IMG/VR virus record: IMGVR_UViG_3300031595_000166
Location: 62,001 to 126,000 of that record
Length of the DNA: 64,000 bases
Source of the DNA: a virus
Direction: 5' to 3' (one strand)
A model generated the notes under the pieces. The model did not search any database and was not told where the DNA came from. It saw nothing but the letters and a program-made list of their open reading frames with translations. Positions 1 through 64,000 of this stretch are shown piece by piece. Position 1 is the stretch's first letter; each line of letters begins with the position of its first letter. The translations under genes were made by a program, and so were the position numbers.

Positions 1-41
1 ACAATGCTGCACCAGCACGACGAATTGTAATACAGATATCG

Positions 42-269
42 TTAGACGAGTGTTGTGCCATCGTAATACCCACTTAGCGCATCGAACACAATTTTTTGCT
101 TATCCTTATCGACCCACTTCAAACCATCGAATGTTTTGATATATACGACAACATCATTCAACAATTCAATGACATCGCCAGTGTTATACATAACACGCCT
201 AACATTTGAATTGATGCAGATTAGTTCTGATGCGCCGTTGTCATAATGACGAATAATGTATTCTTTCAT
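42..269 (-). CDS. hypothetical protein, 75 aa
   Basis: No family recognised. It begins with a KEYIIRHYDNG stretch like the N-terminus of the repeat protein at 5156-5545 (MIEYTVKVYDNG), so it may be a relative that lost its repeats. Its ATG overlaps the stop codon of the upstream gene (ATGA), which implies translational coupling. Confidence 0.6.
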   Translation of the reverse strand: MKEYIIRHYDNGASELICINSNVRRVMYNTGDVIELLNDVVVYIKTFDGLKWVDKDKQKIVFDALSGYYDGTTLV

Positions 270-676
270 ATCAGCAACAAAAACTTTTGCAAGCTTTCTT
301 TTCCATAGATTCGTTTGTTATCGAGTTGTGGGATGCGTTTATCATCGATCCAGTATCGAGTTTCTCCATCAGCATACTCAACAGCAGGACCATCTTCTCG
401 ATGAAGTTTGCCATTAAGATACCAAGATTTGTCTCCATTAGCATTCTCAATGGCAGGTCCGTCTTCCCGATGACGATTGTTATTGAGATACCACCATTTG
501 CTTCCATTAGCATCCTCAATAGCAGGTCCGTCTTCTCGATGAAGTTTGCCATTAAGATACCAAGATTTATTTCCATTAGCATACTCAATAGCAGGTCCAT
601 CTTCTCGATGCCATTTGCCATTGAGATACCAGCGCTTGGTTCCATTAGCATCAATGCTACATTCAGGCTGGCTCAT
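266..676 (-). CDS. HREDGPA-repeat protein (MORN-like), 136 aa
   Basis: Four tandem repeats of about 20 residues, each with the core WYLNGKxHREDGPAIExANG, are followed by a degenerate last repeat (YWIDDKRIPQ) and the conserved end LDNKRIYGKESLQKFLLLI. The repeat resembles the MORN_2/YwqK-antitoxin type, which usually forms a beta-hairpin stack. Function is unknown. It is one of twelve copies in the window. The start overlaps the stop of the response-regulator-like gene upstream. Confidence 0.85.
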   Translation of the reverse strand: MSQPECSIDANGTKRWYLNGKWHREDGPAIEYANGNKSWYLNGKLHREDGPAIEDANGSKWWYLNNNRHREDGPAIENANGDKSWYLNGKLHREDGPAVEYADGETRYWIDDKRIPQLDNKRIYGKESLQKFLLLI

Positions 677-1083
677 TCCATGCTCAGCTCTCGAATAACT
701 CTTTTCAGCATATCGCCAGAAAAATTATCCATTTTGGTATGAAGACCAACGCTATTCAGCTTATCCATCATATACTTTGCACCATATGGATTGTATGAAT
801 GAACGATTGCACGATGGAACCATTTCTCTTCCGGCACATGATGAATCATATAATCAACGAAGTATGCTCCGTGATACTCAGTCTTACGACCATCAGGCTC
901 TTCACGAATATCATCAAGATCATGATCGAGTAATGCAAGACCAATTGGTTTGGTAAAATTAGAAACGATATCAATACCTTCTTCAACATTGAAGGCGTGT
1001 AATGTATCGTGCCCAGCAGACGAAAGATACTTCTCTGCCAACTCGTGTCTAATGTCTTGATCATCGAGGAATAGGATATACAT
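673..1083 (-). CDS. receiver-like (cREC-type) domain protein, 136 aa
   Basis: The start MYILFLDDQ, the central LALLDHDLDD and the later IVHSYNPYG follow the order of a CheY-like receiver fold (acidic pocket, phospho-acceptor region, beta4 S/T). This matches the short receiver-like domains called cyclic-phosphate-processing REC in phages. Residues 1-110 cover the domain and no output domain follows. Whether it is phosphorylated or binds nucleotide cannot be told. Confidence 0.65.
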   Translation of the reverse strand: MYILFLDDQDIRHELAEKYLSSAGHDTLHAFNVEEGIDIVSNFTKPIGLALLDHDLDDIREEPDGRKTEYHGAYFVDYMIHHVPEEKWFHRAIVHSYNPYGAKYMMDKLNSVGLHTKMDNFSGDMLKRVIRELSME

Positions 1084-1221
1084 CTACTTCAATTTCCTTA
1101 GAAAGGCAACTAAATCATCCCAGTCTTTTTGACGTTTTTTCATTCGTCTAACAATAAAAAAAACACAAGCGAATGCAATAATAATTACAATCCAAAAAAT
1201 CAAAAAGAATAGATCAATCAA
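1084..1221 (-). CDS. small membrane protein, 45 aa (TTG start)
   Basis: The reading frame opens with TTG overlapping the end of the upstream gene. It encodes one strong transmembrane helix (residues about 4-24, FFLIFWIVIIIAFACVFFIV) followed by a basic stretch and a short soluble tail. There is no good ATG and no clear Shine-Dalgarno, so translation would depend on coupling to the upstream gene. Confidence 0.45.
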   Translation of the reverse strand: MIDLFFLIFWIVIIIAFACVFFIVRRMKKRQKDWDDLVAFLRKLK

Positions 1222-1480
1222 TCGAAACAACTTTCTTCTTGACTGTTCTCTTTTTAGGCTTCTCTACTTTTTTCGGTTCTTCCTTATTTGGAATGCCAAG
1301 ACGGACATTCAGTTCCTTATAGAACTCTTTCTTTGACCAACCGTATGCCGCAAAATATGAATCAATGGCTTCGGTAAATGCAATATGCTTTATCGCACCG
1401 GACTCATATTTCCTACAATTCTTATTCAGACAATCAACAAGTTGATTGAATTGTTCTTCCGAACCTCTACCATTAGCCAT
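1214..1480 (-). CDS. hypothetical protein with lysine-rich tail, 88 aa
   Basis: Helical N-terminal part (residues 1-65) and a KKxEKPKKRTVKKK tail likely to contact nucleic acid or stay disordered. The ATG at 1480 has GGAGAA seven bases upstream and was preferred to the TTG six bases earlier. No family recognised. Confidence 0.65.
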   Translation of the reverse strand: MANGRGSEEQFNQLVDCLNKNCRKYESGAIKHIAFTEAIDSYFAAYGWSKKEFYKELNVRLGIPNKEEPKKVEKPKKRTVKKKVVSID

Positions 1481-1482
1481 TA

Positions 1483-1647
1483 TCAATTCTCCAATGGAAT
1501 ACGAAACTTCCTTAACATCTTACCACGACGGGGCTTTCGTTGTGGTTCGTCATCAAAATACTCGTCGTATTCAAGTTCAATATCTTCTTGCTGAGGTTGA
1601 AGATCCATTTGCTCGTTATTGATTTGATTCTGCTTATTAGGAGACAT
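1483..1647 (-). CDS. small acidic protein, 54 aa
   Basis: Frame from an ATG preceded by AAAGGAAA. The middle is acidic (EDIELEYDEYFDDE) and the end basic (RKPRRGKMLRKFR), a charge split seen in small nucleic-acid- or protein-binding factors. The stop TGA lies directly before the ATG of the downstream gene (TGATAATG). Confidence 0.6.
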   Translation of the reverse strand: MSPNKQNQINNEQMDLQPQQEDIELEYDEYFDDEPQRKPRRGKMLRKFRIPLEN

Positions 1648-1782
1648 GGTTAAATTTGATTTCCTTTTGTTAGATTATGATGTTAGAAAAATTGAACTAA
1701 TACAATTTGTCCAAGGTGAAGTTTTATTACGCTTGCTAATCTCTATTGAGATTCTACTGCCATACGAGTAGATAGTTCCGGA
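1648..1782. other. intergenic, no gene seen
   Basis: AT-rich spacer. A short hairpin (AATCTC/GAGATT, 1738-1753) lies just after the stop of the 1783-2019 gene but has no U-tract, so it is a weak terminator candidate at best. Confidence 0.35.
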
Positions 1783-2019
1783 TTAACAGGGTAGTTCTGA
1801 TTGTGATGCTTTTTGTTCTTCATTTGCTGGTTCTTTCGCTAATCGCTCAACCATCTCAGATAGCATATCATTTTCGAACTTCAACTGAGAAGCCCGAGCC
1901 TCTGCGAATGTAAGAGCGTATTTGACCTTGTCAAGCTCTATGTTGAGGTCGGATACTGCAAGTAGGTGTGTGATTCTTTGCTTATGAAGTTTTTTTCGTA
2001 GTTTCTTTTTCTTTGACAT
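1783..2019 (-). CDS. basic/coiled-coil small protein, 78 aa
   Basis: Starts MSKKKKLRKKLHKQ and continues with a heptad-like helix (SDLNIELDKVKYALTFAEARASQLKFENDMLSEMVERL), consistent with a coiled coil. An ATG preceded by AAAGGAACC sets the start. A longer in-frame extension would run into tRNA-Arg and is rejected. Confidence 0.65.
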   Translation of the reverse strand: MSKKKKLRKKLHKQRITHLLAVSDLNIELDKVKYALTFAEARASQLKFENDMLSEMVERLAKEPANEEQKASQSELPC

Positions 2020-2039
2020 TTTGTTTGGTTCCTTTATCG

Positions 2040-2111
2040 TACGCCCGGCAAGATTCGAACTCGCATAAATCTCATTAGAACTGAGGTGCCCATCCATTAG
2101 ACCACGGACGC
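2040..2111 (-). tRNA. tRNA-Arg (UCU)
   Basis: Folds as a 72-nt cloverleaf: seven-base-pair acceptor with two G-U pairs, D arm, anticodon loop GTTCTAA (anticodon TCT), T arm GCGAG-TTCGAAT-CTTGC, discriminator A. The top pair of the anticodon stem is a C-A mismatch. CCA is not encoded. UCU reads AGA/AGG, common in AT-rich phage genes. Confidence 0.88.
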
Positions 2112-2116
2112 AACTG

Positions 2117-2308
2117 TTATTGTATTTCCATAACTTCTAAAAACGATCCGTCTTCTTCGTAAGATTTTCCAGTCTGTTCAGTATAAATCTGTTCCATCAA
2201 CAATCTTACGGCTTCTCCCGAAGAAGCATTTGGGAATAGATTTTCTGCCTCTAATACTTCTTCATCCGAGATTGGAATTGTAATTATTGCTTTGTATCTG
2301 ATACTCAT
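2117..2308 (-). CDS. hypothetical protein, 63 aa
   Basis: Well-placed GGAGAAGGAA before the ATG. The sequence (SIRYKAIITIPISDEEV...) suggests a beta strand followed by two helices. No family recognised. It follows the zinc-ribbon gene by nine bases. Confidence 0.65.
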   Translation of the reverse strand: MSIRYKAIITIPISDEEVLEAENLFPNASSGEAVRLLMEQIYTEQTGKSYEEDGSFLEVMEIQ

Positions 2309-2317
2309 TTCCTTCTC

Positions 2318-2641
2318 CTATAATAGTAGTAAATACTTTTCCAGATCCTCAGGAGAGACAAACCTCTCCCATCGTTTTCCTTTGTATGCAATATCTTTAT
2401 ACCAGTGTTGCTTCTTTGTTATACCAACACTCACTCGAACTCTATGATCGAATGGAAAATAATAACTGTTGAAGTTAGCGTAAGTGTATAATTTTCCAGA
2501 CAGCTCAAACACATATATGATACTGATTTGTCCTGCACTACTGAATGGAGCCGTATCACGTAGTCTATGCCAATGTATCTTATGGTTAGCTTCCTTTGGC
2601 GTCCGGCACATTGGTTCTTTGCAAGAAGGGCATCGTGTCAT
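2318..2641 (-). CDS. zinc-ribbon protein with leucine tail, 107 aa
   Basis: Begins MTRCPSCKEPMC, a C-x2-C knuckle, then HKIHWHRL which could give the other zinc ligands. The middle is beta-rich and the end is SPEDLEKYLLLL, the leucine tail common to many small genes here. It resembles the CPxC...GKY family in layout but the GKY segment is replaced by SGKLYTYA. Confidence 0.65.
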   Translation of the reverse strand: MTRCPSCKEPMCRTPKEANHKIHWHRLRDTAPFSSAGQISIIYVFELSGKLYTYANFNSYYFPFDHRVRVSVGITKKQHWYKDIAYKGKRWERFVSPEDLEKYLLLL

Positions 2642-2838
2642 TTTCTTTTTTCGTCAGGAAAATACTTCCACAATATGAATAAACACAAGCCCCAATATAA
2701 ACTTGCTTGAATAATACTATTCGCTAAATACCAATGTGCTCCATATGGGTTGCCATAAGTCATTTTGAGATATGATCTTCTACCATTTGCAATGAACAAC
2801 ATCAATGACATTATGGAAAGAACAATGCGAGTTTTCAT
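2638..2838 (-). CDS. small membrane protein, 66 aa
   Basis: Two hydrophobic segments (about 5-15 and 44-58). The ATG at 2838 overlaps the upstream stop (ATGA) and is preferred over a longer frame that would run back through the upstream gene. No family recognised. Confidence 0.6.
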   Translation of the reverse strand: MKTRIVLSIMSLMLFIANGRRSYLKMTYGNPYGAHWYLANSIIQASLYWGLCLFILWKYFPDEKRK

Positions 2839-3047
2839 TTTTTGATAGCGGCGAAGTTCTGATCTTCCGTAATGTAATTTCCAAGTTCCAATCCTTGACA
2901 CAACGCCCAACATTCATTGGCAGTATCCAGTTTGATTACTCGATCATAGATATTGATCATTGCAGGATATGTTTTTATTGCGCGAAGTTGAGCAATAACA
3001 TCATCAACCTTCAACATGTCGGTAATGATTTTGTATGATTCGCTCAT
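2835..3047 (-). CDS. hypothetical protein, 70 aa
   Basis: Soluble helical protein (MSESYKIITDMLKVDDVIAQ...). Start and stop both overlap neighbours by four bases, which supports expression as part of one coupled operon. No family recognised. Confidence 0.6.
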   Translation of the reverse strand: MSESYKIITDMLKVDDVIAQLRAIKTYPAMINIYDRVIKLDTANECWALCQGLELGNYITEDQNFAAIKK

Positions 3048-3274
3048 TCAATAACTCTTACTTTGAAGTCCGCATCGTCTATTTTCTTGACCCACAACAT
3101 CGCTTTGCCGTCAAACGACCTACACGCCAGCCAAACGCCCGGAGTCGCGCCACGATAGGGCTCCGTCGTTTCCTGCCGTAGGATCCAACGATCCCCGTGA
3201 TAGGAAGCCCGCTTCTTACCTTGTTCGTTTCGTGGAATGAGTTCTACGAATGTGAATTTTTTTTGACGAGCCAT
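3044..3274 (-). CDS. hypothetical protein, 76 aa
   Basis: Beta-rich, with the motif WILRQETTEPYRGATPGVWLACRS around residues 30-53. A local GC-rich patch (about 3110-3200) stands out from its AT-rich neighbours and may mark recent acquisition. The start abuts the upstream stop (TAATG). Confidence 0.6.
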   Translation of the reverse strand: MARQKKFTFVELIPRNEQGKKRASYHGDRWILRQETTEPYRGATPGVWLACRSFDGKAMLWVKKIDDADFKVRVIE

Positions 3275-3531
3275 TACATCAACACCAATAGTTTTTTAAG
3301 TTTTTCCATTTGATTCAAAAACGGAATAAAATCGTCCTGCGTTAAAATAATTTGATTAGCGGGGATATTAATAGTAATCCCGTCTTCAACAAGACATTCT
3401 TTTCCATCAGTCCAATTTTCATCATCATCTTTAAATTGCACTGTTATTTGGTAAGTAGCATAATTGTCTAAAACCATTTTTTTGACAACCAATCTCGAAT
3501 CTTCGGTTAGATTCAATACGATGGTATTCAT
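3274..3531 (-). CDS. hypothetical protein with leucine-type tail, 85 aa
   Basis: Predicted beta-rich body; ends FLNQMEKLKKLLVLM, a variant of the shared leucine tail. No zinc motif. Adjacent genes overlap by one and about four bases. Confidence 0.6.
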   Translation of the reverse strand: MNTIVLNLTEDSRLVVKKMVLDNYATYQITVQFKDDDENWTDGKECLVEDGITINIPANQIILTQDDFIPFLNQMEKLKKLLVLM

Positions 3532-3869
3532 TACTTCCTACCCTTCACTTCCTTCACTGTATCAAGTGTGCCAGCATTCACAATTGGAATGATTGGCTCA
3601 TCCTTGATTTTTTCCATCATCTCTGGCATTCGTTTTCGATATGCTTCAATTTCTTCAAGTCGTTCATCATCAAGGCTATGTTCAATCTCAAACTCATTCC
3701 TATACTCGTCAATCTGATTTTGAATCCGTCTTTGACATTCGCGAGCTTCAACAAGCGAATCTTCAATCTCAACTAATTCCTTCTTCTTGGAGAGATATAT
3801 CACTGTGTAATGAGCAATATCATTTGTTGCGACGGCAAGTTGCGAATTGAGTTTTTCAATTTTGGTCAT
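3531..3869 (-). CDS. coiled-coil protein, 112 aa
   Basis: Long charged heptads from TKIEKLNSQLAVA to about residue 95, i.e. almost wholly coiled coil. Start taken at the ATG overlapping the upstream TGA (ATGA) rather than nine codons earlier. No family recognised. Confidence 0.65.
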   Translation of the reverse strand: MTKIEKLNSQLAVATNDIAHYTVIYLSKKKELVEIEDSLVEARECQRRIQNQIDEYRNEFEIEHSLDDERLEEIEAYRKRMPEMMEKIKDEPIIPIVNAGTLDTVKEVKGRK

Positions 3870-4051
3870 TTGATATTCCTTGGACAAACTACACAATGAA
3901 AATAGTATTCGTTTTTGCCATTCCTGCTTGTCGTGATGGTTGCCGGAATAATATGCACACCACGCTTGTCTTTGTCAATAGCAACATGCGGCGTTCCACA
4001 AGATTGGCAAACGAATAGACAAGTATCTAAAACACCATCTGCTTGAAACAT
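3866..4051 (-). CDS. zinc-ribbon protein, 61 aa
   Basis: Two cysteine pairs, CQSC at about 15-18 and CVVC at about 54-57, the spacing of a four-cysteine zinc ribbon. Between them lies a short beta hairpin. Role unknown. Confidence 0.65.
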   Translation of the reverse strand: MFQADGVLDTCLFVCQSCGTPHVAIDKDKRGVHIIPATITTSRNGKNEYYFHCVVCPRNIK

Positions 4052-4254
4052 TAGTTCCTACCATTACTACTAACGAACATCAATGTTTTACCGTTAGCTT
4101 TGGCAAGGTATGTCATCGCTTGTTCAATCTCGGCTTTGCTTGTTCCACGTTGAAACATTCGATGAACCATTGCTGATAGTTCATCCCGTTCTATACCAAC
4201 GGCAGTAGAGACTTTTTCAAGCCAACCATTTGGTATTGTTAGTTCTTGCGTCAT
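4051..4254 (-). CDS. hypothetical helical protein, 67 aa
   Basis: Two or three helices (LEKVSTAVGIERDELSAMVHRMF, SKAEIEQAMTYLAKANG), reminiscent of phage recombination-mediator or RecT-associated helices, but nothing decisive is visible. Abuts both neighbours. Confidence 0.6.
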   Translation of the reverse strand: MTQELTIPNGWLEKVSTAVGIERDELSAMVHRMFQRGTSKAEIEQAMTYLAKANGKTLMFVSSNGRN

Positions 4255-4415
4255 AGTGATTTTATTTTGCCGGCAAACTTTTCAAACAAAAATGCACAAG
4301 TTAAGCACAACGGAATACAACCTAACGGCGCGGGCACCGTAATCATTTCATAATATACTACCGCTGGCTTATCACATAATTCACATTTGTCATCAATATG
4401 AATTAGCTTATCCAT
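4251..4415 (-). CDS. zinc-ribbon protein, 54 aa
   Basis: CELC at residues 9-12 and CLTC near residue 38 form a possible zinc site. Start set at the ATG overlapping the upstream stop by eight bases. No family recognised. Confidence 0.6.
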   Translation of the reverse strand: MDKLIHIDDKCELCDKPAVVYYEMITVPAPLGCIPLCLTCAFLFEKFAGKIKSL

Positions 4416-4569
4416 TGTATTGCTTGGGCTTAGTAGCCTTCTCACCTACACCGACGCCAGCAAACTTCTTTGGCTTTTCCTTCTTATCTCCATCCCACGG
4501 AAAAATAAACGCAATGTATGCTGCACCAAGAACTGTTGCAATCATGAGGCTAACAAGAAGAATGTGCAT
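4408..4569 (-). CDS. small single-pass membrane protein, 53 aa
   Basis: One N-terminal transmembrane helix (ILLVSLMIATVLGAAYIAFIF) and a lysine-rich soluble tail. GGAGAG six bases before the ATG fixes the start. Confidence 0.6.
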   Translation of the reverse strand: MHILLVSLMIATVLGAAYIAFIFPWDGDKKEKPKKFAGVGVGEKATKPKQYNG

Positions 4570-4783
4570 TTGAACTCTCCATAGCATTGGCAAGATTCAT
4601 TGTCTTGATACAAACTACAACACAAGCAATTAGCAACGCTGCATCAAGTCCAAGGAAGCAACCACTAATTGTCATATGACCACTATAAAACAAACACACA
4701 GCAACAATGCCAACAAACTTGGCACAGGCAAAAAGACTTCCTGCAACTCTGTTATTATGCTTGATGATTTGATCGTCTTTCAT
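4550..4783 (-). CDS. two-pass membrane protein, 77 aa
   Basis: Hydrophobic segments at about 17-35 and 41-60 with a short loop between them. No family recognised; a holin-like role cannot be argued from topology alone. Confidence 0.6.
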   Translation of the reverse strand: MKDDQIIKHNNRVAGSLFACAKFVGIVAVCLFYSGHMTISGCFLGLDAALLIACVVVCIKTMNLANAMESSNAHSSC

Positions 4784-5154
4784 TTCACACCTTTGTAAAT
4801 GTCAATGAAGAATGTTTCAACATCTTTGCTTTCAGCAAACCCAAGTCGTTCCATTGTTTCTCTAACAACTTCCATTGAAACCAATGAATACCATTCATTC
4901 TCAATATCCAACGATGGAGTTAGATTGGGAAGAATATCATCAATGAAGATTGGACAATTTGGAATATGACCAAACTTATTCCAATAAGCAATGGGGGTAA
5001 GAATTACAACGCATTGACCTTTTGCTTTGACCAATGAACTTGGAAGAACGCAATAGTAAAACTCCCAAGGTAATGCGTCTTCGCACATCTCTTTATATGC
5101 ACTATCTTTGTCGGAAGTAGCATAATAAGTTTCGATGTTCTCCCAGTAATTCAT
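4780..5154 (-). CDS. hypothetical protein, paralogue of 50780-51160, 124 aa
   Basis: Shares with the later gene the pattern (V/L)xLTPxAYxxxxG, DDILPxx/ADILPEY and a terminal helix ending LGF/VGF. So two diverged copies of one unnamed family exist in the window. Acidic, probably cytoplasmic. Confidence 0.65.
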   Translation of the reverse strand: MNYWENIETYYATSDKDSAYKEMCEDALPWEFYYCVLPSSLVKAKGQCVVILTPIAYWNKFGHIPNCPIFIDDILPNLTPSLDIENEWYSLVSMEVVRETMERLGFAESKDVETFFIDIYKGVK

Positions 5155-5155
5155 T

Positions 5156-5545
5156 TTACACCGCGGTTAGTTTATACTTCTTGCCATCAATCTCAACTTC
5201 TTTACCATCACAAGGATCGGGTCGCTTGTGTAGTTTTGCAACTTCAAGTTTCCAATTGGCTTCGGAATAATATATGCCATTGAGATACCAATATTTGGTA
5301 CCATTAGCAAGCTCAACAGCAGGACCATCTTTCCGATGATATTTGCCATTGAGATACCACCACTTGTTTCCATTAGCAATCTCAATAGCAGCAGGACCGT
5401 CTTCCCGATGATATCTGCCATTGAGATACCAGTGTTTGTCTCCATTAGCATTCTCAATGGCAGGTCCATCTTCCCGATGAAGATTGCCATCGAGATACCA
5501 TTCACGAGTTCCGTTGTCGTAAACCTTTACAGTGTATTCAATCAT
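5156..5545 (-). CDS. HREDGPA-repeat protein without leucine tail, 129 aa
   Basis: Three full repeats and one partial. Unlike the other copies it ends in a lysine-rich region (GKEVEIDGKKYKLTAV) instead of the IPQLDN...LLLI module. It begins with the YDNG stretch shared with the first gene of the window. Confidence 0.8.
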   Translation of the reverse strand: MIEYTVKVYDNGTREWYLDGNLHREDGPAIENANGDKHWYLNGRYHREDGPAAIEIANGNKWWYLNGKYHRKDGPAVELANGTKYWYLNGIYYSEANWKLEVAKLHKRPDPCDGKEVEIDGKKYKLTAV

Positions 5546-5754
5546 TGTCCTTGCACTCCAACAACATTCAGTGGAAGATTACAATTCTCTTCCATAGAAC
5601 CCATAGTCTCTTCGCCAAGATCAAAATGTTCTTTACATAGGACAACATCAACTCCAACATTGAAGATCGTTCCTTCAACATCCTTCTTGACGAGTGATGC
5701 CTTTACCACACCAGAACCACCACAAAATCCGCAGTCTTTGCTACCTTTGCTCAT
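5542..5754 (-). CDS. DnaJ-type zinc-finger-like protein, 70 aa
   Basis: Contains CGFCGGSG near the N-terminus, the CxxCxGxG half-site of DnaJ zinc fingers, and a later C-x-EH and C. Only one half-site is visible. A promoter at 5784-5812 would start transcription about 23 bases upstream of the ATG. Confidence 0.6.
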   Translation of the reverse strand: MSKGSKDCGFCGGSGVVKASLVKKDVEGTIFNVGVDVVLCKEHFDLGEETMGSMEENCNLPLNVVGVQGQ

Positions 5755-5995
5755 TTGATTTTTCCTCGACTTTCGTGTCTCTCACAATAGCCACGCCAGA
5801 ACCGTTCGTCAAGCCTCGCATCCATGGCTTCCAGTAATGGCGCACACATCCTCTTACCTTGGATACTGCATTATCATCCGCTAAAAGAACGGCTATCACA
5901 ACGGAAAGATCAACATTCAATAGAACACTAACGCCCTTAGTTCCATAGATTTTGCTAAGGTCAATGGCTCGTTGTCTAATCTCTTCGGTTGTCAT
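5741..5995 (-). CDS. hypothetical protein, 84 aa
   Basis: Helical N-terminal part (TTEEIRQRAIDLSKIYGTKGVSVLL). The last 20-25 codons coincide with a promoter for the next gene, so that part may be under DNA-level selection. No family recognised. Confidence 0.55.
   Translation of the reverse strand: MTTEEIRQRAIDLSKIYGTKGVSVLLNVDLSVVIAVLLADDNAVSKVRGCVRHYWKPWMRGLTNGSGVAIVRDTKVEEKSNEQR
5784..5812 (-). promoter_or_regulatory. sigma70-like promoter inside the 5741-5995 gene
   Basis: TTGACG (5807-5812), 17-bp GC-rich spacer, TATTGT (5784-5789), reading toward the zinc-finger gene at 5542-5754. Confidence 0.55.
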
Positions 5996-6216
5996 TTAAC
6001 ATACCCCGGCAGATCTTCCCAATTCAAAACTGGCTTGTCCAACGCAGCCATTGCCATCTTCAATACATCACGCATACTTTCCGCAGTATCTGAAACAAAA
6101 CGACACGGCTCGGAAGTGTATGACTCGACCTTACCGACATCATTGTAAAAAACCTCATACAAACCGAATGAATCATCAGTGTGCTTAATGATACGGTAAT
6201 TCCAATGCCTCTTCAT
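5992..6216 (-). CDS. hypothetical protein, 74 aa
   Basis: Begins KRHWNYRIIKHTDDSFGLYEVFYNDVG, a pattern seen in small phage and proteobacterial proteins of unknown function (YRI..K....+.+.EVYYD..G). Ends overlapping the next start. Confidence 0.65.
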   Translation of the reverse strand: MKRHWNYRIIKHTDDSFGLYEVFYNDVGKVESYTSEPCRFVSDTAESMRDVLKMAMAALDKPVLNWEDLPGYVK

Positions 6217-6217
6217 T

Positions 6218-6412
6218 TTATTTTCCCTTTGGTTCTAACTCCAACATGTCTTCCGAATACATGTACCGACCGGTCTTGTCCCATTGAACATAGTAATAGT
6301 TAGGATCATCATTACGATCTTTTGGAACTATATCGTATATAACACCAACAGCTTTTTCTTCCCCCACAAGAGATACACGATCGTGCCTCTTGAATTTATA
6401 TGGCGTAGCCAT
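6218..6412 (-). CDS. KOW/SH3-like small protein, 64 aa
   Basis: The layout FKRHDRVSL...VGVIYDIV...YYVQWDKTGRYMYSEDMLELE fits a small SH3-like barrel that binds nucleic acid or protein. The larger gene at 6910-7392 starts with the same layout. Start taken at the ATG after the upstream stop. Confidence 0.6.
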   Translation of the reverse strand: MATPYKFKRHDRVSLVGEEKAVGVIYDIVPKDRNDDPNYYYVQWDKTGRYMYSEDMLELEPKGK

Positions 6413-6414
6413 AT

Positions 6415-6639
6415 TTATTTCTGACCCTTCGCCCAAGCAAGGATATTTTCAAGAGTTTCAATGCTAAGCGAAACTCCTTCTTTGCCTTGGCTGATATGAA
6501 TCGCCTTTTCATTATCAGTTGCTGCATCGTGTGTATTCGGAACTACTCGAATACGAGGCGACATATAATCTTTGCCACCAGTAATGCTAACATTATCACC
6601 AACGTTGCGCACAATTTCCACCACATTATTATCACTCAT
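6415..6639 (-). CDS. hypothetical protein, 74 aa
   Basis: Beta-rich protein ending in a helix (IETLENILAWAKGQK). AAAGGAAA suits the ATG at 6639 better than the one six bases earlier. No family recognised. Confidence 0.6.
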   Translation of the reverse strand: MSDNNVVEIVRNVGDNVSITGGKDYMSPRIRVVPNTHDAATDNEKAIHISQGKEGVSLSIETLENILAWAKGQK

Positions 6640-6910
6640 TGTCATTTTCCTTTTCGTTGTTGTCTTCTTTGATTAGAATCCAAGTGTCTTTGTGTCCGTC
6701 GCCAAGATAGTTGTAGTAAATTGCAATACGATCATTAGGTCTATCACAATATTTGTAATAACTATCATAGTAATTGGCAAAATTATATGCTTCAAGAGTT
6801 GCCCTAACTATACTATAAGCATTGCGATTATAGCTAATAACTTTATTCGTATCGTGTAATGACCCGTCAGGAAACACCTCATAAATACGATAGTCTGAAT
6901 AGTCTGGCAT
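6632..6910 (-). CDS. hypothetical protein, paralogue of 7361-7687, 92 aa
   Basis: Shares YxVxEVFPDG at the start, a central helix and a tyrosine-rich YYDSYYKY stretch with the gene two positions upstream. Tail is acidic. Unknown role. Confidence 0.6.
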   Translation of the reverse strand: MPDYSDYRIYEVFPDGSLHDTNKVISYNRNAYSIVRATLEAYNFANYYDSYYKYCDRPNDRIAIYYNYLGDGHKDTWILIKEDNNEKENDNE

Positions 6911-7392
6911 TATGCTTTCTTCTTTTTCACAAGACCTTTGTTATTGTATGTATCGAAGTCGAGATCTTTTTCTTCAACAAGCGTTTTGCTTACTTCTTGC
7001 GAGCCGCCTTTACTAACAAGATATCCTCTGCCATCCCGAGTATATCTAACTTCGGTAATACCGTTATACATATCGAAGTCAAACTTTTCAATTGTTAGAT
7101 CTGGAATTGTTGGAACGCTGCTTTTCTTTTCAACAATAGCAATCTCTTTTGCTACAATTTGTTGTGGTAGATCATATGCAAGTTCGGTATATTCATACGA
7201 ATAGATCTTGCTATCAGTCCATTCAACCCATACATAATCTCTACCTACGCAACTACAAACCTTCTTATTGCAAGTCTTGCCGCCAGCGGTAGTCGCTCCA
7301 TAACAAGCAATGTATCTTACCTTGCCCGCAACTCTGCTACCACTCGTAGTCTTTACAATGTCATTCACTTTGAAGGAGTTCATCGTCATCAA
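6910..7392 (-). CDS. SH3/KOW-like domain protein, 160 aa
   Basis: The N-terminal part FKVNDIVKTTSG...GKVRYI...DYVWVEWTD...YEYTEL is an SH3-like barrel pattern with an inserted CNKKVCSC cysteine loop. The second half is charged and ends KKKKA. Several ATG codons cluster at the start (7392, 7389, 7383), so the exact start is open. Confidence 0.6.
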   Translation of the reverse strand: MMTMNSFKVNDIVKTTSGSRVAGKVRYIACYGATTAGGKTCNKKVCSCVGRDYVWVEWTDSKIYSYEYTELAYDLPQQIVAKEIAIVEKKSSVPTIPDLTIEKFDFDMYNGITEVRYTRDGRGYLVSKGGSQEVSKTLVEEKDLDFDTYNNKGLVKKKKA

Positions 7393-7687
7393 TCTTTCTT
7401 ATTCGCCAAGTATCTATTCGCCAATTGATTACAGCAGAAGTTTTCTTATGATCACTCCATTCTAAAATATAACCATTCATACCTTTGGTGAAACCATATA
7501 TCTGCTCAAACATCGATAGAATAATCGCATATCTATATATACTATCTAAATTGTAATATGAATCATCAAGATTGTATTTACGAAGCAATGTTTTCATTGC
7601 AATACTATCGTTCTGATCAACGCTTATTGTGCCGACTTCTTCTTCTCTACCATCGGGATAGAGCTCATATACAGCGAATGTTGTCAT
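7361..7687 (-). CDS. hypothetical protein, paralogue of 6632-6910, 108 aa
   Basis: Begins TTFAVYELYPDGREEEVG and contains the same central helix and DSYYNLDSIYRYA stretch as the other copy. No catalytic motif visible. Confidence 0.6.
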   Translation of the reverse strand: MTTFAVYELYPDGREEEVGTISVDQNDSIAMKTLLRKYNLDDSYYNLDSIYRYAIILSMFEQIYGFTKGMNGYILEWSDHKKTSAVINWRIDTWRIRKIDDDELLQSE

Positions 7688-7689
7688 AT

Positions 7690-8064
7690 TTACAACGGGT
7701 TATACGAAGAACCTTTACACGACACACAAACTACATCACCATCTTCACCAGTGTTCAGGCAACGCTTACAATCTTTCCTGCTCATATAAACTCCACCAAT
7801 TCCCCAACCACGAATCTCTGTGCCTTTATCCACTTCAATCAATGCATATGCTTTTGCAATGACAACATCTACATGAGTTCCATCAATAAATCCCCACCAA
7901 CCTGGGGTTCCTCCGGACTTTGGGATGAATACCTTCTTTGTTGTTGTGCCAATGGATAGTTTCTTACATAGATCAATAGCAGTATCAATTACATAGCAAG
8001 TATGATCTGGATGACCGTTTCCAGAAACGAGTTCTGATCTTTCCCAAACCTCGTAATGTGCCAT
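7690..8064 (-). CDS. zinc-ribbon-tailed protein, 124 aa
   Basis: A body of about 95 residues is followed by CKRC and CVSC near the C-terminus, a four-cysteine zinc ribbon. Glycine/tryptophan-rich centre (GGTPGWWGFIDG). No family recognised. Confidence 0.6.
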   Translation of the reverse strand: MAHYEVWERSELVSGNGHPDHTCYVIDTAIDLCKKLSIGTTTKKVFIPKSGGTPGWWGFIDGTHVDVVIAKAYALIEVDKGTEIRGWGIGGVYMSRKDCKRCLNTGEDGDVVCVSCKGSSYNPL

Positions 8065-8069
8065 TACTA

Positions 8070-8516
8070 TTATGCTCTGTTATGGCAGGAACAATCACAA
8101 GGAGTTTTTTTACAATATGGTCCATTATTACATTTTGCACAAGGAACCGGACAATGGGTGCACATTACATCACCACGACCATATATCGTCATCATATGAG
8201 TATCATCGCAGGTATTACAAACTGGCGACTCAACTTCTGTTGATTTGGCTTTGAGTTTTTCTAACTTGGAAACTACTTCGTATTGTTCAAACTTGATTAG
8301 CCTTGACATCGGATATACTTTGTCTTCATGATTAACCGAAAACACTGCAATGTATTCCATGTCATGACCACCAAGATCCATTAGGAATGAGTTGTTCAAT
8401 TCCAATGTGCTATCATCGTAGAACACAATACTAACATGTCGCTTGAAACGAGGATCATTGGCGTTGAGGTTCTTGCCATACTCTTTTACCAATTCAACTG
8501 CTTGATCGTAATTCAT
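8070..8516 (-). CDS. cysteine-rich zinc-binding protein, 148 aa
   Basis: Globular N-terminal domain (1-95), then CNTC, CTHC, CAKC and a CDCSCH end: enough ligands for two or three zinc ions. The start at 8516 lies 19 bases after the predicted transcription start of the promoter at 8542-8570; a longer frame would cross that promoter and is rejected. Confidence 0.65.
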   Translation of the reverse strand: MNYDQAVELVKEYGKNLNANDPRFKRHVSIVFYDDSTLELNNSFLMDLGGHDMEYIAVFSVNHEDKVYPMSRLIKFEQYEVVSKLEKLKAKSTEVESPVCNTCDDTHMMTIYGRGDVMCTHCPVPCAKCNNGPYCKKTPCDCSCHNRA

Positions 8517-8541
8517 TGACAATCTCCCATGCGAAGGAACC

Positions 8542-8570
8542 AATCTAACCACCCGTCGCAGCCGTGTCAA
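8542..8570 (-). promoter_or_regulatory. sigma70-like promoter
   Basis: TTGACA (8565-8570), 17-bp spacer with 13 G/C, TAGATT (8542-8547). Overlaps the 3' end of the upstream gene and reads into 8070-8516. Confidence 0.75.
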
Positions 8571-8946
8571 GACCCGCAAGAAAACTACACGACGCACAAA
8601 CGAACTTCTCACCTACATTGGGAGCGGCGTGGGGCGCTGGTAAATTACAACCAGAACATACCTGATTAGCATTGATTACAATATCTTCTATAATGTCAAC
8701 CATACATGTAGGCGAGACCCAATAAAACCAATTTATGTGATTGAACTCTTGTCCAAGAACAAAACCACCATTACACATATGCCTAAAATTACTATGAGAT
8801 CGATTCCAACTATTCATATCATCTGGTTTTACGTCCCAACCTAATAATGCATACCCACCAAAAAACTCCAACAAAACGCACGGATGAAGTGAGTATTCAC
8901 TAATGAATTGTGTCCCAACTGGAACATTTTTGATATAACAGTTCAT
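8545..8946 (-). CDS. PAPH zinc-ribbon family protein, 133 aa
   Basis: C-terminal zinc ribbon C-SGC-NLPAPH followed by C-ASC, the signature of five paralogues between 8.5 and 17.8 kb. The N-terminal 90 residues vary but keep a glycine/tryptophan turn (ALLGWD) and a YWVS segment before the ribbon. Overlaps the RNA ligase start by four bases. Function unknown. Confidence 0.7.
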   Translation of the reverse strand: MNCYIKNVPVGTQFISEYSLHPCVLLEFFGGYALLGWDVKPDDMNSWNRSHSNFRHMCNGGFVLGQEFNHINWFYWVSPTCMVDIIEDIVINANQVCSGCNLPAPHAAPNVGEKFVCASCSFLAGLDTAATGG

Positions 8947-10016
8947 TTATACGCCAATAATTTCATAAGGTTATCAACCTGCATCTCTGCAAAATACTCC
9001 TTGAAAGAATGAACTTTTTTTGCTCGCAATGTAAATAACGCGCCAGAACACTTTGACTTTACGGCTTGCAGTGCGAATGCTTTTTGCTCTGGAATGTCCT
9101 TGATAGCGTCATATTCAGTTTCAAGTTCTGCAATTAGATTGTGCAGTCTGCTTTGTGCTTCATCGAACGCTGGCTTGTATTCAGGAAACGCAATCAACAC
9201 TTCCGGCATTTCTCCTGTTCGCGCAATCTCAACGATTGACTTCTGCGACATCAATCCGTCTTTGGCGTGATGCAACAAGACATAGCCTGGATGCTTGATC
9301 TTTACCCTATTGAACTTTGAATCAACAATAACATAACCTTCTTGTTCCAATGGATTCATTTGCTTGAATGACTCAATACAAGCATCGAAACTGTTCAACG
9401 GAAACTCTTTTACAATTGGGCAAGGGATATATTGTTGTGCTTCTTTTGCAGTTAGTTCCTGCAATGTAATTAGATTACGAGCGCCAAGCAATGTGAGGCT
9501 CGGTTCTTGGTATCGAACTACGATTCTATTTAGCTGTGATGTCAGTTCGAAAAAGAAGCAGATACCACAATTAGGATCTGGTAATTGATACTTGAATGTA
9601 TCCCAGAATAATTTTTGGAATGTAATACCAAAACCGTTGACATCACCGCCAGCGTCCGGCGTTCCAGTTGTTGAAACATGCCATTCACCATTATATGGCC
9701 AGAGACAACTCAAACTTCCATCCACTTTGCATTGAACACGAGCGGTATTCCAATCGATTGTTGCTGCGTGTCCTTCACCCCAGTTAAAAAACTTCTGAAA
9801 ACTCATACATCGGACTGCCCAATCAGCGTTCTCATCCAAAATAATTCCACGACACTCACGAACGATTTGTTCCGAGAACGGTGAATCGATTTGATTATAC
9901 TTGAACAAGACAAGATTGCCGTATGTTGAATGACGCTTTGCATCAATAAAATACTTGTCGGCTAATTCATCGAATGAATAACCGGAGCGAAGGAAGTTTT
10001 GAATTAATAATGTCAT
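8943..10016 (-). CDS. RNA ligase, T4 Rnl1-like, 357 aa
   Basis: Seals 5'-phosphate to 3'-OH RNA ends, classically repairing cleaved tRNA anticodon loops. Nucleotidyltransferase motif I is CKVDGSL (lysine about 93), with RECRGIIL upstream, FFFEL (motif III), EGYVIV (IV) and VKIKHPGYV (V). The C-terminal helical region (about 250-357) fits Rnl1-type specificity domains. No polynucleotide kinase is visible here; the metallophosphatase at 12237 is a different fold. Coupled to its neighbours by ATGA overlaps. Confidence 0.88.
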   Translation of the reverse strand: MTLLIQNFLRSGYSFDELADKYFIDAKRHSTYGNLVLFKYNQIDSPFSEQIVRECRGIILDENADWAVRCMSFQKFFNWGEGHAATIDWNTARVQCKVDGSLSCLWPYNGEWHVSTTGTPDAGGDVNGFGITFQKLFWDTFKYQLPDPNCGICFFFELTSQLNRIVVRYQEPSLTLLGARNLITLQELTAKEAQQYIPCPIVKEFPLNSFDACIESFKQMNPLEQEGYVIVDSKFNRVKIKHPGYVLLHHAKDGLMSQKSIVEIARTGEMPEVLIAFPEYKPAFDEAQSRLHNLIAELETEYDAIKDIPEQKAFALQAVKSKCSGALFTLRAKKVHSFKEYFAEMQVDNLMKLLAYK

Positions 10017-10453
10017 ATCAGTATCAGATACTTTTGCAAGTTTTCTTTTCCATAGATTCGTTTGTTATCAAGTTGTGGAATGTGTTTATTATTGATATAG
10101 TAGTAAGTTCTACCATCATCAGCCCATTCACAAGCAGGTCCGTCTTCTCGATGATACTTGTTATTGAGAAACCAGTATTTGTTTCCGTTAGCATACTCAA
10201 CAGCATGACATGTCAATCCCGTTTCGGGATTGATGTCTTCTCGATGAAGTTTGCCATTGAGATACCAAAATTTGCTTCCATTAACATACTCAACAGCAGG
10301 TCCGTCTTCTCGATGAAGTTTGCCATTGAGAAACCAAGATTTGTCTCCATTAGAATACTCAACAGCAGGTCCGTCTTCTCGATGATATTTGTCATTGAGA
10401 TACCAAAATTTGTTTCCATTAGCATCAATTTTACATTCTGTAATATTAGGCAT
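10013..10453 (-). CDS. HREDGPA-repeat protein, 146 aa
   Basis: Four repeats plus the IPQLDNKRIYGKENLQKYLILI end. The third repeat carries the INPETGLT insertion between HRED and the next strand. Its ATG overlaps the −10 of a divergent plus-strand promoter. Confidence 0.85.
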   Translation of the reverse strand: MPNITECKIDANGNKFWYLNDKYHREDGPAVEYSNGDKSWFLNGKLHREDGPAVEYVNGSKFWYLNGKLHREDINPETGLTCHAVEYANGNKYWFLNNKYHREDGPACEWADDGRTYYYINNKHIPQLDNKRIYGKENLQKYLILI

Positions 10454-10458
10454 AATAT
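10430..10458 (+). promoter_or_regulatory. sigma70-like promoter, plus strand
   Basis: TTTACA (10430-10435), 17 bp, TAATAT (10453-10458), reading into the small plus-strand gene at 10473. Confidence 0.5.
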
Positions 10459-10472
10459 CCTATACTTTTGCG

Positions 10473-10673
10473 ATGGACAATAGTAGTTTCTTCCATATTC
10501 TCAATGGCGCTGGTGCATTGATCGGCGTTATAATAGCATTTCTTTCTTACCGAAAATCTACTCAAAAAGGATCTGAGAAGCAGGTAGAATCAATTCAATT
10601 CACACTTAATCAACATAGCACGAAACTTGCGGTATTGGAAGAAAGATTGAATAACTTGAAAGATAGATTATAG
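10473..10673 (+). CDS. small membrane-anchored coiled-coil protein, 66 aa
   Basis: One transmembrane helix (about 8-26) then a helix with heptads (ESIQFTLNQHSTKLAVLEERLNNLKDRL). The start codon lies about 15 bases after the plus-strand −10, without a clear ribosome site. Layout resembles small phage spanin or holin accessory proteins, but the evidence is only topological. Confidence 0.55.
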   Translation: MDNSSFFHILNGAGALIGVIIAFLSYRKSTQKGSEKQVESIQFTLNQHSTKLAVLEERLNNLKDRL

Positions 10674-11204
10674 TCATTCCTCCACAAAATCTACTTCATC
10701 ATACGAATAACTCGTATCATTATACTCCGAGGTAAATGAGCCCGAATCAATAAATCCTTGCACATCATTCAGGTGTGCTGGTGGATTATAGTTATCAGTG
10801 ATCCATTGCTTGCGTTTTGCTTCGTATTCTTGATGGGCTTGATTACGAAGTTGCTGAATGTTTCCACATTCTTTATTCCAAGCACTAAGACGAGCATTAT
10901 GTTCTTGTTGCAATCGCTTGTGAATTGCTTTTAGTTCGGGAGTTATTTTCTTGATTTTATTCAATTCAATATATTCAGGTGATGCAGATGGTTGCGCTGG
11001 CAATATATATGTTTTGTAAGCATCATAGGCATATGGTCTTACGTTTTCATTAAGTTGTTTTGCAAACGCACAGTTGAATTCTTGAAGTTCTTCAAGTTTC
11101 TTTACGATCTCTTTTGCCTTATCCTCACTGCGACAAACGCAAACATTCGATTCGGTATGATCGGAATAATCACCATGGGAATCGCTAACAACATAGACTT
11201 TCAT
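10674..11204 (-). CDS. hypothetical protein, 176 aa
   Basis: Begins MKVYVVSDSHGDYSDH, then a CVCRSEDKAKEIVKKLEE segment and a long helical middle (90-140); the end is acidic. Despite the SDSHGD start it lacks the other metallophosphatase motifs. No family recognised. Confidence 0.65.
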   Translation of the reverse strand: MKVYVVSDSHGDYSDHTESNVCVCRSEDKAKEIVKKLEELQEFNCAFAKQLNENVRPYAYDAYKTYILPAQPSASPEYIELNKIKKITPELKAIHKRLQQEHNARLSAWNKECGNIQQLRNQAHQEYEAKRKQWITDNYNPPAHLNDVQGFIDSGSFTSEYNDTSYSYDEVDFVEE

Positions 11205-11356
11205 TGGTTTTTCTCACATGAGGCGTCTTGTTCTGTTGGTTGTTTTGGCTTATTTTCCGGGTAATGTCCAGCAGTAATTTCATTTAGTGTTGGCTGGTTA
11301 GTAAAACTAACCGGCACACAACCAACGAAAAATAGAATGATTAGACATAGTTTCAT
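11201..11356 (-). CDS. small lipoprotein, 51 aa
   Basis: Signal peptide with lipobox FVGC (cysteine 13), so probably anchored in a membrane of a Gram-negative cell. The last residues CEKNQ repeat those of the adjacent lipoprotein upstream. Start overlaps the upstream stop (TGATG). Confidence 0.6.
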   Translation of the reverse strand: MKLCLIILFFVGCVPVSFTNQPTLNEITAGHYPENKPKQPTEQDASCEKNQ

Positions 11357-11604
11357 CATTGATTCTTCTCACAGGTTTTTAGATCATTAACACACAAGAC
11401 TGCCCAATCAGCGAATGTGCAATCAACATTTCCGCGACCATTGCAAAACGCAATTGGTTGATCATTTTTGAATGATGATATGCAGTAGTTCCAATTATGC
11501 CAACACACTGGATGAATATGTGCTCTGTGTGGATCGCGTGCTGGCTTTGAGCATGCAAGTATTGGTAGTAGAAGTAATGGTAGGAGTAGTGTTAGTTTTT
11601 TCAT
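11356..11604 (-). CDS. lipoprotein, 82 aa
   Basis: Signal peptide MKKLTLLLPLLLLPILAC gives a lipobox at ILAC (cysteine 18). The mature part has five more cysteines and several histidines, likely disulfide-bonded outside the cytoplasm. Overlaps both neighbours. Confidence 0.7.
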   Translation of the reverse strand: MKKLTLLLPLLLLPILACSKPARDPHRAHIHPVCWHNWNYCISSFKNDQPIAFCNGRGNVDCTFADWAVLCVNDLKTCEKNQ

Positions 11605-11765
11605 TGTGTGCTTTCTTTATGTTCGGGGTGAGTTTCGTTGCATGATTTAGTGTGGCATTTGTGATGGAACTTTGCGTGATACCATAGATGGGCTTTGCGG
11701 AAATAGTATCCGATGAATGGAAGCATTGCCATTAGAGCCATTGTTTCGTCGATGCACCAATGCAT
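11601..11765 (-). CDS. small histidine/cysteine-rich membrane protein, 54 aa
   Basis: A hydrophobic stretch (ALMAMLPFIGYYF) is followed by HLWYHAKFHHKCHTKSC, a possible metal-binding tail. GAGGAAA before the ATG at 11765 favours this start over one six codons earlier. Confidence 0.55.
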   Translation of the reverse strand: MHWCIDETMALMAMLPFIGYYFRKAHLWYHAKFHHKCHTKSCNETHPEHKESTQ

Positions 11766-11798
11766 TTTCCTCAATCCTTTCATATACTTATGAATTTT

Positions 11799-12224
11799 TT
11801 ACCAAACCCTATTGCCATTCAACCAGCCACTATCCTCATCAACGAATAGAACATAGTCGGAATAATCACAAGACAGTTGCACCCAAGGATGTTCATCCTC
11901 AAGTTCTTGTTCTTCGCATTCATCGGATAGATCGCTGGACATTTTTTCAATTACGTACTTTATTGATTTACCGTCAAAACGACCATCAGTATATTCATCA
12001 ACGATATAACATTCGACTACGTCTTGATCGTTCATAACATCAAGCGGTTCAAAATCAATACCACCTCGCCCGCGAAGATACGACACGAAAATATCATCAA
12101 TAGTGGATGAGTTAGTAATTAATGTTTTCATTGCCTGAATGTTTGCAAGATCCATACCTTCGTGGGCGACCTTAGTCATTGCGAAAAAATTTCCAGACTT
12201 TACCAATAATGTTCCGCCAGTCAT
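11799..12224 (-). CDS. hypothetical acidic protein, 141 aa
   Basis: Acidic protein with an EECEEQELEDEHPWVQ-type patch near residue 110 and a C-terminal beta region. No recognisable motif. It sits just downstream of the metallophosphatase and is probably cotranscribed. Confidence 0.65.
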   Translation of the reverse strand: MTGGTLLVKSGNFFAMTKVAHEGMDLANIQAMKTLITNSSTIDDIFVSYLRGRGGIDFEPLDVMNDQDVVECYIVDEYTDGRFDGKSIKYVIEKMSSDLSDECEEQELEDEHPWVQLSCDYSDYVLFVDEDSGWLNGNRVW

Positions 12225-12236
12225 TGTCTTTATCCT

Positions 12237-12824
12237 TTATTGCGAGTTAGTTTTGATTATTAGTCGTTGCTTATCTACAATTGATTTGATTTCGTCGAGG
12301 TGATAGGGGAAGTAGTTGTTTCCATCTACGCCAACATCAAGCATATTGGGACGAAGTTTTGTTTCGGGAGTCGAATGAACGTGCCCGTGAAGGAGGAATT
12401 GATTTTCCTTATGCACCGGACGATAGTGTAGAAACCTCTTACCGAATTCATTTGGTTCTTCGTAAGGAAGATGATTCAATACGAATCCGTGCCAGTTTTC
12501 CAGTTGCTGATAGATACCGGCGAAACCATACATAAGATAGCGTTGTTTGGCTGCTTCCCATTTTTTATTTATTGGATGGCAGCGATCATGGTTGCCCGGA
12601 ATGAGAAACTTTTTTCCACTCAATCTCGGAAGAATGATTGGAACCGTTTTTTCATTCATCGAAAAATCGCCAAGACACCACAATTCATCCTCTGGCTTGA
12701 CCAATGAATTTATATTCGCAATCATTACCTCTTGCATATGCGACACATCTTTGAATGGTCGATTGCAATAGGTAATAATATTTCGATGATCCCAATGTGG
12801 ATCGCTATAAACCCATGTATTCAT
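12237..12824 (-). CDS. metallophosphoesterase, 195 aa
   Basis: Calcineurin-like fold with all metal motifs visible: YSDPHWDH at residues 6-13, LGDFS near 52, GNHDR near 77, LNHLPY, and LHGHVHS near 145. Small phage members act on phosphoesters such as 2',3'-cyclic or nucleotide substrates; the actual substrate is unknown. No signal peptide. Confidence 0.85.
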   Translation of the reverse strand: MNTWVYSDPHWDHRNIITYCNRPFKDVSHMQEVMIANINSLVKPEDELWCLGDFSMNEKTVPIILPRLSGKKFLIPGNHDRCHPINKKWEAAKQRYLMYGFAGIYQQLENWHGFVLNHLPYEEPNEFGKRFLHYRPVHKENQFLLHGHVHSTPETKLRPNMLDVGVDGNNYFPYHLDEIKSIVDKQRLIIKTNSQ

Positions 12825-12837
12825 TGATCTTTTTACC

Positions 12838-13029
12838 TTACTGAATGCTTGCTTTCACAACTTTACCGCTCTCAATTTCAATGCAAACTCTATCATCTCT
12901 CACTTCGCTCGGGTAATCAAAAAACATTTCCTTATCAATCCTGACCAAGTGGAAAATCATATTCCTCTTCTCTGCAAGATCTTGGGCGCTCTTCTTACTA
13001 AGACCGATGAAGTCATTTGAGTTATGCAT
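12838..13029 (-). CDS. I78-inhibitor-like small protein, 63 aa
   Basis: GLSKKSAQDLAEKRNMIFHLVRIDKE...RDDRVCIEIESGKVVKASIQ matches the layout of I78/subtilisin-inhibitor-like domains (helix, then strand with DRxxxxxxxGxV). No signal peptide, so a cytoplasmic role is more likely than inhibition of secreted proteases. Expressed from the promoter at 13124-13152. Confidence 0.55.
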   Translation of the reverse strand: MHNSNDFIGLSKKSAQDLAEKRNMIFHLVRIDKEMFFDYPSEVRDDRVCIEIESGKVVKASIQ

Positions 13030-13123
13030 TGATGGCTCCGTTCTGTTATTGTTTCATTTGTTCCATGTCAAAAAACGCGTAAAAAAACTGCTTGATTTTC
13101 AATAGAAGTTTTGCCATCCAGAT

Positions 13124-13152
13124 ACTATAAGCACGCCTCGACCACCCGTCAA
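13124..13152 (-). promoter_or_regulatory. sigma70-like promoter
   Basis: TTGACG (13147-13152), 17-bp spacer with 12 G/C, TATAGT (13124-13129). TGTAGG begins 20 bases upstream of the −35. A 61-codon frame across this site is therefore not taken as a gene. Confidence 0.75.
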
Positions 13153-13160
13153 GTGTAGCA

Positions 13161-13442
13161 TTATTGCCTACATGACGCCATACACTGAAAACTCTTTGTT
13201 TCGCCAGTGGTTCTATCAACAACCACAACACACATTACATCATCAACTCCTCTTGGAATTGACAATACCTGATAGCGATCATCATACTTCAATTCCGGTG
13301 ATATTGCAATTCTTTGCCCAGCAGATGGAACAATAGCAGATCCAACTTGCTTGTCTTCTCCCGAAGACCATATCATGGCAATAGCAAGAATTACAACGAA
13401 TATAACAGCAACACTAATAATCAATCTACCAACGGGGCTCAT
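13161..13442 (-). CDS. membrane-anchored protein, 93 aa
   Basis: N-terminal transmembrane helix (about 7-25) and a small beta domain with VDDVMCVVVVDRTTGETKSFQC. The cysteines suggest an extracytoplasmic domain. No family recognised. Confidence 0.6.
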   Translation of the reverse strand: MSPVGRLIISVAVIFVVILAIAMIWSSGEDKQVGSAIVPSAGQRIAISPELKYDDRYQVLSIPRGVDDVMCVVVVDRTTGETKSFQCMASCRQ

Positions 13443-13456
13443 TCCATAATGCAGAA

Positions 13457-13882
13457 TTATCCGAGTTCTTCCAACACCTTACACGATAGACATTGGAACT
13501 TATTGTCTGGCATGTTAGCTTTGCCATGAGGCGCTGGCATGTTGCAACCAACGCATATCTGATCTGTTTTTACAATTTGTTCAGCAGCCAACCAGACTTC
13601 TGTTAATGGAGATAGCCAGTAATAATACTTGAATGTTTTAGCAATTGGAATCACTATATAATTGCTATCTCCATCCCATTTTTCATATATATGATCGCTA
13701 ACTTTGTTGGCACAACGAGGATTTATCTGTGAATCATCGTTAAACCCAACACATACTTCTCCCGCAACATAACGCCCAATAACAATGACTGGTACTTTAT
13801 GTTCACCACTTGGGCTAATAAAATTATTATTATTGATTCCAATCAAAATTTCTGCACCTAATGGAACGCCTCCGGCTTGCAT
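13457..13882 (-). CDS. PAPH zinc-ribbon family protein, 141 aa
   Basis: Ends with C-VGC-NMPAPH, then C-LSC. TAGGTGG upstream favours the ATG at 13882 over a GTG three codons earlier. It and the next gene are more alike near the ribbon (NMPDNKFQC) than to other copies, so they probably arose by local duplication. Confidence 0.7.
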   Translation of the reverse strand: MQAGGVPLGAEILIGINNNNFISPSGEHKVPVIVIGRYVAGEVCVGFNDDSQINPRCANKVSDHIYEKWDGDSNYIVIPIAKTFKYYYWLSPLTEVWLAAEQIVKTDQICVGCNMPAPHGKANMPDNKFQCLSCKVLEELG

Positions 13883-13883
13883 A

Positions 13884-14330
13884 TCAACCACCTATATCCA
13901 ATAAAACTTTGCACGATATACATTGGAACTTATTGTCTGGCATATTTGCCTTGCAATGTGGTGCCGGAAGATTGCAACCAATACATGTTTGATTCGCACT
14001 GATTATTAGGCTCTCCACCAGTTGAACAATATAGTTAGAGCTAACCCAAGCGTAATACTTATACATGTTTATATTTTTTGACATATTGTATTTATCTGTA
14101 TTAGATTTCCATACTTTAACAGCATCTGCTACAAGATCGGAATAGGCAACATCAACGTCGCTCCATCCAATACATACATCCGAAGTATAAAATTTTCCTA
14201 CTACACAAACATTAAATGGTATTGTTCCAGTTATATCGATCTTACTGAGACGCATATTATTTTCTCTTGTTCGCTTGATTATAATTTCTGTATCAAGCGG
14301 AAGAGTTCCGATTTGAACTAAATTTGACAT
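13884..14330 (-). CDS. PAPH zinc-ribbon family protein, 148 aa
   Basis: Same ribbon (C-IGC-NLPAPH...C-ISC) with a divergent N-terminal domain that keeps VCIGWSD and YYAWVS. First gene of its operon; the kinase-like gene diverges from it 24 bases away. Confidence 0.7.
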   Translation of the reverse strand: MSNLVQIGTLPLDTEIIIKRTRENNMRLSKIDITGTIPFNVCVVGKFYTSDVCIGWSDVDVAYSDLVADAVKVWKSNTDKYNMSKNINMYKYYAWVSSNYIVQLVESLIISANQTCIGCNLPAPHCKANMPDNKFQCISCKVLLDIGG

Positions 14331-14354
14331 TCTAATAATTCCTCATATTTATGT

Positions 14355-15566
14355 ATGAATAATTCTCAACTACTTAAAAGAACTAATGATTTTAGAAAAC
14401 TTGCCGAAGAACCATATAGCAAGATTTTCGGCGATGATTTGCTTTCTTATATACTATCATTATTAACTCCGGGTAAATTCAAACGAGAAGAACTTTCAAG
14501 TTATATTCAAACCAATCGAACAATACTGAATGAGATGCGTGGCGCTATTGCTTGGAAAGGTAAGAATCCAAAAGGTGATCTAAATGGAATAGATAGAAAC
14601 AATAACTTTATCTTACTATCCAAACAATCTACTCCTCCAAAAGAATATGAAACAAGATCGATGTCATTATTGAAAGGCGTTGGCGCAATTCCTACATTGT
14701 ATTTATACACAATGAAAGAGCATGAATATAAACCAAAAGATAGAGACTATCCGAAAGAACTTGGTCATTATTCTTTTGTAATGCAAGCGTTTTTAGAGAT
14801 GTTTCCTTGGTTGAAAAATGAGAGCAACGAAGAATATAAGAACAATATATTCGAGTTCATAGAAACCAATAAATCTAATATAGATCGATTACGAAAACAA
14901 TTTGATTATGAACCTACATACATTGGTTCTGGATCATCTGGATCAACATTTGCTGTTGGTAAGAACAGAATACTAAAACTATTCAAGGATCATTCAGAAT
15001 ATCAAGCGGCGTTAGCATCAATGGGAAGAGTATTCACTGGACACGGTATGGGTAAAACGGAAGCGTATATTGATGATGCCGGAATATTTGGAACCTTTTA
15101 CGACAATGTCGTGTATTATTATACACAAGAAAGAATGATTCCATTAGGAGGATTATTCGCAGATGATTTAGATGCTGGTGGATATATGAAACAGATCTTG
15201 GAAAATATACAACAACTGTTCCTAAAAAACAGAATCATATTAGATAGACTTCACAAAATGGTAAATCATCCAAGAGTGTTGGATGCTATCCGTATGGTTG
15301 CAAACCGCATGACAGAGAAGGTAAAACAAACGAACGGTAAGAAAATTACCTATGTTGGCAATCTAATGAATGAACGAGTTGGCATTAGAGAAGATTGGTT
15401 AGTTGTATTGATCGAGGAGATGATTACGAAGTATATAACAAACCGAACTGATTTACATTTTGGGAATGTTGGTATCTCTAATAGAGGCGGCGGAACATTA
15501 ATTTATTTTGATGCAGCCTTCCAAGAAAAAGAAGACAGACAAAGAGAAGATATGATTGCTGTCTAA
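14355..15566 (+). CDS. protein-kinase-like protein, 403 aa
   Basis: A glycine-rich loop GSGSSGSTFAVG (about 198-209) precedes the ATP-lysine strand ILKLFK. A hinge-like YYTQERM follows, then a catalytic-loop-like TDLHFGNVG (about 373) with D and N in place, and YFDAAF where DFG would be. The N-terminal 190 residues are unfamiliar. It may phosphorylate proteins or small molecules. A paralogue with a less complete catalytic loop lies at 48797-49972. Plus strand, alone among minus-strand operons. Confidence 0.65.
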   Translation: MNNSQLLKRTNDFRKLAEEPYSKIFGDDLLSYILSLLTPGKFKREELSSYIQTNRTILNEMRGAIAWKGKNPKGDLNGIDRNNNFILLSKQSTPPKEYETRSMSLLKGVGAIPTLYLYTMKEHEYKPKDRDYPKELGHYSFVMQAFLEMFPWLKNESNEEYKNNIFEFIETNKSNIDRLRKQFDYEPTYIGSGSSGSTFAVGKNRILKLFKDHSEYQAALASMGRVFTGHGMGKTEAYIDDAGIFGTFYDNVVYYYTQERMIPLGGLFADDLDAGGYMKQILENIQQLFLKNRIILDRLHKMVNHPRVLDAIRMVANRMTEKVKQTNGKKITYVGNLMNERVGIREDWLVVLIEEMITKYITNRTDLHFGNVGISNRGGGTLIYFDAAFQEKEDRQREDMIAV

Positions 15567-15569
15567 TAT

Positions 15570-16094
15570 TTAGAGAAGGATTAGATACTTTGTGAGATTG
15601 TCTTTTCCATAAATGCGTTTGTTATCAAGTTGTGGAATGTATTTACCATTGATCCAGTATCGAGTTTTTCCATTAGAATACTCAATAGCAGGTCCGTCTT
15701 CCCGATGATATTTGCCATTGAGACACCACCACTTGTTTCCATTAGCATACTCAATAGCAGGTCCGTCTTCCCGGTGAAGATTGCCATTGAGATACCATTC
15801 TTTGGTTCCATTAGCAAACTCAACAGCAGGCATCGTCAATCCAGTTTCTGGATTGATATCTTCCCGATGAAGATTGTCATTGAGATACCAATATTTGGTT
15901 CCATCAGCACACTCAATAGCAGGTCCGTCTTCCCGGTGAAGATTGCCATTGAGATACCATTCTTTGGTTCCATCAGCACACTCAATAGCAGGACCATCTT
16001 TCCGATGAAACTCGTCATTGAGATACCAAAATTTGTTTCCATCAGTATGGATTCTACACTCAGATTTTTGAGAACTATCTATGACCGCCGCCAT
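15570..16094 (-). CDS. HREDGPA-repeat protein, 174 aa
   Basis: Five repeats, the third with the INPETGLT insertion, and the end IPQLDNKRIYGKDNLTKYLILL. The gene downstream is convergent, so here the leucine tail cannot serve to start another gene. The start at 16094 overlaps the end of the upstream lipoprotein by about 20 bases. Confidence 0.8.
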   Translation of the reverse strand: MAAVIDSSQKSECRIHTDGNKFWYLNDEFHRKDGPAIECADGTKEWYLNGNLHREDGPAIECADGTKYWYLNDNLHREDINPETGLTMPAVEFANGTKEWYLNGNLHREDGPAIEYANGNKWWCLNGKYHREDGPAIEYSNGKTRYWINGKYIPQLDNKRIYGKDNLTKYLILL

Positions 16095-16692
16095 GACCAC
16101 CACCCCCATGTGAGCCACCAGCGCCCGCAGAATGCCCACCAGCGTGCGACTGTGGCGCTGAATGCTGTTGTGGCGCCGAGTGTTGCTGAGGAGTAGTATG
16201 CTGTTGAACTGAATGTTGTTGAACTGAATGTTGTTGAACTGAATGTTGTTGTGGTGCAGAGCGTTGCATATTATGTTGTGGTGCTACATGTTGTTCTGGC
16301 GTTCCATTGCGATGATACCCACCACCAGAGTTTCGTGCCCAACCATGAGACTCACCCCAACCGCGTTCATGATAGAACGAATTATAATGTTCATGATAGC
16401 CGGGGTAATATCCAGCATGATACCCATTGTTAGACCAATAGCCATGTGGTCCGAACCACATTCCATAATAAGAATCAAAATACAATACCCCACCATCGAC
16501 AACATAATAACTACCGCAGAACTCTCGTTCGCCGAAGCTATCAACAATTATTGTGCAACCTTCTGTCAATCCAGTAGATGGGAATACCGATCCATCAGTG
16601 CCAACCACAACCTCTTGTGCATGTAATGTTGCGGCACAACCAGTCATTGCTAATCCCATTGACAATGCTAACATCAATACCATATTCTTCAT
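16075..16692 (-). CDS. His/Gln-rich lipoprotein, 205 aa
   Basis: Signal peptide with lipobox MTGC (cysteine 18). The mature part has a GY/H-rich middle (HGYWSNNGYHAGYYPGYHEH) and low-complexity QQHSV and GGHGGGH repeats that could bind metal ions. A clear GGAG supports the start. Likely outer-membrane or periplasmic in the host. Confidence 0.7.
   Translation of the reverse strand: MKNMVLMLALSMGLAMTGCAATLHAQEVVVGTDGSVFPSTGLTEGCTIIVDSFGEREFCGSYYVVDGGVLYFDSYYGMWFGPHGYWSNNGYHAGYYPGYHEHYNSFYHERGWGESHGWARNSGGGYHRNGTPEQHVAPQHNMQRSAPQQHSVQQHSVQQHSVQQHTTPQQHSAPQQHSAPQSHAGGHSAGAGGSHGGGGHGGGHR
16201..16250. repeat. 15-bp tandem repeat, about three copies
   Basis: Unit TTGAACTGAATGTTG on the plus strand, encoding QQHSV on the minus strand inside the lipoprotein gene. 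Copy number could vary by slippage without changing frame. Confidence 0.85.
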
Positions 16693-16696
16693 GTGA

Positions 16697-16888
16697 TTAT
16701 TCTCCTGTATAGTTTTCAATCTCTACCACAATACCAAGATACGCCCCATCGATGACATCAAAAATCTCTTGCTCAATAATTATCTGATCTGCAATCACAA
16801 TGTTGCCATTCTTCAATAAGACTTTCCTATTGGGCGTTATCCATGTTTCGTGGTCGTTTATTGCATTGTATATTCGTAGTATTTTCAT
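16697..16888 (-). CDS. hypothetical protein, 63 aa
   Basis: Beta-rich sequence (KVLLKNGNIVIADQIIIEQEIFDVIDG). Start set at the ATGA overlap with the upstream PAPH gene. No family recognised. Confidence 0.6.
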   Translation of the reverse strand: MKILRIYNAINDHETWITPNRKVLLKNGNIVIADQIIIEQEIFDVIDGAYLGIVVEIENYTGE

Positions 16889-17322
16889 AGTGTTGCAAGA
16901 AACTTGCATGATGAACATACGAAGTTATTGCCATCATTTGGGGCAACATGCGGCGCCGGTAAATCGCAACCAGCACATTTCTGATCTGGGAATAATATTA
17001 CAGCATCAACAAGATGCTGCACAATAGTCCTTGCTCCCACCCACATACAATACTTGTGTTCCAGCATATCGCTCTCGTTCATAACTAAACAATCAGATTC
17101 TAAAAATCTTTTACGAGAAGATTTATTCATTGCATGTAATGTTACTATCTGATTGTGTTCTGGATTTTTCCAACCAATACATCGATCTTCATTATATGTT
17201 GCTATAATAGTGCCAATATGACTCGAATATCTATCATCCTTATGAACAGCGCCATACTCATCATATGAGAACTTAACCGAATCACCAATATTCAGTTTTG
17301 ATATTTCAACGAAATCGCTCAT
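16885..17322 (-). CDS. PAPH zinc-ribbon family protein, 145 aa
   Basis: Ribbon C-AGC-DLPAPH...C-SSC at the C-terminus, with NEDRCIGWKN and a YCMWVGA segment before it. Tandem with the next copy, overlapping by four bases. Confidence 0.7.
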   Translation of the reverse strand: MSDFVEISKLNIGDSVKFSYDEYGAVHKDDRYSSHIGTIIATYNEDRCIGWKNPEHNQIVTLHAMNKSSRKRFLESDCLVMNESDMLEHKYCMWVGARTIVQHLVDAVILFPDQKCAGCDLPAPHVAPNDGNNFVCSSCKFLATL

Positions 17323-17750
17323 AGTGTTCCTATAAACTCACAGGATTTACAAACATAAGTATCCGAGACATTAGGCTTAGCATGTGGCGCAGGAAGATTA
17401 CAACCAGCACATACTTGATTAGGCGATATGATACAATCAATAACTTTTACTCGAATATCTGCCCTAATCCATTTATAATAAGTATAGTCTTTACTTTCTG
17501 GTATCATTACATAACTTTCGGGATTTTTACTCCATCTGCCAAGCCCGTTTTTTACGTACGAAGCAATACCTCCAAGATCGTTATTCTCTTTCCATGCGAT
17601 ACACCTATCGGTATTGGCATATATACCAATCAATACGGCGTCTAATTGTTTATGGGACTCATTATATAAAACAATGTGGGGTCCATAGTTAATAATACTA
17701 ACATGTAGATGAGAACCTAATTCAACATCTTTTATTGCTGTTATTGTCAT
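17319..17750 (-). CDS. PAPH zinc-ribbon family protein, 143 aa
   Basis: Ribbon C-AGC-NLPAPH...C-KSC. N-terminal region includes TDRCIAWKENN and YYKWIRA, aligning with the downstream copy. Confidence 0.7.
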   Translation of the reverse strand: MTITAIKDVELGSHLHVSIINYGPHIVLYNESHKQLDAVLIGIYANTDRCIAWKENNDLGGIASYVKNGLGRWSKNPESYVMIPESKDYTYYKWIRADIRVKVIDCIISPNQVCAGCNLPAPHAKPNVSDTYVCKSCEFIGTL

Positions 17751-17763
17751 ATTGATTTCTAAA

Positions 17764-17913
17764 TTAGAGAACCGGGATTACAAGACTATAATCATCTGAA
17801 TTAACATCAATGATGTATGATACATGCGTCATATACAATCGAGCGTATACCCACGCTTCGGAAAAGAGATCGAATGTATCAATGAGTTTTCCGCGGCACA
17901 TTAGTTTATACAT
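17764..17913 (-). CDS. small protein from a leaderless message, 49 aa
   Basis: The minus-strand promoter at 17920-17948 puts transcription start at or within a base of this ATG, so this is taken as the start; a longer frame to 18033 would overlap the divergent gene. The product (MYKLMCRGKLIDTFDLFSE...) has no recognised family. Confidence 0.55.
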   Translation of the reverse strand: MYKLMCRGKLIDTFDLFSEAWVYARLYMTHVSYIIDVNSDDYSLVIPVL

Positions 17914-17919
17914 GTGGTA

Positions 17920-17948
17920 AATGTAGCCACGAATGTCTGGCTTGTCAA
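17920..17948 (-). promoter_or_regulatory. sigma70-like promoter, leaderless geometry
   Basis: TTGACA (17943-17948), 17 bp, TACATT (17920-17925), then six bases and an ATG. Confidence 0.65.
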
Positions 17949-18002
17949 GATGTCGGACGATGTATGCAATGGGATGATATGGTATTATGTTAGGAGAATA
18001 CA

Positions 18003-18716
18003 ATGCACATAGCACTAATTTCACAATCAACACTTGTAAGTAATGCGGATGCTAAGACGATGGCAGATGCTTGTCAAAAACAATTGACGGATCATTTTCT
18101 TCCAGCATGGAATATGAAGGAAGGATTTTGCGCGTTTTATCCTGACAAGAGTGTCATACCGGCGAATTACTGGATTGTAAATCTCTTAGATAGCCCTACA
18201 CAAGCAGGAGCATTGGGATATCATTCAGTTGACAATGATGAGGTTGACGCATTTATTTTCGCCCAACCGGTATTGAGCAATGGAGGGGTGGTATTATACG
18301 ATCCATCTAATCCACAGAATGTTAGTGTTGCAAGTGTATGCAGTCATGAAATATGTGAGATGTTAAGTGATATTTATGCCAACACGTATTGTGATTTTGG
18401 CAATAAGAGTATCGCATTAGAAGCATGTGATCCAGTGCAAGGGAATAGTTATGTTATAAATGTTAATGGTCAGAATGTTTCTGTGTCAGACTTCGTTTAT
18501 CTATCGTATTTTGATCCAGAAGCCACCGCACAAGATATGCCGTTCAATCATTTGAATACTTTGACGGCACCATTTAGTATGGCGCCGGGTGGCTACATGA
18601 TTGTAAGAGGATCAGGTCCGGGAAGTGAAACGCAAGTCTTTGGTGATGCCATTCCTGAATGGGTGAAAGAAACTAAGAAAACTGCATTCGCTCGTTTTGC
18701 TCTAAGGACTAAATAA
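18003..18716 (+). CDS. putative metallopeptidase-like protein, 237 aa
   Basis: Contains VCSHEICEMLSD near residue 116, comparable to the SHELAES motif of the lipoprotein at 56736-57497. Such SHE...E motifs occur in small bacterial proteins thought to be zinc-dependent proteases. A good AGGAGA precedes the ATG. No signal peptide is evident, so the cytoplasm or co-delivery is possible. Its activity is unproven. Confidence 0.6.
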   Translation: MHIALISQSTLVSNADAKTMADACQKQLTDHFLPAWNMKEGFCAFYPDKSVIPANYWIVNLLDSPTQAGALGYHSVDNDEVDAFIFAQPVLSNGGVVLYDPSNPQNVSVASVCSHEICEMLSDIYANTYCDFGNKSIALEACDPVQGNSYVINVNGQNVSVSDFVYLSYFDPEATAQDMPFNHLNTLTAPFSMAPGGYMIVRGSGPGSETQVFGDAIPEWVKETKKTAFARFALRTK

Positions 18717-20007
18717 GTTTTCGTAGAGACTGTTTGTAATCGTATTCCCAGATAGACACTACGTTATATCCCGCTTCTTTAAGCTTAGCTTCTCTATTTA
18801 TAGTTTTTTCATATACCTGACCGAATGTTTTTCTTTTAATATCGGGATGCATTTTGTTATGATCGAATAATTTTGGATTACCATGCCAATAATCTCCGTA
18901 AAATTCATAAATAGTATTGGTATTTTGATCGTAAGCATCAACTTTAAATGATTTATTATTTATAATAATAGATTTTTGTCTGTTAAGTTCTGGAATATCT
19001 AAGTGATCTAACCATTTAGTTTCTATTTTAGATATGGTGTGGGCGCATTTAGGACACGCGTGGCCGAATAAATGATTTGAGGGAAGCTGTTCCCACATAC
19101 CATGTTCTGGACATATTATTTTAACTTTATATTTATTAGATTTATAATCTACTAAACTATAATCATATTTATTATGATGTTTTAGTTTTGCTTTTCCAAT
19201 GAATTCCTCTGTGGTATATTTTTTATTTTCTATACCACATGCCATACATCCACGACCCGATAAATGATCCGAAGGGGCTTGATTGAATTTACCATGTGTA
19301 GGACATTCTATTATTACATATGATTTATTATTTATAAATATAACTAAACCATAACTATATTTATTACCATGTATAGCGATAGCATATTGAATAAATTCTT
19401 CTGTTGTTCTTCTATATACATTAGAACACTTAGCACATCCATGACCATCCGTATGATCGTTTATAAGTTGAACAAAAATCCCATGCTCCTTACATATAAT
19501 CTCTAATTTATCTTGCGATGAATTTACACTCACCAATGAGTAATCATATTTTTCGCCATGGACTAATTGTGCTCGTTGAAGAAACTCTTCCTTACTAAGT
19601 TTGTCGAATTTTTTATGTGAATAATCGGGACAACCGGATCCCTGAATATGTCTTGTTGCTTTTTGTTCGAATACTCCATGCTCTGGGCATATAATTTTTA
19701 CTTTTTCCTGTGAGCCTTTGTAATTCACTATACTATAATCATAGTAATCTTTATGAACTAATTTTGCTCTGACAATAAAACTCTCTTTCGTTGTATTAAC
19801 TCTTGTACCAGAGCCATGCGATCTATTTGGGCAACCGTATCCTGATAGATGGTTGGTCGCCATCTGTTCCCATACGCCATGTTCAGGACAACCAATTTTT
19901 ACTTTGACGAAGGCGCCCTTATACTCTGCTAGCGAATAGTCATACAACTCTCCGTGAACTTCTTTGGCTTTTTCTATAAATCTTTCCGTGGTTAACTTCT
20001 TGCTCAT
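18709..20007 (-). CDS. homing endonuclease, Vsr-like, with five zinc-finger repeats, 432 aa
   Basis: Five repeats of about 60 residues (F-I-x-A-x2-x-H-G-x-x-YDYS...CPEHG...HL-G-GCP) span 1-325 and probably bind DNA through C/H zinc sites, as in DUF723-type repeats. The last 100 residues (FKVDAYD...YEFYGDYWHGNP...NVVSIWEYD) fit the Vsr/EDxHD nuclease fold of phage homing endonucleases. Taken as free-standing, since no flanking intron is obvious. The ATG at 20007 lies seven bases after a −10 (leaderless). Overlaps the convergent gene by eight bases. Confidence 0.75.
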   Translation of the reverse strand: MSKKLTTERFIEKAKEVHGELYDYSLAEYKGAFVKVKIGCPEHGVWEQMATNHLSGYGCPNRSHGSGTRVNTTKESFIVRAKLVHKDYYDYSIVNYKGSQEKVKIICPEHGVFEQKATRHIQGSGCPDYSHKKFDKLSKEEFLQRAQLVHGEKYDYSLVSVNSSQDKLEIICKEHGIFVQLINDHTDGHGCAKCSNVYRRTTEEFIQYAIAIHGNKYSYGLVIFINNKSYVIIECPTHGKFNQAPSDHLSGRGCMACGIENKKYTTEEFIGKAKLKHHNKYDYSLVDYKSNKYKVKIICPEHGMWEQLPSNHLFGHACPKCAHTISKIETKWLDHLDIPELNRQKSIIINNKSFKVDAYDQNTNTIYEFYGDYWHGNPKLFDHNKMHPDIKRKTFGQVYEKTINREAKLKEAGYNVVSIWEYDYKQSLRKLI

Positions 20008-20014
20008 ACCATAT

Positions 20015-20042
20015 AATATATCCATTTATTCTGGTATGTCAA
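20015..20042 (-). promoter_or_regulatory. sigma70-like promoter for the endonuclease gene
   Basis: TTGACA (20037-20042), 16 bp, TATATT (20015-20020). Its spacer is AT-rich, unlike most others here. Confidence 0.6.
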
Positions 20043-20055
20043 TCACCGTTAAATA

Positions 20056-20093
20056 GAAAAAGAGGTGAGCAGATTTCTCCGCCCACCTCTTTC
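20056..20093 (-). terminator. rho-independent terminator after the OmpA gene
   Basis: Stem AAAGAGGTG/CACCTCTTT with an inner GC-rich helix and a following T run, 30-odd bases after the OmpA stop. Confidence 0.75.
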
Positions 20094-20125
20094 ATTTACT
20101 TCCGCTTTTCTTTGCTTACTATTTA

Positions 20126-21151
20126 CTATTGTTGAACTTTTACGAGACGAACAACAATCGTATCAACTCGACGATTGCTTGCATCGTTTGGCTCGCCAGT
20201 TGCACCGAATGCTACTGGATGAAGTTGTGCACGATCAACCTTGCCAGTTGTAGCAAGGAAGTCTGCTACTGCACGAGCGCGGTTATTTGCGAGAACAAGA
20301 TTAGCAGTGCTATCACCTTCTGCACTTGCATAACCTTCGATTACGAGCATGAAGCCCTTGGTTGCCGGAAGAGTGTTATACTCTTCTGCAAGAGAAGTTA
20401 GCGCTGTTTGTGCATCTGCACTAACAACGAAACTGCTCTTATCGAATTGAACTGATGGCATAACAAGTAGTGCTGTTCCGTCTACCGATTGTGCTGGAAC
20501 TGGAACTGGAACTGCAACTCGTTGCATTACTGTATGTTCTTGAACGACTGTTCGTGTTTGAACAACTGGTGCAACATGCTTTGATGGGAAGTCGAATGAA
20601 AGACTTAGACCAGCAGTACCAACGCTTGGATCTTCACGATTGAGCAGTGGTGTTTGCTTGTTTGCAGCATTGTATGTATCGAGAACTTTGTCCCAACCAA
20701 CATATACGCCGAGCCAAGTAGAATGCTCTTCATTTAGAGCAACATTGACGCCGACTTGTGTCATGAATGCTGGATTCCAGATTGTTCCTTGTTTGCCTGC
20801 GCCAAGTGAACCTTGAATGTAAGGATACCAACCGGCATTATGATTGCCTTGAACGCGTACGGTTCCATCGAATTGCCATAGAGTGCTTTCCTCTGTGTTT
20901 GGTGCTGATCGTGGAAGATATACGGCTGATACTGTTGGACCGATTGCGACATTTGGAAGTATAGCGAATAGACCGTCTACTTCACCTTGTGCGCCGAGAT
21001 TGAATGTATTACGATTTACGATGTCTCCGTTTGGAGCTCGTAGATTTACGGCTGGACCACCTTCAACATTAAGGGTGAGTCCTTCTGCCGAAGCAAAAGA
21101 AGCCATTGATGTGAGTGCTAATACTGATAGAACTGTTAGTGCTTTCTTCAT
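20126..21151 (-). CDS. OmpA-family outer-membrane protein, 341 aa
   Basis: Signal peptide MKKALTVLSVLALTSMASFASA, then a domain of about 180 residues that could form a beta-barrel. A V/P-rich linker (about 195-215) leads to a C-terminal OmpA peptidoglycan-binding domain with IEGYASAEG, NNRARAVADFL and NRRVD. It would span the outer membrane and grip peptidoglycan. A paralogue lies at 58844-59863. Both genes have their own promoter with the same −10 TACATT. Confidence 0.82.
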   Translation of the reverse strand: MKKALTVLSVLALTSMASFASAEGLTLNVEGGPAVNLRAPNGDIVNRNTFNLGAQGEVDGLFAILPNVAIGPTVSAVYLPRSAPNTEESTLWQFDGTVRVQGNHNAGWYPYIQGSLGAGKQGTIWNPAFMTQVGVNVALNEEHSTWLGVYVGWDKVLDTYNAANKQTPLLNREDPSVGTAGLSLSFDFPSKHVAPVVQTRTVVQEHTVMQRVAVPVPVPAQSVDGTALLVMPSVQFDKSSFVVSADAQTALTSLAEEYNTLPATKGFMLVIEGYASAEGDSTANLVLANNRARAVADFLATTGKVDRAQLHPVAFGATGEPNDASNRRVDTIVVRLVKVQQ

Positions 21152-21216
21152 TGTGTTTTTCTTTCTTTGTTTAGGTTAATTATTTTCAGAATAAGTTTTT
21201 CTACTCTGCGGTCAGT

Positions 21217-21245
21217 AATGTAAGGCTGGGTCAGACGGCTGTCAA
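21217..21245 (-). promoter_or_regulatory. sigma70-like promoter for the OmpA gene
   Basis: TTGACA (21240-21245), 17-bp spacer with 12 G/C, TACATT (21217-21222). Nearly identical, spacer included, to the promoter of nadM. Confidence 0.8.
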
Positions 21246-21262
21246 GATCCAGCCATCAGTAT

Positions 21263-22645
21263 TTATACCGCTGCTCTTTTGCGAATGTTTTCGAGGCTGT
21301 CATCAACCAACAACTCACCGTTCTCATATACGGTTCTCATTACTGATAGGGAACACTGAATATCATTATTATTTGTCAATCTAACTGTTTCTAACTTTCC
21401 ATTAAGATTGATCAGATCTAATCTTCCCGATCTACTTCGTTTACCATGATCTGTAATTGGATCTTTGAAAACATCAACTTCATTTCCATCAACAATGGCG
21501 CTGCTACATTTCATTGCGAACTTATTTGTATCACGATCATGTTGTTGAAGCAACGCTCCTCCCATGCCGAACGCACAGTTTGATGCACTATAACCATTGG
21601 AAAGAAGTTTGTCAAGGATCTGAACGATCATTTCCTCATTGATACCATCGCCCTGAATAATACGAACGTTATTCAAGACGCGATATCCCTTTGTATTGAT
21701 TGTATGACCGAATGATTCATCAAGTAATTGTGCTGTTTTCAAAACAACATCAGGTGGATTACCAGAATCAGGACGAATAATAACTGTTGCTCCACTATTG
21801 ATTACTTCACCTTTTAGTTCACCGCCCCAATATTTACTGATAGCATTCCATAGGTTATAGCTATCACTAACTACTGCTACAAGAGCACCAGGCTTAGCGA
21901 ATTGTGTTAGCATATTACGATATGCATCACATTCTCTATCTTTGCCCCAACTTGTAATTGAAGAATGTTCCGCTGCTGGAATTGAAAATCCAGCCATATC
22001 AGAATGATAGTATTCATTAGCACATAGAATACCAGCGACTGTATCACTACCCATGAAGTTAACCAAGTGAGCAACATCACCAATCATTGCTGATTCTTGA
22101 CTTGAAACTCCACGACTTCCAAAATCATGAAGCTTGAATGGCAATTCAGCAGCAGTATTATCTGCTGATTTATCAAGAGCATTCTTGATTACATTCTTGA
22201 TTCTCCAACTAATTGTTGCGACATTGATCGGATACCATACTCTGAGAAACGAAGTTTCAATCCAAGAATAAATCCAAGGAACTTTTGGATCTGTCGACTC
22301 AACTGTAATCAGTGCGTTATGTGTTGGAACAACTGTTCCTTCTGGAACTGCACGAATACGAACTGGAATCTTACCGCCAAGATCTTTGGCAATATACATC
22401 CAGCCATCATAATTGAATACTCCCATGTGAGCTTTGAAAAACTTATTGGCTCGTTCAACTTCATCGACTGTGATGCGATGAGTTAGATATTCTTTGAGAT
22501 AGTATTGCAATCCGAAGAATACCGTTTCAGGATATTTACCACCGCGAGATTCAACGTAGCCGAATAGGCTTGTTGTATTTGGTGGATATTGATATGCGTG
22601 GCTTACTTTATAACTGTCTGTGTCGAATAGGATACTATATTTCAT
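21263..22645 (-). CDS. nadV: nicotinamide phosphoribosyltransferase, 460 aa
   Basis: Makes NMN from nicotinamide and PRPP, the first step of a two-step NAD salvage route. Full length for the family. Visible motifs: DTDSYKVSH at the N-terminus, HDFGSRGVSS, EHSSITSWG, VIRPDSGNP and QGDGINE. Lies 61 bases downstream of nadM, which supplies the second step. A hairpin (GCGATCCC/GGGATCGC) and GACGGAGAGTCAA precede its start, matching the nadM leader. Confidence 0.93.
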   Translation of the reverse strand: MKYSILFDTDSYKVSHAYQYPPNTTSLFGYVESRGGKYPETVFFGLQYYLKEYLTHRITVDEVERANKFFKAHMGVFNYDGWMYIAKDLGGKIPVRIRAVPEGTVVPTHNALITVESTDPKVPWIYSWIETSFLRVWYPINVATISWRIKNVIKNALDKSADNTAAELPFKLHDFGSRGVSSQESAMIGDVAHLVNFMGSDTVAGILCANEYYHSDMAGFSIPAAEHSSITSWGKDRECDAYRNMLTQFAKPGALVAVVSDSYNLWNAISKYWGGELKGEVINSGATVIIRPDSGNPPDVVLKTAQLLDESFGHTINTKGYRVLNNVRIIQGDGINEEMIVQILDKLLSNGYSASNCAFGMGGALLQQHDRDTNKFAMKCSSAIVDGNEVDVFKDPITDHGKRSRSGRLDLINLNGKLETVRLTNNNDIQCSLSVMRTVYENGELLVDDSLENIRKRAAV

Positions 22646-22706
22646 TTGACTCTCCGTCTATTGTTTAATTCGGCGATCCCTCACTGGGATCGCTTTACTG
22701 TTTATT
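22646..22706 (-). promoter_or_regulatory. leader hairpin before nadV
   Basis: Stem GCGATCCC-loop-GGGATCGC, then GACGGAGAGTCAA up to the ATG. No U-tract follows, so it looks like an RNA-processing or translation-control element rather than a terminator. Confidence 0.45.
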
Positions 22707-23732
22707 TCAGTTGCCATCATCCTGATGGATGAAGTTGTAAATTATATGCCAATGATCCTCAAAAAACTCTGAACTCCTTGCATAGTATTCCGCAAGAGGA
22801 AGCCAGAATGCTTTGTCTGCATCGCTATCACCCTTCACAATAGGGAGAGCTCCTACACCAAGATTCAATTTGAATGCCTGTGTAATTGTTCTTCCGCGAA
22901 GGGAACGGCGTGGATGATCGAATGTTTTCTCACCTTTGATAGCGGAAAACAATACTTGTTTATTGAGATCAATGCTTGTCTCCTCTTTTAGCTCTCTAAT
23001 GGATGCCTCTCTAAGAGTTTCGTTTTGTTCAACGAATCCACCTGGAAGAGCAAGCAATCCTCTACCATACTTAGCACGGCGTCTCACAAGAAGAATATGA
23101 CCCGATTTAATCACGACTGTATCAACTGTTTGGAATGTAGGAGGGAACGGCGCACCAACCCATGCATTTTTATATTCAGCAAGTTCGTCGAAACTGTCTT
23201 TCAGATATGTGAACTTGTTTGTTTTTTTGAACTCCTCCAACCACTTAGCGACATTTTCTGGAACATATTTTTTGTATGATACATCGTGCGTAAAATACAA
23301 TTCACGAATGTCAGTAGCATGAAGCTTGTGTTGTGTTTTGTAGTTGATGAACTCCCAGTCAGGGAACGAATCAAGATAGTATGAAGTAATATCTGACTTA
23401 TGCCCAACGAGTGCGACATGCTCAGAACGATTTGTAATATCAAGAACCTTTTGCTGGGCTTCGATTAGCCAAGTGTTTTCGTTATATAAATAGTCTCGAA
23501 TAGGAAGAACTATAACTCTTTCCTTTTGTTCTGGCGTGAGAACTGATTCAATAATATCGTGTCGTTCTTGTGAAGAAAACGGATCTCTTGGATCGGATGC
23601 CTTGTCGTGTGATCCAATAATCATAATCACACGATCACCAATAGATAGGGCAAGGTTCAGAAGTTCATTGTGAGCGTTATGGAATGGCTGAAACCTTCCA
23701 ATAACAACTGCATATTCGTAATCTAATTTCAT
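22707..23732 (-). CDS. nadM: bifunctional NMN adenylyltransferase / Nudix hydrolase, 341 aa
   Basis: N-terminal NMN adenylyltransferase (1-180) with GRFQPFHNAH and the SSQERHDII region makes NAD from NMN and ATP. The C-terminal Nudix domain (about 195-330) has the box GGFVEQNETLREAS...REL-EET and may hydrolyse ADP-ribose. The same fusion occurs in phage and bacterial NAD salvage (e.g. KVP40). Own promoter upstream. Confidence 0.92.
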   Translation of the reverse strand: MKLDYEYAVVIGRFQPFHNAHNELLNLALSIGDRVIMIIGSHDKASDPRDPFSSQERHDIIESVLTPEQKERVIVLPIRDYLYNENTWLIEAQQKVLDITNRSEHVALVGHKSDITSYYLDSFPDWEFINYKTQHKLHATDIRELYFTHDVSYKKYVPENVAKWLEEFKKTNKFTYLKDSFDELAEYKNAWVGAPFPPTFQTVDTVVIKSGHILLVRRRAKYGRGLLALPGGFVEQNETLREASIRELKEETSIDLNKQVLFSAIKGEKTFDHPRRSLRGRTITQAFKLNLGVGALPIVKGDSDADKAFWLPLAEYYARSSEFFEDHWHIIYNFIHQDDGN

Positions 23733-23812
23733 TTTGACTCTCCGTCAGTTGAAGTAAATCCCCTCGCTGGGGATGCAAGAGAAACTACCTTGCAAGTAGA
23801 TGTTGTCTTATG
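23733..23812 (-). promoter_or_regulatory. structured 5' leader of nadM
   Basis: About 80 bases between the predicted transcription start and the ATG hold two hairpins (CTAC...GTAG; ATCCCC/GGGGAT) and end with the same GACGGAGAGTCAA block as nadV. A ligand-sensing or processing role is speculative. Confidence 0.4.
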
Positions 23813-23817
23813 CCCAT

Positions 23818-23846
23818 AATGTAAGGCTGGGTCAAACGGCTGTCAA
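23818..23846 (-). promoter_or_regulatory. sigma70-like promoter for nadM-nadV
   Basis: TTGACA (23841-23846), 17 bp, TACATT (23818-23823). TGTAGG begins nine bases upstream of the −35. Confidence 0.8.
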
Positions 23847-23850
23847 GCCC

Positions 23851-24120
23851 CTACATCAACAATTTTATCTGATCAATATACTTGAATATCTTTTCATCAG
23901 ATTGAAACTCATCAAAATACTTACTAATACCTTTCCCGCTAATATATCCCCAATTACCAAGTTCATCATCACAACGTCTAACTATAACGCAACTATCTAT
24001 TCTAACAACAATGTTATTGCTTACAAAATAATGATACTCGTGATCATCAGAACTATTACATCTGTTATATACAGAAGCATATGTTATAATTATTTTTTTA
24101 TCACATACGGGACAATCCAT
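23851..24120 (-). CDS. zinc-knuckle protein, 89 aa
   Basis: Begins MDCPVCDKK like the CPxC...GKY family, but the body is longer (HEYHYFVSNNIVV) and the end is KYIDQIKLLM, a weak form of the leucine tail. Start overlaps the upstream stop (TGATG). Confidence 0.6.
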   Translation of the reverse strand: MDCPVCDKKIIITYASVYNRCNSSDDHEYHYFVSNNIVVRIDSCVIVRRCDDELGNWGYISGKGISKYFDEFQSDEKIFKYIDQIKLLM

Positions 24121-24317
24121 CAATATCCTCTTGGATTTAGATACTGCCAAGCAACTTTACCAGTCGCTTCTCTTTGACGATACCATGCTTCTTTCCAAGC
24201 GTTTCTGTCATCCAACACCTTCTTCAACTGCTCCTTCAAGCAATCAACTTCCGAATGATTATCAGAAACAATACTATGACATTTAACGCAACGATTTTCT
24301 TTTGCCATTGTATTCAT
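24120..24317 (-). CDS. hypothetical protein with zinc knuckle, 65 aa
   Basis: CVKCHS near residue 9, then a helix (DCLKEQLKKVLDDRNAWKEAW). Start set at the ATGA overlap. No family recognised. Confidence 0.55.
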   Translation of the reverse strand: MNTMAKENRCVKCHSIVSDNHSEVDCLKEQLKKVLDDRNAWKEAWYRQREATGKVAWQYLNPRGY

Positions 24318-24808
24318 TTGAGATTTTCCTTTATCAGTTCTTTCGGACAAGTGGGATTATTCTTTTCGAGAAAATACATCAAGTACATATCGCCCATAAT
24401 AGCGGCGTAAGAAAGAATCTTTCTTCCTTCTGGATGCATTGCAATTCGACGATCATATTCTTTGAACTTTGTGATATCAGCGGTAAAAACTTTACCATCT
24501 GGTGATACTACTTCAAGTGTATCCTCATTCAGATTGACAATAGCATCTAAATCAGAACCATAATCTGGCGTATGAGATACATGATGATAGTAATCCGTCA
24601 TCATTGCGTCAAGGCTCGGATATCCTTTTATGCCGGCAGTCTTTTCGATCCAGAAACCAAGGTCGGTTGCATGAAGACGGAATGCGGTTCCATCCGTAAG
24701 AACAAACTTGCAGATTGCTTCCGATGCATTTGGTGGTTCAATTGCGGCGATTGTTTTGCCTTCGAGGAGGGATTGAAGTTCTTTGAACTCTTTATTATTA
24801 TTTGCCAT
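24314..24808 (-). CDS. hypothetical protein, 164 aa
   Basis: Mixed fold (EGKTIAAIEPPNASEAICKFVLTDGTAFRLHA...). AAAGGAAAACAACA precedes the ATG at 24808. No family recognised. Confidence 0.6.
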   Translation of the reverse strand: MANNNKEFKELQSLLEGKTIAAIEPPNASEAICKFVLTDGTAFRLHATDLGFWIEKTAGIKGYPSLDAMMTDYYHHVSHTPDYGSDLDAIVNLNEDTLEVVSPDGKVFTADITKFKEYDRRIAMHPEGRKILSYAAIMGDMYLMYFLEKNNPTCPKELIKENLK

Positions 24809-25016
24809 TGTTGTTTTCCTTTGTATCAATTCTATCGATCGTGTCCCCGCAGTGAATGCATATATCACATACATAGATATTGAGAATATAATAATCTCGT
24901 GTTAGCCCAGTATATCTAGCGTCAACAAAAGTTTTTATTACGTTTGGTATTTCTTTTTCATCATATCTTGCTTGATATTTATGAGAACCCGTCCAACTTG
25001 TGCATTGATTTGACAT
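24798..25016 (-). CDS. cysteine-rich small protein, 72 aa
   Basis: C-x2-C-x2-C cluster (CDICIHC) near residue 50, a possible metal site, and an asparagine/lysine tail. Confidence 0.5.
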   Translation of the reverse strand: MSNQCTSWTGSHKYQARYDEKEIPNVIKTFVDARYTGLTRDYYILNIYVCDICIHCGDTIDRIDTKENNNGK

Positions 25017-25027
25017 TTGTTATTTGC

Positions 25028-25234
25028 TCATTTTAGTAATAGAAGTTTTTCAATTCGTTCTTTGTCAAGATAGACAAAACCTTTAAGCGTTAATAGTCTT
25101 CCTTCTCCGGGCTTATATATCTCAACTGTGGTCAATCCATCTATACAATTATCATACCAGATAGTATATGGTGGCAGATCATGCGTGCAATGATGATCGT
25201 GCTTGATTATTTTGTTGCAGATTGGACAGTTCAT
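25028..25234 (-). CDS. CPxC...GKY/leucine-tail family, 68 aa
   Basis: Reference member. CPICN at residues 3-7 and a nearby H-H pair may hold one zinc ion. A beta-rich middle of about 45 residues follows, then LDKERIEKLLLLK. Most copies have H-x-x-GKYxVxY after the knuckle; here it is HDLPPYTIWY. The conserved end is an amphipathic helix leading to four leucines at the extreme C-terminus. Function unknown. Coupled (ATGA) to the upstream copy. Confidence 0.7.
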   Translation of the reverse strand: MNCPICNKIIKHDHHCTHDLPPYTIWYDNCIDGLTTVEIYKPGEGRLLTLKGFVYLDKERIEKLLLLK

Positions 25235-25464
25235 TTTAACAATAGCAGTTTTTCAATTCGTTCTTTGTCAAGGTAAATCAATCCTTTGAATTCGAGAACT
25301 GCTACCCATTGAATTTTAATGTCAAACACGGCAGTACAATTTAAAATATGTGAGTATTGAACAATGTATTCGCCCATATAATGTTCGCATAGTTGACGCA
25401 ATGTTTTGTTGCATATCGGACATGAGGGAATGGGTGCGCTTGAATCGTAGATCTCGTAGATCAT
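25231..25464 (-). CDS. CPxC...GKY/leucine-tail family, 77 aa
   Basis: CPICN is preceded by a ten-residue extension (IYEIYDSSAP). LCEHYMGEYIVQY and an identical LDKERIEKLLLLK tail follow. Coupled to the FGE-like lipoprotein gene upstream. Confidence 0.7.
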   Translation of the reverse strand: MIYEIYDSSAPIPSCPICNKTLRQLCEHYMGEYIVQYSHILNCTAVFDIKIQWVAVLEFKGLIYLDKERIEKLLLLK

Positions 25465-26237
25465 TTAGCATCGCCACAACAACGACAACCAGTAGTAGTA
25501 TCCGAATAAAATTGCCCATGACCGTATGTCATAGGTTCGCACCTATGCCTGCCCCCACCTGCGTGCCCTCCACTGAGAGTGGACGTCAGATGAAGACCGG
25601 ACGCTGGCGCATAGTATTCAGGAACACGCGTCCACTCATCGACCGACCCGATCATATTATGGATGCCAAACGGTGAAACACACTTAGGGTAGTCAGTAAT
25701 ACTGGAACTATAATCACAATTTTTCTTACCACATTTTTTAAATGGCTTATGTTCGATATCGCAGGCGCCTACATCTCTTGTGAAACCGTATGGGTATGGG
25801 TTATTCGCTTCGCCCTCACACGCAAACATCCATTCTGGATGACTACACAGCCTCATCCCCTGCTCACTACATCTCTTCTCACACTGCCCAAACGTCTGAT
25901 CATTCAGTGGCATCTTCGTCTCAGGGTTATACAACTCCTCAGTCGTAATACAATACTTCATTTTAACCGTCTTGACTAAACACTTAGCAGGTTGCTTATA
26001 TTCCGCACATCGTCTTGCAACCGAAGTAGGAGGATCGATCCAATGCAGACAAACCTCTTCTGGCTTCGGGCAGTAATTACCTTCAACCAATGTGCTTCCA
26101 ACATGACACACCTGCGGTTCCTTCGGCTCTTCTGGAACCACAATAGTAGTAGTCTTACTTGTATCTGCTGGGCTCTGAGCAGAACATAACAGTCCAACAA
26201 CACAAACAATTAGAATGAACGATAGTTTTGTTTTCAC
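25461..26237 (-). CDS. FGE/SUMF1-like lipoprotein, 258 aa
   Basis: Signal peptide with lipobox LLCS (cysteine 18) or a plain signal sequence. The C-terminal two thirds carry the formylglycine-generating-enzyme fold marks RLCSHPEWMFACEGE, YPYG and GIHNMIGSVDEW. Many cysteines fit an exported, disulfide-bonded protein. Exported relatives without the catalytic cysteines are often sugar-binding or structural, so enzyme activity is not assumed. Confidence 0.75.
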   Translation of the reverse strand: MKTKLSFILIVCVVGLLCSAQSPADTSKTTTIVVPEEPKEPQVCHVGSTLVEGNYCPKPEEVCLHWIDPPTSVARRCAEYKQPAKCLVKTVKMKYCITTEELYNPETKMPLNDQTFGQCEKRCSEQGMRLCSHPEWMFACEGEANNPYPYGFTRDVGACDIEHKPFKKCGKKNCDYSSSITDYPKCVSPFGIHNMIGSVDEWTRVPEYYAPASGLHLTSTLSGGHAGGGRHRCEPMTYGHGQFYSDTTTGCRCCGDAK

Positions 26238-26248
26238 GGATCGATTCC

Positions 26249-26467
26249 TTATTGCAACATTAGGAGTATTTCAATGCGTTGTTCGTTTTCAATTGGAATA
26301 AGTTTGTTAAGTTTTACTAGAAGCTGATCATCCAAACTAATCCATGTCTGCGGAGGAAGTCCGAATACTGTTCGCATATATTCAATTTTATATTTACCAA
26401 TGATATGGCAATGAAGTGGAAAAAAATCTATAATAACAGAATTGCAATTGGGACAATAATCATTCAT
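26249..26467 (-). CDS. CPxC...GKY/leucine-tail family, 72 aa
   Basis: Knuckle CPNCN, then CHIIGKYKIEY and the end NEQRIEILLMLQ. Shares LxxLIPIENEQRIE with the next copy, so the two are recent duplicates. Confidence 0.7.
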   Translation of the reverse strand: MNDYCPNCNSVIIDFFPLHCHIIGKYKIEYMRTVFGLPPQTWISLDDQLLVKLNKLIPIENEQRIEILLMLQ

Positions 26468-26679
26468 TTTAGTAGCAACATTGTTTCAATGCGTTGTTCG
26501 TTTTCAATTGGAACAAGTCTATTGATTACTAGAACCTGAATATCCTTCTTAAGAAGACTAGTCTCATCAGGAACATTATCACCGGCACAAAAATAAAGTA
26601 CTTGATATTCGCCATACATATGGATATGAGATTTGATTTTATTAAGTCGGGCGGCACATACAGGACAACGATCATCCAT
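26464..26679 (-). CDS. CPxC...GKY/leucine-tail family, 71 aa
   Basis: Knuckle CPVC, HIHMYGEYQVLY, end QRIETMLLLK. Start chosen at the ATG overlapping the upstream stop. Confidence 0.7.
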   Translation of the reverse strand: MDDRCPVCAARLNKIKSHIHMYGEYQVLYFCAGDNVPDETSLLKKDIQVLVINRLVPIENEQRIETMLLLK

Positions 26680-26872
26680 TGTATGCAATCCATTTATACT
26701 TACCATCCTTGGACTTGGCAAGGATCATTGATTGATGGCAATGGGAACATTTAAGAATCATCCCAGCGTGAGCCGATTCACTGCCATGTTCGTCAATAAA
26801 ATCCGAACAACAATTGAACACTCCCTCGCCGAAAACAACTTGAAAATCACTGACCTTACCAATAGTGCGCAT
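26672..26872 (-). CDS. zinc-knuckle protein, 66 aa
   Basis: CSHCHQ near residue 42, plus an earlier CC pair. First gene after the promoter at 26894-26921. No leucine tail; ends KYKWIAYNG. Confidence 0.6.
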   Translation of the reverse strand: MRTIGKVSDFQVVFGEGVFNCCSDFIDEHGSESAHAGMILKCSHCHQSMILAKSKDGKYKWIAYNG

Positions 26873-26893
26873 AGGATTTTTTCTCCACGGAAC

Positions 26894-26921
26894 AACTTAA
26901 CCACGCCCCCAAGCGTGTCAA
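26894..26921 (-). promoter_or_regulatory. sigma70-like promoter
   Basis: TTGACA (26916-26921), 16-bp spacer with 12 G/C, TAAGTT (26894-26899). CCTACA lies 25 bases upstream of the −35. Confidence 0.65.
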
Positions 26922-26949
26922 GATCCCCAGTGTGGTGAAGTGTAGGATA

Positions 26950-27168
26950 TTATTTCAATAGCGTTGGAACCGCCGAACAATCTGGTTGATTCATTGGCGG
27001 GAAGTTATGTGCAGATATAACACCAAACGATTGTAATATAAATAATAACACAATCACTAATGCTACAACATTTACAATAACTTTTATTTTAGTATCAACT
27101 TTTAGTAAAGAATTAAATAAGAATAAAGAAAAGCCTAAACAGGTTAGTATAACGAGGAATGTAATCAT
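26950..27168 (-). CDS. small membrane protein, Thivi_2564-like, 72 aa
   Basis: Two transmembrane helices separated by KVDTKIKVIVN, the layout of a small two-helix membrane family. A related copy lies at 29750-29944. Role unknown. Confidence 0.65.
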   Translation of the reverse strand: MITFLVILTCLGFSLFLFNSLLKVDTKIKVIVNVVALVIVLLFILQSFGVISAHNFPPMNQPDCSAVPTLLK

Positions 27169-27227
27169 TTTATTTCTCCAACCTAATACAAAATTGTGTA
27201 TAATAATACTTATTTTGGTATTAGATC

Positions 27228-27485
27228 ATGAACAATTATAACTACAAAACATTATTAGTCTCAGGAAAAGACTCAATCCTAATCGAATTAGACGGGGAAC
27301 CAAGAGAAGTTTCCGTTGAATTCAAAAAACAACATCACCATCATCGCAAACATCATAATGTCCCATGCAATCCACATCAAGATACATTGAAACACGCTAT
27401 CGTATGTGATGATGAACTATTCTTCCTCGGAATTGAATGGTCAGTTGCAGGAATAAGAGAAGTGATCTGGTCAGTTAAATACTAA
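27228..27485 (+). CDS. hypothetical protein with His-rich insert, 85 aa
   Basis: A HHHHRKHH run near residue 37 and an adjacent cysteine may bind metal. Plus strand; followed after 26 bases by the glycan genes. No family recognised. Confidence 0.6.
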   Translation: MNNYNYKTLLVSGKDSILIELDGEPREVSVEFKKQHHHHRKHHNVPCNPHQDTLKHAIVCDDELFFLGIEWSVAGIREVIWSVKY

Positions 27486-27511
27486 ACAACTAAATAGTAA
27501 GAGGTAAGTGT

Positions 27512-28447
27512 ATGAATATATTGGTATTTGGATTCTATTCCCATATGAATGTGGGCGATAATCTTTTTACCGATGTCTTTCATAAACTATTCCCGCAGCA
27601 TTCATTTACATTTACCGATCATATTACAAACAATTTACTCAAAAACATATCCGCAGTATTCATTGGCGGCGGATCAATGTTATGCGACAAACCAAACATT
27701 GAAAACATCAAGAAACTAAAACTACTTCCAATATATTATATAGGAATTGGTTCTGAGACATTGATAAATCCAGTTCATTTAGATCTAATGAAGCAAGCAA
27801 AGCTAATAGCATTGCGTTCAGATCATAAACTATCTATTATTAGATCAATAAACCCTAATACAATAGTTATTCCTGACTTAGTCTATGCCTTGGCAACAGA
27901 TATAGTTCCAGATCCAATAAGTAAAACGGTTCTTGTGCTACCAAACATAGCAGTAGTCCCACAGAATAATGATCATCATTGGAAACATACTGCTTGGGAG
28001 TGGTTCAGGAATGAGTTTTCGCAGTTTTTAGATAGCATTATTGATCATGGATACAAAATATCCTTCCTATCTATGTGTCAAGACCATAAACTACACGATG
28101 ATTTTGCTTCACTTGGTATCATAAGTAGTATGAAGCACAGAGATATAGATTATATTATTGAATCGGATGATATAATAAAAACAATTTCAGAACATAGCAT
28201 TGTTATTACGCAGAGATATCATGGAATAATACTATCAGAGCTTGCAAGAACACCGTATGTTGCAATACATCATCATGATAAATTGAAAGAATCTTATTTT
28301 AATGCTGGGGCATTTGTTTCATACTACGGATTCAGTAAACAAACAATGAATGATAAGTTCAATCTTGCTATGAAGAAAGATTACAGTTATGATGTATCAG
28401 TATTTGAGAATATATTTAGAACATTAGTTAGCAAGGTGGGAATATGA
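27512..28447 (+). CDS. polysaccharide pyruvyl transferase-like protein, 311 aa
   Basis: Begins MNILVFGFYSHMNVGDNLFTDVF (NxGD start of the CsaB/WcaK type), then FIGGGSMLCD, YYIGIGSE, LRSDHK and, near 240, ITQRYHGIILSELARTPYVAI with the family histidine. Likely adds pyruvyl to a surface sugar. Coupled to the next glycosyltransferase by a four-base overlap. Confidence 0.82.
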   Translation: MNILVFGFYSHMNVGDNLFTDVFHKLFPQHSFTFTDHITNNLLKNISAVFIGGGSMLCDKPNIENIKKLKLLPIYYIGIGSETLINPVHLDLMKQAKLIALRSDHKLSIIRSINPNTIVIPDLVYALATDIVPDPISKTVLVLPNIAVVPQNNDHHWKHTAWEWFRNEFSQFLDSIIDHGYKISFLSMCQDHKLHDDFASLGIISSMKHRDIDYIIESDDIIKTISEHSIVITQRYHGIILSELARTPYVAIHHHDKLKESYFNAGAFVSYYGFSKQTMNDKFNLAMKKDYSYDVSVFENIFRTLVSKVGI

Positions 28448-29697
28448 GTGAAAGATTCGCTGGCATAAAGAATGGAAACATTCAGGTTGTATCAGATAAA
28501 ACATTTGCGTCTGCCATAAAGATTCCAAAAGAACTTGATAATGTATTAGCAGATGATTTGATTATTGATTATAGGTATAAGAATGGACAGTTCAAGAATA
28601 AGAGTAATGTATTACCAGTTGGAGAATTGAGAGTTGCATTTATAACTAATTGGCGTATGCATTGTGGAATTGCAATGTATGGTGAAAAACTTCATAACGA
28701 ACTGGTAAAGCATGTAAAAGACATTGTGGTATTCGCAGAGATTGGCGTTGATGATAAGAAAGAAGACGGAGTTATTAGATGTTGGAAACGTGGCGAATCA
28801 ATTATGGATTTGGTTAGGGCGGTAAAAGAATACGATCCAGATGTCATATTGATCAACCACGAATGGGGGTTGTTCAGTGATTCGAGATACTGGCTTGCAT
28901 TAATGAATCAATTGTCAGAGTATCGTATAATAGTTATTCAGCATTCCGTATTCCATCACAAAGACAAAACGATATGTGAAGCAGCAATGCCGGAAGTTAT
29001 TGTTCATTTAGCTGGTGCGAAGACTGTATTGAAAGAAGAAAAGAAGATATCCGGCAGTGTATATGTTATTCCGCACGGAAGTTCTCCTTGTGTTGCTGGT
29101 AAGTATTGGAATATGTATCATAGCGACAGAACATTTTTACAGATAGGTTATGGGTTCCATTATAAAGGATGGGAAAATTGTATTAAAGCAGTTGCCATAC
29201 TCAAAAAGAAGTATGATGATGTATTCTTCACTGGTATTTTTAGTGAGAGTCATTATGCTAAGTTAGATCATCAACTATACTACAATGAACTAATGATACT
29301 TGTTAGTGAGCTGGGCGTTGAAGAGAATGTTGGTATCATACGAGGATATCAATCAGATGAAACATTGGAGTCATATTTCAGAACGAATGTTGCAGCGGTA
29401 TTCCCATATGTTAGTTCGGCTGAGCACGAAGTATTTGGTGCAAGCGGTGCGGTAAGAACAGCTATGAGCAAGGGATTGCCAGTTATTACAACGAGCGTGA
29501 ATCATTTTAGTGATGTGCCAAGTATAAAGGCTGATACACCAGAAGAGATTGCTAATGCGTTAGAGAAGGTATTCGAGAATAAAGAATATCGAGAACTCCA
29601 AGTAAAGAAACAATGCGCTTATGTTGAGGAAACAAGTTGGGAAAATGTTGGAAAGATGTATTGTGATGTGTTGGAAAGGAAAACGACCACTACATAG
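28444..29697 (+). CDS. glycosyltransferase family 4-like, 417 aa
   Basis: GT-B fold. The N-terminal part (VAFITNWRMHCGIAMYGEKL) is typical of GT4, and the C-terminal Rossmann part has FLQIGYGFHYKGWENCIKA and the EHEVFGASGAVRTAMSKGLPVI motif containing the E-x7-E region. Probably works with the pyruvyl transferase on a host or phage glycan. Confidence 0.85.
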   Translation: MSERFAGIKNGNIQVVSDKTFASAIKIPKELDNVLADDLIIDYRYKNGQFKNKSNVLPVGELRVAFITNWRMHCGIAMYGEKLHNELVKHVKDIVVFAEIGVDDKKEDGVIRCWKRGESIMDLVRAVKEYDPDVILINHEWGLFSDSRYWLALMNQLSEYRIIVIQHSVFHHKDKTICEAAMPEVIVHLAGAKTVLKEEKKISGSVYVIPHGSSPCVAGKYWNMYHSDRTFLQIGYGFHYKGWENCIKAVAILKKKYDDVFFTGIFSESHYAKLDHQLYYNELMILVSELGVEENVGIIRGYQSDETLESYFRTNVAAVFPYVSSAEHEVFGASGAVRTAMSKGLPVITTSVNHFSDVPSIKADTPEEIANALEKVFENKEYRELQVKKQCAYVEETSWENVGKMYCDVLERKTTTT

Positions 29698-29715
29698 GGA
29701 GGATGTAGTAGTCGT
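29683..29715 (+). terminator. hairpin after the glycan genes
   Basis: A near-perfect stem (ACGAC-ACTACAT/ATGTAGT-GTCGT) overlaps the stop codon, without a U-tract. Weak terminator or RNA-stabilising hairpin. Confidence 0.4.
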
Positions 29716-29749
29716 ATTCGGACGCTGAACTGATTTTAGATGATTAGTT

Positions 29750-29944
29750 TCAGCGAAGTCTTGGGAATGTTGTAGTGCCGAGAAGTCCGAACGCCGATAA
29801 GACATATAATAAAACACAGATAACAACTACTACATTTATGATTGTTTTGATTCTGGCGTCCATTGGGATCATCGTGTTGACGAGCCAAAGTGCGATTCCG
29901 ATCACTATTAAAACAACTATTAATCCAATCATTTTGATGATCAT
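29750..29944 (-). CDS. small membrane protein, Thivi_2564-like, 64 aa
   Basis: Two helices around MIPMDARIKTIINVVVV, strongly like the consensus of this two-helix family. Convergent with the glycan genes. Confidence 0.65.
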   Translation of the reverse strand: MIIKMIGLIVVLIVIGIALWLVNTMIPMDARIKTIINVVVVICVLLYVLSAFGLLGTTTFPRLR

Positions 29945-30047
29945 TTCTTATAGAGAATGGTGTTCCGATATTGGAATGATCATCTCTATCAACACAATAC
30001 TTCAATGTGCATACCCAATCTGACATAAGTATATAAGGAATATCAAC

Positions 30048-30347
30048 ATGGATCCAACATTAGCAACAATTCTCGTAGCATTCTTCACTGCCATGCCACC
30101 AACGATAGCAGCAATTACTGCTCTAATGGTATCATTACATAACACACAAAAGATTCAAGATCTCCATGTATCAATGGATGGCAGACTATCTCAACTATTG
30201 ACAGCATCACTTGCACAAGGCAGACAGAATGAACGCGACGATCAACGAGATGGTTATAGTGTAGCACCAACAGCTCCAACTGCAACCCCAATTGGAACTA
30301 CTACAACAGTATCAACATTCGTTCCAGCATTTACAATAGATAAGTAA
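30048..30347 (+). CDS. membrane-anchored protein with coiled stalk, 99 aa
   Basis: N-terminal transmembrane segment (about 8-28), then a helix (NTQKIQDLHVSMDGRLSQLL) and a Pro/Thr-rich tail. Its layout mirrors the next, oppositely oriented gene. Confidence 0.6.
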   Translation: MDPTLATILVAFFTAMPPTIAAITALMVSLHNTQKIQDLHVSMDGRLSQLLTASLAQGRQNERDDQRDGYSVAPTAPTATPIGTTTTVSTFVPAFTIDK

Positions 30348-30354
30348 AAGAAAA

Positions 30355-30382
30355 GAGCCTAACGAGATCAACTCGAAGGCTC
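30355..30382. terminator. hairpin between convergent genes
   Basis: GAGCCT-x3-GAG/CTC-x2-AGGCTC in two helices, sitting between convergent stops with A/T on both sides; probably works both ways. Confidence 0.5.
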
Positions 30383-30407
30383 ATATTCTACACTTATATT
30401 TTACTAA

Positions 30408-30632
30408 TTAGATATGATATCCATCTTGGGTATTGTTTTGTTCAGCGTTTTGTTCTTGAACTCTTCCAGTATCTACCTTAGAACTAACTAATTCATCCAT
30501 TCTTTTAGTTAATAGCGTTTGAACCCAAGTGATTTTTTTACTATTCTTGGTTGCGGCAATTATGCTTCCGATCGCCAAGATCGTAATAAATATCGATACA
30601 CATGCTGCTGCAATCAAGATTGATATTGGCAT
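30408..30632 (-). CDS. membrane-anchored protein, 74 aa
   Basis: Transmembrane helix (about 4-26), then a charged helix, QNAEQNNTQDGYHI tail. Resembles the neighbouring plus-strand gene and may be a diverged relative. Confidence 0.6.
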   Translation of the reverse strand: MPISILIAAACVSIFITILAIGSIIAATKNSKKITWVQTLLTKRMDELVSSKVDTGRVQEQNAEQNNTQDGYHI

Positions 30633-30638
30633 TTGATT

Positions 30639-31013
30639 CTATTTGCCGCCGTCAGCAATATATGCTTGAAGGTTCTTTTGGACTAATTGTAAGTGTGCCA
30701 TTTGTGCTGGTGTTAATTTTGCCGCCGTTTGACCTAAAATTGGAGCACCTGATTCGGTATATTGAACCGTAGTAGGAGTGGTAGCAGATGCGAGTAGTGA
30801 GTTAACTATACCCAAAGCCGAAGTAGCAGTTGCACCGACGCAACCGGTTAGAAGTAATGCTGGATCGGTTATTCCACCATTGAAGAGTTGATTGACTTCG
30901 CATGATGCAATTGGTGATAATGCTGATTCAACTTGTGTTGATGTAGGTGATGTGCAACCAATAGCCGTTAAGCCAATGACTGCAAGCAAGCCTGTTATAA
31001 TTGTTCGTTTCAT
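30639..31013 (-). CDS. lipoprotein, 124 aa
   Basis: Signal peptide with lipobox TAIGC (cysteine 20) and a Ser/Thr-rich mature part without recognised domains. AAGGAAC precedes the ATG at 31013. Confidence 0.7.
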   Translation of the reverse strand: MKRTIITGLLAVIGLTAIGCTSPTSTQVESALSPIASCEVNQLFNGGITDPALLLTGCVGATATSALGIVNSLLASATTPTTVQYTESGAPILGQTAAKLTPAQMAHLQLVQKNLQAYIADGGK

Positions 31014-31066
31014 TTGTTCCTTATAGGACACGACCTTCGTGTATCACAATACCGTAATGGGTATCA

Positions 31067-31774
31067 TCATTTTTTGATATGACCGAACTTATACTTGAAC
31101 AACTTATTGGAATTGATATTCCCAATCAAAAACATATAGACGCCAGACAGCACATACTTCAATGCAGTAGTAATTCTTCCATCCTCATCCAGCCTACGAA
31201 CGCTAACAGGTATTTTATGAGATTTCAATACAGCAAACTTACATATCTTAGCCGCTCGTTGAACATAATCAGAATCTTCCCCTAACATAATTCGTTCATC
31301 AAAGCCAAAGATACTATTATGCACAATTCTCTTAGCGAAAATACAGAAGCCCGGAGCATAAGGAAACATATGAGATGATAATACAATGAAAACATTATAT
31401 GCTTCGTGCATTATATGGTCGATTTTCCTATCAGATAACGGTTCAATCTGACAAGTAGCAATGCCTAACCCCGCATAAACAAACTCATTTATTGAATCTT
31501 TCAAGAAGTCTTTTGGCAATATAACATCTGCATCTAAAAATAGTATTAGTTCCCCAGTTGCTATCTTGGCACCAGCGTTTCTACCAGCACCGGGCAATCC
31601 ACCAGTTGTTATTATTGCATTGTATTCTTTTGCTATCTCTAATGTATCATCAGAAGAATGATTGTCTGCAATTATAATCTCATAATCAGAATATGATTGT
31701 TTTTTGATTGATTCTAATAGTAATGGAAGACACTCTTCCTCATTGAATGTTGGTATAACTATGGATAATTGCAT
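31067..31774 (-). CDS. glycosyltransferase family 2, 235 aa
   Basis: GT-A fold: QLSIVIPTFNEEECLPLLLESI at the start, ADNHSSDDT, GRNAGAKIATGE and FLDADV (DxD). The later GEDSDYVQRAA provides the catalytic acid region. Preceded by two tiny membrane peptides that may anchor or regulate it. Confidence 0.87.
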   Translation of the reverse strand: MQLSIVIPTFNEEECLPLLLESIKKQSYSDYEIIIADNHSSDDTLEIAKEYNAIITTGGLPGAGRNAGAKIATGELILFLDADVILPKDFLKDSINEFVYAGLGIATCQIEPLSDRKIDHIMHEAYNVFIVLSSHMFPYAPGFCIFAKRIVHNSIFGFDERIMLGEDSDYVQRAAKICKFAVLKSHKIPVSVRRLDEDGRITTALKYVLSGVYMFLIGNINSNKLFKYKFGHIKK

Positions 31775-31780
31775 TTGATT

Positions 31781-31849
31781 CTACCAGATATGTAGGAATA
31801 CGATGAACAATACTACTACCATTATTACTATGACTCCTAAGACTAACAT
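31781..31849 (-). CDS. membrane micropeptide, 22 aa
   Basis: Almost entirely one hydrophobic helix (MLVLGVIVIMVVVLFIVF...). Its ATG shares a base with the stop of the preceding peptide (TAATG), and it stops six bases before the glycosyltransferase start. Confidence 0.45.
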   Translation of the reverse strand: MLVLGVIVIMVVVLFIVFLHIW

Positions 31850-31917
31850 TACATCCGCCTCATGAACCATGTGAAGATTAGAATTGCCACGAGTAGTGAT
31901 ACAGCAAAGAATAACAT
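31849..31917 (-). CDS. membrane micropeptide, 22 aa
   Basis: Hydrophobic helix with a basic end (FMRRM). GGAAA lies upstream of the ATG. Same length as the following peptide. Confidence 0.45.
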   Translation of the reverse strand: MLFFAVSLLVAILIFTWFMRRM

Positions 31918-32064
31918 TGGAGTTTCCTATTCTAATAGATTAGATATCTATCTATATAATATGGTATTGTGTATTCTATTTCACCTTCGCTGGATATTTC
32001 TAACGAAACTATCTGATTCGTTGATATAATACAGGTATGTATATCATAAAATGGTTCGGCAACA

Positions 32065-32178
32065 ATGGATGAGCCATATTATGGTATTGAGGCAGACAAC
32101 AACAAAACAGTTTCAACCATAGAGGGGGCTGGGACTGATCCTGGTAGTAAAAAGGATACCTATGGCAACAAGATCTAA
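32065..32178 (+). CDS. possible small upstream frame, 37 aa
   Basis: Short frame overlapping the start of the HTH/FnIII gene by 17 bases. No clear ribosome site; acidic, no motif. It could be a leader peptide or chance. Confidence 0.25.
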   Translation: MDEPYYGIEADNNKTVSTIEGAGTDPGSKKDTYGNKI

Positions 32179-33133
32179 AAAATATCAATACATTTTCGCA
32201 GAAGTTTCAGTAAAAGATAGTCTATTAGATAGCAATATAAGCAATATTGCTGGCACGCCATTCAACTTGGCTCAAAAGATATATGCAGAAGAGTCAAGAC
32301 TGTCTAATTACCTTGATAAGGTATTAGAAAAAGGGTTCTCGGCAATTCAACAAGATACCGCACACCTATTGAAACAAGGATTAACAACAATAGAGATAGC
32401 AAAATTACGCGGAGTGAATGTTAGTTCCGTAATCAAGTGCATCAATGGTCAAGGCAAGAAGGGCGGGGGATTGAAGAAGCGTTCTATTACGTTGATTAAA
32501 GAGAATAAATCTACGCTAATAATCTTCATCAATAAGATCAAGAATCTATTACCAGAATCATATGATGACTTGAATCTACCAACATTTAGGCTTGTATCCA
32601 GCGTATTGATGGCGGACGATGATGCACAAAATTGCATTGGTATACGACAATCAGGTCGTCAAACAAGGAACAAAATGATTAAACTAAGTTGGACAGCCAG
32701 CACATCACAAGTTTCGGGATACAATGTATACCGCGACCACAATACAACGCCACTAAACGGTAATGTTCCAGTAGCAGGAACAACATTCACTGACAATTCT
32801 GCATTACCCGGTAAGGTCTATAACTACGAGGTAAAAGCAGTATTCAATGGCGTAGAATCACAAGCAATATCGCTATCGTCATCCGATACACATGCCAAAG
32901 CATTTGCTCTTGGCAAGATTATTCAGGATGCAACAGGTCATTTTCATGAGGCAACGGTTGCTGGAACAACGGGGGCAACGCTTCCCAAGTTCGCAACTGC
33001 ATTGGGCTCGACAACCAAAGATGGTTCAGTCGTCTGGACAGTAAAATCAAGCGGTGCTACTCCAATAGCATTACTAAAATCAGGACAAAGCCCCGCGGCA
33101 CCAAGCAATCTTTTGATTGTTGCTCGTAGCTAA
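32162..33133 (+). CDS. HTH-like domain fused to fibronectin type III domain, 323 aa
   Basis: Residues about 50-100 (LKQGLTTIEIAKLRGVNVSSVIKCI) look like a helix-turn-helix. Residues 175-240 (KLSWTASTSQVSGYNVYR...YEVKAVFNG) are a fibronectin type III domain, and the end resembles a small beta-sandwich. HTH and FnIII are seldom joined; a tail-fibre or adhesin-like surface role is possible. AAGGA precedes the ATG, and a strong terminator follows. Confidence 0.65.
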   Translation: MATRSKKYQYIFAEVSVKDSLLDSNISNIAGTPFNLAQKIYAEESRLSNYLDKVLEKGFSAIQQDTAHLLKQGLTTIEIAKLRGVNVSSVIKCINGQGKKGGGLKKRSITLIKENKSTLIIFINKIKNLLPESYDDLNLPTFRLVSSVLMADDDAQNCIGIRQSGRQTRNKMIKLSWTASTSQVSGYNVYRDHNTTPLNGNVPVAGTTFTDNSALPGKVYNYEVKAVFNGVESQAISLSSSDTHAKAFALGKIIQDATGHFHEATVAGTTGATLPKFATALGSTTKDGSVVWTVKSSGATPIALLKSGQSPAAPSNLLIVARS

Positions 33134-33162
33134 TCAATTTTATATAAATTGACTCATACTTT

Positions 33163-33198
33163 CCCCGCCCGAGGCGACTTGTTGGCGGGGATTTTTTT
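33163..33198 (+). terminator. rho-independent terminator
   Basis: CCCCGCC/GGCGGGG stem followed by ATTTTTTT, right after the FnIII gene. The clearest terminator in the window. Confidence 0.9.
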
Positions 33199-33206
33199 GT
33201 AGGTTA

Positions 33207-33413
33207 TTATAGGAGGAGAAGTAGTTTCTCGATTTTTTCTTCGGTTAATGGAATTAGTTGATCATATATTCTTAGTAAGATTTTTGTTATCTCTGGGTTG
33301 CAAACGAAGGTTATGTTTTTCAGGAGGTTGTATACAACCATATATTTGCCATGTGTATGATAGCAACATGCTGAATTTAGTTTTGTTTCGGAATTACAGA
33401 TAGGGCAATTCAT
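33207..33413 (-). CDS. CPxC...GKY/leucine-tail family, 68 aa
   Basis: CPICN, HTHGKYMVVY, end EEKIEKLLLLL. Last gene of its array: the downstream neighbour is convergent, yet the tail is intact. Confidence 0.7.
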   Translation of the reverse strand: MNCPICNSETKLNSACCYHTHGKYMVVYNLLKNITFVCNPEITKILLRIYDQLIPLTEEKIEKLLLLL

Positions 33414-33685
33414 TTTAGTAATAGTATTGTGTTGATACGATCCTCGGTTAGCCGAAACCATTTATTACGTAGAGTTATAAGAAGATGAATACTAATTTTG
33501 CCATTTGATATAAATGGATCTTTCACAGAATCATCATACACGGATATTCTATTTGAAACAGAATCGATTCTTTGATAGACAATATGATATTTTCCTATTC
33601 TATGAGAATGCCACCATACTCTTCCTTGTTGGGCAGTTCCAATAATTAATTGATCACATTCAGGACAGGGGATAGGATTATTCAT
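33410..33685 (-). CDS. CPxC...GKY/leucine-tail family, 91 aa
   Basis: CPEC, HSHRIGKYHIVY, longer variable middle (about 45 residues), end DRINTILLLK. Confidence 0.7.
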   Translation of the reverse strand: MNNPIPCPECDQLIIGTAQQGRVWWHSHRIGKYHIVYQRIDSVSNRISVYDDSVKDPFISNGKISIHLLITLRNKWFRLTEDRINTILLLK

Positions 33686-33888
33686 TTTAGCAATAGCATA
33701 ATTTCAATTCGATCTTCATCAAGAAAAACATGCCCTTTACAATTTAAAATTGATTCACCCCATGGATTATTCGTATAAACATAAGTTCCATGTAGGAAAA
33801 TATTCTCATCGCGATATGAAACCTCATATTTACCAAGTGTATGCCAATGTGAGGCATAAATTATTTCATTGCAGATGGGGCAGTTCAT
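33682..33888 (-). CDS. CPxC...GKY/leucine-tail family, 68 aa
   Basis: CPICN, HWHTLGKYEVSY, end DRIEIMLLLK. ATGA overlaps at both ends. Confidence 0.7.
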   Translation of the reverse strand: MNCPICNEIIYASHWHTLGKYEVSYRDENIFLHGTYVYTNNPWGESILNCKGHVFLDEDRIEIMLLLK

Positions 33889-34154
33889 TGTAGCAATAAC
33901 AATTTCTCTATTCGTTCTTCATCTAATACAACAAAACCATTCAATGTCATCTTAGTTTCCCAACCATAACTATCATCCTTGCCAGTGTATTTTAATTGTA
34001 TTAAAGTTTTCATTTGATCACCATTGCGCGAATCGAATGCAATATATGCAATATACACCACTCGATACTTACCATATCGATGCAACGTATGACCTTGCCA
34101 GCCGATATAACTTTTACATATGGGACACAGAGGAATTTCTATTATATTATTCAT
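33885..34154 (-). CDS. CPxC...GKY/leucine-tail family, 89 aa
   Basis: CPIC, HTLHRYGKYRVVY, end DEERIEKLLLLQ. The middle is expanded by about 20 residues. Confidence 0.7.
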   Translation of the reverse strand: MNNIIEIPLCPICKSYIGWQGHTLHRYGKYRVVYIAYIAFDSRNGDQMKTLIQLKYTGKDDSYGWETKMTLNGFVVLDEERIEKLLLLQ

Positions 34155-34354
34155 TGTAATAACAATAGTTTCTCTATTCGTTCCTCATCCAATAATACTA
34201 ATCTATCAATTCTAAGTATCCTTTTATTGTTAGGGTATTTTCCAGCCCAAACTGTTACAACATTATCAGAATAGTAATATACTCTATACTTTCCAATATC
34301 ATGAGGGCACATATATCCAATTGGATTATTGCAGATTGGACATCTAGCATTCAT
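34151..34354 (-). CDS. CPxC...GKY/leucine-tail family, 67 aa
   Basis: CPICN, CPHDIGKYRVYYY, end DEERIEKLLLLQ. Near-identical to the second half of the fused gene upstream. Confidence 0.72.
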   Translation of the reverse strand: MNARCPICNNPIGYMCPHDIGKYRVYYYSDNVVTVWAGKYPNNKRILRIDRLVLLDEERIEKLLLLQ

Positions 34355-34779
34355 TGTAATAACAATAATTTCTCTATTCGTTCTTCATCTAACAATACTA
34401 ATTTATTTAGAGCCAATATTTTATTACGATTTGAATATTCCCCAGTCCAAACAACAGTCTCATCATTATAATAATACACACGATATTTTCCCGCATCATG
34501 CTTGCAATAAGCATCAATACCTATACCGCATATAGGGCAATCAACATGAATATCATTACAGAGTATTTCACAATTCATTTTATTCATTGTAATAAACAAT
34601 AATTTCTCTATTCGTTCTTTATCAAGAAACACAAGCCTATCTTTTATACATAATACATTTAGTTCATAAGTAGTATCTACACATATTGTTATAGGATCAA
34701 TAAGATAATATACAGTATATTTTTCATAAATATGAAAACAACAATCATGTATTTCTTCATTACAGATAGGACAGTTCAT
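34351..34779 (-). CDS. double-module CPxC...GKY protein, 142 aa (fusion)
   Basis: Two complete family modules in one frame. The first ends RIEKLLFITMNK, where an extra T in the leucine run shifts frame past the usual stop into the next ATG; the second begins after a 12-residue bridge (CPICG...HDAGKYRVYYY...RIEKLLLLQ). Either a real fusion by a one-base insertion or a sequencing error. Confidence 0.6.
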   Translation of the reverse strand: MNCPICNEEIHDCCFHIYEKYTVYYLIDPITICVDTTYELNVLCIKDRLVFLDKERIEKLLFITMNKMNCEILCNDIHVDCPICGIGIDAYCKHDAGKYRVYYYNDETVVWTGEYSNRNKILALNKLVLLDEERIEKLLLLQ

Positions 34780-35027
34780 TTCACGGGTTCGCAATAGCCT
34801 CCGTCAGAATACATTTCACAATACAATGTAATTGTTTTTCCATTAACATTTACAATGCAATTAGTATCTTCCCCCAATTCAACTGGTAATGTATAGCATT
34901 GCACACTCGAACTTCCGGTCAATGATGCACTGATATATTGCATTGCATATGGTATTGCCCAATCACTTTTACTTGTATTGTTTTCGCAAGGTACAAAAAA
35001 CATTGACAAAAGATATAATAATATCAT
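34776..35027 (-). CDS. possible lipoprotein, 83 aa
   Basis: Hydrophobic start MILLYLLSMFFVPC reads as a short signal peptide with cysteine 14. The mature part has more cysteines (VQCYTLP, TNCIV). Coupled to neighbours. Confidence 0.55.
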   Translation of the reverse strand: MILLYLLSMFFVPCENNTSKSDWAIPYAMQYISASLTGSSSVQCYTLPVELGEDTNCIVNVNGKTITLYCEMYSDGGYCEPVK

Positions 35028-35194
35028 GGTTCATCCGAATATAAAATATCTTGATATTGTTCTTGTTGTATTCGTATATTACTATAATGCATTGCACAAG
35101 AAACCAATGCCGGTATAGTAATGAATGCTACTATGATTGTTAGCAACAATGTTATATGACCGTTTATGTTTTGCCTTTGTGTGTTAGTTCCCAT
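35024..35194 (-). CDS. membrane or lipoprotein, 56 aa
   Basis: One helix (ITLLLTIIVAFITIPALVSC) ends in a lipobox-like LVSC or simply spans the membrane. ATGA overlap with the next gene. Confidence 0.5.
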   Translation of the reverse strand: MGTNTQRQNINGHITLLLTIIVAFITIPALVSCAMHYSNIRIQQEQYQDILYSDEP

Positions 35195-35231
35195 ACCTGC
35201 TCATATATCAGGCATGTTGTATTAGTGAAAA

Positions 35232-35465
35232 TTATTTTAGGAGCAGGATTGTGTTGATTCGTTTCTCATCCAATAAGACATGCCTATCAAAATCCAATAC
35301 TCTACGCCATACCGTATCAGATTTATCATATACTACTGTAATCTTAGATAGATATCTTATGACATATATCCCAGAAACCTCATCATGAATAAACTGATGT
35401 TCATCCAAGCATATGGGGCAAGTGAATATATACAGGTCAAGTTCATCGCCTTTGCGTTCTATCAT
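35232..35465 (-). CDS. CPxC...GKY/leucine-tail family, 77 aa
   Basis: CPICL with a 15-residue lead, SGIYVIRY in place of GKY, end EKRINTILLLK. Last of its sub-array. Confidence 0.68.
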   Translation of the reverse strand: MIERKGDELDLYIFTCPICLDEHQFIHDEVSGIYVIRYLSKITVVYDKSDTVWRRVLDFDRHVLLDEKRINTILLLK

Positions 35466-35686
35466 TTCAATACCAATAGTTTCTCAATTCGTTCAATATC
35501 AATCCACCCATCAACACTTAGTATCTCTTCGCCAGTATTATGCTTGTCATTAGAAGAATAAACTACGGTTCTATTTTCCTGAAAATAATCATAATATACA
35601 ATATACTTGCCAAAATAATGACAGCAATATGTAGGATCTTTCATCATCTTATTGCATACAGGGCATCGCAATTCTAATGTTTTCAT
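35462..35686 (-). CDS. CPxC...GKY/leucine-tail family, 74 aa
   Basis: CPVCN, CCHYFGKYIVYY, end DIERIEKLLVLK. Confidence 0.7.
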   Translation of the reverse strand: MKTLELRCPVCNKMMKDPTYCCHYFGKYIVYYDYFQENRTVVYSSNDKHNTGEEILSVDGWIDIERIEKLLVLK

Positions 35687-35904
35687 TGTAGTAATAGGAG
35701 TTTTTCAATACGCTCCTTCGTATCCAGTAAGATTAACTTTTTCAATCGCAAAATTATGATATAATCATCAGCATGATCGCGGGCGAAAACGAATGTTTCT
35801 ACTGGCTCATCGAAGTAGCGAACAAGATATTTATCTACTTTGTGTTGACAACAATCATTCTTATCAAGAACCCGAATACGTTCATTGCATTTCGGGCAGT
35901 TCAT
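35683..35904 (-). CDS. CPxC...GKY/leucine-tail family, 73 aa
   Basis: CPKCN, CCQHKVDKYLVRY, end TKERIEKLLLLQ. Confidence 0.7.
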   Translation of the reverse strand: MNCPKCNERIRVLDKNDCCQHKVDKYLVRYFDEPVETFVFARDHADDYIIILRLKKLILLDTKERIEKLLLLQ

Positions 35905-36110
35905 TGTAGTAATAGGAGTTTCTCAATACGCTCTTCATCAAGAAAGATTCGTTTTTTAAAACGAAGGATATAATCTCCCGATGTACCAACATATACAATT
36001 GTTTTGTATGTAGTCAGTTCATAACATACGACTTCGTATTTGCCTGCTGCATGGACATGAAAAATACGTAAGTTTTTATTGCATACTGGGCAAGTAGAAC
36101 TGTTGTTCAT
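35901..36110 (-). CDS. CPxC...GKY/leucine-tail family, 69 aa
   Basis: CPVCN, HVHAAGKYEVVCY, end DEERIEKLLLLQ. Confidence 0.7.
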   Translation of the reverse strand: MNNSSTCPVCNKNLRIFHVHAAGKYEVVCYELTTYKTIVYVGTSGDYILRFKKRIFLDEERIEKLLLLQ

Positions 36111-36316
36111 TTTAATAAAAATAATTGTTCAATGCGTTCTAATGTCAATGGGATTATATTTTTTAGTCTCAATAACAACAGATCTCCTTTGCTATGAAAA
36201 CTAAAAAACCAAACCATAGTGTTATTGCCCGTAGTGTCATACTCAACATCGTATTTATCTATTGCATGCCAGTGGTGCTTACTTTCTAAGACATCAGAAC
36301 AGATAGGGCAGATCAT
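36107..36316 (-). CDS. CPxC...GKY/leucine-tail family, 69 aa
   Basis: CPICS, HWHAIDKYDVEY, end LERIEQLFLLK. Confidence 0.7.
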   Translation of the reverse strand: MICPICSDVLESKHHWHAIDKYDVEYDTTGNNTMVWFFSFHSKGDLLLLRLKNIIPLTLERIEQLFLLK

Positions 36317-36317
36317 T

Positions 36318-36527
36318 TTATTTCAGTAGGAGGAGTTTCTCAATACGTTCTATTGTCAATACGGCTAACTGACCAAACAATCGCAACAATAGATTTTGTA
36401 TATCAAGATCCCAGACATAAGTATTTGTTCTATTATAGTTAATATAGTTAATATAATACTTTCCGATCCTATGCCAGCACATAGGATTCAACTTTTCGTG
36501 GCAGACTGGGCAAGTGTGTTCTAACAT
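36318..36527 (-). CDS. CPxC...GKY/leucine-tail family, 69 aa
   Basis: CPVCH, CWHRIGKYYINY, end IERIEKLLLLK. Separated by one base from the next copy rather than overlapping it. Confidence 0.7.
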   Translation of the reverse strand: MLEHTCPVCHEKLNPMCWHRIGKYYINYINYNRTNTYVWDLDIQNLLLRLFGQLAVLTIERIEKLLLLK

Positions 36528-36534
36528 TTTCTTT

Positions 36535-36753
36535 TTATTTCAATAATAGTAATTGTTCTATACGATCGAATGTTAGATGAACAAGACCGGCAAAACGCAA
36601 CACATAACTATTACCATCCCATACATTGGTATTATACCGCTCATGCATAACATATTCTACCCCATACGATTTCACATCATTATTAACGATATGACTGTGT
36701 GGATCGTGGTGGAGATTGTTTCCTAGATCATTGGAACAGATTGGGCAGAGCAT
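36535..36753 (-). CDS. CPxC...GKY/leucine-tail family, 72 aa
   Basis: CPICS, HIVNNDVKSYGVEY (diverged GKY), end FDRIEQLLLLK. Confidence 0.7.
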   Translation of the reverse strand: MLCPICSNDLGNNLHHDPHSHIVNNDVKSYGVEYVMHERYNTNVWDGNSYVLRFAGLVHLTFDRIEQLLLLK

Positions 36754-36762
36754 TTTTTGCCT

Positions 36763-37023
36763 TTATTTGAGTAGTGAGAGTTTCTCAATTCGTTCTTCAT
36801 CTAACACAACGAAGCCATCAAGCCTGAATAATTCTTTCCAATAAGAAGTAGTAGTATATTTGAGCCCAAGACTCATTCCTTCAATGTATGAAGTATCATC
36901 AGAAAGCTTAATGTAAATTAGTGTTTTGCGTTCCTTCGCCACGTAGACGATTTCATATTTTCCAAGAACATGTTCGTGCGAAAGATCTCCACTAAAATCA
37001 ACATTACAGATAGGGCAGATCAT
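36763..37023 (-). CDS. CPxC...GKY/leucine-tail family, 86 aa
   Basis: CPICN, HEHVLGKYEIVY, end DEERIEKLSLLK with a serine in the leucine run. Confidence 0.7.
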   Translation of the reverse strand: MICPICNVDFSGDLSHEHVLGKYEIVYVAKERKTLIYIKLSDDTSYIEGMSLGLKYTTTSYWKELFRLDGFVVLDEERIEKLSLLK

Positions 37024-37024
37024 T

Positions 37025-37252
37025 TTATTTCAGTAGTGAGAGTTTCTCAATTCGTTCATCATCCAATACAATCAGACCATCCATAACTAATACTAGATTT
37101 GTTATAGGTGGTACTATATCTTGTCCGGTAAAAACCACAGTTTTGTCCATTTCATCCTCAACAAGATATCTAATCTGATGACGAACGAGAATATGACGAT
37201 GATATACATGGAATACTATATGACACATTGGGCATTCACGCGTGTTATCCAT
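37025..37252 (-). CDS. CPxC...GKY/leucine-tail family, 75 aa
   Basis: CPMC, HRHILVRHQIRY (GKY lost), end DERIEKLSLLK as in the previous gene. The ATG at 37252 is chosen; a longer frame overlaps the upstream gene. Confidence 0.68.
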   Translation of the reverse strand: MDNTRECPMCHIVFHVYHRHILVRHQIRYLVEDEMDKTVVFTGQDIVPPITNLVLVMDGLIVLDDERIEKLSLLK

Positions 37253-37257
37253 TGTAG

Positions 37258-37494
37258 TTACCTCAACAATAATAGTTTTTGCCATCGATCATAAACATTC
37301 GGTCGTTTGTTTTTTAGATATGATATAAGTGTCCTATCAGATTCAAAAAAATAGTCAAGAAACGAATCATGTAATAGGATCTCTATTAGATCTTCGTCTG
37401 ATCTTAATGCAAACTCTATTCTGAATATTGTGGGCGTCAAGGCTCCCACACCAAGCACAAGCAAACCAAGGAGGGCGTATCCAATGTTTTTCAT
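37258..37494 (-). CDS. membrane-anchored leucine-tail protein, 78 aa
   Basis: Short N-terminal transmembrane helix (about 5-22), then a domain (SDEDLIEILLHDSF...ISYLKNKRPNVYDRWQKLLLLR) that matches the small protein at 51242-51415. It shows the leucine tail on a second, unrelated architecture. Confidence 0.65.
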   Translation of the reverse strand: MKNIGYALLGLLVLGVGALTPTIFRIEFALRSDEDLIEILLHDSFLDYFFESDRTLISYLKNKRPNVYDRWQKLLLLR

Positions 37495-37877
37495 TTGGGA
37501 CTCTTCGTGTGTTTTGGTATTCCGTAAGTATAATCGGGATAAATAAAATCACGATACCAATGAACATATGTATATGATTTATATGTTCCACCGATTGATA
37601 CTACTGCCTTGCGCCATTCTTTACCATGTCCCGACTCATCTACAAGTAAATGTGCTGCTTCATGCAACAATAGCAGACGCTCTTTCAACATACTCTTACG
37701 AGATAGACATATCCACCCAGTATATTTATACATCGTGTGAGCATGAGCAGCACTTTTTTTGTCAATGATATCGTCTTGATCCACGCATCCGCCAACGGAT
37801 ATTCCCATAACTTCTTTTATGTCGCGAAGACATGGCGGGAAGTGGAATGGATTTTTGATTAGATACTTTTGCTTCAT
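37491..37877 (-). CDS. SprT-like zinc metallopeptidase, 128 aa
   Basis: LLLLHEAAHLLVDESGHGKEWRKAV supplies HExxH plus the third histidine in HGKEW, the zinc site of SprT/WLM-type peptidases. Compact single domain, no signal peptide. Could trim proteins locally; substrate unknown. Confidence 0.8.
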   Translation of the reverse strand: MKQKYLIKNPFHFPPCLRDIKEVMGISVGGCVDQDDIIDKKSAAHAHTMYKYTGWICLSRKSMLKERLLLLHEAAHLLVDESGHGKEWRKAVVSIGGTYKSYTYVHWYRDFIYPDYTYGIPKHTKSPK

Positions 37878-37885
37878 ATCAACAA

Positions 37886-38365
37886 TTAAATTAGTATAAG
37901 CATTTTCCTAATGCGATCCATTGACATCGTAAAATCCATACCAGATAGATCTATTTTAGAATGCTTATTGAGAACATTGATTATGTAATCGTTGTAATCA
38001 CTCATAGCTGTATATCTTGAACCAAGGTATATGTATCCTTGCTCACGATAGAAAAAATCACTATCATCGCAGTCATTAGACATCTTCAATTCAGTTTCAG
38101 GATCTGCACCATCAATAAAATCAAAAAGAGTGTTGGCTAATGTTTTAAAATACTTTGCGTTGCTTTCTATATTGTCTGTGCTAAAATGGATGTCGTAAGA
38201 ATAATAACTATTCACATCCCAAATAAAATGTGAAACGAATGTTTCTCGATATAGAAACTTGGGACTATCTTCTGGTGATGGAGGAAAAAGATCACGGAAT
38301 ACACCACGACCAAGCTCATACATTGTATGATTGTTCGTATTGACGAGAGTGTATTCGATACCCAT
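37886..38365 (-). CDS. hypothetical leucine-tail protein, 159 aa
   Basis: Globular, tyrosine/serine-rich, no recognised domain, ending MDRIRKMLILI. A third architecture carrying the tail. Confidence 0.62.
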   Translation of the reverse strand: MGIEYTLVNTNNHTMYELGRGVFRDLFPPSPEDSPKFLYRETFVSHFIWDVNSYYSYDIHFSTDNIESNAKYFKTLANTLFDFIDGADPETELKMSNDCDDSDFFYREQGYIYLGSRYTAMSDYNDYIINVLNKHSKIDLSGMDFTMSMDRIRKMLILI

Positions 38366-38371
38366 TTTAAT

Positions 38372-38674
38372 TTACCTTTTGATTGAACATTTAGGACAAT
38401 TGCATCCTAATTTATTAGGACCCCAGTAATCGTTAGTTAGTTCTTCACCGCGCTGGATATCTTTCAATGCCAGCATATCAAAATTGGGATTGATTGGGCG
38501 TATGGTTGGCTCACAAGAATGATTGACTCCGCCACTATCACCATATACATGAAAACCAAGCGATGGCGTTTTGATTATAGAACCTTTTGGAATGAAGCAT
38601 TTAGCGAAGATTCCAATGCCATGGATCTTGCTTGGTAAGTTTTCTTTGTAGTGGAGCCAGTTATACGTTTTCAT
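38372..38674 (-). CDS. SET-domain protein, 100 aa
   Basis: GIGIFAKCFIPKGSII, VNHSCEPT and DIQRGEELTNDYWG are the SAM- and lysine-binding motifs of SET methyltransferases, in order, followed by a CNCPKC zinc-like end. Short for the fold but complete in motifs. It might methylate host or phage proteins. Confidence 0.82.
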   Translation of the reverse strand: MKTYNWLHYKENLPSKIHGIGIFAKCFIPKGSIIKTPSLGFHVYGDSGGVNHSCEPTIRPINPNFDMLALKDIQRGEELTNDYWGPNKLGCNCPKCSIKR

Positions 38675-38938
38675 TTATTGAAGGAGGAGTAGTTTCTCAA
38701 TTCGTTGTTCATCTAATACTACCCAGTCATTCAAGTCTATGACACGAACATATCGACTGTCATGAAATAATGTCTGAAAATCAGGATTATCAATCCATAC
38801 GCTAATGGCTGATAGACCTTCTACTGTATGATAGACTGCTATATATTTACCGAATTTATGATCGTGGCTGGAATAACTATCACGGGATGACAAGAAACAC
38901 TTATGGCATATGGGGCATTGTTGTTCTGTCATAGACAT
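38675..38938 (-). CDS. CPxC...GKY/leucine-tail family, 87 aa
   Basis: CPIC, HDHKFGKYIAVY, end DEQRIEKLLLLQ. The downstream SET gene starts right at the stop, without overlap. Confidence 0.7.
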   Translation of the reverse strand: MSMTEQQCPICHKCFLSSRDSYSSHDHKFGKYIAVYHTVEGLSAISVWIDNPDFQTLFHDSRYVRVIDLNDWVVLDEQRIEKLLLLQ

Positions 38939-38947
38939 TGGAATGCT

Positions 38948-39268
38948 TTATTCTTTTTCTTTCAATAGTTTCTTTATGTCATTCGGTAATATATTATGGG
39001 CAGTTGCATCTTCCCATCTTGATATTTCCCAAGCGATACATTGATCCAATGTGAGTTTTATATCTATTTTGACTTCCGACAACACTAATTGACATAACTT
39101 GAATTGCTTTGCCTTCTCGACAAGGTTATCATAAGCAAGTCTTTCGTTGAGAAACTCTTGTGGAAGTTCGCCGAAGACGAGCTTATACTTGTCTTGCGAT
39201 ATCCTCCAAGGATGTTTCTTGCGAACGTTGATTGTTATTTGTTGGAGGAGATCGGCTTTTGATGTCAT
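38948..39268 (-). CDS. hypothetical helical protein, 106 aa
   Basis: Helix-rich, charged, ending DIKKLLKEKE. No family recognised. AAGGAACACA upstream is followed by a five-codon frame that overlaps this start. Confidence 0.62.
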   Translation of the reverse strand: MTSKADLLQQITINVRKKHPWRISQDKYKLVFGELPQEFLNERLAYDNLVEKAKQFKLCQLVLSEVKIDIKLTLDQCIAWEISRWEDATAHNILPNDIKKLLKEKE

Positions 39269-39331
39269 TTTCGTAGTGTCATTGTGTTCCTTATGTTGTT
39301 ATGCGGTTGCGATCATGCGCAGTAGTATATT

Positions 39332-39724
39332 TTATGGATATTGTCTACCGCGCCCTATTGCTTTGTCTTTTAGTCTTCGTGATATGCTCTTTTGCTGACT
39401 TTTATTAAAAATAGAATAATCAGCAACCGAGTGAGCGCTATTATTGTGTTGACTGTCGTCCCACACATCTATACGCTCATTATTAAACTCTTGCAGAGAT
39501 ATAGCCCACGTACTATCAGCACGGTAGCCGTTGGCAATAAAAAGATTGTACGCATTCTGCGCTGACGTCTTATTACCTGCGTCCAATGACAAACAACAAT
39601 TATCCTTTGGCATAGGACAAAAAGACTGTGAAGATGGTTGACCAGTATTAGGATCAACTTCAGCGTGTCTATAAAATATTAGATTAGGATTACCGGTAAT
39701 TTTTGACCCAGTTTTCATACACAT
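39332..39724 (-). CDS. hypothetical protein, 130 aa
   Basis: Mixed composition with two cysteines (NCCLSLD) and no membrane segment. A second ATG lies two codons in. No family recognised. Confidence 0.6.
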   Translation of the reverse strand: MCMKTGSKITGNPNLIFYRHAEVDPNTGQPSSQSFCPMPKDNCCLSLDAGNKTSAQNAYNLFIANGYRADSTWAISLQEFNNERIDVWDDSQHNNSAHSVADYSIFNKSQQKSISRRLKDKAIGRGRQYP

Positions 39725-39747
39725 TTATTTGCTTTCAATAAAAACTG

Positions 39748-40287
39748 TTAAATATGTTTTGAGATCCATGCACTAATTGCCTGGGAATCATTTACGTTAC
39801 AGCAAACAACATCATCTGGATCAAAAGAAGTTAGGTTGGTTGCTTCAATACTTACGGTTGTTGAGTCAAAACAAACATCTGTTGCCCAAGTATCTGATAC
39901 CCATTCAGCTTGAATGTTACCTTCTGGTGTGGTAAATATAGAAGGAATAGGAACATTAGAATTGGCTGTAAGTACTGCCATTAGTACCGTAACGGCGGCG
40001 CGAGCAATTGTACCAGTTACAACACCAGAAGACGTAAACTCATTAATACGGTTACACATCAATGTAATTCGCGCATCACGAGTAACGGCTGGAGCACTAA
40101 CAACATCTTGACGCAGTGTGTCAAACGGATCCTTAGCTGCTGTTGGTTGTTGTGGTGGTTGTTCCATATCATTCTCGATCTTAGTGTTCTTATATACCAA
40201 TGCAAGATTATTCCTATCTGCGGAACGAGATGGAGCAGATGGAGCAGATGGAGCAGATGGAGCAGATTGTTCGGATAGATTCGACAT
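39748..40287 (-). CDS. hypothetical protein with APS repeat, 179 aa
   Basis: Starts MSNLSEQ then a Ser/Ala/Pro repeat, a Pro/Gln linker and a beta-rich domain with SFDPDDVVCCNVND near the C-terminus. The start is set downstream of the promoter at 40304-40331, about ten bases after its predicted +1. Confidence 0.65.
   Translation of the reverse strand: MSNLSEQSAPSAPSAPSAPSRSADRNNLALVYKNTKIENDMEQPPQQPTAAKDPFDTLRQDVVSAPAVTRDARITLMCNRINEFTSSGVVTGTIARAAVTVLMAVLTANSNVPIPSIFTTPEGNIQAEWVSDTWATDVCFDSTTVSIEATNLTSFDPDDVVCCNVNDSQAISAWISKHI
40229..40265. repeat. 9-bp tandem repeat, four copies
   Basis: AGATGGAGC units encode the APS repeat at the N-terminus of the minus-strand protein; perfect copies suggest recent slippage. 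Confidence 0.85.
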
Positions 40288-40303
40288 TTTAACCTCAGCA
40301 TAC

Positions 40304-40331
40304 AATATAACCACACAAAAACCAATGTCAA
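40304..40331 (-). promoter_or_regulatory. sigma70-like promoter
   Basis: TTGACA (40326-40331), 16 bp, TATATT (40304-40309). TGTAGG begins 26 bases upstream of the −35. Confidence 0.75.
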
Positions 40332-40553
40332 GCCCTTGGCTCAAGTTTTATCCTACACAAGATACACTGGTGGAATATCGGGGGCGATGTAGGATACGCC
40401 GTTCCGTTTACCCTATCCCAATTTAATTAAATCCTATTGGGGATACAACGTTTAATTAACGGTTAGTTTTAACTATAAGGATGTGCGTAAGTCCTTATCT
40501 AATTTTGGATTATTGATAGATTTCGGAAACTATTTTCAATTAGAATAAATTAA
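40332..40553. other. intergenic region with hairpin and AT-rich repeats
   Basis: About 220 bases without a gene: TTTAATTAA occurs twice, and a hairpin ATAAGGA/TCCTTAT lies at 40475-40498. Could hold a terminator for the 40554 gene, an operator or part of an origin; nothing settles it. Confidence 0.4.
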
Positions 40554-40748
40554 TTATATTAATTGAATTGATTCAATATAATCTATATCAATTCTTAATT
40601 CGCTTGGAGTATTAAGATTAATACCAATAGATCTTTCATCTATATTGGGGCGAATGTCTTCTATGGTTCCTCTATGTTGAGAACCGCTAATCATTGTTAT
40701 GAGAACATTCTTATTAATAAAGCTTTTAGCTACTGTTGCGTGTTTCAT
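40554..40748 (-). CDS. Sm-like small protein (tentative), 64 aa
   Basis: NVLITMISGSQHRGTIEDI followed by ...RIDIDYIESIQLI has the strand order of an Sm1/Sm2 fold as in Hfq. The match is short and the Sm2 motif loose. It may equally be another small beta barrel. Confidence 0.5.
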   Translation of the reverse strand: MKHATVAKSFINKNVLITMISGSQHRGTIEDIRPNIDERSIGINLNTPSELRIDIDYIESIQLI

Positions 40749-40854
40749 AGTATTTTACTTTCTGGTATAATACATTTATATACCTTCTATCATTCCACAA
40801 AATATAAACATCTCAATCTTTTTCACAACACCCACCTAAAACATTTTAATATCT

Positions 40855-41103
40855 CTACGGCTTCCCAAAATCTAATTCACAACACCATACCTCTTCTCGT
40901 GTCCACGGCGAAAATACCCCCTTATCCTCGCACGTCGTATCGAGATTTAGTGCAGTGGGATTAGTGTCTTGTGTGCAGAGCCACTCATCTCGGCAGTCGC
41001 TGTAATTGCCGTTGTGCTGTGTGCAGTATGGAATATCTGCTGTCGCTTGAAAACAAGCTGATAAAAAGAGAGAAGATACAATTAGCATTATTGCGTGTTT
41101 CAT
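40855..41103 (-). CDS. lipoprotein, 82 aa
   Basis: Signal peptide with lipobox LSAC (cysteine 17) and seven more cysteines in the mature part (YCTQHNGNYSDC...). Probably disulfide-bonded. Confidence 0.7.
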   Translation of the reverse strand: MKHAIMLIVSSLFLSACFQATADIPYCTQHNGNYSDCRDEWLCTQDTNPTALNLDTTCEDKGVFSPWTREEVWCCELDFGKP

Positions 41104-41112
41104 TTTTGATTC

Positions 41113-42018
41113 CTATCGTTGATAAACTCTAACATAATCAATCATCATTTCCTTTGGCAGAATGGTTCTACCATCAGGATTGCCAGGCATGTTTCCACCA
41201 ACCGCTACATTTAGCAGGATGTAAAACGGATGGTCATTAAATACCCACGTAGATCCGCGTGGCATATCTTGTGGCGTCTTAGTATGATACAGCATGTTGT
41301 CTACATAGAACCTAACAACATTAGGTTCCCACTCTACTGAATAGATATGGTAAGTATCTGATAGCAAGCTCCTGCGAAGGAGTGGCAACGAAAATGTTCC
41401 AGTCATTGGATGACTGCTATGATAACCTGGCCCATGCATTGAACCGTGATTAGTCTTTGGTTCTCTGCCAATATTTTCCATGATATCGATCTCGCCACAA
41501 TTTGGCCAGCCAACCTCTTGAATGTTAGCTCCAAGCATCCAGAATGCGCTCCAGATACCTTGTGTTTTTGGAATCATAATGCGTGCCTCAACACGACCAT
41601 AGGTAAACTCAAACTTCTTAGCAGTAGTAAGACGAGCGGAAGTATATTGCATTCCCTGATAGTCTTCGCGTTGAGCGCGAATAGCAAGATGTCCATCACC
41701 TGTTAGGTGGGCATTTTCAATGCGGTCAGTGTAGTATTCGAGCTCGTTATTTCCCCAGCCATTGCCACCCGTTGCATGATTCCATTTAGATGGATCAGGA
41801 GGAGTATTAGCTTGCCCGTTGAAGTCATCCGACCATACAAGTTTCCAAGACGGATCTGCAATTTCAAGTTTTCCAGAAGGTGTGAGTAATCCCATTTGAA
41901 TCTCGTTAGTTTTAGTTTTAGTGTTAGTGTTAGTGTTAGTGTTAGTGTTATATTGATATTGCGTTGTTGCAATACAACCAGTTAGTAAGGCGAGTAATAG
42001 TGTTGATATTTTTTTCAT
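41113..42018 (-). CDS. GH16 endo-beta-glucanase lipoprotein, 301 aa
   Basis: Lipobox LTGC (cysteine 15), a TN/TK-repeat stalk, then the laminarinase/lichenase-type fold with WNHATGGNGWGNNELEYYT and the catalytic GEIDIMENIG (ExDxxE). Would cut beta-1,3 or mixed-linkage glucan outside the cell. Overlaps the synthase gene by four bases, so it belongs to the glucan operon. Confidence 0.88.
   Translation of the reverse strand: MKKISTLLLALLTGCIATTQYQYNTNTNTNTNTKTKTNEIQMGLLTPSGKLEIADPSWKLVWSDDFNGQANTPPDPSKWNHATGGNGWGNNELEYYTDRIENAHLTGDGHLAIRAQREDYQGMQYTSARLTTAKKFEFTYGRVEARIMIPKTQGIWSAFWMLGANIQEVGWPNCGEIDIMENIGREPKTNHGSMHGPGYHSSHPMTGTFSLPLLRRSLLSDTYHIYSVEWEPNVVRFYVDNMLYHTKTPQDMPRGSTWVFNDHPFYILLNVAVGGNMPGNPDGRTILPKEMMIDYVRVYQR
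41905..41950. repeat. 6-bp tandem repeat (TN/TK stalk)
   Basis: GTGTTA/GTTTTA units encode the (TN)n(TK)n stalk between the lipobox and the GH16 domain. Confidence 0.85.
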
Positions 42019-43766
42019 CTTAGAATATAATCCGATTTATGATCTTTAGTCCAGCCAGTGAAGCCATTGGTTAAATTATACTCCGGCTTAGCATACCAAG
42101 ATATCCAAAACCACCCCAACGGAATATCACCCTTAGTAATAGAGCGCCAGCAACAAGATACGAATCGCCTGATACGATACAAAATAGCGATTCGCTGAGC
42201 GCGTGATGCAATCAACGTACGGGTTGGATAAAATTTAACATTGCACCCATTTAGAAAAATGTCTTCACACACTCCAACGAATGTTGTCATACTATAAAAC
42301 ACAAACATAAATACATGTGTAATAGGAATAAAAATCGCTGTAAGAAAAAGATGTGTAAATTGTTCTTTTTTCTCTTCAAAAAACCATACCATGAAAAGAT
42401 ACAAAAATTGCATAGTATATGTAATCATATAGATGAACATCAATCCGTCGAGAACAGACTTGTCATGCCATGCCAAGAATGGCAGCAACATATAGAACAC
42501 AACGGCGTGAAACGACCAGTAAACACATCGTAAATAATCACCATAAAAGGGAATGGCAATACTCCAATAAAACAAAAACCCCTTGAAGAAACGACCGCTT
42601 GTTTCAACGCGGCACGCCATCCAACGTTTTCGTTGCGAGAACAAAGATTTTAGTGTTGGCGGTGTAAACGTATATACTTTAGCTGATTGCTCAAAACCTT
42701 GAATACGTTCAATAAACGAATCAAAAATAAATCTAACAAAAGAATGCAACGGAGTAGGAGGAGGATCCCAAGACAGTTTACCATTTTTACCCCAATGAGA
42801 CATTGCAACAAAAACAGCCAAAGAACTGTCATCTGTATTTCCGCAAAGGGCCTGCGGAATTTCTTCACCATCATATTCTGAAAACTTCGGCAAACTTTTT
42901 CCGAACCACCACTTAATATAGTCGCTATACTTGATAGTTTCAAGCCACCCCATAAACTTAGGAGCAGTGATAATCATATCTGACCACGATACGTAAAGTT
43001 GTCCTAGTAGGATTGGCATAGGAAGTATGTTGATATTTTCTTGCATTGCGCTAAAACTAAAGAAGTTTCGTGCAACGAAAAGATAATTTTGACCAGCAAT
43101 AGTAAAAAATGAACGCCAGCCCTTCCACATATCGCCTTTATTTATACAAACTTGACCACAAACGACTTTTCTATAATTACCAGTTAGCCAATGTTTGGTC
43201 ATTAATTTTTCAACTAACTTTTGAAGAGAACCATTAGAAACAGTTTCATCAGCGTCAACACTAAAATAGACCACAGGCATAGACGACAGTTTACCGCTTT
43301 TGATGAGATTTTTCATATAATTAATGGCAGCATACACCGCTACTAATTTTCCCTGTCTTACCTCATTGTAAGAAGTATGCAAGTGAATATTTTTAGAATA
43401 GTTGCAAGAATTAACCCAATTCACGAGTTTTTGATATACGGTGGGATTTTCCGAACGACCATCAGCAGATGCAATAATATGCAGTTCACCCGGATAATTA
43501 TTAGTAGCACAGCTATCAACTGCCCTAATAATTTCCTTTAGATCGTATTCGTCTCGAAGAAGAGATGGAACAATAACCATACCCGATGGAAAATTATTCC
43601 GATCTACATCGGATGTAAATGGAAATACTTTATTAAAGAGTTTTTTAAAAGGATACACTACGTATATAAATTGTGTGTAAAATAATCCAATTAAAAACGC
43701 ACTAATAATAATCCACCCAAGATTAAATCCATTACCACTGAGTAGTCTTACCGCTGCATTAATCAT
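42015..43766 (-). CDS. processive GT2 polysaccharide synthase, 583 aa
   Basis: Membrane glycosyltransferase of the cellulose-synthase/hyaluronan type: SADGRSE (first Asp), FSVDADE (DxD), GNTDDSS (catalytic-base region) and QRKRW (QxxRW). One transmembrane helix lies at the N-terminus and four or five after residue 410. The GH16 gene next to it suggests a beta-glucan product; adaptor and TolC-like genes lie upstream. No PilZ domain is visible. Confidence 0.85.
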   Translation of the reverse strand: MINAAVRLLSGNGFNLGWIIISAFLIGLFYTQFIYVVYPFKKLFNKVFPFTSDVDRNNFPSGMVIVPSLLRDEYDLKEIIRAVDSCATNNYPGELHIIASADGRSENPTVYQKLVNWVNSCNYSKNIHLHTSYNEVRQGKLVAVYAAINYMKNLIKSGKLSSMPVVYFSVDADETVSNGSLQKLVEKLMTKHWLTGNYRKVVCGQVCINKGDMWKGWRSFFTIAGQNYLFVARNFFSFSAMQENINILPMPILLGQLYVSWSDMIITAPKFMGWLETIKYSDYIKWWFGKSLPKFSEYDGEEIPQALCGNTDDSSLAVFVAMSHWGKNGKLSWDPPPTPLHSFVRFIFDSFIERIQGFEQSAKVYTFTPPTLKSLFSQRKRWMACRVETSGRFFKGFLFYWSIAIPFYGDYLRCVYWSFHAVVFYMLLPFLAWHDKSVLDGLMFIYMITYTMQFLYLFMVWFFEEKKEQFTHLFLTAIFIPITHVFMFVFYSMTTFVGVCEDIFLNGCNVKFYPTRTLIASRAQRIAILYRIRRFVSCCWRSITKGDIPLGWFWISWYAKPEYNLTNGFTGWTKDHKSDYILR

Positions 43767-43795
43767 TTTTCAATCCCTCACGGTTAATAATTAAC

Positions 43796-44881
43796 TTATG
43801 GACGAAGACGTAAAATCTTTGATCGCATAGCTTCTGACTTCACATCCAATGTGATATATCTACCACGTGATTGACTACTAGACATTGGATCAATCAACAC
43901 AGTCTCGCCAACAATAATGTCTTTAACCGTGCCTACGTTTTTACAAGCGAACAAGCCCCAGATACAATCATATACTGGTGTTCCCGTAGAAGCATTATCT
44001 GCTTGCTCGTAAGGAAGAAATGCAACATTCACGTTGCTATTAATAGCTGAAAATACCGGGCGCGACATTACTTGCTTTTCCAACACCGCAATATCAGCCA
44101 ATTCAGATTGAACACGTTCCTTTTCAGCCAGTCCAGTCTTCATCAAACCATCAATTTGCAATCGTTGAATCTCGATTCTACCCATAAGATCGGCAGCCGT
44201 TAGAATAGCTGGCATTGGCATACTATTATTGCCATTCTTATTACCAGTCAACGACTGCAATCCCAACGTAGCCTGACTAAGCAAAACATCAGTCTGAATC
44301 TTGACATGATCGTTGGAGAACAATGCGATCTGAATGTTATCCAACGCTTGTTGTTGCAATTGATACTCTGGCAACTTTAGAATACCAGCCTCATAATTCC
44401 TCTTGGCTTCCGCAGTCAATGCAGTCTGACGCCCTAGCATCACTTGCAATGCTTTCTTTTGCTCAGCAAGGGTAGCAATATCGGTTCCACCAATCGCAAC
44501 CTGTTGATTAGTAGTAGTATCAGTGAATGCCAACGCATGTTCGCCAAGCTCCTTTAGCTTATCCAGTTTAATTAGTGCTAGCTCGCCATCTTCCAACTGA
44601 GCCTCAATACTCTTTTGCTCGGACAACGCACGACCCTTTTCAAGTTTCACCTCTGCCATTTTCAATGCAGACTGAACAACCATATCATTGTCTGGCCCAA
44701 GTATGAATGGTGCACAAAACCCATCCGTGGCAATATAATAACCTTCACGCGAAGCATATCCGCATGATCCAACAAGACTGGCGAGGGCTACAAAAGAAAA
44801 TACCCTAGTTTTCCAGTGCTTGATCTTTGGCTGAACGTTAGTTGCTTCCATTGTCGTTTCATTTCCCATTGTAGTATCCAT
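43796..44881 (-). CDS. HlyD/membrane-fusion-like adaptor, 361 aa
   Basis: Short N-terminal cytoplasmic part and signal anchor (FSFVALASLVGSCGYAS), then a long coiled-coil hairpin (80-270) and a beta region with FSAINSNVNVAFLPYEQ and IVGETVLIDP. This is the layout of periplasmic adaptors that join inner-membrane synthases to outer-membrane channels. Confidence 0.7.
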   Translation of the reverse strand: MDTTMGNETTMEATNVQPKIKHWKTRVFSFVALASLVGSCGYASREGYYIATDGFCAPFILGPDNDMVVQSALKMAEVKLEKGRALSEQKSIEAQLEDGELALIKLDKLKELGEHALAFTDTTTNQQVAIGGTDIATLAEQKKALQVMLGRQTALTAEAKRNYEAGILKLPEYQLQQQALDNIQIALFSNDHVKIQTDVLLSQATLGLQSLTGNKNGNNSMPMPAILTAADLMGRIEIQRLQIDGLMKTGLAEKERVQSELADIAVLEKQVMSRPVFSAINSNVNVAFLPYEQADNASTGTPVYDCIWGLFACKNVGTVKDIIVGETVLIDPMSSSQSRGRYITLDVKSEAMRSKILRLRP

Positions 44882-44883
44882 GA

Positions 44884-45990
44884 TTATTTTCCTTCTCCAT
44901 AAAACTTGTTGAGTTCAGTTAGCATACCGACAATCAATTCCTTATTGCTTTCCGCATCCATGATCTGAAGTTGAATCAATGCATCTGAATTCAATGCAGT
45001 CGGAGCATCCAAGTGAGCCTGCAAACTATTATGTGTTGTAGTCAACTGAGCAATCTGTGTTTCAGTCAATGTCAACTGACGTTTGAGATCATTCATATTA
45101 GCAACAATGCTATCACGGAACCTTGTCAACTGACCAGTCAATTCATAACGAGCATTCCTAAGCTCTCGACTACGAACATCAAGGTATTGGTTCTCATTAT
45201 GAATCAATGGAATACCACCGAAGTTATACGAGACGCTAACATAACCAGCCCAAGTCCAAGTATCACTTGTTCCAGCCATTGGGGGAATGCCACCAATCTC
45301 AATATTAGTTTTCCATGCATCGAACCTATGAAGGTTGCTTGCGCGACGTTCAAACTCCATACTGCTATTCTGAACGTGAGACATCAATTCTTCAAACGAG
45401 TTTTGCTTGGCAACATATTGCTTCGCATGCAATACATCCAACTGACCTTGTGCCTGCAATCGCTTCAGCTCCAATGAAGTAGCCAATTGTTGTAGCATAG
45501 TAATATCAGTAATGGTAGCAACACCAGCGGTCAATCGCTTATTAGCTTGCGACAAAAGATCATTAGCATGATCCTTATGCTCATTGAGATATGTCAATGT
45601 ATTATTGTAGGCAGTTTCCTTGCCAACATCGTTAAGATATTCAAGCGCTTGTTGCGCCTGAACCATTGCAACTTGCTGATTGCAATTAGCATCAGCTAGC
45701 TTACGAACAAGAGTAGATCTGAATGCATCCAATGGAGACCAAGAAAGAGAAGCTCTTGCCTGATATCCATTTTTTGAGATAGACCCGCCAATCGATGCAA
45801 TACCAGAACTGCTGGGATAGTGAATACCCTCAACAACAATAGCAGGAAACAATAGCAACGATGCATCACCAGCCCCACGAGCCCTAATAGCTTCACAATC
45901 TTTTGATTGCGTTGCAGTTTGAGCCATGACAGAACTTGCCATCAACACACTTGCCAATCCGATTCCTAACGAACTAAATACCTTCTTCAT
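44884..45990 (-). CDS. TolC-family outer-membrane efflux protein, 368 aa
   Basis: Signal peptide MKKVFSSLGIGLASVLMASSVMA, then long helices with repeated-half character (KLADANCNQQVAMVQAQQALEYL...; RELRNARYELTGQLTRFRDSI) and a beta segment between them (WTWAGYVSVSYNFGGIP). A bit shorter than classic TolC (about 430). Would supply the export channel of the glucan operon. Confidence 0.75.
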   Translation of the reverse strand: MKKVFSSLGIGLASVLMASSVMAQTATQSKDCEAIRARGAGDASLLLFPAIVVEGIHYPSSSGIASIGGSISKNGYQARASLSWSPLDAFRSTLVRKLADANCNQQVAMVQAQQALEYLNDVGKETAYNNTLTYLNEHKDHANDLLSQANKRLTAGVATITDITMLQQLATSLELKRLQAQGQLDVLHAKQYVAKQNSFEELMSHVQNSSMEFERRASNLHRFDAWKTNIEIGGIPPMAGTSDTWTWAGYVSVSYNFGGIPLIHNENQYLDVRSRELRNARYELTGQLTRFRDSIVANMNDLKRQLTLTETQIAQLTTTHNSLQAHLDAPTALNSDALIQLQIMDAESNKELIVGMLTELNKFYGEGK

Positions 45991-46337
45991 TTGCACAAAC
46001 CTTCCGCAATGTTAGTATTACCTTCAACCACAATACACCCAAGATTACAAGGGAAACCAAGGTCAGTATGCTCATCACACCAACCATTACTTGCACGAAC
46101 TTCACCATCAGGGATATCAAAATACGATATACCGATTCCACTATCCCCACCGCCACCACAATTCACTACATAGGTGCCAGCATCAGTCTCGCAAGTGATA
46201 GTCGTGCCAGTGAAGCCAGCATCGACACTCGCCTCACCGTGCCCGCCATCCGTCGCATTGACCCCTGCAACGGTCGTCAAGCAACCAGCAGACTGCACAC
46301 CAATGGCAGTCGCAAACATCATAATCAATCGATTCAT
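45987..46337 (-). CDS. lipoprotein, 116 aa
   Basis: Lipobox SAGC (cysteine 19), a glycine/aspartate-rich stretch (GGGGDSGIG) and several cysteines. Coupled to the TolC-like gene by an ATGA overlap, so it may belong to the export machine. Confidence 0.7.
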   Translation of the reverse strand: MNRLIMMFATAIGVQSAGCLTTVAGVNATDGGHGEASVDAGFTGTTITCETDAGTYVVNCGGGGDSGIGISYFDIPDGEVRASNGWCDEHTDLGFPCNLGCIVVEGNTNIAEGLCK

Positions 46338-46343
46338 TGTGAA

Positions 46344-46568
46344 TTATTCTCCGTTTTCAACCGAATACACTTCAACATTAGCCATCTCACCACGGCTAAC
46401 AACAAGGTCAAACTCAACACGAGTTCCACGACCAAGATTCAATTCCCTAACCCTATCAGTCGCTCGCATAACAATGCGTTCGGCATAAGAGCCTTTTGAT
46501 GGAACCGGACTCACAACAAAATGTGAGCCAACCATGTCTGCAACAATGTGATGATCGTAGGTATTCAT
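46344..46568 (-). CDS. hypothetical beta-rich protein, 74 aa
   Basis: GRGTRVEFDLVVSRGEMANVEVY suggests a small barrel. First gene after the promoter at 46602-46630, so it leads the glucan operon. Confidence 0.6.
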   Translation of the reverse strand: MNTYDHHIVADMVGSHFVVSPVPSKGSYAERIVMRATDRVRELNLGRGTRVEFDLVVSRGEMANVEVYSVENGE

Positions 46569-46601
46569 TTGATTTTCCTCACCCGTTTTTCAGGTACCGA
46601 C

Positions 46602-46630
46602 ATTATAAGCACCCTGACTTCCCGCGTCAA
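46602..46630 (-). promoter_or_regulatory. consensus sigma70-like promoter
   Basis: TTGACG (46625-46630), 17-bp spacer with 11 G/C, TATAAT (46602-46607). The best −10 in the window, placed to drive 46344 and the downstream glucan genes. Confidence 0.85.
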
Positions 46631-46655
46631 GGGGGCACGCTGCTTTTTCAGGTAG

Positions 46656-46727
46656 CTCTGGATGTAGGACTTGAACCTACGACCCGACGGTTAACAGCCG
46701 TCTGCTCTACCACTGAGCTAATCCAGA
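46656..46727 (-). tRNA. tRNA-Asn (GUU)
   Basis: Cloverleaf of 72 nt with a perfect acceptor stem, anticodon loop CTGTTAA, T arm GTAGG-TTCAAGT-CCTAC, discriminator G as expected for Asn. CCA not encoded. Confidence 0.93.
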
Positions 46728-46742
46728 ATAATTTTCAGTGTG

Positions 46743-46814
46743 AGTAGGAGGTGAGGATTGAACTCACGCATGAGACTTTTGCAGAGTCTTGCCTTTCCAC
46801 TTGGCTACACCTAC
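46743..46814 (-). tRNA. tRNA-Cys (GCA)
   Basis: 72-nt cloverleaf, anticodon loop CTGCAAA, discriminator T as in tRNA-Cys, one T-T mismatch in the acceptor stem. Fifteen bases from tRNA-Asn; probably one transcript. Confidence 0.9.
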
Positions 46815-46821
46815 AATCTAA

Positions 46822-47031
46822 CTAAATCTCTAAGGACTCTAAACCTTTTTCAAGCCTAAAATCTCTAAGCTTTTTAGCCAACAATTTGATTGCCTTTTGT
46901 TCTTTCTCAGAAAGATTGAATGCAACATAATGCACACAATGCCTATTGTATTCAATAATCTCTCTTGAAAGATCTTCAATCAATTTGCTGGCGTTTTCAA
47001 TACGCCGTGCTTTCATTTGATAGTCTATCAT
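46822..47031 (-). CDS. hypothetical helical protein, 69 aa
   Basis: Charged helices (KARRIENASKLIEDLSREII...EKEQKAIKLLAKKL). Start set at 47031, downstream of the promoter at 47057-47085; the longer frame would include the promoter. Confidence 0.62.
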   Translation of the reverse strand: MIDYQMKARRIENASKLIEDLSREIIEYNRHCVHYVAFNLSEKEQKAIKLLAKKLRDFRLEKGLESLEI

Positions 47032-47056
47032 TGTTTCCTTCCCTCGAAGCCCCGAA

Positions 47057-47085
47057 AATATAAGCACTCCAACGCCACGTGTCAA
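47057..47085 (-). promoter_or_regulatory. sigma70-like promoter
   Basis: TTGACA (47080-47085), 17-bp spacer with 11 G/C, TATATT (47057-47062). TGTAGG occurs twice upstream. Drives the small gene and probably the two tRNAs. Confidence 0.8.
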
Positions 47086-47116
47086 GAGGCTCAGCCGTTG
47101 CCTACACCAACCTACA

Positions 47117-47329
47117 TTACTTCAATAGCATCAACATATCTATATACTCTTCATCCAATCGTTTTGGACTATTCAATGTAATCCTACTATTCTTATCCGA
47201 GTAATTTGCTTGTATATAGATACGAACCTCAGTATCCCAATATACGAACACAAGATACTTACCAACAGTATGACTGCATGAAGCATAATCATATAGACAG
47301 TAATCACAAACTGGACAAGTATAGCTCAT
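47117..47329 (-). CDS. CPxC...GKY/leucine-tail family (YID type), 70 aa
   Basis: This sub-array has SPKRLDEEYIDxMLLLK in place of ERIEKLLLLQ. CPVCDYC, CSHTVGKYLVFVY. The next gene is 85 bases away beyond a promoter, so no downstream start depends on the tail. Confidence 0.7.
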   Translation of the reverse strand: MSYTCPVCDYCLYDYASCSHTVGKYLVFVYWDTEVRIYIQANYSDKNSRITLNSPKRLDEEYIDMLMLLK

Positions 47330-47556
47330 TTCAATAACAATAACCCTTCAATACGCTCCTCATTCAGCAACGTTAATTTTTTAATACTCAGTAGTAATGG
47401 TGAGAGACGTTCTCTTGGATATATGTCAATCAATTCATTGGGAGAATCTACACCATAATAACCCACGCCATAATACACATCGTATTTACCATATCTATGA
47501 AAACAACACGATGACGATGACAGATACATATGACAATCTGGGCAAGTATAATTCAT
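47326..47556 (-). CDS. CPxC...GKY/leucine-tail family, 76 aa
   Basis: CPDCH, CCFHRYGKYDVYYG, end NEERIEGLLLLK: an ERIE-type copy among YID-type neighbours. Confidence 0.7.
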   Translation of the reverse strand: MNYTCPDCHMYLSSSSCCFHRYGKYDVYYGVGYYGVDSPNELIDIYPRERLSPLLLSIKKLTLLNEERIEGLLLLK

Positions 47557-47732
47557 TTCAATAACAATACCATATCAATATACTCTTCACTCAATCTCTT
47601 TGGAGACTTCAATGTTAGTAAAAAACCATTCGTGTCTCCGGCTTTATTAGCTCTATACACATTAACATAACCACCAATAAGAACAAACACAACATACTTA
47701 TTGAGGGTGTGTCTACATCTAACATTTGTCAT
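47553..47732 (-). CDS. truncated CPxC...GKY copy lacking the knuckle, 59 aa
   Basis: Starts MTNVRCRHTLNKYVVFV, missing the CPxC pair but retaining the GKY-like strand, SPKRLSEEYIDMVLLLK tail and ATGA coupling. Probably decaying or recently reshaped. Confidence 0.55.
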   Translation of the reverse strand: MTNVRCRHTLNKYVVFVLIGGYVNVYRANKAGDTNGFLLTLKSPKRLSEEYIDMVLLLK

Positions 47733-47750
47733 ATCTCTTGAATCAAAAAA

Positions 47751-47918
47751 CTAACTAATCTTGAATAGGATCTTGCTCCAATTATTGATATAACATTTGA
47801 CTGACATATCACTGTATATAAGAACACCATATTTACCTATGCTATGATGACAATATAATACGCTTGGATCAGTATAAGATTCCTTATACATAATGAGATT
47901 ACAGTTAGGACATTTCAT
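47751..47918 (-). CDS. truncated CPxC...GKY copy lacking the tail, 55 aa
   Basis: Has CPNCN and CHHSIGKYGVLIY but stops at ...SKILFKIS, before the conserved tail. Complements the neighbour that lacks the knuckle; the two are not one broken gene because each keeps its own GKY strand. Confidence 0.55.
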   Translation of the reverse strand: MKCPNCNLIMYKESYTDPSVLYCHHSIGKYGVLIYSDMSVKCYINNWSKILFKIS

Positions 47919-48157
47919 TTCAATAACAGCATCATATCAATATACTCTTCATCCAAGCGCTTTGGAGATTTCAATCTCAAAATACGACTGGACCTTATTG
48001 TTATTGGGTATAAATATACTCCAACTGCACCGTCGGAAAATGTTATGATATAGTATTTACCAATATCATGTTCACACAGAACATCACACAGAACATCAAA
48101 CTGGTCTTCATCAAAAAAACTTGTATTCTTATCACAGACCGGACAGGTATAACTCAT
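47915..48157 (-). CDS. CPxC...GKY/leucine-tail family, 80 aa
   Basis: CPVCD, CEHDIGKYYIITF, end LDEEYIDMMLLLK; an insertion carries a VLCDVLC duplication. Confidence 0.7.
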   Translation of the reverse strand: MSYTCPVCDKNTSFFDEDQFDVLCDVLCEHDIGKYYIITFSDGAVGVYLYPITIRSSRILRLKSPKRLDEEYIDMMLLLK

Positions 48158-48369
48158 TTTAGCAACAGCATCTTATCGATATAATCTTCACTCAATGTCT
48201 TTGGACTATTGAGTGTTAGTATTCGCATTGGGGATGGATCGGTAGTTTTATTATTCCAAACATTCACACTTCCGGTATCATAAATATGGACTGAGTATCT
48301 ACCAATCAGATGATGATGGTATCTTGGCAAGGGCGAGCTATTATTACAGACGGGGCAGATATAACTCAT
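48154..48369 (-). CDS. CPxC...GKY/leucine-tail family, 71 aa
   Basis: CPVCN, HHHLIGRYSVHIY, end LSEDYIDKMLLLK. Confidence 0.7.
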   Translation of the reverse strand: MSYICPVCNNSSPLPRYHHHLIGRYSVHIYDTGSVNVWNNKTTDPSPMRILTLNSPKTLSEDYIDKMLLLK

Positions 48370-48560
48370 TTTAGCAACAGCATCATATCAATATACTTTT
48401 CACTCAATCTTTTTGGAAAAGACAGGTTCAACAAGCATCTTTCTCCATCGTAGATGTAAGCCTCGCCATCAAAATGAATATAAGCAGTATATAAACCAAC
48501 GGTATGTTCATGCAGTAGCATCGTTATAATATAATTACAGACGGGACAAGTATAATTCAT
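48366..48560 (-). CDS. CPxC...GKY/leucine-tail family, 64 aa
   Basis: Shortest intact copy: CPVCN, HEHTVGLYTAYIH, end LSEKYIDMMLLLK. Confidence 0.7.
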   Translation of the reverse strand: MNYTCPVCNYIITMLLHEHTVGLYTAYIHFDGEAYIYDGERCLLNLSFPKRLSEKYIDMMLLLK

Positions 48561-48763
48561 TTTAGTAGCAATATCATATCAATATATGTTTCATCTAAAC
48601 GTTTTGGACGTTCTAGTCTAACAACAAACTTCCCAGTATACCAGATAGAAATCAGACCGTCGTTATACACATAAGCAGTATATTTACCCAGCCTATGCGT
48701 ACATGTCTTTTCAATGTATTTTGATTGAAAATCTTCATTGCAGACGGGACAGATATAATTCAT
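48557..48763 (-). CDS. CPxC...GKY/leucine-tail family, 68 aa
   Basis: CPVCN, CTHRLGKYTAYVY, end LDETYIDMILLLK. First gene of the sub-array, divergent from the second kinase-like gene. Confidence 0.7.
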   Translation of the reverse strand: MNYICPVCNEDFQSKYIEKTCTHRLGKYTAYVYNDGLISIWYTGKFVVRLERPKRLDETYIDMILLLK

Positions 48764-48796
48764 TTCAATACCAATAATAATCCAGCATAATCATAT

Positions 48797-49972
48797 ATGC
48801 ATTACGGTGATTTATACATTCAAGCAAAACTCTTTTACAAGATGGCAGAGGAAACTCTCGACATTCTTCCGGGGAACTTGTATAAATTCGTTATGTACAA
48901 AACACAAGGGAAAATTACACCGGAAGTAGCAGATAATTTCGTCGTTGCAAACAAGACAACATTGTCTAAACTTAAGTTCGTTGATTGGAGTGGTAATTTC
49001 GAAAAGAATGGTAGTAAATTATTTGGTGAAGATGGAGATGGAGAACGATATATGATCTCAACTGAATCTACACCGCCGAAGAACTCACATGTCAAACAAT
49101 CATATATACTGCAAGGGAAACATCCAATACCAACACTTTATGTATTCAGATATGAGCGTGGTAGCGATGTAGAGTTTCCAAAAGAACTCGGACATTACTT
49201 GTTTCTAATGCCAGCGTTATGCGATATGTTCGATGTTGCGTATCCATATTACTTTCAAGATCCAGATCATATGAATGACTTTGTCAAGTTCGTTCAAGAA
49301 AATAAGGCTAAGATTGATTCCATTCGATCTCGATTCCAACACGAGCCAAAACCATTAGGAAGCGGATCAGATGGCTTTGTTTTTGCGATTGGCAAGGATA
49401 GGATATTGAAGATATTCAAACAGCAATTCTCATATCAAGCGGCAAAAGAATCTGCAAACCGAATATGGAAACAACACGGCATAGCAGGAACCGAAGCATA
49501 CATTGATGACATTGGTCAGATTGGAAACTTCGGAGAACACCCGGTATATTATTATATACAAGAACGAATGGAAACCGTGTTCAATTTCTTGAAGAATGAT
49601 GTTGACTTCAATGGAAATAGAAGAGACAGAAAAATGTCTCAAATAACAGACTTCATGAAAGATATAGCAAAAACTATTAAGAACGATCCAAACTATCCTG
49701 CTATATACAGGAACAAAAACAATCCAAGAATTGGTAATGCGATCAGGTCATTAGCGGAGAGAGTGTATAATCGAATTGTCTATTTTGTAAACGAAGAGAT
49801 TACTGATGATTTCGCTGGTAAATTACAACCTGATTGGATGCTAAAACTAATTGAAGAGATGGCTGGAAAACTAATCACGGACAGAATGGATTTGCGATCA
49901 TATAATGTTGGGATTACAGGGAACGGTTATTTGAGATTCTTTGATCCTGCATTTGATCCAAAAGAATTATAG
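48797..49972 (+). CDS. protein-kinase-like paralogue, 391 aa
   Basis: Same plan as 14355-15566: PLGSGSDGFVFAIGKDRILKIFK (glycine loop and lysine), YYYIQERM hinge, MDLRSYNVGI and FFDPAF. The HxD histidine is replaced (DLRSYN for DLHFGN), so catalysis may be altered. Convergent with the 49967 gene by six bases. Confidence 0.62.
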   Translation: MHYGDLYIQAKLFYKMAEETLDILPGNLYKFVMYKTQGKITPEVADNFVVANKTTLSKLKFVDWSGNFEKNGSKLFGEDGDGERYMISTESTPPKNSHVKQSYILQGKHPIPTLYVFRYERGSDVEFPKELGHYLFLMPALCDMFDVAYPYYFQDPDHMNDFVKFVQENKAKIDSIRSRFQHEPKPLGSGSDGFVFAIGKDRILKIFKQQFSYQAAKESANRIWKQHGIAGTEAYIDDIGQIGNFGEHPVYYYIQERMETVFNFLKNDVDFNGNRRDRKMSQITDFMKDIAKTIKNDPNYPAIYRNKNNPRIGNAIRSLAERVYNRIVYFVNEEITDDFAGKLQPDWMLKLIEEMAGKLITDRMDLRSYNVGITGNGYLRFFDPAFDPKEL

Positions 49973-50191
49973 TAGCAACAGCATCTTTTCAATATACTCT
50001 ATGTTCAGTTTATCGTATGATAATACTTCAAAAATGAACTGATGACCATAATACACGCGCGACACACCATCATCATAAACAACAACAACATATGGACTAA
50101 TGTTATGCTGGTTCGTACAAAACTTTCTATCTGGACGCTGATTTGATATAATCATATCGTCTGCATTACAGACCGGACATCTTTTACTCAT
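49967..50191 (-). CDS. CPxC/leucine-tail family, 74 aa
   Basis: CPVCN, then CTNQHNISPYVVVVY (GKY replaced by SPY), end IEYIEKMLLLL. Confidence 0.68.
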   Translation of the reverse strand: MSKRCPVCNADDMIISNQRPDRKFCTNQHNISPYVVVVYDDGVSRVYYGHQFIFEVLSYDKLNIEYIEKMLLLL

Positions 50192-50460
50192 ATCAATAAC
50201 ATCAACTTATCTAAACGATCTTTGCCAATTCTATTTTCAAGATAGGTAATCAGTTGATCTCTGAACACACCTGCTTTGGTATCTCCAATGAACTCAATGA
50301 TCTCTATTGTGTCTCTACCGTCAAGAATGATTTTATTACTGCGATCAAACTCTTTTTTTGTTAGAGGTTCCCATTCATTGAATCCAATACCGGGCTTCAA
50401 CTTACTACATGCAAGGCTAATATCTAAATGCAGTTCGCCCTTTTTGTTATACCTAAACAT
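50188..50460 (-). CDS. hypothetical leucine-tail protein, 90 aa
   Basis: No zinc motif; mixed alpha/beta with IIEFIGDTKAGVFRDQLITYLENRIGKDRLDKLMLLI. Another unrelated body ending in the leucine tail. Confidence 0.62.
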   Translation of the reverse strand: MFRYNKKGELHLDISLACSKLKPGIGFNEWEPLTKKEFDRSNKIILDGRDTIEIIEFIGDTKAGVFRDQLITYLENRIGKDRLDKLMLLI

Positions 50461-50499
50461 CTTTGTCTTTGAGTTTCTTTTCTGTATTTATTATTGAAA

Positions 50500-50775
50500 C
50501 TATTTGCTTCTAACAGTGCACCCTTTGAAAGACATCAGACCACCACAACACACAAGCATATTAACTTTGCGACCTGCTGGATTAGTTGCATTGGCGTGAT
50601 ACCAGTTTTGATCTTTTTGATCGCAACCCATAAACTGTGCTCCAAAAAAACCACGATTTGTAATCGTGATGTCATTGAAACCATTATCCGACAATGCCTT
50701 TACGGCTTCGTCATCATTCGTGGCACAAGCAACGATTGTAATAGACATGATTGCGAACATGAATAGATTTTTCAT
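50500..50775 (-). CDS. small lipoprotein, 91 aa
   Basis: Lipobox IVAC (cysteine 17), then ATNDDEAVKALSDNGFNDITITNRGFFGAQFMGC...NMLVCCGGLMSFKGCTVRSK. This resembles a widespread family of small phage/bacterial lipoproteins with an ALxxxGF/YxDIxITG and a late C-x-G. The start is set at the signal peptide. Confidence 0.72.
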   Translation of the reverse strand: MKNLFMFAIMSITIVACATNDDEAVKALSDNGFNDITITNRGFFGAQFMGCDQKDQNWYHANATNPAGRKVNMLVCCGGLMSFKGCTVRSK

Positions 50776-50779
50776 TTGA

Positions 50780-51160
50780 CTAAACTCCTCCGCACAGATC
50801 AGTGAAGTCTGCGTTCGTCTTAAACCCAACGCTAACCAAGTCATCAAGAACTTCCTTTGCAGTGGCAGGTGAAGTATCTTGTTCGCACATCCAAACGCCT
50901 TCCATCTCATCATTCTCAGCAACATACTCGGGAAGAATGTCAGCGAGATCCATGTGCTGATCAAACATATATCCTTCCCTGTCGAAGTAAGCACACGGCG
51001 TGAGATACACCATCTTATTTTCATCAACAGCGACATAAAAATCAGACGGCAACGATTGACTGCACAACTTATCAAAAGTCTCGCGGTCGTCATCAAGATC
51101 AAGAATCTCTTCAATGTTTCCCCAAGACACATCAACATCGCTTGCTAGTAGATTAGTCAT
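50780..51160 (-). CDS. hypothetical protein, paralogue of 4780-5154, 126 aa
   Basis: Acidic protein sharing VYLTPCAYFDREG and LADILPEY with the earlier copy. The promoter at 51200-51228 rules out starts upstream of about 51193; ATGs at 51172 or 51160 remain. Confidence 0.65.
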   Translation of the reverse strand: MTNLLASDVDVSWGNIEEILDLDDDRETFDKLCSQSLPSDFYVAVDENKMVYLTPCAYFDREGYMFDQHMDLADILPEYVAENDEMEGVWMCEQDTSPATAKEVLDDLVSVGFKTNADFTDLCGGV

Positions 51161-51199
51161 TGTTATATCCATTCTTTCTGCCTGCTTTGAGGCGCCAGT

Positions 51200-51228
51200 A
51201 ATATAACCACGAACGCACAAGCCGTCAA
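51200..51228 (-). promoter_or_regulatory. sigma70-like promoter
   Basis: TTGACG (51223-51228), 17 bp with 10 G/C, TATATT (51200-51205). TGTAGG begins 18 bases upstream of the −35 and contains the stop codon of the upstream gene. Confidence 0.75.
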
Positions 51229-51241
51229 CTGCGATAGTATC

Positions 51242-51415
51242 CTACATCAGCAACAATATATTTTCCCACCGTCTATATACTTGTGGCTTATATTTTTTGA
51301 GGTATCTAATGTTTTCGCTACGAGCATCGTACGAGATATAATAATGCTTAGCCCTCAATAAATGTTCAATTATTTCTTCGTCGCTTGCAGTTTCAATCCA
51401 AGATTTTGTTCCCAT
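51242..51415 (-). CDS. leucine-tail protein, 57 aa
   Basis: SDEEIIEHLLRAKHYY...IRYLKKYKPQVYRRWENILLLM aligns with the C-terminal domain of 37258-37494, without its membrane helix. Confidence 0.65.
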   Translation of the reverse strand: MGTKSWIETASDEEIIEHLLRAKHYYISYDARSENIRYLKKYKPQVYRRWENILLLM

Positions 51416-51418
51416 ATA

Positions 51419-51655
51419 TTATCTCAATAGTAAGAATTTTTCAATTCGTTCTTCATCAAGAAAGACCAACTTACTAAATTGAAGCAGAACAATACTTTGT
51501 TCTACAACTAGTAGTACTCTTGTCATATATTCACCGGACATACTTACATTATCGTATAATACTTTATATTTTCCTACTAAATGATCGCAATATGGAACAC
51601 CATTGCCAGACGCAGACATATTGTAATCACAGATTGGGCAATGTAATGTCTTCAT
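51419..51655 (-). CDS. CPxC...GKY/leucine-tail family, 78 aa
   Basis: CPICDYN, CDHLVGKYKVLY, end DEERIEKFLLLR. Confidence 0.7.
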   Translation of the reverse strand: MKTLHCPICDYNMSASGNGVPYCDHLVGKYKVLYDNVSMSGEYMTRVLLVVEQSIVLLQFSKLVFLDEERIEKFLLLR

Positions 51656-51849
51656 TTTAGTAGTAGTAATTTCTCTATGCGCTCTTCATCCAAGAGACAC
51701 TGTTTTTCAAGATACAATACAAAAATGTTTTCGCACCAAACATTTATCCATTCAACACAATAATAGACAGTATATTTGCTATACATATGACGGCAAAAAT
51801 ACTTTGTACTACTCCAATACAATTCTTTATTACAGTGGGGGCAATTCAT
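51652..51849 (-). CDS. CPxC...GKY/leucine-tail family, 65 aa
   Basis: CPHCN, CRHMYSKYTVYY, end DEERIEKLLLLK. The bases just before its ATG (CTACTACTAAAATGA) still spell an LLLK-stop tail although no gene is left upstream. Confidence 0.7.
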   Translation of the reverse strand: MNCPHCNKELYWSSTKYFCRHMYSKYTVYYCVEWINVWCENIFVLYLEKQCLLDEERIEKLLLLK

Positions 51850-51896
51850 TTTAGTAGTAGGATACACAGGTATTGACTTCGGGACAGTTGAACATA

Positions 51897-52847
51897 TTAA
51901 TATTTACTGCCAGTAAACGGCTTCACCAAACCGGACGCAACATCAGATTGAAACTTCTGCCAGTAGTTTTTGGAAGTCTTCTCATAGAGTTTTAGAACTT
52001 CGGGAATATGTTCATAGCAATATTTTCTGAACCAGCCGGACGTGATACTAGAACATACCTTAGAATATGCGAAGCGGAAACTTTTGTCTGGCGACCATAC
52101 ACCGGGATTGCTAATTTGTGAGCGTTCTAATGCCAGCGTAAGCCCTTCTTCTAAGGCACCAGCAAGTCTAATGTCTTCGGACACTGCGAAGAACTTCTCT
52201 TTACTGCATTTAACTTGCTCTCCATCAGAAAGGTAATTTTCGTATGCCGGACGGGAACCCAGCATTACAGAACGATGCAGATCATCATGATCAAAAATAT
52301 ACCGAACTGAATCGTCCTTGAAAAAATAATCCTTACTAACATTCAATTTAGGATGCTTTTGTGTTGCATAACTTTCTTGTTCGCGCAACTTATGAAACTC
52401 AACAAGCTCTGGACGGATCGTTGCACCCATATGCTTCATTAGATACCAGTCGCTTGCGTGCTTCCAAAATGTTGCGTCCGAAGTGTTTCCAAACTTCTTA
52501 TACTTGTGAGCGTCCTTCGTCGTCCACAATAAATCGATCGATGGAACCATCCCAAAACTCGTCTCCATATAATCTCCGTCTTCCTTCACCAAGTCAATCA
52601 ACAATTCATCGCTACTACCCGGCACCGCAATATCAAACTCCACCATCGTATCTCCCTCTACGATGACCTTGCGTCCATTATTCTCTTCATATACTCGGCG
52701 CCCTCCAACACGATCATAGTTAGATGCAATCCAAGCATTGGCTTCGTCTCTTGATGAAACAACGAAGTCAAAATCAAGTGGCGCTCGTTTCATTGCTGAA
52801 CCAAGTCTGAGCTTCATAGCACGCGAACCAATCAAGACTAAACTCAT
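51897..52847 (-). CDS. nucleotidyltransferase-like protein, 316 aa
   Basis: LIGSRAMKLRLG...PLDFDFVV and a later MVEFDIAV give the G-S and D-x-D plus third acid of the pol-beta superfamily. The helical C-terminal two thirds are unfamiliar. Similar proteins of unknown substrate are common in large phages. Confidence 0.68.
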   Translation of the reverse strand: MSLVLIGSRAMKLRLGSAMKRAPLDFDFVVSSRDEANAWIASNYDRVGGRRVYEENNGRKVIVEGDTMVEFDIAVPGSSDELLIDLVKEDGDYMETSFGMVPSIDLLWTTKDAHKYKKFGNTSDATFWKHASDWYLMKHMGATIRPELVEFHKLREQESYATQKHPKLNVSKDYFFKDDSVRYIFDHDDLHRSVMLGSRPAYENYLSDGEQVKCSKEKFFAVSEDIRLAGALEEGLTLALERSQISNPGVWSPDKSFRFAYSKVCSSITSGWFRKYCYEHIPEVLKLYEKTSKNYWQKFQSDVASGLVKPFTGSKY

Positions 52848-52856
52848 TTGATTATC

Positions 52857-53102
52857 CTATATGAGGAGTAAGAGTTTTTCAATTCGTTCTTCGTCAATAA
52901 AAACTAAGTCATTCATTATAGTAATTAGTCTCAATAATCTTCTGTGTTTTTTATTAGAAGTAAATTCATACAATCTCGTTGTTGTTGAGCCGTCATCGTT
53001 CAGATCATAAACTGCTCTATATTTAGAACCAATATAGTGGGCGCACCAATCACGATTGCGATCATCTTTTCTCATCACGAAACCACATACAGGACAATTC
53101 AT
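52857..53102 (-). CDS. CPxC...GKY/leucine-tail family, 81 aa
   Basis: CPVCG, CAHYIGSKYRAVY, end DEERIEKLLLLI; the next gene starts nine bases on, not coupled. Confidence 0.7.
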   Translation of the reverse strand: MNCPVCGFVMRKDDRNRDWCAHYIGSKYRAVYDLNDDGSTTTRLYEFTSNKKHRRLLRLITIMNDLVFIDEERIEKLLLLI

Positions 53103-53299
53103 GTTAGCAACAACAGTTTTTCAATTCGTTCTTCATCAACCAGAATCGACCTTGGGAAAAACCCTTTGAACTGAAAACCTTTTGATGGTAGCAATTCGAA
53201 TATAGTCGTACCACCACCAGAATACATAACAAGGTATTTACCAACAAAATGCTCGCAGTAATCGTTGTGCATATATAATTTACAGATAGAGCAATTCAT
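53099..53299 (-). CDS. CPxC...GKY/leucine-tail family, 66 aa
   Basis: CSICK replaces CPxC, CEHFVGKYLVMY, end DEERIEKLLLLT. Confidence 0.7.
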   Translation of the reverse strand: MNCSICKLYMHNDYCEHFVGKYLVMYSGGGTTIFELLPSKGFQFKGFFPRSILVDEERIEKLLLLT

Positions 53300-53514
53300 G
53301 TTAGCAACAATAGTTTTTCAATTCGTTCCCAACTAATCAACCCACTCATTTTTAGTAGTGGGCGCACATGCTGTATATCAGTTGAAAACACCTCCGTCGA
53401 ACAAGAACCATCCGCTCTGTAATCGTAGCATACTTTTATGGATCGATGGTTGTCTGCCCAATGATCGCAATAATTAGGAGCGCGTATTTCACGATCACAG
53501 ATAGGACAATTCAT
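53296..53514 (-). CDS. CPxC/leucine-tail family, 72 aa
   Basis: CPICD, CDHWADNHRSIKVCY, end WERIEKLLLLT. Confidence 0.7.
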   Translation of the reverse strand: MNCPICDREIRAPNYCDHWADNHRSIKVCYDYRADGSCSTEVFSTDIQHVRPLLKMSGLISWERIEKLLLLT

Positions 53515-53621
53515 TTCTTGTTTTTCTTATCGCTTAGAATAGCGAATAGAGAAACGATTACCGCTACAATACCAATACTACAAGCAATAACCCCAGAAAC
53601 ATCAAGGATAGTTTGAAGCAT
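53511..53621 (-). CDS. small membrane protein, 36 aa
   Basis: One helix (ILDVSGVIACSIGIVAVIVS) and a lysine tail. Coupled at both ends by overlaps. Confidence 0.5.
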   Translation of the reverse strand: MLQTILDVSGVIACSIGIVAVIVSLFAILSDKKNKK

Positions 53622-53845
53622 TATCGACACTCAACAACGCTACAATCATTATCGCTTCTACAACGCATTGTGCAAGCAACGGTTCTATCAGCAGAATAGT
53701 TCCATACCGTGTGCTCAACAACACGATGCTCTCGTGCTGCCTTTTCGCTTGCGGCATTAGACATACAAACGCTATCAGAACACTGCTGACTTAGTGATGA
53801 CGCACAACCAGAACAGACAAACAACATTGCGATTAGCGTTTTCAT
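53621..53845 (-). CDS. lipoprotein, 74 aa
   Basis: Lipobox CSGC (cysteine 14). Mature part with several cysteines (QQCSDSVCMS, CTMRCRSDNDC), likely disulfide-bonded. Start at 53845 after the preceding stop. Confidence 0.68.
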   Translation of the reverse strand: MKTLIAMLFVCSGCASSLSQQCSDSVCMSNAASEKAAREHRVVEHTVWNYSADRTVACTMRCRSDNDCSVVECR

Positions 53846-53847
53846 AA

Positions 53848-54075
53848 TCAGTCTCCCGCGCACCAAGAACTACTTGACCAACCAATATCCGTGCCATCAA
53901 CATCGAAAAATGGCTTTACAGCATCCTTGATATCGTTCCAGTCGCTAAACGATCGAGGATTGATTGATGCTTTATCAGCAATTTCTTTTGCTTCATTCAA
54001 TGCTTTGATTGCTTCTGCAACCTTAGCATTCAATTCTTCAATGAGACCGTCGTAAGTCAATTCTAAATCAGTCAT
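53848..54075 (-). CDS. three-copy helical family, copy 1, 75 aa
   Basis: LIEELNAKVAEAIKALNEAKEIADKA helix, then a short C-terminal region ending GWSSSSWCAGD. Shares helix and GW...C end with the next two genes. Confidence 0.65.
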   Translation of the reverse strand: MTDLELTYDGLIEELNAKVAEAIKALNEAKEIADKASINPRSFSDWNDIKDAVKPFFDVDGTDIGWSSSSWCAGD

Positions 54076-54088
54076 ATCGACTTTCTAC

Positions 54089-54334
54089 TCAACAATCTGC
54101 GGTCATAGTTGATGTCTGCCAACCAGCTTGATCAAGAGAACCAATAATGGGATCAAAATCAATCAATTCTCCAAGTTTTTTGACATCACCAGTATAACAA
54201 TGAGGGTAAGCATAACATTTCACGCCAACCGATTTTGCAAGAGCATTTGCTTGCTTGATCAGTTCTCCTGCCTCTTTGATCTTTGCGTTGATTTGATCTG
54301 CAACCGACTGAAAATCCTTTTCGATGTCGCTCAT
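54089..54334 (-). CDS. three-copy helical family, copy 2, 81 aa
   Basis: VADQINAKIKEAGELIKQANALAKSVG helix, ending LDQAGWQTSTMTADC. AAGGGA precedes the ATG at 54334; longer frames are rejected. Confidence 0.68.
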   Translation of the reverse strand: MSDIEKDFQSVADQINAKIKEAGELIKQANALAKSVGVKCYAYPHCYTGDVKKLGELIDFDPIIGSLDQAGWQTSTMTADC

Positions 54335-54344
54335 AGTAATTCCC

Positions 54345-54614
54345 TTAGCAACCAATTGAACTTGTGTGCCAACCAGCCTTATCCAACTCACCAAACAACG
54401 GATAGATATTGACCTTGCCCCTGAACTCGTCAATCTTATCCTGCTCTTCTTCGGTATCAGCGCTGTCATCATCATACTCATCGTATGTAAGAGATGATAG
54501 TCCCGCTGCCTTAGCAAGAGCATTGGCTTGCTTCATTGCTTCCGCTGCCTCTTTGATCTTTGCGTTGATCTGATTTGCAAGTTCGGTAAAATCCGTTTCA
54601 ATTTTAGTGCTCAT
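54345..54614 (-). CDS. three-copy helical family, copy 3, 89 aa
   Basis: LANQINAKIKEAAEAMKQANALAKAAG helix, acidic insert (DDDSADTEEEQDK), ending LDKAGWHTSSIGC. Clearly duplicated from copy 2. Confidence 0.68.
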   Translation of the reverse strand: MSTKIETDFTELANQINAKIKEAAEAMKQANALAKAAGLSSLTYDEYDDDSADTEEEQDKIDEFRGKVNIYPLFGELDKAGWHTSSIGC

Positions 54615-54802
54615 TTGTTTTTCTCCTTGAATGCGTACCTATTATACAGATGATTATACAAAAATCCAAGCGTAAAACCAATCAAAAACCTATAACCAAC
54701 ACCAACATGATGCGGGATCAATACCAATTCACTGAATGAGATCCACACAATCATGATTAGAAAAAATCCAACCCAAAAAGAAACTTTATTGAATGCAAAC
54801 AT
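54611..54802 (-). CDS. two-pass membrane protein, 63 aa
   Basis: Helices at about 9-28 and 38-53; KEKNK tail. AAAGGAGATAACAAT supports the ATG at 54802. Confidence 0.6.
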   Translation of the reverse strand: MFAFNKVSFWVGFFLIMIVWISFSELVLIPHHVGVGYRFLIGFTLGFLYNHLYNRYAFKEKNK

Positions 54803-54806
54803 ATTG

Positions 54807-54911
54807 TTATCTCCTTTTCTTAAACCAATCAGTAATAGATATTATCAACATTCCAACTACACAGAATGCTGACATGAGAAACCATCCATTCATACCGCCA
54901 AACTCGACCAT
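54807..54911 (-). CDS. small membrane protein, 34 aa
   Basis: One helix (WFLMSAFCVVGMLIISI) and a basic end. Starts two bases after the upstream stop with no ribosome site, so coupled. Confidence 0.5.
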   Translation of the reverse strand: MVEFGGMNGWFLMSAFCVVGMLIISITDWFKKRR

Positions 54912-54913
54912 AT

Positions 54914-55090
54914 CTAAGCCATTTTACCTTGCTCATTAAGCAAGAAACCGTATAGTAAATACGGACCGTTATGCGGATTGCAATCGCTAAGATATTGCTT
55001 CCACATAACAGCACGATCATACTCGGTGAATGCACAACTGCAATCTTCACCCTTATTATTCTGGATGAACCACACTTCAAACTTTTTCAT
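54914..55090 (-). CDS. small protein from a leaderless message, 58 aa
   Basis: MKKFEVWFIQNNKGEDCSCAF...; the −10 of its promoter ends seven bases before the ATG, so the transcript likely begins at the start codon. No family recognised. Confidence 0.55.
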   Translation of the reverse strand: MKKFEVWFIQNNKGEDCSCAFTEYDRAVMWKQYLSDCNPHNGPYLLYGFLLNEQGKMA

Positions 55091-55096
55091 ATAGAC

Positions 55097-55125
55097 AATA
55101 TAAGGCTCGCGAGCCAGCTTGTCAA
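55097..55125 (-). promoter_or_regulatory. sigma70-like promoter with palindromic spacer
   Basis: TTGACA (55120-55125), TATATT (55097-55102). The 17-bp spacer contains the perfect palindrome GGCTCGCGAGCC, a possible operator. TGTAGG lies 21 bases upstream of the −35. Confidence 0.8.
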
Positions 55126-55151
55126 GTGGTCGGGAAACTGCCTACATGGCT

Positions 55152-55274
55152 CTACTTGTGGGTAGACGAATAATATGTCCCATGCGAATTGCCAACTACT
55201 TTTCCATGAACAGATGGTTGTAATGTACAGCCACTTAGTAATCCTGCTAATGATATGATGAGCAATGTTTTCAT
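55152..55274 (-). CDS. small lipoprotein, 40 aa
   Basis: MKTLLIISLAGLLSGC gives a lipobox at LSGC (cysteine 16) and a mature part of only 25 residues (TLQPSVHGKVVG...). Upstream sequence lacks a strong ribosome site. Confidence 0.55.
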   Translation of the reverse strand: MKTLLIISLAGLLSGCTLQPSVHGKVVGNSHGTYYSSTHK

Positions 55275-55309
55275 ATGGAACCTTATAGAATATCGCTTGT
55301 TTCTTGCGT

Positions 55310-56035
55310 CTACTTCTTATCTGGCGTCAAGAACGACTTGATATTATCCAAGTCTACACATAATCCAACACCGGGAACAGTCGTCAAAATTGATTCTGCT
55401 ACGCCAACAATGTTGCCGTCTTTATCGAATAATGCCCCACCAGAGTTTCCTCCAAAAATATGCCCGTCCAATTGAACATAATTTGCTTTGCGATCATCCT
55501 GAGGAATTTTACTACGATAGTTAGCAACAGTATGTTCCATATACGACCAATACAATCCATGTGTCTGACCAACAGTAAACACATGTTCGCCAATCATAGG
55601 AGTGTATTTAGCGATGCTTGCAATATCATGATCTGGAACGGTTCCAACAGTTTCAAGTACGGCTAAGTCAAGATCAAAACTTGTTTTGACAGCCACAGCA
55701 TTATGCATTGCCTTAGGCTCTTCGTTGATACCAACGACTTCGTCTTCAACAATGTATTGAATGGATGTACCAACAGGATCTTTTCGTTCTTGTTTTTCTG
55801 CCATGTGTTCTATACAATGAGACGCAGTCAGTATTGTATTGCTACTAATAAATGTTCCAGTGCAATATGGTCGGGTATCGCCGTCGTTATTCCTAACGAC
55901 TAACGCAACCGTAGCACGACCAATATGCTCTTGCAGAGCTGGCTTTCTTGGATATCTAAGTGGAGCAGGAGGGGGAGTGGAAGAACAACTTACAACAAAA
56001 ACTGATAGAACCAAGAGAGCGAATAGTTTGTGCAT
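55310..56035 (-). CDS. trypsin-like serine protease lipoprotein, 241 aa
   Basis: Lipobox VVSC (cysteine 17). Chymotrypsin fold with TASHCIE (His), DLDLAVLE (Asp) and GGNSGGALFD (Ser) in order, so all three catalytic residues are present. No PDZ domain. Acts outside the cytoplasm. Confidence 0.87.
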   Translation of the reverse strand: MHKLFALLVLSVFVVSCSSTPPPAPLRYPRKPALQEHIGRATVALVVRNNDGDTRPYCTGTFISSNTILTASHCIEHMAEKQERKDPVGTSIQYIVEDEVVGINEEPKAMHNAVAVKTSFDLDLAVLETVGTVPDHDIASIAKYTPMIGEHVFTVGQTHGLYWSYMEHTVANYRSKIPQDDRKANYVQLDGHIFGGNSGGALFDKDGNIVGVAESILTTVPGVGLCVDLDNIKSFLTPDKK

Positions 56036-56056
56036 TTATATATACGAGATTATGCC

Positions 56057-56467
56057 TTATACCAACAGCAAAAACTTTTGCAGGTTTTCTTTTCCATAGA
56101 TGTGTTTGTTATCAAGTTGTGGAATGTAATTGCCATTGATCCAGTATCGAGTTTCTCCATTAGCAAACTCAGTAGCAGGTCCGTCTTCTCGATGAAGTTT
56201 GCCATTGATATACCAGTATTTGCTTCCATTAGCAAGCTCAATAGCAGGTCCGTCTTCTCGATGACGATTGTCGTTGAGATACCAGCGTTTGTCTCCATTA
56301 AAATACTCAATAGCAGGACCATCTTTCCGATGATATTTGCCATTGAGATACCAATATTTGCTTCCATCAGCATACTCAATAGCAGGACCGTCTTTACGGT
56401 GAAGTTTGCCATTGAGATACCAGTGTTTGTCTCCATTAGCATGGACTTTACATTCAGGCTTATTCAT
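56057..56467 (-). CDS. HREDGPA-repeat protein, 136 aa
   Basis: Four repeats, two of the HRKDGPA form, then IPQLDNKHIYGKENLQKFLLLV. ATGA overlap with the next copy. Confidence 0.85.
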   Translation of the reverse strand: MNKPECKVHANGDKHWYLNGKLHRKDGPAIEYADGSKYWYLNGKYHRKDGPAIEYFNGDKRWYLNDNRHREDGPAIELANGSKYWYINGKLHREDGPATEFANGETRYWINGNYIPQLDNKHIYGKENLQKFLLLV

Positions 56468-56739
56468 ATCAGGAGTAAAAACTTTTGCAAGTTTTCTTTT
56501 CCATAGATATGTTTGTTATCGAGTTGTGGAATGTAATTGCCATTGATCCAGTATCGAGTTTCTCCATTAGCAAACTCAGTAGCAGGTCCGTCTTCTCGAT
56601 GAAGTTCGCCATTGAGATACCAGTATTTGATTCCATTAGCATACTCAACAGCAGGACCATCTTCTCGATGAAGATTGCCGTTTAGATGCCAGTGTTTGTC
56701 TCCATTAGCATGGACTTTACATTCAGGCTTACCGTTCAT
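56464..56739 (-). CDS. HREDGPA-repeat protein, 91 aa
   Basis: Two repeats and the IPQLDNKHIYGKENLQKFLLLI end. Almost identical to the downstream copy with two repeats removed, which points to repeat-number change by recombination. Confidence 0.85.
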   Translation of the reverse strand: MNGKPECKVHANGDKHWHLNGNLHREDGPAVEYANGIKYWYLNGELHREDGPATEFANGETRYWINGNYIPQLDNKHIYGKENLQKFLLLI

Positions 56740-57497
56740 AGACACTGACATGCTGATTCGCTAAACACTTTTTGTACTCTATAACCATCAATTTCTTCGG
56801 TATATGCTTCGCACAGATCCCCAATCTCTTGACTAACAGTATAATAACCAGTATAGTTATCAGGGTCAGTACTGGACTCAGCTAATTCGTGAGAGATTAC
56901 TTCATCAACAAAATCATAATTAGAGTTGTATTGAATGATAGCGAAGGTATATCGATTGCTACCATATGCCGTATGACTATGGTATCCATTCCAACTATTA
57001 CTTACCATTGTAGTTGTAATGACATTCGGCGGAAGCATAATGACATAGATTGTATTGTCATTTGGGAATGGAATAGTTCCAGCGAGAATATTATTGTTGA
57101 TATCGGCAACAAGAATGCTATCATCAACAGTGATTTGTTTTGAGATTAGATTGAACCCCGAGTTTACATCAAGTTTAGGTTCGCTATAATGATCAACTGG
57201 GTCAAGCGTTCCAGACTCAATACCATACTCGCTCAATCGTTGAAGCACGGTTCCAAGATCAAGCATATTATGCCACGCGTTTTGATAGTATTGTGGCTCA
57301 ATGAAGTTAGTGCCAGTCGTCCAATAACTACCATCGTAAATAAAATGCATCTCGGGTGTTTTTAGAAGCCAACCCGATGGATCATGGCGATAGACTTCAT
57401 ATTGACATGAAGGATTTGGATCAGTGTTTACTACCTGATCAATGTTTCCGGCACAACCAATGAATGAGAGGAGGATGATTGGGAGGAGGAGTTTCAT
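56736..57497 (-). CDS. lipoprotein with HELAES motif, 253 aa
   Basis: Lipobox FIGC (cysteine 15). Around residue 205 DEVISHELAESSTDPDN parallels the SHE motif of 18003-18716 and hints at a zinc peptidase. The mature part is Asn/Tyr-rich. Expressed from the promoter at 57510-57538. Confidence 0.68.
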   Translation of the reverse strand: MKLLLPIILLSFIGCAGNIDQVVNTDPNPSCQYEVYRHDPSGWLLKTPEMHFIYDGSYWTTGTNFIEPQYYQNAWHNMLDLGTVLQRLSEYGIESGTLDPVDHYSEPKLDVNSGFNLISKQITVDDSILVADINNNILAGTIPFPNDNTIYVIMLPPNVITTTMVSNSWNGYHSHTAYGSNRYTFAIIQYNSNYDFVDEVISHELAESSTDPDNYTGYYTVSQEIGDLCEAYTEEIDGYRVQKVFSESACQCL

Positions 57498-57509
57498 TTT
57501 GGTGCTTAT

Positions 57510-57538
57510 ATAGTAAGCATCCGCGAGTCGGCTGTCAA
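57510..57538 (-). promoter_or_regulatory. sigma70-like promoter
   Basis: TTGACA (57533-57538), 17-bp spacer with 12 G/C, TACTAT (57510-57515). CCTACA lies 18 bases upstream of the −35. Confidence 0.8.
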
Positions 57539-57585
57539 CCGGTATGGAGGTGTAGGTAAATCATTAAACGTAAGGGACTAAGTAG

Positions 57586-57908
57586 TGGTCGATGTGGGAG
57601 TCGAACCCACACTCCGGTTAAGGAACCTGATCTTCGTCATAGACACTTACTTTCGTAAGCCGCAACATTTGTTGCTTGCTATGCTGGACTATGCCTTTCC
57701 CATGATCAATTATTTGATTTTAGGGACTGCCCGTCTAGTCTCTACACCTTCCCCAATAATAAATTGGGGCTTGGCTCGGCGTTGTCATATGCATATTGCA
57801 TTTAGAGTTTCACCGAGTTTGAGCAGTTCTACATTCTAAGTTTCCTTAGACGCACTCAATTTTATTATACGCTGAGCCAGGCGCTTCTGCCAATTTAGCC
57901 AATCGACC
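57586..57908 (-). tRNA. tRNA-Leu (CAA) split by a group I intron
   Basis: The exons (57874-57908 and 57586-57634) join into an 84-nt class II tRNA: acceptor GGTCGAT/ATCGACC, anticodon stem CCTGG/TCAGG, loop CT-CAA-GA, long variable arm, T arm GTGGG-TTCGACT-CCCAC, discriminator A. The long variable arm and the CAA anticodon indicate leucine (UUG codons). The exact splice point is inferred; CAG is the alternative, still leucine. Confidence 0.82.
57635..57873 (-). ncRNA. group I intron in the tRNA-Leu anticodon loop, about 239 nt
   Basis: Conserved core blocks in order: AACTCGGTGAAACTC (57808-57822), CAACGCCGAGCCAAGC (57769-57784), AAGGTGTAGAGACTAGACGG (57731-57750) and AAAGGCATAGTCCAGC (57683-57698). 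These match bacterial IC3-type introns of tRNA-Leu and Azoarcus tRNA-Ile. GAGU after the 5' site can pair with the exon end GCUC (P1), and the intron ends in G. No endonuclease frame inside. Confidence 0.88.
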
Positions 57909-57968
57909 ATAACAATAAGTTAAGAAAAAAGAAAAATGCTAAGCTAAGAAAATCAATCTAATTTAGTA

Positions 57969-59863
<1,895 letters not shown>

Positions 59864-59910
59864 AGTTTAGTTTCCTTTTCAGTTTTTTGTTAGTAATTTA
59901 CTGTCCCCAT

Positions 59911-59939
59911 AATGTAATCATGGAGCAGTGTCTTGTCAA
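59911..59939 (-). promoter_or_regulatory. sigma70-like promoter for the second OmpA gene
   Basis: TTGACA (59934-59939), 17 bp, TACATT (59911-59916). CCTACA begins 16 bases upstream of the −35. Confidence 0.8.
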
Positions 59940-59957
59940 TGTAGTCAGATGTAGGCG

Positions 59958-60215
59958 TTATGCCAACTGATCCACAGTGAAACTTGTTGAAAATTGTGCG
60001 TTATACCACTCAACCAATAGAGCAGCGCTGTCTCGGAACTTAAGATTCTGATCCTGAGCCTTTTGCATTACTGCAAGTGCCGCTGGTGTTGCGACTGGTG
60101 CAGAGTCAAGACCGTTATTCATCACGAACTCAATAAGAACATTTGGGTTCGTTCGAATGTATGTTAGTTGTGCGAGATGTTCTTCGTTTGTAAGGTTAGT
60201 AATTTTCAGATCCAT
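59958..60215 (-). CDS. hypothetical protein, 85 aa
   Basis: Helical (NEEHLAQLTYIRTNPNVLIEFV...). A good AAGGAGAAACG precedes the ATG. No family recognised. Confidence 0.65.
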   Translation of the reverse strand: MDLKITNLTNEEHLAQLTYIRTNPNVLIEFVMNNGLDSAPVATPAALAVMQKAQDQNLKFRDSAALLVEWYNAQFSTSFTVDQLA

Positions 60216-60280
60216 TTTCGTTTCTCCTTTTTTGATGTTGTTTGTAGTACCATTTTTCTGATTTGAATAATCCTCTTCAC

Positions 60281-60646
60281 TTATAGCAGTAATAATGTTA
60301 TTGCAAGTTTCTCTTTACCATAGATTCGTTTGTTATCGAGTTGTGGAATGCGTTTATCATTGATATAGTATTCAGTTGTTCCATCAGAACACTCAATAGC
60401 GGGACCATCTTCTCGATGACATTTGCCATTGAGATACCATTCTTTGTATCCATTAGCATACTCAATAGCAGGACATGTCAATCCCGTTTCGGGATTGATG
60501 TCTTCTCGATGACGTTTGCCATTGAGATACCAACATTTGGTTCCATCAGCATACTCAATAGCAGGTCCATTTTCCCGATGAAGATTGCCATTGAGATACC
60601 AGCGTTTGGTTCCATTAACATCAATTTTACATTCAGGCTTACTCAT
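60281..60646 (-). CDS. HREDGPA-repeat protein, 121 aa
   Basis: Three repeats, the second with the INPETGLT insertion; end IPQLDNKRIYGKEKLAITLLLL. First of a four-gene run of the same family coupled by ATGA overlaps; nothing is coupled downstream. Confidence 0.83.
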   Translation of the reverse strand: MSKPECKIDVNGTKRWYLNGNLHRENGPAIEYADGTKCWYLNGKRHREDINPETGLTCPAIEYANGYKEWYLNGKCHREDGPAIECSDGTTEYYINDKRIPQLDNKRIYGKEKLAITLLLL

Positions 60647-61005
60647 ATTAGTAGTAGTAATTTTTGCAAGTTTTCTTTACCATAGATACGTTTGTTATCA
60701 AGTTGATGAATGTATTTGCCATTGATATAGTAGTAAGTTCTACCATCAGCAAACTCAACAACAGGTCCGTCTTCTCGATGAAGATTGCCATTGAGATACC
60801 AAGTTTTGGTTCCATCAGCATCCTCAATAGCAGGTCCGTCTTCTCGATGAAGCTTGCCATTGAGATACCAAGATTTATTTCCATTAGCATACTCAATAGC
60901 AGGACCATCTTCTCGATGAAACCTGTCATTGATATACCAATATTTGTCTCTATTTTTGTAGAGTTTGTAATATGGCTTGCCAAGTAGTTTGTTTAGCCAG
61001 TTCAT
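60643..61005 (-). CDS. HREDGPA-repeat protein, 120 aa
   Basis: Unusual start (NWLNKLLGKPYYKLYKNRDKYWYIN) then three repeats and the IHQLDNKRIYGKENLQKLLLLI end. One repeat reads HREDGPV. Confidence 0.82.
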   Translation of the reverse strand: MNWLNKLLGKPYYKLYKNRDKYWYINDRFHREDGPAIEYANGNKSWYLNGKLHREDGPAIEDADGTKTWYLNGNLHREDGPVVEFADGRTYYYINGKYIHQLDNKRIYGKENLQKLLLLI

Positions 61006-61298
61006 ATCAGTATCAGATACTTTTGCAAGTTTTCTTTTCCATAGATATGTTTGTTATCGAGTTGTGGAATGTAATTGCCATTGATCCAGTATCGAGTTTC
61101 TCCATTAGCATACTCAATAGCAGGACCATCTTCCCGATGAAGTTTGCCATTGAGACACCAGTATTTGTCTCCATTAGCATACTCAACAGCAGGCATCGTC
61201 AATCCAGTTTCTGGATTGATTTCTTCTCGATGCCATTTGCCATTGAGAAACCAGCGTTTGTTTCCATTAGCATCAATTTTACATTTAGACTTATTCAT
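61002..61298 (-). CDS. HREDGPA-repeat protein, 98 aa
   Basis: Two repeats; the first carries INPETGLT after HREE. End IPQLDNKHIYGKENLQKYLILI. Confidence 0.82.
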   Translation of the reverse strand: MNKSKCKIDANGNKRWFLNGKWHREEINPETGLTMPAVEYANGDKYWCLNGKLHREDGPAIEYANGETRYWINGNYIPQLDNKHIYGKENLQKYLILI

Positions 61299-61783
61299 AT
61301 CAGTATCAGATACTTTTGCAAGTTTTCTTTTCCATAGATGTGTTTGTTATCAAGCTGACAGATGTGATTACCATTGATCCAATATCGAGTTCTTCTATCA
61401 ATGTATTCAACTGCTGGACCATCATCATTATGAAGTTTGCCATCTAAGAACCATCGTTTGGTTCCGGTATTATACTCAACAATCAATCCATCTTCTCGAT
61501 TAAGTTTACCATTGAGATACCATTCTTTTGTTCCATCTCCAAGCTCGATAGCTGGACCATCGTCTCTATGAAGCTCGTTATGTTGATACCAATATTTATC
61601 TCCATTAGCAACAACAACAACAGCGGGTCCATTTCTGCGATGAATCTTATTATTCATATACCAGATTTTAGTTCCGTTAGGAAACTCAATAGCCGGACCA
61701 TCTTCGCGATGACGCTTATCATCAACGCGCCAATGTTTGACTCCGTAAAAATCAATTCTGAATTGATGAACCCCCGTCTCCAT
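61295..61783 (-). CDS. HREDGPA-repeat protein, diverged, 162 aa
   Basis: Five repeats with more substitutions (HRRNGPA, HRDDGPA, NREDGLI, HNDDGPA) and an N-terminus METGVHQFRIDFYG. Older copy of the group, ending ICQLDNKHIYGKENLQKYLILI. Confidence 0.82.
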   Translation of the reverse strand: METGVHQFRIDFYGVKHWRVDDKRHREDGPAIEFPNGTKIWYMNNKIHRRNGPAVVVVANGDKYWYQHNELHRDDGPAIELGDGTKEWYLNGKLNREDGLIVEYNTGTKRWFLDGKLHNDDGPAVEYIDRRTRYWINGNHICQLDNKHIYGKENLQKYLILI

Positions 61784-61806
61784 GACGCTACATACCTTTG
61801 TTTGTA

Positions 61807-62046
61807 TTATATGACATCGAAGCCTCTATCATCATACAAGTATTCACAGCAAGGATACTTACGCCCCAAGTCATCAACATCTTCCTCACCAGAATCTGGG
61901 TTAATATTACAATTACAGCCTCTTTTTATACAAGCATCGCAATAATAACGATCTTTTTCTTTCCTACCACTCGGGGCATACATCCATATTGCAAGTTCAG
62001 AACATTCGCAACAAGTATGCTTTGGGATGTAATCAACTACCTTCAT
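61807..62046 (-). CDS. cysteine-rich zinc-binding protein, 79 aa
   Basis: CCEC, YYCDAC, CNC and CCEY give eight or more ligands in 60 residues, enough for two zinc ions. No leucine tail. Confidence 0.62.
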   Translation of the reverse strand: MKVVDYIPKHTCCECSELAIWMYAPSGRKEKDRYYCDACIKRGCNCNINPDSGEEDVDDLGRKYPCCEYLYDDRGFDVI

Positions 62047-62285
62047 TTTATTCTCTTAGCGATTATAGTATCGCGTCTATTTGTGTAGTGCATAATCATA
62101 CTATTACAATAATCGATTGCTGCATCGCTTGCTGCAATGTATGTTTCATATAATGCATTCTCATAATGACCGCCATCATCATCTGAATCTACATCATACC
62201 AAAAATGCGGATCTCTGGTATAACCATTGTCAAGTGTGGCTTCTTTTACTTCGCCATCTTTGATGTAGAACCAATGTTTTTTCAT
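62043..62285 (-). CDS. hypothetical protein, 80 aa
   Basis: Begins KKHWFYIKDGEVKEATLDNG, an acidic DVDSDDDGGHYENALYETY middle and a helical end. First gene after the promoter at 62303-62331. Confidence 0.62.
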   Translation of the reverse strand: MKKHWFYIKDGEVKEATLDNGYTRDPHFWYDVDSDDDGGHYENALYETYIAASDAAIDYCNSMIMHYTNRRDTIIAKRIK

Positions 62286-62302
62286 TGCGTTTTCCTACGA
62301 AC

Positions 62303-62331
62303 AATCTAAGCACGCCAACGCGTCGTGTCAA
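62303..62331 (-). promoter_or_regulatory. sigma70-like promoter
   Basis: TTGACA (62326-62331), 17-bp spacer with 12 G/C, TAGATT (62303-62308). Confidence 0.8.
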
Positions 62332-62343
62332 GTGCCAGGCGGA

Positions 62344-62808
62344 CTACAATAACAACAAGGCGGCTGCAAGATTCTCTTTACCATAGATAGTTCTGTTGTC
62401 TAATTTCTGAATGTATTTACCATCAATCCAGTATTGCTTTATACCATTCGGATTCTCAATGGCTGGACCATCATCTCTATGCCTTAGATTATTCTTATAC
62501 CAATATCCAGAACCATCAGGATATGTCATAGCAGGAAGACTCAATCCAGTTTCAGGATCAATTTCATCTCGATGAGTTTTGCCATGCATATACCAATCTT
62601 TTGATCCGTCATTCCATTCAATAGCTGGAAGCAATAGACCAGTTTTTAGATCTACTTCAAAACGATGACATTGATTATTGATATACCAGCATTTTGTTCC
62701 ATCCACGAACTCAATGGCTGGACCATGTTCATTATGAAGCTTGCCATCCAACTTCCAGCGCTTATCACCATACTCATCAATTACACAAACAGGTCGTTTA
62801 ATACCCAT
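62344..62808 (-). CDS. HREDGPA-repeat protein, diverged, 154 aa
   Basis: Four repeats, two with long inserts (VDLKTGLLLPA, IDPETGLSLPA). End IQKLDNRTIYGKENLAAALLLL: same module, different final residues. Confidence 0.8.
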   Translation of the reverse strand: MGIKRPVCVIDEYGDKRWKLDGKLHNEHGPAIEFVDGTKCWYINNQCHRFEVDLKTGLLLPAIEWNDGSKDWYMHGKTHRDEIDPETGLSLPAMTYPDGSGYWYKNNLRHRDDGPAIENPNGIKQYWIDGKYIQKLDNRTIYGKENLAAALLLL

Positions 62809-62852
62809 ATCTTTCCAGTAAAATACCCAGCTAAGGGCGTGATATTATTATA

Positions 62853-63158
62853 CTAAATTAGGAGCAATGCTGCTGCGAGTTTATTTTTACCGTAGATATA
62901 CTTGTTATCTAACTGCTGGATACGATTATCGTTGATCCAGTATTGAGTTTTTATTCCACCACCAGCGAACTCAACGGCTGGCCCATCAATTCGATGCCGC
63001 CGATTATTGATGAACCATGACTTGAATCCGTAGTTATCAACATATGCTGGAAGAGATAGACCAGTTTCAGGATCAATTTCATCACGATGGAAGTGTCGAT
63101 CTCTTCCTTCCAGTTGCCAATATGTTGAAGTTGGAGTGGTTATTTTGATTGATTTCAT
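62853..63158 (-). CDS. HREDGPA-repeat protein, 101 aa
   Basis: Two loose repeats (HRDEIDPETGLSLPA, HRIDGPA) and the end IQQLDNKYIYGKNKLAAALLLI. Lies just downstream of malate synthase. Confidence 0.78.
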   Translation of the reverse strand: MKSIKITTPTSTYWQLEGRDRHFHRDEIDPETGLSLPAYVDNYGFKSWFINNRRHRIDGPAVEFAGGGIKTQYWINDNRIQQLDNKYIYGKNKLAAALLLI

Positions 63159-63189
63159 AGCTTGGATTGAGATTATATCCCTTGTTTAA

Positions 63190-63999
63190 TTAGTTGAGAA
63201 AACTATACGCGGAATTAGTAAAAAACTCCTGAAAATTTGGATCCAAAACTGATTTTGTAAAAAACTCTTTTGCTTCTTGAAACTTACCAGTGTCAAAACG
63301 ATCACCAACTTCGCTTTGAATGATGAGCATTTCTTCATCAATAGTTTTGAGTAGCAGTTCTTTCGTCAATACCGTGTCATCAATTATACAGTTATGATAT
63401 AGCCAACTCCAAGTAAGCCCAAAATTAATCTGATATGTCGCTGCGTCTTCCATCAAGTTATAAATTGCTACTGCTCCAATACCACGCAACCATGATTCAA
63501 GATACTGAATTGCTACACGGATATTACTACGAAGACCGCTCATAGTTATAGCACCACGATGAGGTTCCAGCAACTCTTCTTCGGTAATTACATAATTACA
63601 ATACCGGTCCATCTGATTATTTTGTGGCATCAACCAGTCGAATACTTGGCGGACAACATTAACTAACCCAGGATGTGCAATCCAGGCTGCTGATGCTCCA
63701 AGTCTTATTTCACGCATCTTGTCTAATCTAACTTTTTCCATTGCTTCTTCGTTAGCAAGCTTATCTCCCTTGACTGGGATCTGTGCCGCCATTCCACCGA
63801 TAGCCATAATACCACGTTTATGACAAGTCTGAACAAGCAATTTACAATAAGCATTTAGAAACGCTTTGTCCATCGTAATCTGTGATCTGTCTGGCAAAAT
63901 CATATCAGAACGGTTAGAAAACTTCTTGATGAACGAATATACATAATCATACCGAGCCATATTCATACCGACGATATAATCTTTCAATGCCCATACCAC
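63190..63999 (-). CDS. aceB: malate synthase A, C-terminal part (runs off the window)
   Basis: Condenses glyoxylate with acetyl-CoA to malate. Visible: RYDYVYSFIKKFSNRSDMILPDR, MDKAFLNAYCKLLVQTCHKRGIMAIGGMAAQIP, IAHPGLV, RSNIRVAIQYLESWLRG and the catalytic-aspartate motif LMEDAAT. The segment ends normally (C-terminus at 63190); the N-terminal part lies beyond the right edge. Isocitrate lyase is not in the window. Confidence 0.92.
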   Translation of the reverse strand: MVWALKDYIVGMNMARYDYVYSFIKKFSNRSDMILPDRSQITMDKAFLNAYCKLLVQTCHKRGIMAIGGMAAQIPVKGDKLANEEAMEKVRLDKMREIRLGASAAWIAHPGLVNVVRQVFDWLMPQNNQMDRYCNYVITEEELLEPHRGAITMSGLRSNIRVAIQYLESWLRGIGAVAIYNLMEDAATYQINFGLTWSWLYHNCIIDDTVLTKELLLKTIDEEMLIIQSEVGDRFDTGKFQEAKEFFTKSVLDPNFQEFFTNSAYSFLN

Positions 64000-64000
64000 T

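Follow-up and report, generated by a model that had tools for sequence, protein, structure and literature searches.

Gene content of the operon

The window, by which we mean the whole 64,000-nucleotide stretch that was analysed, carries on its minus strand a set of closely packed genes whose products could together make, export and trim an extracellular polysaccharide. The features, with the evidence on which each assignment stands, are as follows.

46602 to 46630, minus strand: sigma-70-type promoter TTGACGcgggaagtcagggtgcTTATAAT, matching 11 of 12 consensus positions
46344 to 46568, minus strand: 74-aa open reading frame at the operon head, between the promoter and the lipoprotein gene (open reading frame listing and sequence)
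45987 to 46337, minus strand: 116-aa cysteine-rich putative lipoprotein with an SAGC lipobox (sequence)
44884 to 45996, minus strand: TolC/OEP-like outer-membrane factor with a signal peptide (gene order of homologs; PF02321 in 2 of 16 homologs)
43796 to 44881, minus strand: HlyD-like periplasmic adaptor (alignment, low-confidence helix/strand layout, constant GT2 partnership)
42015 to 43766, minus strand: processive-type GT2 polysaccharide synthase (motifs, Pfam matches of the family, invariant residues)
41113 to 42018, minus strand: GH16 laminarinase-like lipoprotein with an LTGC lipobox and catalytic GEIDIMENIG (PF00722, 2hyk, motifs)
40855 to 41103, minus strand: 82-aa small putative lipoprotein, LSAC (open reading frame listing, lipobox, spacing)

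The original prediction described five stacked, overlapping genes behind a strong promoter, and all five open reading frames are present, joined by two overlaps and two gaps. The genes for the 116-aa lipoprotein and the TolC-like protein overlap by 10 bp if the latter starts at the GTG at 45996, or by 4 bp if it starts at the ATG at 45990; gaps of 2 bp and 29 bp then separate the TolC-like from the HlyD-like gene and the HlyD-like from the GT2 gene, and the GT2 and GH16 genes overlap by 4 bp. The operon exceeds that earlier description, with the 74-aa open reading frame in front and, 9 bp downstream of the GH16 gene, the 82-aa lipoprotein gene, which is probably its last. The promoter is real as sequence (TTGACG-17-TATAAT at 46630 to 46602). 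An element of the form TTGAC-N-GTGCTTATAWT occurs at four places in the 157 kb record, and GTGCTTATAWT is common to the operon promoter, window position 47085 (minus strand) and two further sites of the record.

A diverged synthase and its putative export partners

The GT2 protein has N-terminal and C-terminal membrane segments and the motif residues D102, D171-A-D173, D312-D313 and Q378-R-x-R-W382, which is the combination of a membrane GT2 with D, DxD, D and QxxRW that marks synthase-dependent exopolysaccharide secretion. Alone it matches Pfam weakly (PF13641, 0.0032), and 14 of its 17 relatives match the same family, across which D, DAD, DD and QRKRW are conserved. At a mean identity of 31%, it retains 56 of the 65 residues that are invariant in cellular copies. 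Single-protein GT2 searches of phages, plasmids, viral contigs and genome contigs returned no match because the family is too diverged; we reached it through a whole-genome search of one phylum, and then by profile. It is also the sole inner-membrane candidate of the cassette.

The labels of the two partner proteins are putative. "HlyD-like" reflects anatomy (an N-terminal membrane segment, a long helical region and a C-terminal beta-type domain, read from alignment and a low-confidence helix/strand layout) and constant partnership with the GT2. The C-terminal domain bears the motif YDCxWGLFxCxxVGTVK, and searches of Pfam, NCBIfam and PDB gave no membrane-fusion-protein match. "TolC-like" reflects a signal peptide, gene context and the OEP match of two of 16 relatives (PF02321, best E 1e-4); the window protein itself has no OEP match. 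The phage copies retain 25 of 29 (HlyD) and 8 of 9 (TolC) residues invariant in cellular copies, and mean identities to cellular copies span 25-31% for the three proteins. Single-protein searches found no close kin of these core proteins among phage, plasmid or PDB sequences, and when each of the three families was searched against PDB as a profile, only chance matches appeared, with no solved or characterised member. AlphaFold single-sequence models of the GT2 and HlyD-like proteins were poor (pLDDT 40), and domain-family searches matched the 116-aa lipoprotein to no family.

The GH16 assignment, by comparison, is certain (PF00722, 1.8e-24; laminarinase 2hyk, E=6e-84), with the laminarinase-type fold and the ExDxxE catalytic motif. 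This gene nevertheless lies outside the conserved core of the cassette. It shares 57% identity with stand-alone GH16s of bacteria, versus 25-32% with the GH16s beside cellular cassettes, which carry a PEIDIE active-site motif. Around its best 80 bacterial matches there were no GT2, HlyD or TolC relatives, so the GH16 does not point to the donor.

Relatives on bacterial chromosomes and on a second phage

The same cassette is found on the chromosomes of large high-GC bacteria, where full-length homologs of all three core proteins occur (GT2 27-39%, HlyD 24-37% and TolC 20-33% identical to the phage proteins; phmmer against L123, 9e-80, 6e-48 and 1e-37, respectively). TolC, HlyD and GT2 are contiguous in that order in 14 of 16 cellular copies, and the tightly spaced, one-strand arrangement is shared by these, the window and a second phage contig. 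Some cellular genomes hold two copies. Full-length GT2 homologs turned up in one order (12 of 184 genomes) and also in another (G303), and in none of 247 Acidobacteriota genomes. The carriers belong to the phylum of the MAG Deltaproteobacteria DP_38, and the donor phylum was most likely Myxococcota. Extracytoplasmic glycosidases recur beside the cellular cassettes, either GH16-class enzymes (L152, twice; L155; L158) or lipoproteins of another glycosidase type (L123, L149, L156). We found no published description of this chromosomal cassette.

The window is phage DNA and not host chromosome, in line with the phage-like replicon of the original prediction. Terminase, portal and baseplate genes, hallmarks of a tailed jumbo phage, were not found within the 157 kb fragment itself; they are present in a 406 kb sister genome (G001) with which the record is partly collinear, over window positions 1-25 kb, where the individual proteins are about 35-100% identical. 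A search of related replicons, which the original prediction had suggested, recovered the whole cassette on a second contig from this phage lineage (L200, 215.9 kb), where the flanking OmpA is 63% and the flanking lipoproteins are 56-65% identical to those of this phage. An unrelated glycosidase-like lipoprotein takes fourth place there, with no GH16. The closer sister, G001, lacks the cassette, which is thus dispensable and sits in a variable region of the phage genome. It is also rare on phages, as anticipated: at the sensitivity of our pattern scans, it occurs in two phage genomes among 2.9 million IMG/VR contigs.

The two phages are monophyletic (100/99) in three separate gene trees, for GT2, HlyD and TolC, and in the GT2 tree the pair is sister to one cellular subgroup (99/98). 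Since they form one clade in all three, we infer a single old capture that was subsequently maintained.

Comparison with known systems

The original prediction likened the layout to that of alginate or mixed-linkage glucan systems. Kinship with either was not supported: we found no plasmid match, no PilZ domain and no AlgE-type porin. The alginate system comprises Alg8-Alg44-AlgK-AlgE-AlgL. Both it and the operon have a GT2 synthase, a HlyD-like periplasmic part, an outer-membrane exit and a polymer-cleaving enzyme, although here the exit is of TolC type instead of an AlgE barrel, the enzyme is a hydrolase instead of a lyase, and there are no PilZ, epimerase, acetylation or scaffold genes. Neither the operon nor its scanned neighbours held an Alg44 PilZ, AlgE barrel, AlgL lyase or modification genes, and Pfam scans found no PilZ domain in the operon.

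Mixed-linkage beta-glucan in Sinorhizobium meliloti is made by BgsB-BgsA, presented in the portions of the literature drawn on here as a two-gene core, with BgsA activated by c-di-GMP via its C-terminal domain (PMC9495663, PMC7997180). As portrayed there, it resembles our operon in lacking PilZ and in having a HlyD-like gene immediately ahead of one for a GT2 of the D,D,D,QxxRW type; those same portions mention no co-encoded TolC-like channel or GH16 (PMC9495663, PMC7997180). A PilZ-type c-di-GMP receptor is common in synthase-dependent secretion, though not universal, BgsA being a described exception (PMC7997180). Our GT2 gave no tblastn match in plasmids, including pSymB, which carries BgsA. 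The hhalign probability for GT2 against BgsA was 0.8%, although the HH comparisons, which also took in BgsB of S. meliloti and BcsA, TolC, CusC, EmrA and CusB of E. coli, used single sequences and had no power. Both systems are best read as analogues of the cassette, not relatives. The chromosomal cassette shares gene order, three protein families and a nearby extracytoplasmic glycosidase, although the cellular loci are of high GC and the GH16s beside them are of another motif type. PDB 2hyk and Rhizobium phage GH16s share the fold family and catalytic ExDxxE, whereas here the enzyme is a putative lipoprotein whose gene overlaps that of the synthase.

Chlorovirus hyaluronan and chitin synthases are virus-encoded processive GT2s that coat infected cells, are patchy among relatives and have a purpose that is still debated (PMC5408694). 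The synthase here is likewise virus-encoded, processive in type and patchy, although chloroviruses infect a eukaryotic algal host and export with a single enzyme, whereas here a double-membrane apparatus accompanies the synthase.

Alternative explanations

That the operon serves exopolysaccharide synthesis, export and cleavage, as originally predicted, is supported by gene content, order and homology; beta-glucan is the likeliest product, but as a guess drawn solely from the GH16, an interchangeable gene. A strong contender, falling somewhat short of even, is that the polymer is otherwise beta-linked (poly-GlcNAc, chitin-like or a heteropolymer) and that the GH16 was added independently and may target host or prey glucan. 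The weak similarities of the GT2 extend to PgaC, NodC and chitin synthase no less than to glucan synthases, related HlyD-like partners pair with NodC/hyaluronan-synthase-like GT2s in L125 and L126, and both the closeness of the phage GH16 to stand-alone enzymes and its absence from the second phage's cassette fit; the 4 bp overlap with the GT2 gene and the repeated GH16-class neighbours of cellular cassettes speak against this reading. We think it unlikely that the GH16 is instead the useful gene, degrading glucan around the host or opening the cell for release, with the synthesis genes minor or modifying a host polymer. Annotated beta-glucanases do occur in Rhizobium phages, but synthase, adaptor and channel are constrained both in this phage and in the second, whose cassette lacks a GH16.

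Similarly improbable is export of a protein or small molecule by the TolC- and HlyD-like proteins, with the GT2 a lipid- or envelope-modifying transferase. The adaptor's lack of a Pfam match and the resemblance of the N-terminal GT2 part to HpnB, a hopanoid-associated transferase, would suit this, but the cassette has no ABC, RND or MFS pump, and its lone inner-membrane candidate bears the QxxRW of processive enzymes. The sister phage without the cassette and the variability of the region might suggest a recent pick-up or a mis-assembled piece of host chromosome without a role. We rejected the passenger and chimera readings as very improbable: the cassette's GC of 37-43% is near the phage's 38.6% and far from the roughly 62-76% of cellular loci, the promoter motif is phage-type, divergence from cellular copies is deep, family-invariant residues are retained, and the second phage's cassette is monophyletic with this one.

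Proposed working and significance

With the gene content, order and homology, the ancestry shared with the second phage's cassette, and the retained catalytic and family-invariant residues that we observed, we consider it likely that the cassette encodes a machine for synthase-dependent polysaccharide secretion, which an ancestor of this jumbo-phage lineage acquired in a single capture from a probable Myxococcota-type bacterium. Its synthase-export family is best read as undescribed. Transcription would start from the phage promoter at 46630. The GT2 in the inner membrane would polymerise a nucleotide sugar and use its own membrane segments to thread the growing chain outward, the HlyD-like adaptor would bridge the periplasm from the GT2 to the TolC-like channel, and that channel would carry the polymer across the outer membrane, where a lipoprotein glycosidase (GH16 here) may trim or clear it. 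The polymer may coat the infected cell with an additional layer, as the original prediction proposed, and may thereby change how other phages adsorb (rivals might be blocked, as was also proposed), how the cell is preyed upon or how cells aggregate.

We know of no phage in which a synthase comes with both a periplasmic adaptor and an outer-membrane channel. There is about an even chance, in our judgment, that a jumbo-phage lineage has long carried a three-part synthesis and double-membrane export machine, of an undescribed myxobacterial-type synthase family and with a swappable glycosidase, to recoat the infected bacterium, in what would be a prokaryotic parallel to the hyaluronan coats made by chloroviruses. 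Viral extracellular polysaccharide synthesis is documented in chloroviruses, where its reason has remained unclear (PMC5408694). The cassette is small and self-contained, and bacterial chromosomes carry counterparts of it, so that a virus's reason for coating its host becomes testable in bacteria; the finding also points to an undescribed synthase-export cassette family in large-genome soil bacteria.

Phage identity of the genome

The window is phage DNA, as the original prediction of a phage-like replicon had proposed. It spans positions 62001-126000 of a 157,262-base record, and its first 25 kb are collinear with 384-406 kb of G001, a 406 kb viral record from a sister phage, at ~35-100% protein identity gene by gene. 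The NAD-dependent ligases of the two are 90% identical, and G001 encodes a terminase large subunit, portal, baseplate wedge, DNA polymerase, DnaB, UvsX and endolysin. Among the proteins scanned from the 157 kb record we found no structural genes, but instead replication and metabolism genes, and the record is therefore probably a genome fragment. The cassette sits past window 25 kb, where the genome is variable, and relatives of the operon were not found in G001 (the GT2 and GH16 searches covered the whole record, the wider comparison all but 320-326 kb).

Adjacent NAMPT/NAPRTase-family and nucleotidyltransferase genes at window 21263-23732, a probable NAD salvage pair, are ~90% identical in the sister. 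A 474-aa ORF (L003:16114-17538, 60% identical in the sister) has an N-terminus that looks like that of a glutamyl-tRNA synthetase. Two paralog pairs, each ~35% identical and spanning the conserved and variable parts, lie at 14355-15566/48797-49972 and 20126-21151/58844-59863; one pair is an OmpA-type outer-membrane protein. Two repeat families are also present:

Window 42-1083, 15570-16139, 56057-56751, 60281-63158, and many places in L004-L007: short repeat protein, motif WYLNGKLHREDGPAxE
Window 36107-38938, 47117-48763, 49967-50191, 51419-51867: tandem runs of ORFs, ~65-90 aa each, starting MxYxCPVC

The first is expanded in this phage, most copies matching one single site of the sister; the second is a gene family grown by duplication, its ORFs being divergent versions of a single CxxC protein.

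Operon layout and identity of the parts

The five ORFs predicted at window 41113-46337 are present there, and the promoter proposed with them was found as a sigma-70-type sequence:

46630-46602, minus: sigma-70-type promoter, TTGACG-17-TATAAT
46344-46568, minus: 74-aa ORF directly behind the promoter

The genes that follow this ORF, likewise on the minus strand, encode a putative lipoprotein rich in cysteine, a TolC-like protein that has a signal peptide, an HlyD-like protein, the GT2, the GH16 lipoprotein and a putative lipoprotein of 82 aa; spacings among the five named genes are -10 to +29 bp. The element TTGAC-N(11-14)-GTGCTTATAWT is common to the operon promoter, window 47085(-) and two other sites of the 157 kb record, where by our own estimate far fewer than one match is expected by chance; the promoter is therefore of a type used elsewhere in the genome. 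A 100-aa SET-domain protein (PF00856, 2.9e-10) is encoded nearby at 38372-38674.

On sequence grounds, the GH16 assignment is certain (PF00722 match; laminarinase 2hyk, E=6e-84; intact GEIDIMENIG; LTGC lipobox). Just behind the lipobox, at 41906-41950, a hexamer repeat (AACACT)n encodes an NTNTNT linker, and the number of hexamers could change while the reading frame is preserved. The closest GH16 relatives (57%) are stand-alone bacterial enzymes, mostly from Acidobacteria, with no cassette genes nearby, while GH16s adjoining cellular cassettes are 25-32% identical and carry PEIDIE. The fourth gene is therefore replaceable, and as a pointer to the polymer it is weak. Matches of its family to PF13641 (14/17 members), PF13632 (10/17) and Chitin_synth_2 (3/17), together with weak matches to PgaC, NodC and HpnB, place the GT2 in the superfamily of processive GT2 enzymes; no near match was found among solved structures. 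The HlyD-like and TolC-like names rest on anatomy and constant partnership, the latter also on two OEP matches.

Cellular relatives and cassette history

Single-protein searches with the GT2 found no match in phages, plasmids, viral contigs or genome contigs. Full-length homologs turned up twice (E 1e-77 and 7e-74) among 379 genomes of the phylum of MAG Deltaproteobacteria DP_38. With a three-row profile, 12 of the 184 genomes in one order proved to hold copies, 15 in total; a 17-row profile had no match in 247 Acidobacteriota. Genomes with cellular cassettes are 6.6-12 Mb, the measured loci are 64-76% GC, and we infer that their phylum is Myxococcota. TolC-like, HlyD-like and GT2 genes are contiguous in that order in 14 of 16 cellular copies, the exceptions being L159 (HlyD and TolC swapped) and L152 minus (without its own adjacent TolC). 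The nearest cellular subgroup is the same for all three window proteins (GT2 34-39%, HlyD 34-37%, TolC 28-33% identity, although a member of another subgroup reaches the same score for TolC).

In some bacterial genomes two neighbouring cassettes occur, from two GT2 subgroups (tandem in L155:2559-11190, divergent in L152:6837-17628). In the same phylum, at L126:8589-12925 and L125:7735-9734, relatives of the window HlyD-like protein accompany a NodC/hyaluronan-synthase-like GT2 (L126 against the NodC model, E 6e-53; L126 also has a distant TolC-like protein), suggesting an export chassis shared by several synthases.

The cassette's predicted rarity on phages was upheld, since a GT2 profile scan of 2.9 million viral contigs found one further phage sequence, and two additional profile scans, at the sensitivity such scans have, found no other. 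Among related replicons, the operon was not found in the sister and is present in this second phage, on L200 (215.9 kb) and L199 (52.6 kb), which are identical over the stretches compared. On L200, TolC, HlyD and GT2 follow one another as in the window, with identities to its proteins of 36, 42 and 37%, respectively. The flanking genes encode an OmpA protein (63% identity with window 20126-21151) and lipoproteins that share 56-65% identity with those encoded at 152-154 kb of our phage's record. Its fourth gene overlaps GT2 by 4 bp, as the window GH16 does, and encodes a lipoprotein unlike GH16 that groups with a family adjoining cellular cassettes L123, L149 and L156. Because this family has no Pfam or PDB match, we infer its putative glycosidase activity from a GxxxDxE motif like that of TIM-barrel glycosidases.

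In separate GT2, HlyD and TolC trees the two phages form one clade (100/99), sister in the GT2 tree to the cellular subgroup L150/L152/L153/L155 (99/98); without the second phage, the window keeps this placement on a long branch. Most simply, the phage lineage would have captured the cassette once, long ago, then kept it patchily and swapped the fourth gene.

Retained function and possible role

The GT2 catalytic residues are intact (D102, D171/D173, D312/D313, QRKRW 378-382). Despite a mean identity of 31%, the phage GT2 keeps 56 of the 65 residues that never vary among the 16 cellular copies, as do HlyD (25/29) and TolC (8/9) for theirs, a pattern that matches purifying selection on a working machine, not decay. 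Cassette GC (37-43%) is near that of the phage (38.6%).

Most likely, the GT2 would polymerise and extrude a beta-linked polymer, the adaptor and TolC-like factor would then convey it to the outside, and the lipoprotein glycosidase on the surface would trim it. The predicted likeness to alginate and mixed-linkage glucan systems holds for this proposed way of working and fails for membership: the phage cassette has no PilZ and a probable TolC-type exit, unlike alginate, and its GT2 shows no detectable kinship with BgsA of the BgsBA system (PMC9495663, PMC7997180). Among viruses, the closest parallel is the hyaluronan or chitin synthase of chloroviruses.

Since the operon shares its variable region with several further envelope genes, encoding OmpA, lipoproteins, a pyruvyl transferase and glycosyltransferases, surface remodelling of the infected cell fits as its role. 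Surface-sugar genes there include a polysaccharide pyruvyl transferase and GT1-type and GT2-type glycosyltransferases (window 27512-29697, 31067-31774). Such remodelling might shut out other phages, protect the cell from grazing or make cells clump; for chloroviruses, the advantage of polysaccharide synthesis is still debated (PMC5408694). Searches of the open-access literature turned up no phage carrying a cassette of this kind. Virus-borne polysaccharide synthesis is already known; what sets this case apart is that the synthase travels with a putative apparatus for export across both membranes, and comes from a cassette family of which we found no description.
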